A stretch of DNA of 64,000 nt from Aphelocoma coerulescens (lineage: Eukaryota > Chordata > Aves > Passeriformes > Corvidae). How positions within the stretch are numbered: the first letter of the stretch is position 1; each line of letters opens with the position of its first letter. A program made the translations under genes and the position numbers. The notes beneath the pieces are model-generated. The model ran no database searches, was not told where the DNA came from, and saw only the letters and a list, made by a program, of their open reading frames with translations. Location of the stretch: the NCBI RefSeq assembly GCF_041296385.1, contig NW_027184085.1, positions 10,473,301-10,537,300 of the forward strand. Reading direction: 5' to 3'. Shown in pieces: positions 1 through 64,000 of the stretch.

Positions 1-1204
1 GGCCATGCAGCAGTGCCAGGACAGAATATCCCCAAAGGTCAGATTTAGGATCTGGAAGACAATTTGCAGTCGAGCAGCAGGATGTTCTGCCTCACAGCTG
101 TCAGACCCGAGTGTATGTACTTCCTTCCATGGGCTCAGATGCTGTGGTCTGGGGACTCTGGAATTGGATGCATGCACTCTCTGGTCTTTCATCCTGTCAC
201 AAAAGGTGGTGGATTGCAGTGGGAGTAGTCTTGGCTTGCAGGAGGTGAGAGGATGCTGTGACTCTTCTGGTTTGGTGGCTGGGGGGCTTACCTGTTACGG
301 GTACAGGGCTGCTCATTGTGAGCACACACACAACAGGAGGCTGGCAGCTGCAGCAGACAGAGAGCCCTGCCCTGCCTACCAGGGTTTTTGCTGTTTAGTG
401 CTGGTGCTGCCAGTTTGCACCAGTAGTGTGCCACGGGGGCTAATCCTGAAGGCTGCAGAATGCTGTCATGTCTGGTGCCCTGCAGGAAAGCAGTTTGCAA
501 TGTGCTGGTCCCTGCCTCTTGCCTGCTGGCACCTGTTGTGCACCTGCCACTGAGGAGAGATGAGGCTGGTTGCCCTGTCATACCTCTCTTTTAGCCTCGG
601 GAATAACAGCAGAGATGTATTCTAGCTTGTCAGCCAACACGTCAGAATTGAAAATAAAAATAGCTGTCATGCCTGCAGTATGGGTGACCAGCATGGGAGC
701 ATCTCCTGCTTGCCTCTTGCTGGCAGCTGCCCATGGTGTGGGTGTGCCATGGCTGGCTTGTGCCTGCTGTTTGGCTGGAAGGGTTTGTCATTTTTTCTCT
801 CTGTTCAAATGTTTGCAAACCTGATCAAATCCAGGCAGTACCAGCAGTGTCTTGCAGCAGGTTCTCGCTGTGGAAAAATTGGGGATGGGTGGTTGCCTGG
901 GGAGTGGGGTAGTGGGGTGATGCTGAGCATTGCCTGAGCTGCTGCAGGTGGTGCTTGTGGCAGTGCAGGCTGCAGCTCAAGGCCAGGCTACAGCCTCACT
1001 GCCAGCAGCAGTAGACAGTGGAGATGGGGTCAAGGTGTTGCCAGCCTTTCCAGGTATTCAGTGCTGCTGGTGCTGGGACAGAGTGGATGAAAGGCCCCCG
1101 AGGGCTCACATTTCCCATCTGAATATTTCATGAGAGCCCTGCAGATGGCTGTGGCTGCTCCCACTGCCCTGGCTGCCTTGTTGACCCTTTCTGTCCCCTC
1201 CCAG
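1..1204 (+). other. TLN1 intron (5' window edge)
   Basis: This stretch lies upstream of the first recognisable talin exon. I looked in all three forward frames for the preceding rod exon (end of R1, start of R2) and did not find it. It is therefore read as intron. Several open frames exist but none resembles talin. Confidence 0.6.
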
Positions 1205-4200
1205 GACATGCTTATGCAGCTGGCGAAGGCAGTGGCCAACGCCGCCGCTGCGCTGGTGCTCAAAGCCAAGAACGTGGCTCAGAAAACAGAGGATGCTGCA
1301 CTGCAGACACAGGTGATCGCAGCCGCCACCCAGTGCGCCCTCTCCACCTCCCAGCTGGTGGCCTGCACCAAGGTAAGCAGCAAAATTAACCCTTGCCTCA
1401 GTGTGGCTGTTTCACCTGGCTGGGAGGCAGCTTTGCAGTGGGGCCCTATGTGTGCCAGGACCACATGTCCTAAGGCAGGACATTGGAAATCTGGCACAGG
1501 AAGTGTGGGCTGCCTCAGGTTGGAGTCCCTGCTGCTGTGCCCAAACAATGAGAATCCTCTTTGGAGGAGCAGAAGTTTGGGATAGCTCCTTCAAGGAGCA
1601 TAACCATGCTCACTGCCCAGCCTTTCTCCTCCCTTCCAGGTTGTCGCTCCCACAATCAGCTCACCAGTTTGCCAGGAGCAGCTGATCGAGGCTGGCAAGT
1701 TGGTGGCCAAATCAGCTGAGGGCTGTGTGGAGGCCTCCAAGGCAGCCACCAGCGATGACCAGCTCCTGAAGCAGGTGGGGGTGGCAGCCACAGCTGTCAC
1801 CCAGGCCCTGAATGATCTGCTGCAGCACATCAAGCAGCATGCCTTGGGTGGGCAGCCCATCGGGCGCTACGACCAAGCCACTGACACCATCCTCAATGTC
1901 ACCGAGAATATATTCAGCTCCATGGGCGATGCAGGTGAGACTGAGGCACCCAGGGCAGAGCACAATGCATAGCAAGGTATCAGAGAGCCCTTGGGATTTG
2001 CTAACAGGCCACACTTCCATTCTATTCCAGGGGAAATGGTGCGTCAGGCTCGTATTCTGGCGCAGGCCACCTCCGACCTTGTCAATGCCATCAAAGCCGA
2101 TGCTGAGGGAGAGACAGACCTGGAGAATTCACGCAAGCTTCTGAGTGCAGCCAAGATCCTGGCTGATGCCACTGCCAAGATGGTGGAGGCTGCAAAGGTC
2201 AGTGTGTGGGGAAGGATGGATGCTGGCTTTGGCCCCAGCCCTGTCCAATGCTATTGGCTCAGTGCTGGGGAGGGGATGATCAGCCCGTGGTTGAGCAGCA
2301 GTTCACAGAGCAAGGTCTTGCACTGAGCCAGAGACCTGTGCAGTAGCGTGAGGCTCCTCCTGTGGAGGAGCTTCAGGGAGCTGTGGGTGGTAGCAGAGGA
2401 GCTGTTACCTCTCCTGCTGCTGGACTCTTCTGGCGAGACTTTGAGCATCTCCCGAGCACTGTAAACCAGACTGCCTTGTGGGGGACTCCCTGGCATCAGG
2501 CCAGAGTGGAGGTGCTGCTTCAGGAGGAAACGGGACTCCATGGTCCCTGAAAGCTGTGATGGGTTTTCTGCTTTCTCCAGGGAGCTGCAGCCCACCCAGA
2601 CAGCGAGGAGCAGCAGCAGCGGCTGCGTGAGGCAGCAGAAGGGCTCCGCATGGCAACCAATGCCGCAGCCCAGAATGCCATCAAGAAGAAGCTCGTGCAC
2701 AAGCTGGAGGTGAGATGCTGGGCAAGGATCTGCAGAGGGCAAGCAAGCACAGGCAGTGAGCAAGACCTGACCGGGAGCCCCCATATACCTCCACCTTCCA
2801 GAAGGATAAGGTCCTTTTCAAGTCCAGAGTCCATTGTGCATCACAGAGAGATCTCCCTTCCCTTGTGTGCACCGTCTTGCTTTGGGGTGCTGGGCATTTA
2901 GGGCGCTGAGGATGCTCAGGTGCCACAGGAGTAGGCACAGGAGAAGTTGTTTGGGGGATCTGGGCCCTGGTAATGGCAGGGGGGCTTGATACAGACTGCC
3001 AGTGTTAAACCTGTGCCTCCCTGTGCCAGCACGCAGCCAAGCAGGCTGCCGCCTCGGCCACTCAGACCATCGCCGCCGCGCAGCACGCCTCCTCCTCCAA
3101 CAAGAACCCTGCCGCGCAGCAGCAGCTGGTGCAGAGCTGCAAGGTAAGGGCCTGGGCCTGATCCTGGCATCTCAAGTGTTCCCTCTCCCTGTCTCATCTC
3201 CCATCAGCAATGCTGGTGCTTCCTGCTCAGCCACAGTGGTCAGACTGGATCTTGAGGCCCTCACTTACGTCCCTTAGGAGCTGATCTTTTGATCACTGGT
3301 CCTGGGTTGAATCCATGTCCTTCTGACGGATCTTCTCCAGTGACCCTTTTATCTGGCAGGTGGTGGCAGAGCAGATCCCAATGCTGGTGCAAGGTGTGCG
3401 AGGAAGCCAGTCGCAGCCAGACAGCCCCAGTGCCCAGCTGGCTCTCATTGCTGCCAGCCAGAACTTCCTGCAGGTACTCATGCTGCCCAGAGCTTCCCAT
3501 TACAGCTCTGGCATTGCAGCTTTCCTACCATGCCTGTCCCGTTTAAGACAATGGGAGATCTTCTGCACACAGGCAGCTGAGACACTGTATGTTTGTCCTT
3601 TTCTCACTGCTTTTTGTTCTGGCCCTACAGCCCGGTGGGAAGATGGTAGCTGCAGCCAAGGCCACCGTCCCCACCATAACAGACCAAGCCTCTGCCATGC
3701 AGCTCAGCCAATGTGCCAAGAACTTGGCCGCAGCTCTGGCTGAGCTCCGCACAGCTGCCCAGAAGGTGAGAGGCTGGGTCCCATCCTGCAGTGAGACACC
3801 ACCTGTGCAGAGCAGCAGGGAACAGTGGGGACAGCCTGGCGTCAGGCTGCGCTCTCTGCCACAGCCAGAGACAGGTGGGCTCAGCAGTCACCCACTCATC
3901 TTCCCTTCTTCCCCACCACAGGCTCAGGAGGCGTGCGGACCCCTGGAGATAGACTCTGCGCTGGGTCTGGTGCAGAGCCTGGAGAGGGACTTGCAGGAAG
4001 CCAAGGCAGCTGCCCGTGATGGCAAGCTCAAGCCTCTGCCAGGAGAAACGGTAAGGGTGCAGAGAAGGGTGGCTCAGGGTGGGCTCTGGGGCAGTGGAGT
4101 TGCTAAAAGGTGCAGCTCATCATGTCCCAACTCATCCACTTGCAGATGGAAAAGTGTGCCCAGGACCTGGGTAACAGCACTAAAGCTGTCAGCTCCGCCA

Positions 4201-7200
4201 TCGCTCACCTCTTGGGAGAGGTGGCCCAAGGCAATGAGAACTACACAGGTACTGGCCTCCACAACAGGGCTGGGGGAAGGGGCACTGAACTGTCAGGCAC
4301 TGACCTCTCCATACCCCCAGGAATTGCTGCCCGGGAAGTGGCCCAGGCCCTGCGCTCGCTCAGCCAGGCTGCCCGCGGTGTGGCAGCCAACACCTCCGAC
4401 CCGCAGGCACAAAGTGCCATGCTGGAGTGCGCCAGCGACGTCATGGACAAAGCCAACAACCTCATCGAGGAGGCGCGGAAAGCAGTGGCCAAGCCTGGTG
4501 ACCCAGAGAGCCAGCAGCGCCTGGCCCAGGTTGGGACAGTGGCTACCCCAGTGTGCCCCGTCAGGCTGTGGAAAGGGCGTGAGGCTGGCTGGCAGGTGGT
4601 GACCGCTCTTTGCTTCTCTGTAGGTGGCCAAAGCAGTGTCACAGGCCCTGAACCGCTGCGTTAACTGCCTGCCAGGGCAGCGGGACGTGGACGCTGCCAT
4701 CCGCATGGTGGGAGAGGCCAGCAAGAGGCTGCTCTCGGATTCGGTGAGCTGAGCTGGGGCAGGAAGGGAAGGGGGAAGTCTTCTGGAGATGCAAGCTGGT
4801 CCAGCAGCATTGGGTTCCACTAGCATATCCCCAAACATGTGCCTGACTTTCATCCTCCATCTCCTCTCACTTCTCTGCCTCTCCTAACCCCTCTCCTTCC
4901 TTCCAGTTCCCTCCCAGCACCAAGAGCTTCCAGGAGGCACAGAGCCAGCTGAACCAGGCTGCGGCAGGGCTCAACCAGTCCGCCAATGAGCTGGTGCAGG
5001 CGTCGCGTGGCACCCCTCAAGACCTGGCCAAGTCCTCTGGCAAATTTGGGCACGACTTCAATGAGTTCCTGCAGGCAGGAGTGGAGATGGCCAGCCAGTC
5101 CCCGGTGAGAGCAAATACCTCTTGGGGCCTGAGTGCAGTGTGAGGTTTGGGATATCTGAGAAGGTAGCTGACCAAAGGCAGGTGGTCAGGCAGTGGTGGT
5201 TAGGGTGGCTGTGGCCAATGCAGCTGGGCGATGGGGACTGGAGCTGTGCAAAACTGCAACAGCAGAGAGAAGGTGGCTTGGGTTAGTTCAGCAAAAATTG
5301 CTGTTGTATCCTTGCTGTTCACAGACAAGTTGGATGAAGGGAACCTAGCTCAGCTTGAAAATCACCAGAGAAGACTCAGGGTGGGTGTGGGCTTTAAAGA
5401 GTTGCTGCAGGTAACTCTTATTGGCTTCTTGCAGAATAAGGAAGACCGAGCACAGGTGGTGTCAAACTTGAAGAGCATTTCCATGTCCTCCAGCAAGCTG
5501 CTGCTGGCTGCAAAGGCTCTCTCTGCTGACCCTGCCGCCCCCAACCTCAAGAATCAGCTGGCAGCTGCAGCACGGTAGGACAAACTGCTCCCTGAGAGTT
5601 GCTGGCCATAGCAGTGGTGCTGGCGCAGGCACTGATTCATGGATCTTTCTCCCATGTCCCTGGCAGGGCTGTGACTGACAGCATTAACCAGCTGATCACC
5701 ATGTGCACCCAGCAGGCCCCAGGCCAGAAGGAATGTGACAATGCCCTGCGGGAGCTGGAGGTAAGAAGCCACATATTGACAAGGCACTGGAGAGGTTGAG
5801 ATGTTGGGTATGGGGGGAGCTGCACCCCACTACAGGGAACAAGGGGGAATGAAGGGGAGGTGCAAGTGGAGGATGCAGAACTTTCCTCTGGACGTGACAC
5901 CTGTGTCCCTGCAGACGGTGAAGGAACTGTTGGAGAACCCCACCCAGACTGTCAATGACATGTCCTACTTCAACTGCCTTGACAGCGTCATGGAGAACTC
6001 CAAGGTAAGCCCTGAATGGAGGTTTGGGGAAGGACAGAGATATCCTTGGGAAGGATATGGGAACAAAGGGAAAGGTGGTTCCTCCCCTACTGATGAAGCG
6101 CAGTGAGCTCTGATCCTTGGAGCACTGCAGGAGCCAGAGATGGTCTCCATAATCAGTGCATCATGTGTCCTGCAGGTGCTGGGAGAGTCCATGGCTGGCA
6201 TCTCCCAGAACGCCAAGAACAGCAAACTGCCAGAGTTTGGAGACTCCATCAGTGCCGCCTCCAAAGCTCTCTGTGGGCTGACAGAGGCAGCTGCCCAGGT
6301 GAGACACAGTCCCAGCCATGAGCCTTACCCCAGGGCCACAGTGTCATATGCATCCCACCTTTGCCCTTCCAAATCAGTGGGACAGTGCTGCCAGGCTCCT
6401 CGGCAGCCCGTGCCCTCTCGGAGGCTCCCTGTGGTGTGCAGGCTCTCTCTCACCACCTCTCCCATGCTCCTAGGCTGCCTACCTTGTGGGTGTCTCAGAC
6501 CCCAACAGCCAGGCCGGACAGCAGGGCTTGGTGGACCCCACTCAGTTTGCCAGAGCTAACCAAGCCATCCAGATGGCCTGCCAGAACCTGGTGGACCCTG
6601 CCTGTACCCAGTCCCAGGTGAGTGTGGTGTGGGCTCCATTACAGTCATTTGCTTTCATCAAAAGGAGTATGAGGCTGGTTAGAAATGCTGCATCCCACGA
6701 GCTGGCAAAGATGATGGCTAGTGTTTCATCAGGCCTCACCAGCTGCACTGGGAACCAGCTGGCAGCTTTGGTGCAATGGTCACAGTCCAGATGGGGGACT
6801 CTGTGGGCATGCAGGATCTTTGTGATCCTTCTTGGGTCCCAAGAGAGATGCCTGTGGTCACTGGTGCCCTACAGAGGGTGGGTGGGAAGGGAGATCTGTA
6901 GGGATAGGGGGTCATGGTGGATCCTGCCTTACTCTGCTTTCCCCTACAGGTGCTGTCAGCAGCCACCATCGTAGCAAAGCACACCTCAGCTCTGTGCAAC
7001 ACATGCCGCCTGGCATCCTCCCGCACTGCCAACCCTGTGGCCAAGCGCCAGTTCGTCCAGTCGGCCAAGGAGGTGGCCAACAGCACAGCCAACCTGGTGA
7101 AGACCATCAAGGTGTGGTGTCCTTTCTGAGGCAATGTGGTAGTGATAGGATTTGGGGCATGGTGGGGGCTGGGTAACTGCTCTGGTCTCTCCACACCAGG

Positions 7201-10200
7201 CCCTGGATGGCGACTTCAACGAGGAGAACCGGGAGCGGTGCCGTGCTGCCACCGCCCCTCTCATAGAGGCTGTGGATAACCTGACAGCCTTTGCCTCCAA
7301 CCCGGAGTTCGCCACCGTTCCTGCCCAGATCAGCCCAGAGGTGGGATGCTGCTGGGACAGGGAGGATGGAGCCTGGCTGTAGCAGGGTCTGCTGTGGGGT
7401 GGAGAGGAGCTGTGCCTTTTCCAAGCCTGGGGGGCATGCATTGAGGGGGTGTGATGGGGAGGTGGCAGCAAGCCTTGGGCTTCAAGGGGCTGCTCCAGGG
7501 TAAGGTTCATGGGAGGGGGAGCAACTTCCCATGCACAGTCCCTTACCTCACCAGCCTGTTGTCTCCCTGTGCAGGGGCGTAGAGCCATGGAGCCTATTGT
7601 CATTTCAGCCAAGACCATGCTGGAGAGCTCTGCTGGCCTTATCCAGACTGCCCGCTCTCTGGCTGTCAACCCCAAGGACCCGCCGCAGTGGTCAGTGCTC
7701 GCTGGCCACTCGCGTACAGTCTCAGACTCCATCAAGAAGCTGATCACCAACATGAGGTGAGCAGAGTCCTGTTTCTGTGGCTGTGGCTCTGTCCCTTCTG
7801 GCACGTACCCCTGCTCTGAGTGAGCATTCCTGGGGATGTTTTGGCTCATCATCTCCTTGGACACAGCTGTTGCAGACAGGTAAGGGATGGGGTGGAAGAT
7901 GCTATCCCTCTTGTCCTTCCTGGAAGCTGCTCCTCCAATTCTCATGTGGGTTGATGGGGACACACACTGATGTGCCCAGGCTCTATCATGCCGGGAGAGC
8001 GGTCTTGCCCCTCACCAGCACCAGCCAAGCTGGGGGTGAAGGGGTGGTGTAGCAGCTGCCAGCACTTGGCTGATTTATCTGTCACACAGGGACAAAGCTC
8101 CAGGACAACGGGAGTGTGATGAGGCCATTGAGGTCCTGAACAGATGCCTGCGGGAGGTGGACCAGGCGTCCCTTGCTGCCATCAGCCAGCAGCTGGCCCC
8201 TCGACAAGATATCTCCCAGGAGGTGGGTCAGGGACACACTGTGGGCAAGCCTAAGGGAGTGGCATCCTTCCCCTGACTCTCAGCAGCATGCAGGGACCCC
8301 AGCCCTGCTGCAGCCTCATGCAACACCCTCTCTTCTCACAGGCTCTGCACAACCAGATGATCACAGCTGTCCAGGAGATCAGCAACCTAATCGAGCCTGT
8401 GGCTGCTGCAGCAAGGGCTGAGGCCTCGCAGCTGGGGCACAAGGTAATGGGGGTGTGGAGATGCTGACGAGGCACTTGGTGCCTGGGGAGCAGAGGTACA
8501 AGGCAGCTGGGGCTGGAAGCTGCTGGTGCTCACACTGCTCTTCCCTAGGTGTCCCAGATGGCTCAGTATTTCGAGCCACTCATTATGGCAGCTGTCGGTG
8601 CTGCCTCCAAAACACCCAACCACCAGCAACAGATGAACCTCCTGGACCAAACCAAAACACTGGCTGAATCCGCCTTGCAGATGCTGTACACAGCCAAGGA
8701 GGCTGGTGGGAACCCCAAGGTGAGCAGGAGGGGTGCGTGTCAGGGGCATGCCCTCCTTTGCATGTGGGTGGTGGGTGCTGCACACGTGTGCCCAACGTGG
8801 AAACCCCCAGGTCAGTGTGCAGAATCCCTGTAGGGAGGGGAGCTGCCACCTGCATTCCCTCACTGTGGCTTCTCCTTGCAGCAAGCTGCCCACACTCAGG
8901 AGGCTCTGGAAGAGGCTGTGCAGATGATGAAGGAAGCAGTGGAGGACCTGACCACCACCCTGAATGAGGCAGCCAGTGCTGCAGGTGTTGTGGGGGGCAT
9001 GGTGGACTCCATCACCCAAGCTATCAATCAGGTGAGGGGAACACGGAGAGGACCTGGACAGGTCTGGGTGTGGGAGAGAGGAACAGTCAGGGTCAAACCT
9101 TACAAACTAAAGACCTTGTGGGCCAGAGCTGGAGCCAGAATGTCCTGATGGTCTCTTGCAGCTGGACGAGGGGCCCATGGGCGAGCCAGAAGGTACCTTT
9201 GTGGATTACCAGACCACGATGGTGAAGACAGCCAAGGCTATTGCAGTGACTGTGCAGGAAATGGTGGGTGCAAGTGAGCCTGTCACTGTAGAATGCACTG
9301 CCTGATACTCAGTTAGGCTACTGTCCTTCTTGCCCTGTCCAACTCCTGCTCTTCTTCCATTGACAGGTCACCAAATCTACCACCAACCCGGATGAGCTGG
9401 GCATACTGGCCAACCAACTCACCCATGACTATGGGCAACTGGCACAAGAGGCCAAGCCGGCTGCCCTCACCGCTGAGAACGAGGAGGTACAAAACTGGGG
9501 GGAGTGCTGGAGCGTGCTGTGAGGCAGACCAGGGGCTGTTGGGGCGTGAGAACAGAGGACAGGGACACTTGAACTTCCACTTGGAGCTGGGGGCAGGCAG
9601 CTTTCACACCTCCTCTGAAACATGGCATAGAAACAAGGAGCAAAGCTGTGTTTCCTTTTTCCTTCTCCTGAGTGGGAGGATTGGGAAAGAGGAGCTGGGT
9701 GACGGGTGTTTCCCAGCGGGTATCACAGATGCAGAGCTTAGTTCCCTGCTGACGCTGTCACACATACATTCCTCTGCAGATTGGCTCCCACATCAAGCGC
9801 CGGGTGCAGGAGCTGGGTCATGGCTGTGCTGCCCTGGTCACCAAGGCTGGAGCCCTGCAGTGCAGCCCCAGTGATGCCTACACCAAGAAGGAGCTGATAG
9901 AGAGTGCACGCAAGGTTTCTGAGAAGGTAGGTGGTCGAGAGAGGGGTTTGACAGCATGGTGAGGTGGGAGGGATACTGGATTCAGCCATGTGTCCTTGGA
10001 GCTACCACATTGGATCCTCTCCTGCTCCTGTTGGGTTCTGTTGGCTCTCTTGGCCATGCTCCCCCTGCCCAGCTGATGGGGTGGAGGATGGATCCACCTC
10101 TAGACACTACAACAGCAGCTGGTGCTTGTGGTGGGTGAGTGTGATGTCTAGGTGCTGCAGCCTGCCTGGGAAAACTGACCTACACACTGGTGACAGGCCA

Positions 10201-13200
10201 GGGCTCTCCAGATCAGTTCTTGCAGAGTTGGGCAAAGCATCTGCAGCAATGCTTGCAGCTCATGCTCAGTGATCAGTCTCCACTTCACCTTTTGCTGGCA
10301 TCCTGTCCATTAAGCCAGTCTAAAGAGCAGAGCACACTTCTTAAGAACAGATGAAAGTGTGGCTTAAAAAGTCTGGTTGATAAGGATAGAGCAGCAGTGC
10401 TTTTAAGCACAAAGACAAAAGTAAGCACTTGTTAATTGTGCCTGCCACCTCCATCTGCAGGACCTCCTGCAGGTCCTTCCTTTCCACAGTTGCTTTCCAT
10501 TAGGAAGCTTGTTCTCCTGTGAGTGCTTGCCCAAGTACAAAAATTAAGTTTAAGAGCTAAAAGAAGGAACAAGCTGTGATATTGTGCAGTTCTGATGCCC
10601 ATTATTAGTAAGAGATCTTACTAATTTGAAAACTAGTCCAGCTAGTTAGACTACCAAACAGGATAGGTGCAAGGTAAAAATAAATAACTGGAAGCTAAGA
10701 AGGAGTGTGCAGACCAAAGTATTCCCAGTTCCTCTCCTTGATATGGAGCAGCTCCACCCTTGGATGTGTTGGAGGCATATGTAGTGAGGGTTCCTGAGCC
10801 TGCTTTGCTCCCCCAGTCACTGTACTCATACCCCACAGGTGTCTCATGTGCTGGCAGCTCTTCAGGCTGGGAACCGTGGGACACAAGCCTGCATCACAGC
10901 AGCCAGTGCTGTCTCCGGCATCATTGCTGACCTTGACACCACCATCATGTTTGCTACAGCAGGAACCCTCAACCGGGAGAACTCTGAGACCTTTGCTGAC
11001 CACAGGTACGCAGGCGCTATGTCCAGCCTCTGCTCAGCCAGACACAGGGGTGTCAGAGTGGTCCTTCTGAGCACTTCTCCAGCGCCAAGGAGAGCTTCAA
11101 GCTCAGATCATGCTGGCTCCATTTCCCGAAGCTCCAGCTTGTACATAAAAAACCCAGGGTCCACAGTCCCTCTGTACCCCAAGGACCGTGTGTGCAGTAG
11201 AGGGCTGTGTCCTCCATGACCCGCTTTTTCTCTGCAGGGAGGGCATCTTAAAGACAGCCAAGGCACTGGTAGAGGACACCAAGGTGTTGGTGCAGAATGC
11301 CACGGCCAGCCAGGAGAAGCTAGCCCAGGCTGCCCAGTCCTCTGTGTCCACCATCACCCGCCTGGCAGAGGTGGTGAAGCTGGGTGCTGCCAGCCTGGGA
11401 TCTGAAGACCCAGAAACCCAGGTGTGTGACTGGATGTGTGGGCTGAGCAGAGGCTGCTGCTAGGTGGCTTGGAGGGGTTGAGGGATGCAGATGTCATGTG
11501 GTGCTCTGGGCTGGATCCCAAGAGTTGGGGAAAGAAGGGGCTGGGCTTTGGCCAGTGCTGGCTGAGCTGGACTCCCTGTGGTGCCCAAATCCCTTACTAC
11601 TGGGCCACACCATCCCCAGCCTGAGTGTGACCATAGCTCAGCCATTCCCATGGTCTTGCTCTCCCCAGGTGGTCCTGATCAATGCTGTGAAGGATGTGGC
11701 CAAGGCACTTGGAGACCTGATCGGTGCCACCAAAGCAGCTGCTGGCAAAGCTGGGGATGACCCTGCTGTCTACCAGCTGAAGAACTCAGCCAAGGTCTGT
11801 GCTGGTTATGATGAGAAGGAGCAGATGAGGCAGTGGGGCTGGAGAAAGAGATAGGTTTTTTTCTGCCTGTCTGGGCACAGAAGCACAACTGTGGGGCAGT
11901 CAGGACAAAAGGGTAGGAAGGGGCACATAGAAGGTGGAACACAGCATGCAGAGAAGCAATTGAGGCAGTGTGAGTAGAGTATGGGGATGGGACAGTTTTG
12001 GATCAATCCACAAGGGAAGGACAGGTGCATGCAGCAGGCCAGAGCTTGTGTGGGGATTCACCTGGCTGTCTTTCTCTTTCCACAGGTGATGGTGACAAAC
12101 GTCACTTCCTTGCTGAAGACAGTGAAGGCTGTAGAGGACGAGGCCACGAAGGGGACACGGGCGCTGGAGGCCACAATTGAGCACATTCGCCAGGAGCTGG
12201 CAGTGAGTACAGCCGCGGTGCTGCCCCTGCCGCACCACTTGCCCACAGCCCCGTGCCTCACCGCTGCCTCTCGCCTCGCAGGTCTTCTCCTCCCCTGTGC
12301 CTCCTGCCAAGGTCTCCACCCCAGAGGACTTCATCCGTATGACAAAAGGCATCACGATGGCTACAGCCAAAGCAGTGGCCGCTGGCAACTCGTGCCGGCA
12401 GGAGGATGTCATCGCCACGGCCAACCTGAGCCGCCGGGCCATTGCAGACATGCTGCGCTCCTGCAAGGTGGGGCGGGCAGCGGGTGTGAATCTCTAGCGT
12501 GGGTTTGTGGGTGGAGGCAGGGATGGTGCTGGATGTAAATCCGGGTTTCCCCTGTCTCCGGGTTGCAGGAAGCAGCCTACCACCCAGAGGTGAGCGGGGA
12601 CGTGCGGCAGCGGGCGCTGCGCTTCGGCAAGGAGTGTGCTGATGGCTATCTGGAGCTGCTGGAGCATGTGCTGGTGGTGAGTGTCCCCAACCCAGTTCCC
12701 AGGGTGGGCAGAAACTGATCATGGACTGCCTGGGTGTTCCCCAAATCCCCAAGATCCTCTGGGCTCTTCACCTCTTCCCACTAGGGCCTTTGCACAGCCC
12801 CTTCACTGCTTTTGCTGGCACAGTGTGTGTCCGTAGCCCTGCTATGGAAGCAGATGTCAGAGAGCTCAACAGGCTCTAAGAAAGGTAATTTGCTAGTAAC
12901 AGATGGAGATTAACTGGCCATAAACAGATGGAGGCTGGAAATCAACAACACGGTAGTATAATCTTGTAAAAATACAGCTTCCAGTAAAAGTGATAGGAAT
13001 AATAGACCTCAGGCAGTGGGAAAACAAAGTGTGTAATGCCCACAGCACAATGTGTGGGAGATGGACGGTGCCTGCCAGAGCAAAGATAATGACTGCAAGC
13101 GCCCGCTGCACCCTTTTGATTCAGTCTCCCTCTGACTGAGTCTTCCCAAGGACTTCAGCTGCAACATTAGTTTACAACAAGTAAATTAAGCCTCTAGCAT

Positions 13201-16200
13201 GGTAGAAAAGATCCAGTGAAGTCCTTCCAACAGTTTGCATTCTTGGCAAGACCACAGAAGTGGACCCAGAGGCACTGTGGGGATGTGCGCACTCAACCCA
13301 TGGTGCTGTGAGATCCCTCAAAGTGGGGTCAGGACAAAGACTGACAGTGATTCAGCTCTGTGTCATGGTTGCACTAACCTGGTTAGTGAGTGAGTGCTGT
13401 CTGGGATCGCCAGATACAAAGTGATGGAGCCCAGGGTGTGGTTTCCTGCAGGGAATGCCCCCTCAGGCAGAGAGGGTAACCAGCACTGGCAGCAGCCGGA
13501 GGAGGTGGGCAGGAATTGATGGCTAGAAATTGAAGATGAGTAGAGGAGAAGTCAAAGGGTGGTTTTATTAAAGGGAGGTAACCACTGGGGTACAGTTCCA
13601 AGGGGAGCAGTGAGTTTTCCATCCTCTACATCTAGATCAAATGTCTGCCTGGAAGATGCTTCAGGCACACATGAATCATGGCAGCCAAGGCTGGAGTGCT
13701 GAGTAGAAATTCTCTGGCTGACCTGTTGTTAACAGATGATTAGGCTAATGACTTAGTGTGGCAGTGCCCGAGGTCAGCCTACTTGCAGGAACACGCCATT
13801 CCCCTGTATTTTGGGTGTTACCGTCCCGCTGCCGTGCAATGTTTTGACTATCACACATTGGAACATTCCTTGAAATGTTCACTGGAGGTGCCTCTTAGTA
13901 AGCTCATAGCCTCCAGGGTGCCTTCAGCTCCAGACAGAGATCATTTAGCAGTTTAAAACACGTTGTCAGAGCAGACAGCAGGCTTAATAATAAGGCATTT
14001 AGACTAGATGTGCTCATGAGGGCAAACCAGCTATCACTGTGTGCCATCAGCTTGAGTACTCTGAGCCTTACACAGCTCTGGTGACTGCTGGGATGGTCCA
14101 ACACAAGGCCAGGAAAAAGCCATGACTTCCCCCAGTCTCCACAGCACTCGGGTTTGCAAAGGCAGGAGTGAAGCTCATGGGTCCAGTTTATCAGAGCATA
14201 GCAGGTTCCTGGAAAACCACAAGCAGGAAGGATCTAGGGGAATGGGAGGGCAGATGGCGGATGGGGTGCAGCCTCATTCCCCAGCAGCAGCAAGGTCATA
14301 GCTGCACACTGTGTCCCCAAGGGAACCACTGCCTTCCACAGAGCATGAACAAGTATGGTTAGGGTTCAAGAATAAGGGTTATTTGTCTCAGGCTGGAAAA
14401 CATGGCTCCCAGCAGAGGAGTGGGAAAGCCTGCATATTTCGCTGGGGAGGGGTAGGAATTTGAACCTCCATGGAGACTTGGTATTTGGTAACAATAGGTC
14501 TCTCCCTCCAAAAGCAGAGAGATTCCGTGGCTCAAAACTGCAGTGAAGCAATTCAGGGTGGCGAGAAATAAGGTGTAAAGGGTGTGAGGAGGAGAGTGGC
14601 TACTCTGGGTGTAGGTGGCTCCTCTGGCTATGAGAGCCTCATCCCGGTGCCCTGTCTTGCCCATCCCTGCAAGGCTGAAGTAAGAGCTAATGATGGCAAC
14701 ACAGCTCTCCACCCAGGATCTCTGATCCTTTGTTCCCACTTCTCCCCTTGGCTGCCCTTCACCCCTCACCAAAAAGCACCCACCTTCCCCTACCCTCCCC
14801 TATCTCTGCTCCTTCTGGCTGGGGCGTTCACTGCTTTCTTTTCTCTCTTCTCCCTCCTCTCTGTCAGCCGGTGAGTAAGGCAACACTGGGGTGCCTGCTG
14901 GTCTCTAACCTCAGCATGAGCCTTGCTCATCACGTGTCTGTGTGCCCAGCCCAGTGCTGGGGTGGCACTTGTGTGTGTCCACAGGGACCCTGGGGTCCAT
15001 GTGTTTGTGTGTGTGTACTCACCCCTGCTCTAGCTGATGGGCAGCTGCTGCCTGTGTGGTGCAAGTTGGGCCAGCAGTGAGCTCTGCTTGTGCATACAGA
15101 CCCTGTGTGCGTGCACATGTGTGCTGTGGTGTGTGCATGTGTCCCTCCAACCCAGGGAAGGACCCTTAGGGCACTGCCTGCCACCTCATCCCGTTGGGGC
15201 CAGCCCTCCTTGGTGGGGACATGGCTCCAGGGTACCGCCCTTTGCCCAGCTTGCATTTGCAAACAAACCTCCAAAATGGAGCTAGCGAAGGGGAAATCCT
15301 TCTGGAGCTTGAAATGATTTGCAAGGGAGAAATGTTGGCCTGGGTAGCTGCTGAGTGCAGAAAGGCTTGTGCTGAGGGTCTTGTGTCTGAAAGATGTCCC
15401 AGAAGCTGTGGATGCAGAAGGGCCCTGGGGAAGCTCATCCTATCCTGGGGCACAAAGAGAATAGACAGAGTCACTTGAGAAAGCTGCTCAGACAGTGCCT
15501 GATGTGTACGCGTGTGGGAGGGGGCTGGGGGATCCCACCCTCCTTCCCTGGGGAGCACACCCCAAACAGACCTATGAAGTCCCCCTTTTCCAAGTGCTTA
15601 CATCTGCTCCTTCCCCCCAGATCCTGCAGAAGCCAACTCACGAGCTGAAGCAGCAGCTGGCAGGCTACTCCAAGCGCGTGGCCAGCTCCGTCACCGAGCT
15701 CATCCAGGCAGCCGAGGCCATGAAAGGTATGGAAAGATCCTGCTCAAAGGGGCAGGATCAAGGGCTGGGATTAGGGTGGAGGGCTCGGCAGCTGCTGGAG
15801 GAGGTAGGGAAAGTGAGAAATGAGGCTGCATGCAGGTGTAACCTGCCTGGTTTCCCGGTGTTCCTAGGGACAGAGTGGGTTGACCCAGAAGACCCCACTG
15901 TCATCGCTGAGAATGAGCTGCTGGGGGCAGCAGCTGCCATTGAGGCTGCAGCCAAGAAGCTGGAGCAGCTGAAACCAAGAGCCAAGCCCAAGGTAGCAGT
16001 GCTGAGCCTTGTCTGACCCTCATGCTTAGCTTGGGGTGGGCTGGGGCTCTCCTGCCTGTGCTTTAGCCAGGTTTGAAGCCCCATCTGACAGCTGATCCCT
16101 CTTCCTGTACTCCTGCTACCTCCCACATCCCCAGCTGAACTTTCTTCAGGTAGCCTATGCTCTGCTGCACCCCACAGCCCTTAATCCAGCTGTATATGTG

Positions 16201-18566
16201 CCTCCCTCAGCCCCCTGGAGCCATCCTTCTGTTCTGCTCCATCTATCCCAGCACTCCTGCTTGGGACTCACACTCTGCTTTTGCCCGCAGCAAGCAGACG
16301 AGAGCCTGAACTTTGAGGAGCAGATCCTGGAAGCTGCCAAATCCATTGCTGCAGCCACAAGTGCCCTGGTGAAGGCAGCCTCAGCAGCCCAGCGGGAATT
16401 AGTGGCCCAAGGAAAAGTAAGGCCATAAGATGGGAAGGAGAAAATGTAGAGAAGGGTTCTCCTTTCTTCTGCAGCTACTTGTAACCCTCATGCCCTGTGA
16501 CAAGAGGTGTGCAGGGTGATGACCTTTCTTTCTCCCCTCCTTCCTCATAGGTGGGCGCCATCCCAGCCAACGCAGTGGATGATGGACAGTGGTCCCAGGG
16601 TCTCATTTCAGCCGTGAGTATCAAGGTCATGTTGAGGGGTTGAGGAGGAAACCTTCCTCTTGACTCGTGCTTCAAACATGGGGATGCTCTGCCCTTTTGC
16701 TTCTCCTCAGTGGAAGAAGCAGCCATGCTTCTTCCTCCCTCTCCCACATGCTGTGGAAGCTGGTTTTTTCCATCCCATGCCCCACAACCTCCTTGGAGCC
16801 GATCAGGGCTCCTGTACCGTCCCTGACAGCCTTTCTTGCCACAGGCACGCCTGGTGGCTGCTGCCACCAACAACCTGTGCGAAGCCGCCAACGCTGCGGT
16901 GCAGGGCCATGCCAGTGAGGAGAAGCTCATCTCATCTGCCAAGCAGGTGGCTGCTTCCACAGCCCAGCTCCTGGTGGCCTGCAAGGTGAAGGCTGACCAT
17001 GACTCAGAGGCCATGAAGCGGCTCCAGGTGAGTATTAGGCTGCCTCTTCAGCCCCTGTTGCTTGAGGGGTGGCTGGGAGTGGGGTGAGGGCATGTGGGTG
17101 TTCTCCAGGGCTCATGCTCCCTGCCTGCGTGCTGTCAGTGGGAAGTTCACTGGAACACAGGCTCCAGGTTGTTTGGATTTCACTTCTAGCTGTGTGCCAG
17201 GCATGTGAGTGATGCCGGGCTGCTCAGCTTGGCAGCATTCAGGAACAATGAACTGGCACAGGAATAGCTGAAACGGGTGCACTTCTTCACTGGCATTCAA
17301 GAGGTTAATGTGTGGGGGGGCACATTCTGTATCACTGTTAATCCTCAGAGGCCATGGCACACAAGAGGTTAATGCCCATGTGTTGGGGGGTTAACCTGGG
17401 GTCTCAGCACTGGAGCCGAGGGCTGGGAAGAGTCAGCAGGGCTGCCTCCCATCCCAGTCCCTGCCCCGCTCCTCCAAGAGGAGCCAGAGCCTGGCTGGGA
17501 GCAGAAGCGCCTGAAATGGTCATGAGCGGGTGACAAGGCAGCGAGCCATGTAAAGGAATCCCTGCCTGCAGCTCCCAGCACTCCTGGCTGCCTGTCCTGC
17601 CTGCTGGCCCAGCCTGGGCTGGGGCAGGAGTTCCTTCACACCCCGGGCAGCAATCATACCCTGGGGCTGTGACTCATGCTGACATTCTCCTCCTCCCTGC
17701 TGCAGGCCGCTGGAAATGCCGTGAAGAGAGCATCAGACAATCTGGTGAAGGCAGCACAGAAGGCAGCTGCCTTCCAGGACCATGATGAAACGGTGGTGGT
17801 GAAGGAGAAGATGGTTGGAGGAATTGCACAGGTGAGTGAGGCTGCTCCAACAGGGCAGGAGCAGCTCTAGGTGCCACCACAACCTGTGTGTGCTGGTCTC
17901 AGGAACATGTCCTACCACCCACCAGCACAGGTCATGTCTTGAGAGAGCCTCACAAAAATGCTGTGGGTTCACCCATCCCACTGAGCACCAGTTAAACAAT
18001 GAGGCCTCACTTTGTCTGCCGCAAGTAGCCCTGGGTGATGGTGCATGCTCCCACGAGTGTAAAGCCCTGGCTTCCCCTAGGTGCAGAGCCCACAGTATCC
18101 CAGTGTCTGTGACACACGGAAAAGGCAGAGCAGTGGGTAGAGGGTGAGATCTACCTAGTGTGGGGTGCCACAGTCCCAGTGCTGGCTCCGTGCAGCTGAG
18201 ACCCTCTGCACAGCACATGGGGCTGCGCCCTGGGAGCTGCGCTGTTCTGCTTATCTCCAGAGTACCATGCTCTCACCCCAGGGACAAACAGCCCTCATGC
18301 TCAGTGAGGCAGTGGCTGTGATGGGAGGGAAGCAGCAGCTGGAGAACCCAGCTCTGGGGTTGACATTGCCGGTGGCAGAGGCTCCGGCCATCCCTGTGGG
18401 AGGCAGCTGTGACCCTGGGGCTCTCTCCTGGCAGATCATCGCCGCCCAGGAGGAGATGCTGCGCAAGGAGCGGGAGCTGGAGGAGGCGCGGAAGAAGCTG
18501 GCGATGATCCGGCAGCAGCAGTACAAATTCCTGCCCTCGGAGCTGCGGGACGAGGAGCAGAACTGA
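1205..18566 (+). CDS. TLN1: Talin-1, C-terminal three quarters (40 coding exons, 5' partial)
   Basis: Talin-1 links integrin tails to F-actin and recruits vinculin at focal adhesions. The spliced exons give 1876 residues in one open frame. Counting back from a 2541-residue protein, the first exon starts near residue 666, in rod bundle R2; the FERM head and R1 are outside the window. Coding exons: 1205-1372, 1640-1934, 2031-2197, 2581-2709, 3030-3143, 3360-3473, 3631-3765, 3922-4050, 4146-4248, 4321-4529, 4624-4743, 4907-5104, 5435-5574, 5667-5760, 5915-6004, 6176-6298, 6474-6617, 6950-7111, 7200-7340, 7575-7756, 8090-8222, 8342-8443, 8549-8719, 8882-9031, 9162-9263, 9367-9486, 9780-9926, 10839-11005, 11238-11421, 11669-11794, 12086-12202, 12282-12467, 12569-12676, 15621-15726, 15868-15992, 16291-16416, 16551-16613, 16845-17027, 17706-17831, 18435-18566. 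All have AG/GT borders and compatible phases. The Ala-rich helical repeats match vertebrate talin throughout. The ending YKFLPSELRDEEQN supports TLN1 over TLN2. No frameshift or premature stop was seen. Confidence 0.97.
5667..7756 (+). other. TLN1: TLN1 exons for rod bundles R7-R8
   Basis: By residue count, the seven exons from 5667 to 7756 encode about residues 1340-1650. In the known talin architecture this is the five-helix bundle R7 with the four-helix bundle R8 inserted in it. R7 binds KANK proteins, and R8 binds RIAM and DLC1 and contributes to actin site ABS2. The exons are short (90-182 bases) and introns are 81-332 bases. I see no deviation from the conserved sequence here. Domain limits come from remembered human/mouse numbering, so they are good to a few residues only. 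Confidence 0.75.
9927..10838 (+). other. TLN1 intron, 0.9 kb
   Basis: This intron lies between the exons ending at 9926 and starting at 10839. The middle part (10310-10690) is clearly more AT-rich than the surrounding talin sequence. I see no coding frame, RNA gene or repeat that I can name in it. Confidence 0.6.
12677..15620 (+). other. TLN1 long intron, 2.9 kb
   Basis: This is the longest talin intron in the window; most others are 75-400 bases. It contains an AT-richer block (about 12880-14110) with a perfect inverted repeat at 13861-13880, and GT-rich stretches at 14995-15140. No coding exon is recognised; the flanking exons join in phase (HVLV to ILQK). Its size and composition would suit an intronic enhancer, but that is inference. 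Confidence 0.6.
15868..18566 (+). other. TLN1: TLN1 exons for R13 (actin site ABS3) and dimerisation helix
   Basis: The last six exons encode about residues 2291-2541. This covers the THATCH-type bundle R13 (actin-binding site 3) and the C-terminal antiparallel dimerisation helix. The basic KVK triplet needed for actin binding is visible in exon 16845-17027 (VACKVKADHD). The exon 17706-17831 carries VVVKEKMVGG; in mammalian talin, calpain cuts between K and M of this motif to release the dimerisation helix. The last exon is charged and coiled-coil-like (EEMLRKERELEEARKKL). Both the actin site and the calpain site appear intact. Confidence 0.85.
17298..17374. repeat. Direct repeat pair in TLN1 intron
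   Basis: The 13-mer CAAGAGGTTAATG occurs at 17298-17310 and again at 17362-17374, 64 bases apart. Each copy is followed within about ten bases by a run of G. It lies in the intron between exons 16845-17027 and 17706-17831. Confidence 0.7.
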
Positions 18567-19660
18567 GCCGCACGCCCTCCCGCCGCTCACCGCACAGACT
18601 GCTGCCTGCCCACCCGCCCACCTGCCTGCTCCTATTTAAGACGACCCGCCACAAGCGAAGGGCTGTCTGGGCTAGACCAGAGCTCTGCCCGCACCCAGAG
18701 CAACGGGACTAACCCAGTTGCCCCTCCAAGCTGGTGCCGCACCAGCAACTCCGCTTCGCTGCCCAGCCCACCTTCCCATGCACACCCAAGGCACAATCAG
18801 AGCGCTCGGAGGGACTCGGTTGGGGTGGGAGCCGGGGCTGCACTGGCTCAGGGCTCACCCGCCAGCCCCGGGGTGCGGGCCCACAGAGCTCTCCACTGCA
18901 AGGGGATATTTACTTGTGCCTTCTTCGTTCCCTCTTGTGCCCCTTTTTTCTTTCTCCTCCGTGCGGGATGGGGACAGGCGGGGGGCTTGCCCTCTCCTGT
19001 GCAATGGTGTGCAGGGAGCAGCTGCCCCTCGCTAAGCTCTTGCACGGAGCTGCCTTTCGCCTCCAATGCCTTATTGCTGGCTGGATCTTCCTCTACAGCT
19101 ACCCTGGAAGGCACTGAGTCTACCCCATGAGTATCTTCTTCAGCCCAGGCCCCTCTGGGGAGCAAGCAGGGCTGGAAGCCACAGTGCCTCCACTCAGGAT
19201 GGGGGATGATGTGATGAGTTCACCCCCAGAGCTGTTTTTTGCCTTCCCGCAGGGCTTCCCCCCAACTGCGGCCCCAGCCAGTTCTGCCTTCCTCCTTCTT
19301 CCCAAGTGCCTGCATTGTTTTCCAAGATCTACAGTATTTTTGTAACTTTTCCATTTCTCTAGTATTGAGCCTGCAGCTTTCAAAGTTCATTTATTTCCCT
19401 GCCAGCTCATGCTCTGCCCACTAACACCCAGCTCTCGCCGGGGTCCCGTAGCCCAGCATCCCACCCCTCCTCGGCTCCGGGACCCTCGTCCCTTCCCCTT
19501 TGCACTCGCTGAGGCTTCTCTCACCATTTTGATACTTTAAGCATCCCATATTAAAGATTGAAGGAAACCAGCTCCCCCCCAAACCTCCGGGGTGGGGTGG
19601 GGGATGCCAATGTCTTCTCAGAAAGACGCTTTCATCAATAAAATCTGGTTTTCCTGCTTT
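18567..19660 (+). other. TLN1: TLN1 3' UTR with two poly(A) signals
   Basis: After the TGA at 18564-18566 there is about 1.1 kb without a conserved reading frame. It ends with two candidate polyadenylation signals: ATTAAA at 19550-19555 and the canonical AATAAA at 19637-19642. Cleavage is expected 10-30 bases after either one. The two signals would give 3' UTRs of about 1.0 and 1.1 kb. Confidence 0.75.
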
Positions 19661-22369
19661 CTTGCCAACTGGGTATCAACGGGCCTCTCCAGGAGACGGG
19701 GAGGGCAGGGGGGCCTGGGCGCCTTCCCTGCCGGCAAAGGGAGGGGGGAGTGTACCACGGGTGCTTATACAGCATGGAAAATATTTGAGGCACGTCCAGC
19801 CCCAGGCACCCGGCAGGCCGGACCCCTGCTGCCAGCCATGTGCCGGCCTCGCAGGTGCTGCCGGGGAGCCACCACTGCAGGAGGGGGCCTTGGGGATTTT
19901 GTTTCTGGGGGATTTGGGCTTCAGGGAGGGCAGGGGGTTATGTGTGTGTGGAGCTGAGCTCCTGGCCCCATTCCTGCTACTAGCCAAATACGCTCCTGGG
20001 TAGGGTGCCATAGGGTGCAGGTGGGGGACCTCCCACCCTGTAGTCACTGGTGGCCCATCAGTGGGGAACAGTCTGGTGCGGTGTGGGTCTGGGAATGTGG
20101 CCGGAGCCCTCCCGGCTGCTGGCGTTGATCTCACGCCCCGAAATAGCCCCCCAGAGCCAACCTGTGCGGGCAGCAGCTGCCCCAGTGTGTCCCCACCTGT
20201 TCCCACCCCGTCACTCAGCAGGGATTTGGGGGGCCTAAGCAGTGGCAGGGCAGGCAGGGGTGATGTGGGGTGCAACAGGGACATTGCGGGGTGCAACAGG
20301 GGCACAGGCAGGTTGGCACGTGTCCCTTGCCTCTGGGGCTGTTCCTGGTAGTGTGAGCTATAAACATCATCAGTGGCAAGGGCAGCATCCCACAGTATCC
20401 CAGAGAGCAACTCCTCTCCCCTTGTGGTCACGTCCCTGGGGGTGTGGAGGGGCTGTTTCTCCTAAGACACTCACCCCTGGCCAGGATCCAGGGTGGATTT
20501 GTGGCTCTCACAGGCATCCCAATCCTCCCAGCTGTCCCCTGACAATCTGCACTGGCCTGACCCGGCACCAGGCTCTCACCCAGGTACCGGCTTGGACATG
20601 GGGCCCTTCAGAGTGTCCAGCAAGGACAGTGAGCGGGCACAGCGTGGCAGCAGCCCTGGCCTCACCCTGGCATCCTGGGGACAAGGGAGCTCCAGTACTT
20701 CCTGCACAGTGCTGCAAGCATATCCACTGCTGTGTCCTCCAGCTTGGGTACAAGCAAGAGGTGGTGGCACAAACACCAGGGGAGGGATGTGGGGGTGTGA
20801 TTAACCACCGCCCCTCAATCTCACATACTGATCAAAGGGTTATTTTGGCAGGCAGGTTCAGGAAAGCACATACAGAGGTTTGGAGCTGGGATGACACAGT
20901 CATGAGGTCCCAGGCCTCTGCAGGGATCCAAATTCAACTAAGTTGGAGGTTAGTGGGCAAACCATGTCCCAACTTCTTGGGGAGCCCAGGGATGAGGTGA
21001 TAGGCTGCAGCATGGATTGCACCTGGGAAGGTCCCATCAGTTGTCAGGATGAGCCCTTCCTTGGGAGTAAGGTCTGACCCTAGAGTGAAACATGGAGGGG
21101 GTTGCCATCCTTGGAGACCTTAGCCCAGGACAAGCCTGGGCATGGGGCAGCAATGGGAGGGATGTGCACCCACACCTCTCTGCACCCTCTTGTCCCACAG
21201 GTTACCCCAGAGGATGGACTGAAGGGCAGAGTCATGGGGCTCAGCACCTGGATGATTCCAGCAGTGTCCATCAGACATGGCTATGATGCCTGGAGCAAAG
21301 GAGAGGGGGTGGAGAGGGAAAGCAGCATCCTTTGGGGGCACATCCGAGGGCTGGCCTAGCTCCAGGGCAACTTCCTTGCTGCTTGCACCACGCCCATCAT
21401 TATCTTTGCCCCATGCACTGAGTACATGAAGTTGCTCAAGCCCATGAAGTTGCTCCAGGCTGAAACATCTCGCAGAAAAAACAATTATTCTCTCCCAGGA
21501 ATGATGGGAGATGGATCTTTCCCCTCCCCTCAGAAGCCACACACTGGCAGCTACAGACCCTTCTTGTCCAAATATGTGCCTAATTCATCAATACTAATAG
21601 CCGCTCTCCAGAGTCCAGCAGTGGCTCTTCTCCCTTCCCCATGGAGCCAGCAGCCACTTGGTCCTCAGCTATTTCACCCCTCCTATGCCCTCCACCATCT
21701 GGGCCTGAGGGCTCCTAAAAGGCACTTTCTCCAGCTGTCAAAATCTTTTTGTTCCTCTCTACTTGGAGCATTGGTGCCGAGAAGTTGCGTCAAGCAAGGA
21801 CTGGCTGCAGCCCAGAGGTGGTGGGCTGGGGGAGCCTGTGCACCCCTCCTGTCCCCATCCCATCCCCACTTTCCACACGTGCCACACGGCTCCCATGGCC
21901 CCTCCACCAGCTCCTTCCAGCCCCCCCGACCCACAGCCCACCCTGCAGCTGGGAATGTGCCAGAAGCATTTACGATCCTTATTAAAGTACAGGTTATTTT
22001 TGGAGGAGCTGGGATTTGAAAGGTTTGCATTTTTTTGCCTGTGGAATACAGTTTATTTAGAGCAGAAAGATGAAGAGGGGCAGTGAGCTGCCTGTATGCC
22101 CTGTGTCACCCTGAAATGCCATTGTATGGGCTGTGCATGTGCCAGGTGTCCCTGTGGGTGCCAGGGACAGTGGCACCAAGGTGCAAAACAGAGAGTAGGT
22201 GGGTGCCAAGAAGTCTGCAGAGAGCTCTGGTCCTCCTGCCCCACCAGCAGCTGGATGGGAATGTCGGGAGCCCTGCTCACTTCTCCCCCAGCTCTGCTCA
22301 CTTCTCCCCTGGGGGATTTTCCCCATGTGGGCAATGCCAGCCAAACGTGTCCCTCAGTGCAATCACAGC
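19661..22369. other. TLN1-TPM2 intergenic region
   Basis: No conserved coding exon or RNA gene was recognised in this 2.7 kb. The open frames are long only because the sequence is GC-rich and lack family resemblance. The stretch 21958-22080 is AT-rich and motif-bearing and is described separately. The region must contain at least part of the upstream control sequence of TPM2. Confidence 0.5.
21958..22080. promoter_or_regulatory. Candidate muscle enhancer island upstream of TPM2
   Basis: A short AT-rich island in GC-rich surroundings, about 1.0 kb upstream of the TPM2 start codon. It contains GGTTATTTTTGG (21992-22003, close to MEF2/CArG sites) and TGTGGAATA (22040-22048, like the TEAD site GTGGAAT), followed by TTTATTTAG. 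TEAD, SRF and MEF2 sites are typical of striated-muscle genes. The motifs are short and single, so chance occurrence is not excluded. Confidence 0.3.
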
Positions 22370-22789
22370 CTGAGTGTGTCCCCTACCCTTCAGTGCCGGC
22401 CAATTCATTGGTGTTCCCAAGTGCCATGCCAGCCCTTGAGGTGTCCCCAAGCTAGTGCCAGCAAGCAGGGTCCCTCAGGCCCCAGTGTGCTGTGACAGGG
22501 CACGTGGTGTACCTAGGGCACTAGCATGAGGACAGCTCTGGAGCCAGTGCAACCAAGCTACCCCTACTCAGTGCCCCACGATGTCCCTTGCCTGGTGCCA
22601 CAGGGGTACCCCTAGCTCAGAGCTACAGAGTGTCCCTCACCCAGTGTCACTGGGATGCCACCAGAGCATTGCCTTGAGGTGTCCATCACCCAGCGCCACC
22701 AGGGTACCCATAGCACAGTGTGCCGGGCTGTCCCTTGCCCAGTACCATCGGATTGTCCCCAGCCCAGTAACCCGGGGTGTCCCTCGTCC

Positions 22790-22800
<11 letters not shown>
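22370..22800. repeat. Degenerate minisatellite upstream of TPM2
   Basis: Units of roughly 45 bases recur with the core TGTCCCTNRCCCAGTGCCAC followed by a GGGT(A/G)CCC-like step. The copies at about 22577, 22627, 22677 and 22727 are the clearest, and earlier copies decay toward 22370. The array stops at the CpG-rich TPM2 promoter. Confidence 0.6.
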
Positions 22801-36273
<13,473 letters not shown>

Positions 36274-36510
36274 GCTGCCCTGGCAACCCCCTATCCCTTT
36301 TCCCCACCCAACACATGCACCCCACTGGCATGCTCAGGATGTCATCAGCTGAACTGCATCTTGGCCAAATCCACACATCCATTGAGAAGGGAAGCTCAGC
36401 AGCCTTGCACTGTGGCTGATCATGGGGATCTTGTTTGTGCACAGCCTGAATGGCTCTGTCCTGTCTTTATGTCCAAATATTAAAGCAGTTTGACAAGACG
36501 GATGGCTATG
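36274..36510 (+). other. TPM2: TPM2 3' UTR of exon 9d
   Basis: A short 3' UTR of about 0.2 kb ending with ATTAAA (36479-36484). It marks the 3' end of the gene. Confidence 0.65.
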
Positions 36511-39295
36511 TTTGGTCCTTTGGGTGGGTGCAGGCACTGGGATAAGAGGTGTGCGTCTCTCTCCCCAGTTCATGCAAGGAGGGTCTGCAGGACCTCTGTG
36601 GCTGTGGTGGGCTTGGAAGGATAACCATGTGGTTTGGACTGTGTTCCCTCATCTCCATCACTTCCTTGGAATGCAGAGGAAACCTCCAGGTCTCAAGCTC
36701 AGTCCAAACTCACCATCCTCTTCAAGTACACAGTGATAAACCATGTTACTGGTGTGTCCCCTTCCACAGTCTGCATGCTACTGGGCTGGCCACTGGGGAA
36801 GCCACAAGGTCTTTGACGTCTCCATGGAGGGTTCATGTTTATGACAATGAGGAAACACACAAGCACATGGTCATGCATGCTCACATTATTAGTTGTCAGG
36901 GTCTTCTCCAGGTCTGGGATTAGCTGCTCACCCTTTGTACTAGCTGCAATTTCTATTGCCGGTGACTGAACGCCTGCCTGAGAGACAGCTGTATAAGCTA
37001 GCAAATATTAATGCAGCAGACAAAGTGTTCAGGAAGTTTCTTCCTGGCTTGCTGTATTTTCTTCAACACAGTTTGAAGAGCAGCCGGATGTGTCTCATTG
37101 CTGCCACCAAAATGGGCTGGATTTCCTGGGGATGCCCAAATCCATTATCTAGTCCTGCCTTTCACTTCGGGCCCCTCCATAATGTGCACTGAGCCCTGTT
37201 GTCCCACGCTACCCAGCGGATATCCCTCTAGAAGCACATCCACATACTGCCAGGAAACACAACTCATGCTGACCCCTTGTCAAGGCAGACCCAGCAAGAG
37301 ACCGGCAGGGATAGCTTTTGTTATCTGCTTTCCTTTATTTGCTGCGCCTCTCGGGTCAGGAAAGGAGGGTGTTGAGATTCAATCTCTTTCCTGCCCAGCT
37401 GCTGCTGGCCTCCCGCCCTCTCCATAGCCCAGTAATTCTGTTTCGTGGTTCTAAGACCTTCTACAATAGGGAAAAAAGCTCCCCATGCATGAGGTGCTCA
37501 TTTTCAGTTCATCCTCCCAAGGTTACAAAGTCTGCTGTGAGCTGCAGCCTCCCACCCTGGGCCTGGGGGAGCCAGAGGGGAGGACAGCACATGGTGTCTT
37601 GGACTGCTGAGCTGTCCCTGCGCAAGGGCTGGAGCTCCTCCTTGGGCCCGCCTTCCTTTCCTGCAGTGCATCAGCTGAGCCGTTCTGTTGTTTAGTCAAA
37701 GCACCTTCCAGGCAGGGGGTTGTCTGGTTTTGAAAAGAACCAGAGTGTAAAAGCACCTCTTCTCTGGAAGCCTGCACCCTGTACTGCAAACAAGCTTGCC
37801 CTGTGCCCCGGTCAGGGTGCGTCCCAGTGCCCAGCCTCTGGGCGCCCTTCGCCTTCCTGCTGGGACAAAGAGCCCTTTCACACCCACTGTTTTTTCCCCA
37901 TTAGCTGCTGCTGCCTCCTGGTTTGGGCCAGTCCACTTTACTTAACTGTTTATACCTCGCTGCAAGGGACTTTTTATTCCTTTGAACTGCCTGTGATTTG
38001 GCAGTGAGATCCTGACTGCTGTTCCCAGGTGATGCTCAGCCTGGGAAAGGCATGAGCTATGTCATGGTTCAGCAAGGCTTTGCATTTTCTCCATTGTCCC
38101 ACCCATCTCCTTTCCCCTGCAGCCCCACAGAGAAATATGCAGACCAGGGAAAGCTCTGGGAGCCTGGGGCACTGTGGAACTGTTGGCATGGGAGCATGTC
38201 TCCCCACAGGTGTCACAGACCCACTCTGGGGACTGAAATGCTGGTGCCCTCCTCCCTTCCTCTCTCTCCACCTCTCCCATGGAATTTCAACCTTTGGATT
38301 TGTTTATCTTGGCCTAGCAGACTGATGACCTCCCCAAAGAGCTTTCAGCCCTGCTGTGGGCTGCCACCCCATTGATATACCAACACATTAACCTCCGGCA
38401 GCCTCTCACCTCTGCTCTCTGCTCCAGTTCTCTCAGCTCTCCAGTGCCTCATTTCGCCTCTGAATCCTTCCTGTCCAATGCCCTTGAACTACATGCTGGA
38501 GTGGGAGGACCACACAAAGAGCATCTGAGATACTTGGATGAGACGCGTCGAGCTGTGCAGAGCCAGGCACAGCCTACTGCCACCCCTCAGTCCCTCCCTG
38601 CATCTACAGCTTGAGACATTGGGGTGAGGACCAGAAAAACTGTGCTGCCGAGTTGTGAGGGTTTTGCAAGACTGGGGGATTTCAAAACAGGTCAGGCCCC
38701 CTAAAGCCAAGTGCCACACAAATCTCCCAGCCCCCAAATCAATATTACTGACTTGTCAATGCCAGCAGAGGACAAGGCAGCTGGAGGGAAGCATGGATAG
38801 CCATGACCACATGGTGCCATCTCATTTTTGTATGAACATGCCCCATATGCAGTGCCTGGGGCTGTGCTGCCTGTGAGGGTGGAGTATGCAGTACAGGAGG
38901 ACATGTGGCCCCTGCTCCACTTGCTCAGGGGATCTGGGAGCAGCACTGGAGCATCTCTGCTGCAAGACAGGCCTACAACAGGGTGACAGGCAGCAAGGGA
39001 CCCTTGGGGGGCATTCATTGCATTGGTTTAGCAGTTGCTGGTCACAAGGTTGATTTATTGCCTTTCAGAGCAAGAGACAATAAAGTGAAAGCACTTGTTA
39101 TCAGGGTTCTGTTATGTGATCCCTTTCTTGCAGGATGTTTTCCCTATGGTGATGTTTATTGTCTTTGTGGACTGGGCTAGGATCATCATTATGGTGAACT
39201 TCATAGTATTGCCTTAGGAGATGATAAAATCACTGGTCTTGATTCTATCATGCTGGTCCATGCTTCATGTGCTGGGCAGATCCTGCTTTAGAATG
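36511..39295. other. TPM2-APH1 intergenic region
   Basis: No intact gene was recognised. The stretch 36940-37090 is AT-rich with TAAGCTAGCAAATATTAATG-type sequence and looks unlike the surrounding low-complexity GC-rich DNA; it could be a conserved non-coding element. No RNA gene was seen. Confidence 0.4.
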
Positions 39296-39440
39296 ACAGA
39301 AGGGATCAGAAGGGTCAGAAGGGATCTCTAAAGACCATTGCCACAATGAGTAGGGGCACTCTCAACTAGATCAAGTTACTCACAGCCCCATCCAGCCTTA
39401 GCTCGAATGTTCCCATTGGTGATGGATGGGGTGGTCACAA
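39296..39440 (-). mobile_element. CR1 LINE 3'-end fragment
   Basis: The sequence GAAGGGATCTCTAAAGACCA, then CTCAACTAGATCAAGTTACT and CACAGCCCCATCCAGCCTTA, follows the avian CR1 consensus as I remember it, in reverse-complement orientation. It is truncated and diverged. It abuts the ITPRIPL1-like fragment. Confidence 0.65.
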
Positions 39441-39814
39441 AGATCATTGTGGGCACCTTTGAACTCCTCCTGGCCATTGTCCTTCTCCTTGCTGCTGGAG
39501 CTCTCCTGCTCCCTGCAGCTGGCAGAGGCACGCTTCCTTCACCTGTCCAGGACCAGGGCTGCTACAGCACCTCAAAACAGCCACTGCTGCTGCACTGCAG
39601 AAAGGAGTGGGGCTGCCATGGTCCCCCTCTTCCCCTCAATCACCTCCAGCAGCCAAGTCATCTCATGATGCAGATATTCCTCACACTCTTTTATCTGTTT
39701 GGCTGTGTCTGTCTCAGTCTGGTCACGGTGCTGCAGTCTGGGCTGAATGGTCAGCAGAGCCAGGAAGAACACAAGTGTTGGAGCCAAGGCCTGGTGGATA
39801 GAAAGGGAGCTCAT
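39400..39814 (-). pseudogene. Broken ITPRIPL1-like gene fragment (N-terminal part)
   Basis: On the minus strand a Met at 39814 opens a hydrophobic N-terminus (ALAPTLVFFLALLTIQP). It is followed by ECEEYLHHEMTWLLEVIEG, then APLLSAVQQQWLF, a stop, GAVAALVLDR, a stop, RKRASA and ESSSSKEK. This order (signal, EYL-EMT-LL motif, LLSA-QQW-F transmembrane entry, RKR, acidic Ser cluster) matches bird ITPRIPL1-like proteins from memory. Two in-frame TGA codons sit where Trp or similar residues are expected. The Mab-21-type catalytic-like domain is missing, so this is a decayed copy. Confidence 0.45.
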
Positions 39815-41077
39815 CAGGTCTGGGTGGGAGGGAGCAGGGGGCTGGGGACACCCAGGGTGTCCCCCAAAGCCTCTCTGGGCACCTGCCACCACTGAGAGCC
39901 CTAAGCTCCTCTTCTTTCAGCCCCAAGCGCAGTTCTGTGCCCTGTCCTGCCCTGAGGTGCTTGTGTCTCTTCTTGGACTGGGCATTGTCTCTGTCCCTAT
40001 CCAGCCCAGCATTCCTCTGCATGCACACTCACCCATCACCAGAATCCAGCTGTGGTGGGGCTGGGGATGCCTGGTGATGCCCCTGGTGACACCTCCTGTT
40101 GTGACCCATCCTCCTTGATGGTGCAGCCACCAGAGCCACATCTCCCAGCTGGCAAGCCCCAGCCTTCACCTGCACCCCTCAGTGGGTCCTGGCCATCCTC
40201 ACCCAGGAGCAAGCTCACAGAGGCTCTCTTGACCAAGTGGGCAGATACCCCAGAGCCATAATTGAAAGTAATACAAGGACTGGGAGTGGATGTCCCTGGC
40301 TTACAGAGGGAGGTGTGACTTCCTCTGGGCCAGGTGGTCTGACTCTGAGCTGTTTTGCAAAGAAGCTATGAAATCTCAGGCAGGGATGAAACTATTCCCC
40401 TCTCTCCTCCTCTGGGATCCCTTGTACTGGGGCATGACGTGGCCTTGTAAACCCTGGTGATCAAACCAAACATCAATCATGTCCCCAGAACAAGTGGAAA
40501 AGATCCTGTGATTCCTGTTTCCAGCTACCAACTTGCTGGCTGCAAGGGCAAGCCCATGAGCTGGAGGGGATATGCTGGGACCCACATCTCGCTGCACCCC
40601 TGGGATTTCCCCTGGTTCACCAGAGTCCTCTGTACTCCACGCTGGAGTGCTCTGCTGTGAGTTGTGCCTCTTAAAAATGGGGCCTGTTTTCCATGAGTTA
40701 ATGAAACCCAGACCCCTCAAAAGCCTTCTCTGACCTTGTTGCATATGTGCCAAGACTGGCATGGGTGCGGTGCTTCTGCCAGTTCAGCACATGCAGAACT
40801 CTACATCCAGTGCTCCTGTCCGAAGTCTTCTGGAGGCGGAAAGGGGGTGTGTTGAGGTGTGGGTATCAGTAAGTGGGAAGTGCCCTGAAGTGCTTTTCGG
40901 TGTCAATCTCGTTGAGATGGGGTTGGACTCGAGGTGCCAAGTGGGGGGAACACAGAACCACGAGCCTGCATGCCTCACCCAGCCCCTGCTCTTGGGGGGC
41001 CGCGCAGGGCCCCACTCGTGGGGGGGCCGTGGGGACAAGGCCAAGCTGCGCCCGCAAAGGACCACAGGACCCCAGGA

Positions 41078-41265
41078 CATGCCGAGCCGGGAGGGACCCA
41101 CAGCGATCATCGAGTCCAGCTCCTGGCCCTGCACAGGACACCCCAAGAGTCACACCGTGTGCCTGAGAGTGTTGTCCAAACGCTCCTTGAGCTCTGCCAG
41201 GCCGGCGCTGTGACCCCTTCCCCCGGGAGCCTGTCCCAGGGCCCGGCACGCTCCGGACGGGCCTT
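41078..41265 (-). mobile_element. CR1 LINE fragment in the APH1 promoter shoulder
   Basis: GATCATCGAGTCCAGCTCCT, then GGCCCTGCACAGGACACC and GTGCCTGAGAGTGTTGTCCA follow the avian CR1 consensus in reverse-complement orientation. It ends about 210 bases before the APH1 start codon and merges into the CpG island. Confidence 0.8.
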
Positions 41266-41473
41266 TCCCGAGATCCAGCCCCGCGCCCGCCGTGACTGAC
41301 GGGCCTGGCCCCGCCCCCCGCGCCCGCCCCGGGACGCTGCTTCCGGCGGCGGCGGCGCGCGCACGTGTGACGTCATCGGCCCCGGAAGGGCGGCGGAGGG
41401 GGAAGGGGCCGCGGGGCCCGTCCGGTCCGAGCTCCGGGTCCGACCCCGGTCCCGTGTCCCCGCTCCCGCCGAA
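41266..41473 (+). promoter_or_regulatory. APH1 CpG-island promoter with E-box/CRE/ETS sites
   Basis: This GC-rich, CpG-dense stretch has no TATA box. It contains CACGTG (41362-41367) immediately followed by a full palindromic CRE TGACGTCA (41368-41375). ETS-type TTCCGG (41341-41346) and CCGGAAG (41382-41388) flank these sites. This arrangement is typical of constitutive CpG-island promoters. The ATG at 41474 has A at -3. Confidence 0.7.
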
Positions 41474-44400
41474 ATGACGCTCGCCGTCTTCTTCGGGTGC
41501 ACCTTCATCGCCTTCGGGCCCGCGTTCGGCCTCTTCATCTTCACCATCGCCCGCGACCCGCTCCGCATCATCATCCTCATCGCCGGGTCAGTCAGCGATG
41601 GGGGCTCTGGTGCTGCCGTGGTGTGGGACCAGGATCGGCTCCGGGAGCCGTGTGGGCGTGGCCGGGCGCTAGGAGCAGCGCCGGTGCTACTACCAGAACG
41701 ATCGTGGCGGGGGCACCGATTCTGCTGCTGGTGCTGGTCCCAGTGCCTGTACGCGATCACTGTAGTCGTGACCGGGGTGCTGGTACCAGTGACGGTGCTG
41801 GTACAGGATGGGCGTGACAGGAGTGCTGGTACCAGTATGGGTGTGACAGGGTGCTGGTAGCATCAGGGGTGTGATAGGCATGTGACTACTGGCTGAGGCA
41901 CCATCGTGGGTGCAGCAGACACACCAGGACTCATGCTGGTGCTGTTGTGGGCTCACTGGAGTCACCAGGACTCATGCTGATGCTGTTGCTTGCGTGGTAA
42001 GAGCACAAATATTGTTTCTCTTACTGTCACAGCCATTGGCACATTGTGGGCACCAGCATTCATACAGTACCAGTGTAGGGTTGGTAGTGGTACTGGTGCT
42101 TGTGTGCCTCTGGGTAACTGGTACCAGTACCACTGTGAGACCAGAAGGATATGGTACTGGAACTGGTACTGGCATGGATATGAGCCTGGCACGGGTGCTG
42201 GTACTGCTGTGGGCACAACAGGGCGACTGCTGCCAGTTCTGGTGACCAGTGGAGCAGGGGTGCAGGCACAGCACAGTGGTGGGACCAGTACAGGCACCAG
42301 CTGCCCAGCACTGGTACCATAATGGCACTGGTGCTGGTCAGAGAGTGGGCAAGGCCGGGGCACAGCTGCCGGTGCCAGTCCCAACACAGCAGCAGCTCCA
42401 GCACAGCACCGGTGCCAGCAAGCTCTGTCTCTTACAGGGCTTTCTTCTGGCTGGTGTCGCTGCTGCTCTCGTCCCTCATCTGGTTTATCGCAGTGAAAGC
42501 CAGCGACCCCCAGGATGAGCGGCTGCAGAAGGGGCTCCTGATTTTTGGGGTGATGTTCTCTGTGCTGCTGCAGGAGGCCTTCCGCTTCCTTTACTACAAG
42601 CTCCTCAGGTAATGGCATCTCCCCGCTGTGCCAGCACTGCTGGACAGTCTTCCCAGCCATGGTGGTGCCAGATTCCGTCTGTGAGCTGCTGGACTGGGGG
42701 GAATGTCAAGTGTGGCACGAAACTGCCTCAGTGCTTACTGGGAGCACATGGGTGGCACCTGCTTCTGTGTGTTGACCTTAGTGGGTGTCAGGTGGTGGGG
42801 CAGAGCAGCCCTAAGCTCTGGAGGATCTGGTGCCCTGACCAAGCCAGGAAACAGTCTCATTGCAGCTTTGGCAGCTCCCAGCCTTCCTGATACCATTGTC
42901 TTGAAGCACAGGGGCTTGTACTGGCAGGGAAGCACGTGCTGCACCCTGTCCTGTGTATGGACGGACACTGTGCTGGGGCTGGGCAGGCAGGCACGGGGAG
43001 GTGTCCTTCATACTCCCTAGTCTTCCTGGTTGGAAGCTGGGAGAATGCTGGGGGGAGCATGTCTGCAGGCCATGCTGCTCCCTGCGGCAGGGCACTGCCG
43101 GAGGCGGGCAGGCAGAGGGTAGCAGAGCTCCACGGAGCAGCCTCTGACACAAACTACTGCGTTTCCTTCGCCTTGCGGATCTCCGGTCCCAAGTGCTGCT
43201 GTCCTCCCCGGGCCGAGGAGCTGCCTGGCGTGCTCCTTACCTGTCACACCTCTAGTTGGCATAAATTATGAAGCCTCTCCTCTCCCAGTTTCTCCCCCGA
43301 AAGAATTTTTCTAGCTCTTCGAGCTCTTCCCTGCACCTCCTCCATTGTTTGTCAACATCTTCTCGGTATAAGTGCAGAGATCAGGTACAGCCTCCCACGC
43401 CTGCAGTGGGGCTGCTTTCCATGCGGGGGTGCTGCTTGCCTTACACCCAGCGTCCTGCTCACACCAGCCCTGCTCTGCCGGGCTGGCTGGCACCCACATT
43501 CCTCTATGGAAAATCTTTCCGTGTGGCCTCACGTGATTTTCACATGCCTGGTTTGTCTGGTGGTACAGTCACACGGAGGATCTCCGTGGTGGGTGTTGCT
43601 CGGGGAGGGGGAGGTTGCCAGGAAGGTGGCATGGTGCAGAGTGAATACTGCACCATGCCTCGGGAGGTGGCTTGGCTGTGCTGGGCTCCAGTGTGCTCTC
43701 ACCCCACAGGAAGGCCATCGAGGGGCTGGTGGCCCTCAGTGAGGACGGCTGCTCCCCCATTTCCATTCAGCAAATGGCATATGGTGAGTGCTGTGCAGAG
43801 CAGAGCAGCCTGAGCACAGGACAGGGGGCGAGGCTGGGCAGGGCTGCACATGGTGCTGGGAGCAAAGAGAGATTTCTCATGCCAAAGCTGGCTGGATGGT
43901 ACATGGGGTGGCCCTTGGGAGGCTCAGAGCTTAACAGTGTCCCTGTCATGACAGTGGCTGGCGTGGGCTTTGGTCTCATGAGCGGCGCCTTCTCCATGAT
44001 CAATCTCCTGGCAGACGCGTTAGGGCCTGGCACTGTGGGCATCCATGGGGATTCACAGCTGTATTTCCTGACCTCAGGTGAGTAAGTGGCACCCTTCGCT
44101 CACATCTCTGCCCCACCACAGAGGCAGCAGATGAGGCGCTGGAGTTTTCCCTCTTACATTGTCTTGCCCATGCTGCACCCTCACCCACCTGAGCTCCTTA
44201 CGGTCCCTTGTTACATCTCTCTGTGACAAACCCTTCTTGCTGTTCCCTGTGACTCTCCCTGCTCTTCTTTTCATGTCTCCCACACTCAAAGTCTGACCCA
44301 GCACCTCCCAGTCCAGCCATGCTGTTTCTCTATCCCCCTTTTACTGATTCATCTCCATCCCTTCCCCAAGCCTGCAGGCCAGGTCAGGTGGGTGAGTCCC

Positions 44401-45184
44401 TGGTGACACCTCCACTTCTCCCTGCAGCTTTTATGACCATGGTGCTGATTTTCCTTCACACCTTCTGGGGGATCCTCTTCTTTCATGGCTGCGAGCACCG
44501 GCGCTGGTGGGAGATCGCAGCAGTCGTTATCATGCATCTCACTGTTTCGGGGTCGGTGAGTAACTGGGAGTAGGGCTCTGCACTGGGACCTATATTCAGA
44601 GTACTGGTCCCATGCTGGGGTGAAACAGCCTTTGGCACTAGTGAAGCAGCTGGTCCTTCACAAACCAAATCCTGGGGTTGGTGCCACCTGTCCCACTCCA
44701 TTCACTGAGGTGGTGACACTGCCACGCATCCTGTCCCTGTCCTCTCCTGCCTGCTCACCCTTCTCTTCTTGTGCCTCTTCCCGCAGTCATTTTGCAACCC
44801 CCTGTACGTGGGCAGCCTGGTGCCCTCCTACCTGCTGATGGCTGCTGCCGCTGCCTGGGCGTACCTGCTCTCGGGGGGATCTGCGCAGAACCTGCGGCGC
44901 TTCCTGCTCTGTAAGTACTGCTCCAAAAAAGGCATGGGGGACACTTCGGGTCTCATGGGGTACCAGGACCAGTGCTGGGGTGGCAAGAGGTTTTCTCTGT
45001 GGCTCAAACAAGGGCATCATCCCCTTGTCTCCCACTTTAGAGGAGCAGGGAGTTTTTGAGGCTGTGGTTAGGTTGTTGCTTCTCCTGGGAGAAGTGGGGT
45101 AAAGAGTTTGGTGAAAACTCACCACTTCTCTTCTTGGTTCCTGCAGGTTTACGGAGTGGAGCCAGCCCCCAGCCAGGATCCTGA
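41474..45184 (+). CDS. APH1: Gamma-secretase subunit APH-1 (APH1A-like, paralogue unresolved)
   Basis: APH-1 is the seven-helix scaffold of gamma-secretase, the intramembrane protease for Notch and APP, working with presenilin, nicastrin and PEN-2. Coding exons: 41474-41586, 42438-42608, 43710-43783, 43955-44077, 44428-44555, 44787-44910, 45147-45184; 256 residues, the usual length. The N-terminus (TLAVFFGCTFIAFGPAFGLF) is diagnostic. The assembly motif G122-x3-G126-x3-G130 and the essential buried histidines H171 (FLHTFWG) and H197 (MHLTVSG) are all present at the human positions. The loop LSEDGCSPISIQQMAY favours APH1A over APH1B, while several other segments differ from both. It sits between TPM2 and CA9, where human 9p13 has no APH1, so orthology to APH1A is doubtful. 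The last exon is tiny (LRSGASPQPGS) and may be skipped. Confidence 0.92.
41740..42425. repeat. Palindrome-rich minisatellite in APH1 intron 1
   Basis: Most of intron 1 consists of degenerate short units built on GGTGCTGGTACCAGT and its complement (GGTACTGG, CCAGTACC, CCGGTGCC). Because the unit contains the palindrome TGGTACCA, the array reads similarly on both strands and could fold into hairpins. Unit lengths vary (about 20-40 bases). Confidence 0.75.
42609..43709 (+). other. APH1 intron 2
   Basis: A 1.1 kb intron with normal splice sites. No exon, RNA or named repeat recognised. Confidence 0.5.
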
Positions 45185-46075
45185 GGCCCTGCAGGATGTT
45201 CCAGTCCCCAGCCACCCCTCCCCTCCCCTCCTATCCTGGCGGCAGGATCGGCCATCACCTTCTTTGCAATATCTTTTCTCCTGGACTGGGGGACCCTGGC
45301 CAGCCCTGGTGGGACAGGCGCTGGGGTCCAGCTGTGGCAGCCGCCGACCGGTGTGGCTGAGACTGGCTCACTCCAACGCCCCTTTGGGAGTCCCCATAAA
45401 ACACCTCAGTTTTGGGGGACCCAACTTTGCTGGCCCTGCTGTGAGCTCAGCCCTAGTTAGCCTGCCTGTGACTGCCGGAGGCTTGAGCCCAAAGAAACCC
45501 ATCGCTTCTCCCCCCGCTGCCACAGATGTGCTGCCCCCCATGCCAGGGCAGGGGGCCTGCGTTGCCTCCTCGCTGCAGGGTGGAGGAAGGGGCTTTGCAA
45601 AGTGCTGCCGTGCCCTGGGTCGTGGCTGGCTGCTGTAGTGCTCCTTTCTCCACCTCTCTGCCCAGTCCTGCTGCCCCAGAAGCCATGGCCCTGGCACTGC
45701 CCTGCAGTAGCGCAGTGAGCCGGCATCCTGGTGCAGCAGGATGGTGCTGGGGGACCCACGGGTACTGACAGCTCGCAGGATGGGAGGAGAAGAGGGAAAA
45801 AGACAGTATGCAAAAGACCCAGTGGACATGGAGGGTGGTGGAGGGCTTGGGAGGAGATGCAATGCCACAGCTGTTGCCGGCACAGATTTGGGAGGGGGTT
45901 CAAGGGACCATTCCAATGGATCATTGCCCTCTCCTGTTCTTGGGGATTTTCAGGCGGGTACCAGCCCTGGTTCTGTGCCACAGGGCTGGGAGGGAGAAAC
46001 TGCCATTGGGCTGAAAAGGCAGTTTTATCCACAGTGGGCTTTTATACCAATAAAATTAAGTACCACAGACAAGTG
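45185..46075 (+). other. APH1 3' UTR with poly(A) signal
   Basis: Non-coding sequence after the stop codon at 45182-45184, ending at AATAAA (46049-46054). The CA9 3' end on the opposite strand lies about 0.65 kb further on, so the two genes converge without overlap if these signals are used. Confidence 0.7.
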
Positions 46076-46699
46076 GGGGTGTGTGTGGCCATCAGTGCTG
46101 CCCTTGTGGGGAGGGTACAAGCAGTGGTGGCAGTGGCCTGTGCTGATATGATTGGAGGGGGATGGTCTGGCAGTTGCAGGCCCCATTTGCCTGGAGGCTG
46201 CTGAGGGCTGGATACCTGCAGGTTCCTCTCCTCTCCCAGACAGGGCCAGTTTCTCCTGCTTTTGCCATGGCCATAAAGCTTCCTGGGACTTGGCTCCAGC
46301 TCCACAGAAGCCATCATGAAAGGTGGGAGGTAGCCATGGATCTAGGGTTGTTCTGGCTAATCTAGCTATGATAAAGCTGGGGGTGAGCTGGGTGGGGGCT
46401 GGCCAGCAAGCAAGCGGTGGCTCTGCCACCTTCAGCTCTGCCTTTCTTCAGTCCTACCAAGCTATGTTTTTCCAATGCTTTGCACAAATAAGAGGAGGAA
46501 GAAGTCCCAGAGTGATGGAGGGCAGGGCTGGGCTGTACAAGAAGCCTTTTGCTGCTTACTCTGGAGCTCTGCCCGGTGCACAGAGGCTGATGCTGTCTTT
46601 GCTGTTTGGGAAGGGGTCCCTGCACACCCCTCTCCACTGTGAGTCCAGCTTCACCAGGGCGCTCTTTCTTGCCCCACAGCTTCTCACAAAGACAGCAGA

Positions 46700-46935
46700 G
46701 ACAGCTGGTGCCATGGGAGGATTTTACTTTTTTTTTTTTTAATAGTTTTTACCTTTTTTATAACAAAAATATCTATTGGGGCCAAATGCTGCCCCTAGAC
46801 AAACAGTGCATGTGGGCAGCTCATGCAGCCAAGGGATGCGGGAGCACTGGTCTTCCTTGACCTGGGATGGGAGTGAGGGGAGGTGGAGTGGCAGGCTGAG
46901 CCTGTGGGGCTGGGACTGCCACAGAGGTGTGGAGT
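46700..46935 (-). other. CA9: CA9 3' UTR with poly(A) signal
   Basis: On the minus strand, non-coding sequence after the TAA (46938-46936) reaches ATTAAA at 46743-46738, followed by an A-rich run (the T run at 46729-46740 on the plus strand). No AATAAA was found nearer. Confidence 0.55.
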
Positions 46936-49900
46936 TTATGCGGTGTTCTCAGTGCTGGCTGCCGTGTAGATGACCTTGGATTTGGTTGGAGAGTCCAGCC
47001 TGTTGGGGAAAGAAAGAAGGGGGGAGTGTTAGACCAGGCACGGGGTCTTGTTGCCTAAAACCACTATTAAACCCCATTCTCATGCCCTGGACCCTTCTGC
47101 CTCCAAGCCCTGTCCTCCTGCATCTCTCCCTTGCTCACCGTGCATTCTGGCTGCGGTGCTTGTAGATGTACAGCAGAAAGGCCAGTGCTGTGACAGCAAA
47201 GAGCACCCCAAAGAGCACGGCCAACACATCTCCTGCAAGCCAAGCACAGGTGTGTTACTCTGGGGATGGTTCCCTGCGACTATTAGCTGAGTAAGAGGAG
47301 GCAAGGAGTAGGCTGGTAGCCCAGGGGCAGAGGAGACAAAGGAGCAGCCTTGGCTAAGCACACTTACCTGCATGAAATGAGCTGGAGTGTCCTTCTGCAA
47401 AGGAGACAAAGACCAGCGGATGAGAACCAGCAGCATGGATGCCAGAGCAGCCCTACAAACCCACTGGCTGCCTGCTCCCAGCTCAGCACATGGCTTCCAC
47501 AGGACCCCAATTCCCAAGCAGGTACACCCCGTGCCCTCCTTCCCCTGCTTTGTGCCAGACCCTCTGCTACCTACCTACCCACCCTCACCTACCTGCTGTT
47601 GCTGAATCATCGCTACCTGTAATGAGAGACAACACAGTCAGGAAGTTGCCTTTGAAGTGTTTGGAGAGGGAAGTCTCAAGCCTGCAGGCCTTCAGACCCC
47701 ACTTCCAAAGTAAGGCTCCCCTCAAGGCTCCCCATCACCCATGAGCAGGGGAGAGATGCCTGCCACATCCCCAGCAGCTCACAGCATCTTGCTGCAGGAA
47801 GCCCAGCTCTGACACTCTGGCAGAAGCATGAGGAAAAGGGAGGAAAAGGGAGAAAAATGGATCCCTGAACCACAGCCCACACCTGAGCTTTGCTGAGCCC
47901 AGCCAGAAACTCCCCCCACTGCTGCTGCCACAGCCTAGGGAGCAGTCAGGGTGCTGAGCACTTCAGCACCCCATGACTGCACTGGACCCCACAGGAGTCC
48001 CCAGAGAGTCACATGGGATGAGCCCAGCAAGCAGAAACTGTGGGAGCAGTTGCCTGGAGTGAGATGGTCAGCAGCTCCCAGAGAAGAGGCAGCCACACAC
48101 TACACGTAGGGCACCTGGCATGGGGATGGCTTGGTGGCCCTACATGCTGGGAAGGAGCTGTGCTGGACAAATGTTTACCCAGCATAAAAACATGGCTTTT
48201 AAAGAGCTGCTTTATCATCTGTACACGGCTTGGGTGTTGCACACAGTGGCACTATCTGCGGGCTCTATCCAGGAAAGCTGCCACCTCCACCCAGCAGCTG
48301 GGGGCAGGAGCGGTTATCCCAGACTGGTGGTGACTGGAAAAAAGATCAACAATGGGCACAGAAGGTGCAACTACAAACAAAACAAGATGTGACCCCACAG
48401 CACCCCGTCTCTGTGCTCAGCAGCCCCAGGGGTAAAGCAGGCAGTCAGCACTGACGTGGGGAGAAACCCCCAACAATTCTGTGCACACAAGGCATGACCT
48501 CATCCAGGAGTACTGGGGCATTCTCCTGGCACTTCAGGAACAAGAGACTTGTGGCTTTGTTACAGTAGGGAGTTTTGTATAGAAATAGCAAAAAATGAAA
48601 AGAAAAAAAATAGAACTGGGCAACTCCCCCCTTGCCCCAGCACTGGGAGGCTTTGGAACAGCTTCTGCAAGAAAATAGGAAAAGAAAGGCTTGGAGGTAA
48701 ATGGAAAATATGATAAAGTATCTAACAGGTTTACCAAAGATAGAGCATGCCAGCCTAACCTGATATCCTTCTTTGATAAGTGATGTTCTAGACAAAGAAA
48801 ATGTGGTAGATTTTATCTCTCCCAGCTTCAGTGAAGTATTTGATGCAGTGCCACATGGGAAAGAGCTGGCCAGGCTGAAGACCACAGTGATTAAAAGCCT
48901 ACAGCCATTAGCAAGCAGGCTGCAGGTGGGATGGTGAGGGAAGTGCCTTGCACCACAGTGTGTGGTTATCGAGGCATTGCCCAGACGCCTGGGACCAACC
49001 CTGTGCTGTTCCTATTAGTCACCTTCACAAAAGGTGTAGGAAATGCCATCAGAAAAGAAAAGGAACAGGATGTTAAACAGAAAAACCCCAGTGACCTCAG
49101 GGAGAAGCAATGGGCAAAAATTCAGTGATGCAGAGCGATAGTCACACCTGAGGATTAATAGTGATTTCTACTCATGCCTGGAAATCACCAATGCAAGAAA
49201 GACCTTCAAGGAGAAATAAAGGGTGGGCAGACAGGGATCTCTCAGGCAAGGGACTGTGTGCCTCGCCAGCACAGCTGTGAGGCCCCACTGGCAGAGCGCA
49301 GCCTTCAGGAGGGGTCCCCAGCACTGCCCTTCCTGCAGGATTTGGAGGAGGGGTGTTCACTGCAGGCTTGTATCTCTGGCAGCTCCTACTGAATTTGTCT
49401 ATTGCATTTGGGATTGAAGTAGCTAGCTGGAGTGCTAGGACCTGCCTGTTTGCTCTTGACCATGCATCCCCTAGTCCTGCTACTGTTATGCCTGCAAGAC
49501 TATAAGTTCCTAGAAATCAATCTTCCCCAGAGAGCATGAAAGAAGTGCAGAAATGAGAGAGTGTGGGACCCTAAGACCAGTGCTGCCACACATCACTTGC
49601 TGGGCACATCTAACCCATGCAGATGCTGTGTTTCTGTAAGAGACAGCAAAGCACTGACTCCTGCTGCTCGCCCCATCACTGCATCCCTGCAGCTGGGAGC
49701 AGCCTGGGCACACTCACACACTCCTTACCAGGAGCGTGCTTCACCAAAGGGGTGGTCTGGAAACTCGCCAGCACCCGTCGCCCATGCAGGTTCTGCACTG
49801 GCCGGTAGTTGCTTTGCAACAGCTTGTCATCATCGGTTCTCAGGCTTGAAACCAGCATTGACATCTGGAAGGAGAACAGTGTGAACAGAATAGCATCATC

Positions 49901-52900
49901 CTGCCTTTGGGGGCTGGATGAGCTGCAGAGCACTGGCACAGGGCACCTGCATCAGCTTACTGGGACAGGCTGGGAAAGACCCAGTGCGAAGCTCATTGCC
50001 CACACAGACCTGGTGATGAGAAAGCAGCATGGTCTGGTTGAAGATTGTCCATTTGACTATCTGGTAGCAGGGAGGGGTGGTCAGAGAGCCATTATAGTGG
50101 AAGTAGAGTTTCAGGTTGTCAGGCAGCAGACCTGCAATGTTGAATCCGGGCACCAGTGTTTCCTGTCCTGGGAGAGGAAACATAATGGGAGTGAGACTGG
50201 TACAAATTCCTTGGAGGACAGCAGCATGAAGATCGTGGGCAGTCTGGTACTGTATGTGCCACTGCAGCCACTGGAGGAAGAGCAGCTGGTTTGCTTGGGA
50301 GGCAGGGGAAAGCAGGTGGGCTGCCTGCTGCAGCCTTGCTCTGCCGAGCAGCAGGCTTCTCTGCTGGACTGCAGCCGCTGAGACAAAGCACTAGTGGGAC
50401 AGGGCCTTACCCACTTCTTGGATTTCGAACAGATGCTTTAGTATTTCATGGTAGTACTGGTTCTCCCCGTGCCCAACCTGCAACAAAGAGACCCCACTGT
50501 AATGGCAAGGACAGGGGCCAAAGGGAGACAAGATGGTGATGGCAGTGCCAGCAAGAAGGTATCACCCCTTGAGAGAGGCACCCTATCCCAGTGACCCCTT
50601 CATTCTGCCCTTTCTCTCCCCTTCTTTCAAGGTGCATTTGCACCTCTGCCAGTCCCCAAAACTGTGCCCAACTCTGCCCACTCTAGTCCTATCCTCCCCC
50701 TGCTGATCCATGGAACTCACCTCCAGAAAGGCTCCCAGTACAGCCAGGCCATCTGGGTGAACCAATGCCTCTCTAAAGCTGTCGTACTTGGTGTTGTAGT
50801 GGACCACATGGATCTGGAAGGGAAACACGTAATCCCAGTCCTGGATGGGCACCACTGGGAGATGCTCACTCCCACAGGGCTACAGCCTGCTGATGCAAGG
50901 GCTGTAAGAGACATGCAGATGTGACGAGTACCCCTGTAGGGAAGGGAAAATGCTGGCGGGACCAAGAAAATCTGCTGCTGCAAAGCAGCCAGCATGAAGG
51001 TCTGCCTGCAGAAACTTCCCTGGTCAGGAACAGCAAACCAGCACTCTGTCCTGCATACCAGTGGCTCATACTGCAGAGCCAGGCTCAGTTTGATGACAGC
51101 AGCTAGAGAAGGAGGGATAAAACCAGATGGGAGCTGGCAGAGCAAGAGGACAGTGTGTACAGAGTAAACAGTCCCTGTAGCTCCCAAAGCAGGCTCACAG
51201 CTTCCAGGGAAGCTGGCTTCCACAGCCTGGGAGCTGACACAGCTCCTGCTCCATCAGCCCAGGACCAGGCTTCACATGTGTCTGGCTCAGCATCAAAATG
51301 TAGCCTCCTACACTGAACCACCACAGCTGCAGAGCTGCCCAGGATCCTGGCCAGGGGTTACAGCCTACATCCAGTGACAACCAGAGCCATGGGTGAGAAG
51401 CATCACAGCATTCCAACTCCTTCCCTGCCCAACACCACAAGGGAAAAGATGCATCCAGCACCATGAGGGCTCCTTACCTCAGCAGGAAAGCGTCGCCCAT
51501 TGATGGTGTGCTCTGAGCCGGGTCCCAGCGGGGACCCCCAGTGCAGGTGCAGCTGCACAGCTCGGTACTGCTGGGCATAGCCACCAGCGAGGGCCAGGGA
51601 CTCAGGCAGCTCAAGGACAACTGCGGAGGCAGAAGGAAGAGGTCAGTAAGTCAGTAATTCAACATAAAGCCCAGTCCTTTCCACAGGTACGCAAAGGAGA
51701 TGTCTCAAGGGAAACAGTCACCCTGGGTTTCTAGAAACTGGTCATAACAGAAAACCTTGCTTTCCATCTCTCATGAGGCTGTGGGCAAGCCTGCCAATGT
51801 GCCAGGGTTCAACTTTTGACTTAAGGTTGTAGGAAACTGCAGTAAATACATCAGCTTCAAAAATAGCTACTGCGAAAATGCCAGAAAGTGAAGACCCCCT
51901 CCGCAAAGACTCCCAGGGCCAGCTCCAAGCCAAATGTTATCCAACAATTTATTGAGTAAGTGAGAATAATATAAAGAGACCATGGACAAAATTCATAGAG
52001 AAAGATACTGGCAGAGTGGTGGATATCTGTGAGAGCAGGGCAGTTGGACAGAGAGCTGCAACTCTTAGCAAGCTGGGACCTTTCAAATAAAGCAGCCTGT
52101 AAGTGTACGACAGCACTGGAGCTAGTGGCACAGAAGCATTAAATATTTTGAAAGCACCTAGAGCTAAAATTTTTGCTTCTTTGGATACCATAAATTCACA
52201 CATTGATTTTTCTTTACTTTAATGTTGTTTATCCAGCTGTTTCGGACTTAGGCAGCAATGTGGCAAATCTAAAACTGAGTTACCTGGACATGTGGCAAAA
52301 ATATCAGGAGCATCCCTTGACCCTGAGAGAGGCTGTCCTATCCTTTTAAGCACCTTTTTCCTAATTTTTAATGTAAGTTCTTTCCCTTTTCCCTTTTTAG
52401 ATGAAGTGCGTCTTAGTAACATTGCCAAGCTAGGGCACAAATTCGGGATTAACCACGTAACAGGGCTGTGATGAGTCATTGGCCATTTCGGCTTCCTTGC
52501 CACTGGGTTCAGAGATAGAAAACTCAAATACAGGAAGTGAGAAACTGTTCCCTCCCTATGAATTTACCTGCTTTTATACTTCTTTTGTATAGCTAAACTA
52601 TTGTTTTCCTTCTCATAATTACCTGAGTCATTTTCAGGCCCTCAAAAAATGCTTGTATAGCATAAATACCTTGTTACTGAAATGAGTAACTGTACAAATA
52701 TCTTACTGGACTTGCAACTTTTTATTTATTTATGGATCTTCATAAAGCAGACCAGTGGTTGCCACAATAAAAAAAGGCATCTTATAAGCATGTGAGAAAG
52801 TACTTCCCCCCTGCCCAATGAAAATGCTCTCACTGCTTTCCTAAACACCAAGCAACACCAGATTCCAGGGTGTCTAAAATAGCAACCACTGAGCTCAACT

Positions 52901-55900
52901 AGTTTAACTCTGCAGGCACATTAGGGCAGGAGGCCACAATATAGAGCTCTGCGCATGCACCACGCAGCTGATCTGGCCATACACAGCAAGTCTGACCTGT
53001 CAAGTTTGCTGTATACACAGGTCAGCTCCATCTCGTTGGCTACCAGGGCAAGGAGGTGCCTTATCACACCGTCAGCAAGTTCTTAAGTCCCTTTCTCCAT
53101 AACCTTTTCTTAGCCTGGGGACTGGCAGGCACCAGTGTGCACAACACGTTCTGCTTCCTCCAAGAAAAAGCTGGTAGCAACCAGGTCCAACCATCCTCAG
53201 CTCTGGAAAGATGTGGTTTTTGTCCGTATCTGGCATACTGAGGCTGATACTAAAATAACATGAATAAGTTCTGTCCAGAATTTTACAAAAACCATCTGAT
53301 ACTGGAGAAGGGAAACAAAAGACCTATAAAAAAGTTTTAAGGTCTTGAGATAGAATCCTTAAGTACAAAGTAAGATGGTCAAAGCTGTGCCCTAAAAGAC
53401 AGATGTAGGTAGCTTAAAGGTTAAGCCACATCCAGCAACTGATGAGTCCTTTGAAAGTGAAATGCAGGGGAGGAAGCAGTGGCTGAAAACCTGCATCAGA
53501 AATACCAGAGACACATTTTTAAAGAAAATGTGGAGTTAAAAAATTTCTGAAGCCAGCTCCCAAATGCTTTGGACATCTCGGGGCTTCTCACTTTGTCCAA
53601 GAAAACACATGGACCTGCAAAATTTCTACAGCCTGTTGCTTCTGTTTTGGCCTAGAAGGCAACAGGGCTGCAGCCTGCAAGACTATTTCCTTCCCAGAGC
53701 CCAGGGGAAGGGTGTCAGAGAAGCCTGGTCCTGCTGGGGGAGTCTGAGTGTCCTCTGTTTGTGCTCCAGCCCCTGCAGGTGCCTTTGCCCCTACCTGTGT
53801 GCCCATTGTTCTTCAGCTTGAGCTGCTTGTTGGCAGGCAGGCTGTAGCCAGAGAGCTGGATTGGCCGCAGGTCAGGGCTGAAGGTGGCCTGAGCTGTGTC
53901 AACATTGATGGGTGACTGCTTGGTGCCCCCACAGTCCGAGTAGTCCGTACTCCAGTGCTTCAGGTCTGGTGCAAGAAGGAAGGGAGGAACTGTCAGTGAG
54001 AGCGCCAGGAAGAGGACACCTCCAGAAAGAAGGTTTGGGGGTATTGGGGAAGGGGACAGGCACTGGCCAGGGAATTAGCCATGCACATAAGGTTAGCTTC
54101 CATGAAGTTAGCTTGGGAGCAGCTTTATGCCAACATGTGACTGAATGCAGCTGTATCAGGAAAGGTCTCGGAGCATGGTGAGCTGCCAGGAAAGTCTATT
54201 TTTGGGGTGTTTAGGAAGAGTGCAAGAAGATCATTTACAAGTGGACTTGGCAAGCTGAGGAGCTGCTGCCCTGCAGCTCATCACACACTTGCTGCCTTGA
54301 ACAGCCTGGCCTCTGGTAGGTATTGCCCCTGCTGCTGCTTGAGCAAGGTACCACAGTGCTCCTGGGCTCTGTTACAAAGGGCCAGCTCGCATGGCTCAGT
54401 TGGCCACAGAAATGGACGCCTCTCCCCAGTGCCACAGCTGTGATAAGCACAGCTGATGCCCCAGAAACCTCCCTTTGCACAGCAGAGGTCTGCTTCTAGC
54501 ATGTCATGGGCCAGTGCAAACCCAGGCTCATCACCAGGCAAGCCCCTTGCAGGACCCCTGTAAATACGGAGCTGGGCTTTAGCAGCTGAGCCAAACCCCA
54601 GGGTGATGGTGCAGTAGTAAGGGGTGCATCTGTCACAGCACTGTGGTGGTGCCCATCATGGGTGCTGTGGAGAGGCCCCCCAAGCCTTGATGGGAGGGCA
54701 GGGCCAGGCAGGATGGGAAGGGAGGGTGACAGAGGGCAGAAGTGAAGACAAGCTAATCCCTGGGCTGGTCAAAGTCCCAGCACGGGGAGTCCAGCCTGGG
54801 GAGTGCAGCCCTTTCCCCCACTTGGCTTCCCACAGGGTCAGGGGAGCTCTCGTTCAGGGAGGATCCGTTCCCAGAGGGGCATCCCCCCACACCCAGGGGC
54901 TAGGAAAGCCCTCATTGGAGCCGCTGCTTCCTGGTGAAATCAGAGCAACACCTAGTTCTTCAGCCCATCCACGCCTGAGTGCAGGCACTGTGTCAGGGTC
55001 AGGCAGGAGGGAAGGGTGAGTCGTGGAGTGTGCACAGAAGCCCTGTAATCATTAACCATGGCTGGCTCAGGCCCAGGATTTGCTGGGTAGTAGGAAAAAA
55101 GCAGAAGTAACTGCAGGGTATTTACCTTCATAGCTCCAGTGGCTGTGGCCTTGAAAAAAAAGAAAAGAAAAAAACCACATGAATGGAAGGGAAAGGTTGT
55201 CAGCAAACACGTCTCTGCTAGGCAGCAGGCCTCTGTGCTCCCACTGCCGTCCATCCATCCCCCTCCTCGCCTTTGCTTTCCCACTTCTCCCTCTGTCCCA
55301 ACAAGAGGCATGTTCCCAGAGGGTACTGCCTCCTCAGAGCACGGCCAGGTCCCCTGCAGTTGTCGGTCAGAGGGAAAACTCCATGCCTGACATTTTGGCA
55401 TTGTCCTTAAAAAGGAAAAATCAGAGGTATTGGCTTCCATCACTGAGCAGCTGTACCAGCAGCTGCTCCAGAGCAGCCAAAGCCTCCCACTGCCTCAAGA
55501 CAAGGCACTTCACAAGTGCAGCTCCCCCACTCCACGAGGAATTTGGGCAGCAAGATGCACTGCACCATGCAGACGCCCTCCTCCCACCTGGGAAAGCTGC
55601 CTGGGACTGAGAGCAGAGGAAGAAAAGGAGCATCAAAACCTTCTCTTTACATCAGCGAGTGCCCCTGCGGTAGGCATGGGCTTTCACAGGAAAATGTGCC
55701 AGGCCAAATGCTCAGCTCCTGTCCCCAGCTGTAACTCATATAACCACCCAAATGCCCACACAGAGCTGTGTAAAGTCCTACCATGCAAAACCCTTTCCTT
55801 AGGAAAAGCAGGAGGGAGGATGGGGGATCCTGTGCCAGGACCTCTGCTCTTCTTGTGTCACCCATGGGTCACACAGTGACCACAGCAGGGCAAGATGTGA

Positions 55901-58900
55901 TCTGAGTTTCCCACAGCTGGTGGTGTGCCCACTGTGCAGATCTAGAGGGGACAAAGCCCTCCTGGGAAGGTCCTGAGAGTACCCAGTACTCAACAGGCTG
56001 GCCCTTGCACTGTCACTCTCCTCCAGAGCTGTCAGCAATGCCCAGATTCCTGGCACATCACTGGAGCTAGCCTTAGGAGTGCACCAGAGCCTCTTCTCAG
56101 ATGTCCTCGACCAAACACCTTGGCTATCACCAGCCCTTCTAAACAACCAGCTCCAGACAAAGGGATGTGGGACTCAGATTGCCCCAAGCAAGGAAACATG
56201 GCACAAAAGGATTATGTGCCTGCTCTAACTGGCACAATATGTAATTCATGGGTTCCTCCTAACTTGTCCTTACCAGGAAGCTTGTCACTGCAGACAGGCT
56301 GTTGGCACTTCTCAGATCACGAGTGCAGGAGCAGAGAGTGCCAGACTGGGACAGGTTTGGGGCAAAGGGGGGCATTCATACAGCAGCAATGACATGGAGG
56401 AGCATTTAAGAAGTACAGTTGAGCCCCAATATAATCTCTGTCCCTTGGTGGGGCCATCTGCCTGCCAGCCTCACCAGGATGCTGGAGGATCTCAGCAGGA
56501 GCTGCTCCGGCCCCGATCCCTGCTGCTGACAAGAGCTATCGACACCCACTTGCTATTAATAGGAGTGGATTCCAGCTCAGGGGTGAGAAAGGAAGAGGCA
56601 AGCTTTCCCAGGCCCAGATGTCCCATGCAAGGCCCTAAGCCCAGCAGGATCCTGCCCTCCACTCAGTGAGGATCCAGGCATGGGCACTGCTGGGGGTTTT
56701 GGAGCATCTGCTGCTCAGGGGAGTGGATGACCACAGCCAAACCAGGCTGGGAAGGGCTGGAGGGTGTTTAGGGGCACTGTATGTTGCGGAGATGGGAACA
56801 GATCTCAGGGCTCCCTCCAGTATGACTGGTGACTCACCTCTGTCGCATTACTGACGCTTAGGAGCAATGCTCAGGGATCTCTTGGGTATTCCCAAAGACA
56901 AAGGAAGAAGGAGCAGCAAGCAGACGACTGGGCAAGCCGCAGCTGCATGCACCAGGACACATGTGCCCCAGGACAGACTGCAGTGCCCTCTCCATGCCTG
57001 CTTGCATGGTACTGCCCAGGCATGCACCCAGCTGTGCTACAGCAAGCTGAGATCCATTTATCCTGCCCACTTTGCTCACACAAAGGATTCCTGCTGTCCA
57101 GACACTGACTGTGCATCAAAATTGAGAGAAGATAGACCCTCCTCTGGAAACACCATATGTCTTTTCCCACTCTGCTCCCACTCTCCTACCCCTTTGGGCA
57201 CTATCTGCACACAGAAACACTCACTTTGGGGCAGTCCTGGCACAGGTGAGGCACAGCACCCCGGGGGTGGCACACGGTGCCTCAGTTCACTGCACATGCC
57301 TCAACTGGCACAGCCCGCCCCAACACCCCACTTTTTGCTCACCTACAGGGACTCTGCCTTGACAGAAAGCAGCTCAAACATCGTATCACCGGTTGAGCAA
57401 TAGCCCTGTGCTGACACCTGCCCTGCTGTGTCAGCACTCTGACAATTACCTCAGCTTCCCACATCTCCCAGCACACATCTGTTCCCACAGCTGCGGGGGC
57501 TCTGGACCCTCCTTGCAGCCTCCTGCCAGCTCAGCTCGGCAGCTTTGGACACCCCGAAGGCTGCAGCTGCACCGAGGAACCAGTTCAATCCACCCCACCA
57601 CAACAGACTTCCCCAGGGATGTCTTGGCATCAAATCCAGACGGATCCATGAGCTCTTATCCATCCACTGAAGCCCCCGTGGGTGCGTTTTCCCACCCCGT
57701 GGTTCTGGGTGCAGTGATGGCACAGCCAGGCCGCCCTCTCGGGCAGGCATCTCTCGAGCGCAGCCGTGCAGGGTTGGGCCCCCGTGGCGCACGCACCGAG
57801 CGCTGCAGGAGAGCGCCGAGGCGAGCCCAGCTCGGGCGCTGGGTCAGGCTCTCAGCATTCCCCCATGCCCCGGCACGGCTCGGAGGAGCCCTGCGCTAAC
57901 TGCTCCAATCCCTTCCACCTGGGGGCCTTTGCAGTCTCGCAGCCATGAACATTAACCCACTGCCCTGCCCAAGTGTTGATTTGCATAATTCAGTCTGCCT
58001 CCCACACTTCCCGCCGGAGCACGTCTTCTCCTTCGGAAAGCTGTGTGATGCCAGGTCTCCCTTCTGCTGAACTGCTGCCACTCACCACAAAAGAACCTCG
58101 GCAGCGGATGCTGCAGCTCTCTGCATGCCCTGCCTTACCTCTGAGCACCCACTGCCCGGGCAGGGACTGCAAAGCGCTCCCGAAAAAGTGGGGGGAAACA
58201 GCCCTGGTGATGCGATACGCACACCGGGAGATAACGCGCAAGAAGAGGGTTCCTTGCAGGGGTTCCTGCGGGAAAACACAGTAGGGTGCTGACAGGAGCT
58301 GCCTGCCCTTGCAGGCGAGAACGCCTCCGTGCTCAGCCGCGCAGAGCCCCCCGGTTCACCTGAGTACTGCCTGCCGCCTGCCTTTCCCCAGCAGCCCGCG
58401 GTCCAGCCAAGTTTCCCACGAGTTTCCCCCCTTTACACCCTCCCTTTGTGCTTTCTCCCACTGTTCTTTGCTCCCACTCAGCCCTCCCATTCTGGGATAC
58501 AGGCTTTGCTGCAAGTGCCAGCTCCCTTCCCTCCTTGATATCCAACACCATCCAACAACACTTTCCTGCCGAGTTCAGGCAGACGCTGCTATTACCAGCG
58601 TGCTGCTCCGCATGTCCTGCAGCCAGGGAGGAAGGGTAGGAGCAGCTTTTGGTAGCGTGAGGAGCCAGCTCAACCACTGGATGCTGTGAATCACTCATAG
58701 GAAAGGCACTGATGCAGCAAGTGAGACCTAAGAGAGACCTCACCAAGGGCACACAGGGATGGACTGTGCACCCAAAGGACTCAGGATCGTTTGCACAGAC
58801 CAGGAGGCAACCTTCAGCAGAGCCAGACAATAAGGAAGGGGATCAGAGGGTTTGCCCTATAGGCCTGCACCTCCCATCCTGAGTTTTTTCATATATTAGG

Positions 58901-61900
58901 CTCTGTGCAGTCTGATGGTGCTGCTGGATACCTGACAACCCTGAAACACATGTGCTGCTCACAGCATGGATGCTGCCTGACAGCAACACAGCCACTGCTG
59001 TGAGCTTGAGCTCCAGAAGTTTGGATGGCTCGTGTGTGGCAGGCAGGACAGCGGGCTCCCTTCTAGCTTTCCCATCCTGCTCTCTTATTGGCCAGGCACA
59101 CGGTGCCCTGTGCTCAGCCACGGGGAGTGCTGGCATGCTGCCAGAGCCTCCTCTTCCGACTGGGAGCCAATCCTGAGCTATACCAGTGTCAAAGTCCCAT
59201 GGGATGAGTTCAGCTTGCAGATGCCAGACCAGGACCACCTTTCTGTGCCCTGTCTCTGGATCAGTTCCAGGCTATGGAGAGATCAGTGGAGCTCATGGCC
59301 CAGAAAAGAGGGTAAGTGGGGTGTTATTCCCCAAGGGTCAGTAAGCCAGGAGGTACCAGAACATGCAGAGATGCGCTGAGTGCAGGTCCCAGAGTAGGAA
59401 TCAGTCACAGCAGCCGGGTCCCAGCCTACAAAACATATCCAAACACCACATCCCTTGAAAGCAATAACCTGATCATGGTACCCGGACTGTGCTCATGCTG
59501 CCCAAAGCCAGCTCTCCAGTCTGTGGCAAACATGGCACAGGCAGAGGGTCTGGGCAGGGGGGTGCATAACCTGAGCATCCTTCTGCCAAGTCCCACAGGA
59601 AACATGTGTATGGAAGGGCTGTGTTGTCCCAGCCCCACCTCCTCCCTGGTTTCTCCCTCCAGATACACCCCCGTGCAGCTGCACCCATGTACTTTCAGCC
59701 CAGGACACCACCCCATGTGCTGCCCATGGGGGCACTGATCCCTCCCAAGCCTGGCTGCATTAAAGCCCCTCTGTGTTTATAAACTCTGACCCACTGAAAA
59801 TCTTTGGGATCAGCTTTTAATCTGCCACTGGTAGCACAGGTCGCTGCAGGGATTGTTCTTTGTTCTCCCGAGGCTGTGGAGATCCTGTTCTCTTTGGGCT
59901 GTGGAGCCCAAGACTGTACCAGCTCCCACCGAGAGGGGCGAGGGTTTGGGTGGAGGAAGACATAGGGCAGGCTTTACTCCTAGGCACATTCCTGCTCCTT
60001 CTGAACCCAGCTGCCCCAGTAGGTGCTGGGGGAAGCAGGAAACAACCAGAGTGCTGCAGAGAAAGGGCCATCCCAACAAAAGGGATAAAAATGGGGAAAT
60101 CCCAGAGAACAGATCAGTGCTTGGAGCTGGGGAGAGACATGAATAAGGAGTATTAAGCAAGAAAAATAGGTTCTCCTGGAAGTAAAGGACATCAGGGAAT
60201 GACCAAGAGGAGGACACTGAGAGCAAGATACATTTGAATGGCAGGGAGAGGAAATAGGGAGAGAGAGTTACTGTCTCCCAAAGACACACTTAGTACAGGA
60301 CTCAGGTCTCTGGGCAAGCAGAGTCTTCTCAGAGAGCAACCTCACAACAAATCCCCAAGCACGTGCTGAGTGCCCAGGGCTGGGGGGCCACCAGCCCTGC
60401 CTCATGCACAAGCCTCAAGGAAGAGGGAACCATCTCATCACCCAGCAGAGGTGCTGAGACACGCAGCTCTTGGCACCTGGCAGGCGCCTTGGAGGGTTCC
60501 AGCCATGACCTGCTTCCCATGGGATTCCATCCAGACCTTCAGCCTTTAACACTGGTATAGCACGGGCTAACTTGCCTGTTCCCTACCGACCTCCTGGCCA
60601 CCTCCTTGCCCCTTCTCCATCCCAGTCCTCCCACCCACCCCTCTCAAACCTCACTCAGTGTCCAGCCCCTTGGCCAGCACAGCACACCGGTATGCTGGAC
60701 ACCCAACACCCTCCCACCCTGTGGCCTGGGTTACTTAATCTCTGTGGCAAGAACCGTCTGCATCTCCATCTCTGTCCAGTGCTCAGCCCGGCAAGAGTGG
60801 TAAGAAGAGTGATTCATTGCAATAACAAAAGCAGCTCCTGGCACCAAACTATTCCCAGTCCTTACCACAGGGCAGTGGTCCTGGCACAGGTCAGGACAAC
60901 TCCTTACCAGAGGCAAAACCAAGGACACGCTATGAGGCTGAGCCCAGGAAACAAACCTGTGGGCAAAGAGGGGACAAGGTGCATAGCGAGGGACAGCAAC
61001 ATCCCAGTGCAGCACTCGTCCCCAGGCAAGAAAATCCACAGCACTCCCCCAAAATCCCCGCAGAGCCGTGGTAGTGCCGTAGCCTCCAGTCAGAAAAGGG
61101 ACCAAGACCAAAGATCCAGGACTTTTCCCCTGAACCTCTAACTCTGAAAGCCCCCATACCACCAGCAAGACATTTCACGGAGAGGAGGAGGGGCACACAA
61201 CCCTGCAGTCCTGCGTTCTGTCACGTCCCCCGTCCCCCATCGTCAGCAGTGGAGCAGCCCCCCTCCAACTCTGCAGCAGGACCAGACCCCGCTCTTGGCG
61301 GGCAGGGGGGGACCAGATGGATGCAGGGCAGCCCAGCCGACACGCTGCAGGGTAAGGGGGACCGGCCATCATTCACCGCGCCAGGGTGCAGGGCTGGAAG
61401 CTCCGGGCGGTCCGCGGGAGCAAGCAGGGACTGCTTGGTGCACAACCCTTGTACCCCCATCTCAGGAAGTCCTGACCCCCTCAGTTTGATGCAAACGGGA
61501 CCCAGTGAGGGAAAAGGGCTGCGGACAAAGCGAGGGCCCAGCCCTTGGGCAGGGGTCGGGCCAGTCGGGAGTTGGCGGGAGCAGGGACAAAGGCAGGGAC
61601 GTGCTGGGGGGTGCAGCGCCCGCAGCTGGGCGATGCTGGGGGAACACATCTCCACAGGGGCACTTCACCCTGGGGCGCACCTGGAGCCCTAAAAAGGGTG
61701 CAGTAGGAGGTAGAGCAGCCCCCCTGCCCCCAAACCAAGCAAGGGGAGAACTCCCTGGCAGTGGGGACACCTCTCCACAAAGCATCAGACACGCCAAATC
61801 CAGCACCCCTTGCACTGGGGCGCTCCACTCATCAAGGATTCCCAACTCAACAAGAGAGGGAACCCTGCACATCAAGGTACCCCATGTATCAGAGACCCCA

Positions 61901-62187
61901 AACTCAGTATCGGGGTGCTGGCACGCATCAGGGTGCTCAGGCACCGGCCATCCCTAACTAAGCTCCGAGGCGCCTCACGCACGGGGACCCCAAAGGCAGC
62001 AGCGAGGTGCTCTGCGCCTCGTGGAGCCCCGCACACCGAGGGACCCCTGCTCACCTTTCCCGGGGGAATGCGGGGGATCCTCGCCGCCGTGTTCCTGGTC
62101 GCTCTCGCTGTCGGAGCCAGCACGGCCCAGGGCGGGCAGGAGCAGGAGCGGGAGAAGGAGCGAGACCCGCAGCCCGGCGCGGTTCAT
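46936..62187 (-). CDS. CA9: Carbonic anhydrase IX, transmembrane
   Basis: The enzyme hydrates CO2 at the cell surface. Coding exons on the minus strand: 62187-62055, 55149-55126, 53965-53795, 51620-51478, 50813-50721, 50477-50411, 50167-50010, 49864-49729, 47616-47593, 47394-47368, 47232-47139, 46999-46936; 377 residues in one frame. Residues 1-24 are a signal peptide ([16 protein letters not shown]). A short acidic stretch (about 25-45) stands where mammals have the proteoglycan-like domain. The catalytic domain has proton-shuttle H108 (NNGHT), zinc ligands H134 and H136 (QLHLHWG) and H159 (EIHVVHY), gate E146 and T240 (SLTTPPC). C64 and C244 should form the disulphide; N254 (FNQT) is the conserved glycosylation site. 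One membrane helix (about 328-349) and a short tail follow. IFNQT and linkage to TLN1/TPM2 favour CA9 over CA12/CA14. Confidence 0.92.
47368..47616 (-). CDS. CA9: CA9 stalk micro-exons (24 and 27 bases)
   Basis: Two very short exons, 47616-47593 (SDDSATA) and 47394-47368 (EGHSSSFHA), encode the stalk between the catalytic domain and the membrane helix. Both begin and end in phase 1, so either can be skipped without breaking the frame. They are Ser/Thr-rich, as in a glycosylated stalk. Confidence 0.8.
48725..49130 (+). mobile_element. CR1-clade LINE reverse transcriptase fragment
   Basis: Plus-strand translation in shifting frames gives [17 protein letters not shown], then [20 protein letters not shown] with [10 protein letters not shown], then a [21 protein letters not shown] segment and [11 protein letters not shown]. 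These follow, in order, the reverse transcriptase motifs of CR1-type LINEs (NLISF, DFSKAFDTVPH, LGPILFNLFI, EWAKKWQ). Frameshifts and deletions show it is inactive. It lies in the CA9 intron between exons 8 and 9. Confidence 0.7.
51660..53560. other. AT-rich block in CA9 intron 3
   Basis: This 1.9 kb segment is much more AT-rich than its surroundings. It includes TTTATTTATTTATGG (52720-52734) and AATAAA followed by more A (52766-52776). No coding exon was recognised. It may be an old insertion or an isochore fluctuation. Confidence 0.45.
53966..55125 (-). other. CA9 intron 2
   Basis: Intron between the 24-base exon 2 and exon 3. No exon, RNA or named repeat was recognised. Confidence 0.5.
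55126..55149 (-). CDS. CA9: CA9 micro-exon 2
   Basis: A 24-base exon encoding HSHWSYE with split codons on both sides (phase 1 to phase 1). It begins the CA domain; mammalian CA9 has a similarly tiny exon 2 at the same place (SHWRYGG). The acceptor is preceded by a long pyrimidine tract on the minus strand. Confidence 0.9.
55150..62054 (-). other. CA9 intron 1, 6.9 kb
   Basis: The longest intron of the gene. It has a CpG-enriched patch at about 57690-57900 and a weaker one at 58130-58230. No second gene was found inside it; the open frames on either strand show no family resemblance that I can name. Confidence 0.5.
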
Positions 62188-62480
62188 CTCCGGCAAGTGC
62201 GCGGGTGCGGGACGGCGGCTCCGTGCCTGCCCGCCCGCCCGCCCGGCCGCACGTAAGTGAGAGCGGGCGGGGAGGAGGCGGCGGCTCTGAATCACGCCTC
62301 CGTTACCTTTTATAGGGGCTGGAGCCAAAGTCTGCCGCCGCACGGTCCGGCCAGGTGAGCCGCCCGACGCGGGACTCGAATCCGGGGCTCCCCACGGAGG
62401 TGTCCCTACCCCACCCCAGTCCCCCACCGGGACATGCGGTGGAGCAGGGGGCGGGGGGCCCCAGTCGGCTCCTCAGTCTC
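62188..62480 (-). promoter_or_regulatory. CA9: CA9 promoter: TATA box and hypoxia-response-like site
   Basis: Reading the minus strand, a good TATA box TATAAAAG lies at 62313-62306, which places the start of transcription near 62280 and gives a 5' UTR of about 90 bases. TACGTGCG at 62255-62248 contains the HIF core RCGTG and is one base off the human CA9 hypoxia-response element TACGTGCA. The region is CpG-rich and GC boxes are frequent. Confidence 0.6.
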
Positions 62481-62960
62481 TTCAGCCATGGGTGTCCCTT
62501 CTCCTCAGTGATGGGTCAAGGAGCCCTCAAAGGTGAGCGTCCCTCTCCCCAGCAGCGGGTGAAAGGCTCCTCAGCAGTGGGTGTCCCCTCTCCTCAGTGA
62601 CGAGTTTGGGATCTGTCAGCCAAAAGGTTTCCACTCTCCTCAGCAGTGGGTGAAACCTCTCCTCAGCAACAGGGTTGGCACCCCGCACCCATGACTGTTC
62701 CCTCTCAGTGGTGAGTGAGGAACCCCTCCATCATGGGTGTCCTCTCTCCTCAGAGACGGGTGAAAAGCTTCAATACTGGCTGTCCCCTCTCCTCAGGAAT
62801 GCTGCTGGGACCCTGAGCAAAGGGCCTCTCAGTGGTGGGTGTCCACTCACCTCAGCAATGGGTGAAGGATCCTGCTGGGGTGCAGACCCCTCAGCCATGG
62901 CTGTGCCCTCTCCTCAGCGGTAGGTGAGGGACTCCTCAGTGGCGGATGTCCCCTCTTCTT
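62470..62960. repeat. Degenerate minisatellite upstream of CA9
   Basis: About ten imperfect units of roughly 45 bases share GGGTGTCCCCTCTCCTCAG followed by a (C/T)(A/G)NGGGTGA step. Good copies start near 62490, 62579, 62736, 62781 and 62901. The array begins just upstream of the CA9 promoter. Confidence 0.75.
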
Positions 62961-64000
62961 ACTGATGTAGAGTTAAGAAAAGGATTTCCATGGATGCTAG
63001 AGGATGCCACAACTACACTCTGGGCAGAAGTCTTTCTCCTGCTCTTCAGAGGTGGCAGGAAACATCTGGGTGCTGCTCAGTGTGTGTATACAGTGTACCT
63101 GGATACCAAAAAGCTTTGAACAAAGATCCTGCACCAAAAGTGGCTGGGCACATCAACAACAGACTGTGGTCCATGTTGGTAGGTGCAAAGTGCTGCACAT
63201 TTGATGAATCAAGGATGCGCGCCATGAGGGTGGGCTTTAATCGGCTAATGAAACTCACAGAGCAGACCAGAGAGTCATGGTGATGTCAACTCACCACTTG
63301 CCAAGAAAAAAACTGAACTAAGCATCAGGGATTATCAAGAAAGAAACAAAAACCCAAGCCAAAACAAAAAAACCCACCCCATTCTGATGTTGAATAAATC
63401 TTGGGTGAAACCTCCTCTAATTTTTTGCCCATGGTTTTGTTTCTCCCATCACAAAAGGGTCCAGAACAGAAAGAGCATGCATGGGGCCCCAGGGCTGTTT
63501 GGGAGTGAGGGTGGTTTCCTGGTAAAGAAGGAGCAAAGCAGGCATGGCTGCCCAGCCTGGTGGAGAGAACTCTGCCCATAAGCATCCTGGCTTGGATTGG
63601 ATTGGAGAGCAGGGAACGAGCACTTACTCTCTTGGGATAGCGGATTTACGGCACAACCAATGAAAATAATCCAGCAGGAAGTTTGAGTTCAACAAGCAAA
63701 TTATTTTTTTCATGTGGTGCAGAAGGGAATGGGAGAATCCTTTCCCTCAGTGTGTGATTTGTGCACACACAAAAAGGTACTGGACAAGTTAATGGGGTAT
63801 TGTGCCTTGCTCTGTGGCATGGCCAGAGTCCCAGCTCTGCGCCATGCCCCATAGGCTCCACACCTCTGCTAAACCAGTTTGCCCAGCTCTTTCCCAGCCC
63901 GTCACTGGTCATCCCAACACCTTGCTTTATGAATGCGCTCAGTATAGCCGTGTGAATACATCTGTATCCACAGGCTTGCTATCGCTGCAAGAGGGCTCAA
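62961..64000. other. Sequence upstream of CA9 to window end
   Basis: No gene was recognised. At about 63110-63215 the forward translation ends with WAHQQQTVVHVGRCKVLHI, faintly like the CR1 segment that reads WA-(6-8)-KCKVLHIG, so a very old LINE remnant is possible. The next gene in the human order (ARHGEF39) was looked for and not seen. Confidence 0.4.

Follow-up and report, generated by a model that had tools for sequence, protein, structure and literature searches.

A third APH1 gene lies intact between TPM2 and CA9

The window, a stretch of 64,000 nucleotides of Aphelocoma coerulescens DNA, carries an APH1 gene on the forward strand at 41474-45184 (Table 1). Its seven exons encode 256 amino acids in a coding sequence of 771 nt including the stop codon; the frame has no internal stop and all introns are of the GT-AG type (6/6). 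Intact frame and canonical splice sites rule out a pseudogene. The product matched the Pfam Aph-1 profile (PF06105) with 306 bits (gathering cut-off 25.6) over profile positions 1-231 of 231. In the PDB it matched human APH-1A with 350 bits and human APH-1B with 291 bits, at 64% and 57% identity, respectively. Residues important in APH1 proteins, namely G122, G126, G130, H171 and H197, are all present, and the protein keeps all 68 of the 68 near-invariant columns, meaning columns with an identity of at least 97% among the remaining APH1 rows. The closest protein by identity, among the matches listed, was the UniRef entry P0002 (n=30, Passeriformes). The region directly upstream has a GC content of 0.75 and an observed/expected CpG ratio of 0.92, compared with 0.24 for the whole window. 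Rfam and tRNA scans across the window found nothing.

The order and strands around the gene are TLN1+, TPM2+, APH1+ and CA9-. The coding start of TLN1 lies outside the window at C39:10464217 on the same contig, with N-terminal exons in L016 from base 917; its last exon, ending near 18557, was 98% identical to TLN1 versus 88% to TLN2 (tblastn with probe sequences). The TPM2 product (query 46-210) matched a tropomyosin beta fragment in the PDB with 291 bits and an alpha-1 fragment with 259; full-length alpha-1 chains scored higher, up to 408 bits, because the PDB beta chain is short. The carbonic anhydrase, its exons joined approximately, gave 201 bits against CA9, 165 against CA14 and 148 against CA12. 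Gene model, residues and neighbours thus agree with a preliminary description of this stretch, which had placed an intact APH1 gene bearing these five residues between TPM2 (+) and CA9 (-). Contig C39 (72.3 Mb) is probably Z-linked, judging from its size, the contig order and the correspondence of human 9p to the avian Z chromosome.

Table 1. Positions of the genes and other features in the window.
Feature	Position	Strand	Remarks and basis
TLN1 (talin-1), 3' part	1..18557	+	tblastn with TLN1/TLN2 C-terminal probes
TPM2 (beta-tropomyosin), with alternative terminal exons	23085..36270	+	tblastn with probe sequences
CpG-rich region, putative APH1 promoter	41101..41473	.	CRE-like TGACGTCA at 41368; base composition
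APH1 exon 1	41474..41586	+	start codon 41474; GT donor; gene model
APH1 exon 2	42438..42608	+	AG/GT; gene model
APH1 exon 3	43710..43783	+	AG/GT; gene model
APH1 exon 4	43955..44077	+	encodes G122/G126/G130; AG/GT; gene model
APH1 exon 5	44428..44555	+	encodes H171 and H197; AG/GT; gene model
APH1 exon 6	44787..44910	+	AG/GT; gene model
APH1 exon 7	45147..45184	+	stop codon; AG acceptor; gene model
AATAAA, putative APH1 polyadenylation signal	46049..46054	+	motif scan
CA9 catalytic-domain exons, tail to tail with APH1	49757..53960	-	tblastn with a CA2 probe

The window protein falls in a clade apart from APH1A and APH1B

Related proteins were sampled by searches with the window protein, coelacanth APH1B and coelacanth APH1A; the best 120 of 919, 936 and 852 matches, respectively, gave 264 distinct proteins. 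A tree of 86 rows was built with IQ-TREE under C20 from 83 of these 264, the window protein and two human PDB sequences. It resolved three clades, each with 100/99 support: APH1A with 30 rows, APH1B with 23 and a third with 33, the window protein included. All 33 third-clade rows stand on one side of a branch (100/99), and they come from skate, chimaera, reedfish, gar, bowfin, teleosts, coelacanth, amphibians and sauropsids. The tree, drawn from vertebrate rows, is unrooted; it separates the three clades but does not order them. Residues at six positions characterize the third clade (K58, A59, R95, A121, M134 and S232); position 95 is arginine in the third rows and lysine in the 30 A and 23 B rows. 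With a 10-bit margin, profiles made from the clades assigned 88 of the 264 proteins to A, 89 to B and 86 to the third clade and left 1 undecided; 83 of the 264 had also built the profiles. The undecided protein, P0087, lies between B and third (422 versus 416 bits) and has a long branch.

One alternative takes the window gene for an APH1B or APH1A orthologue that has moved or been misnamed. Database names of the bird protein point that way, with APH1A in Cisticola (P0009), APH1B in Pelecanoides (P0011) and Aph-1b-like in Cariama (P0003), and so do the identities to the human proteins given above. The tree contradicts the orthology that such names assert. Bird and reptile entries named 'Aph-1b-like', 'APH1B secretase' or 'APH1A secretase' are this gene where they class as third, and third-group entries from Cariama, Spheniscus and Ficedula are 93%, 92% and 100% identical to the window protein over 96-99% of the length. 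Salmo salar P0079, named 'Aph-1b', likewise falls in the third clade. In the AU test, grouping 16 sauropsid third rows with APH1A was 55 log-likelihood units worse (p 7.0e-5), and grouping them with APH1B was 57 units worse (p 2.8e-6). The protein therefore sits outside both clades, in a supported one that reaches to coelacanth, fishes and cartilaginous fishes, as the preliminary description had proposed when it spoke of a third group.

APH1A is intact and APH1B decayed elsewhere in the genome

The window protein was searched against the assembly (1.33 Gb in 660 contigs, which may miss sequence) and found three places: the window, one on contig C26 and one on C12. The C26 locus (803087-804924) is an intact APH1A of seven exons, with a 267-aa model whose last junction is uncertain. 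It lies tail to tail with CA14, with ANP32E about 11 kb away. Its product groups with passerine APH1A, is 94% identical to that of Dasyornis, and keeps all but one of the 68 near-invariant columns (F14 to L).

The C12 locus (17126957-17127127) is a lone exon 2 that carries three stops in frame. A fourth stop counted by the search tool lies, on reading the DNA, in the intron donor. Among the 86 proteins, the four that matched the relic best were turtle and tuatara APH1B, with 36-37 of 57 residues identical and scores of 165-169. By group, the scores were 93-169 (median 140) for B, 102-142 (125) for third and 83-124 (108.5) for A, so that the reptile APH1B rows stand clear and the B rows at large do not. 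Upstream of the relic, RAB8B (+) is 8 kb away and TLN2 about 170 kb beyond that; on the other side, the last coding exon of CA12 (-) is at a distance of 7 kb. In human 15q22, APH1B occupies this RAB8B/CA12 site. Eight APH1B queries found no further APH1B exon within 30 kb around the relic at E <0.05; a permissive search of the same surroundings gave many weak matches. When turtle APH1B was run against the full assembly (E <=1), its 11 matches all fell in the window, C26 and C12 loci (13 candidates scored). Given a stop-bearing exon between RAB8B and CA12 and no other copy found genome-wide, APH1B died in place in this lineage; it decayed at its own site in this passerine. Of the separate loci that the preliminary description had looked to, APH1A is thus present and intact beside CA14, whereas APH1B beside CA12 is down to one exon.

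These two loci, the tree and the AU tests together rule out a relocated APH1A or APH1B, a reading to which we give next to no probability: the protein nests in neither clade, and the genome holds a separate APH1A and a separate APH1B remnant at its own site.

The intact APH1 genes here are two, APH1A and the third gene, unlike the human pair of A and B. Two is also the number given for humans (PMC4073283, consulted in part). The preliminary description had supposed an additional type of gamma-secretase complex, the window gene working as a third APH1 beside A and B. For gene content this holds in the coelacanth Latimeria (A P0091, B P0081, third P0046) and the caecilian Geotrypetes (A P0185, B P0136, third P0044), which list all three. 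In this bird, however, it is extremely improbable and had to be given up: one exon carrying three stops is all that was found of APH1B, turtle APH1B otherwise matches the two intact paralogues alone, and no bird, crocodilian, lizard or snake is named among the 89 B-classed proteins of the matches listed.

Vertebrate lineages appear to keep different APH1 genes

The presence or absence of each gene by lineage, as given here, is a lead drawn from the best 120 matches per search, with one name per cluster and some entries without an organism name. Among the matches listed, the third gene occurs in birds, crocodilians, turtles, squamates, salamanders, a caecilian and coelacanth, and among fishes in reedfish, gar, bowfin, teleosts, skate and chimaera; no mammal is named in this group. 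APH1B, among the matches listed, occurs in cartilaginous and ray-finned fishes, coelacanth, caecilians, turtles, tuatara and mammals. APH1A, among the matches listed, occurs in cartilaginous fishes, bichir, sturgeon, paddlefish, coelacanth, lungfish, amphibians, sauropsids and mammals, with no teleost named. If mammals had a third gene, it should score above the B and A proteins that close the window-protein list (best 120); an avian APH1B should likewise score above the bird APH1A entries in the coelacanth-B list (best 120). The third gene seems to have been lost in mammals. From the matches listed, birds at large, crocodilians and squamates seem to share the A-plus-third swap, and teleosts to have B plus third without A. 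The earlier view that this lineage keeps a copy lost by mammals agrees with the absence of a named mammal from the third group among the matches listed, but the retention is not peculiar to one lineage.

The third gene appears more conserved than APH1A in this bird

The window protein is 89.8% identical to its alligator counterpart and this genome's APH1A 75.1% identical to alligator APH1A; by this measure of sequence identity the third gene appears the more conserved of the two in this genome. Among chosen rows, APH1A identity to alligator was 74.3-78.4% in five other passerines, 72.2% in a hummingbird and 83.3-89.4% in six other birds. For the third protein, eight birds (chosen rows, two passerine, the window included) gave 79.6-90.2%, with a 283-aa entry from Ciconia at the low end. 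APH1A of two parrots (P0227, P0229) shared 67-68% identity with coelacanth A, and passerines are at a similarly low level. Because the hummingbird and the two parrots have diverged as well, the case for an APH1A speed-up confined to passerines is weakened. Biased gene conversion in GC-rich DNA could explain part of the speed-up; GC around the C26 gene is 0.65 over 10 kb. With the hummingbird, the parrots and the GC-rich setting in view, a shift of roles from APH1A to the third gene in passerines is therefore only a possibility.

The third gene might also be intact yet little used or redundant, with APH1A carrying bird gamma-secretase. Mouse Notch signalling needs the Aph1a subunit (PMC4073283, in the part consulted), which agrees with this account. 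Against it stand the higher conservation of the third protein relative to APH1A, the CpG-rich putative promoter region upstream of the window gene, and a gecko-like third-clade frame (P0021) of 257 aa on a 1294-base contig that is most easily taken as a transcript. We regard such redundancy as unlikely.

Discussion

We put the probability at roughly 93% that the window gene is a third APH1 ohnologue at the TPM2-CA9 copy of an ancient gene block, standing as the second APH1 in place of the dead APH1B and adding no type of complex. In this genome the block copies read TLN1-TPM2-third-CA9 on C39, TLN2 ... RAB8B-APH1B relic-CA12 on C12, and APH1A-CA14 on C26. Human 15q22 carries TLN2+, TPM1+, APH1B+ and CA12-, human 1q21 APH1A tail to tail with CA14, and human 9p13 TLN1, TPM2 and CA9 with no known APH1. 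Because of the blocks in this genome, the three clades traceable from cartilaginous fishes on and these human maps, a TLN-TPM-APH1-CA block was probably copied in the early vertebrate genome duplications, giving three APH1 ohnologues, of which the third would have been retained at the TPM2-CA9 copy. The membership of the window gene in such a block, with APH1A separate beside CA14, bears out the preliminary description.

The window gene resembles mammalian APH1B (human 15q22; mouse Aph1b/Aph1c) in being an APH1 family member, the second APH1 beside APH1A, and in its TPM-APH1-CA setting; it differs in belonging to a separate clade, while the true APH1B orthologue here is a one-exon remnant. With mammalian APH1A (human 1q21) it shares 64% identity, the key residues and the tail-to-tail arrangement with a carbonic anhydrase, but again the clade is separate, and the bird's own APH1A sits on C26 beside CA14. 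Lineages also keep different ohnologues in ALDH1A (PMC2682703) and slc26a12 (PMC11145369), both consulted in part; APH1 differs from these in being an obligate gamma-secretase subunit.

As the scaffold of gamma-secretase, APH1 binds nicastrin and takes in presenilin and PEN-2. The third product, predicted to be a multi-pass membrane scaffold, would join the same three partners to form gamma-secretase, and it may cover work that APH1B does in mammals. Mouse Notch requires Aph1a complexes; when Aph1b/c is lost, Notch remains intact and the processing of neuregulin-1 is hampered (PMC4073283, in the part consulted). In a bird without APH1B such work must fall to APH1A, the third gene or both. Blocking Aph1b in zebrafish produces Notch-like defects (PMC4075077, in the part consulted), which may fit another division of labour in a group with no APH1A among the matches listed. 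It is conceivable, and we offer it only tentatively, that after duplication the three genes were sorted per lineage (A and B in mammals, A and third in birds, crocodilians and squamates, B and third in teleosts, all three in coelacanth and caecilian) with a fresh division of the work in every case. The main gamma-secretase role in passerines would then be passing from APH1A to a third gene that is probably Z-linked, and the make-up of gamma-secretase there could be of another kind than in mammals and could vary in dose between males and females.

Among the matches listed in open-licence literature, searched by titles and abstract starts, we found no description of a third vertebrate APH1 or of avian APH1B loss. 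By term counts, neither APH1 nor secretase occurs in the main text of two papers on genes missing from birds (PMC12954441, PMC4290089), and a paper on Notch pathway evolution (PMC2770060) does not separate the APH1 paralogues in any of the 12 places examined, out of 13. APH1 is a known family of known function; in the literature searched, neither the third orthology group nor the A/third swap appears to have been described.

Since third-group entries called 'APH1B' are not orthologous to mammalian APH1B, knowledge of APH1B, such as that on mouse neuregulin-1 (PMC4073283, in part), cannot be carried over by name to chick or zebra finch. A brain running without APH1B offers a direct way to test whether a given property is general to APH1 or peculiar to one paralogue. 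Mammals and this bird draw on one ancient APH1 set but use different genes from it.

Divergence of APH1A and the remains of APH1B

In a protein comparison of chosen rows, the APH1A proteins of the compared passerines and one hummingbird were 72–78% identical to that of alligator, while six other birds, at 83–89% identity, were far less diverged. APH1A of Aphelocoma coerulescens carries a four-residue deletion in exon 2. The speed-up of APH1A may be common to parrots too. Between RAB8B and CA12 lies a one-exon APH1B fossil, the splice donor of which remains readable.

Features and their coordinates (C12, C26 and C39, contigs of the A. coerulescens genome; L009 and L010, stretches of C12 and C26)
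Feature	Position	Strand
APH1A	C26:803087-804924 (= L010:4088-5925)	
APH1B fossil	C12:17126957-17127127 (= L009:6958-7128)	
TLN1, TPM2, third APH1 and CA9	C39:10464217-10527260	
Tandem arrays within intron 1 of third APH1	window 41794-41988	
Third APH1, last intron	window 44911-45146	
Open frame	window 61978-62472	minus

The third APH1 gene and CA9

Read-through of the last donor of the third APH1 gene yields an alternative C-terminus resembling a Ficedula protein entry (P0002), and for this reason some transcripts may retain the last intron. Intron 1 contains short tandem arrays with 28-base and 41-base units. The open frame on the minus strand, in which a signal-peptide-like start is followed by an acidic stretch, is possibly the first exon of CA9.

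Other lineages and chromosomal setting

Among the matches listed (the best 120 of 919, 936 and 852 for the window protein, coelacanth B and coelacanth A), named frogs occurred only with A proteins and none with B or third proteins; frogs may therefore have kept APH1A as their sole APH1. Another APH1 protein, P0087, was intermediate between the B and third profiles and had a long branch in the tree. It possibly comes from a jawless or another early vertebrate, and if so might be of use for rooting the APH1 tree.

The 72.3-Mb contig that carries the third APH1 gene together with TLN1, TPM2 and CA9 is probably the Z chromosome, in which case the dose of this gamma-secretase subunit could differ between the sexes.
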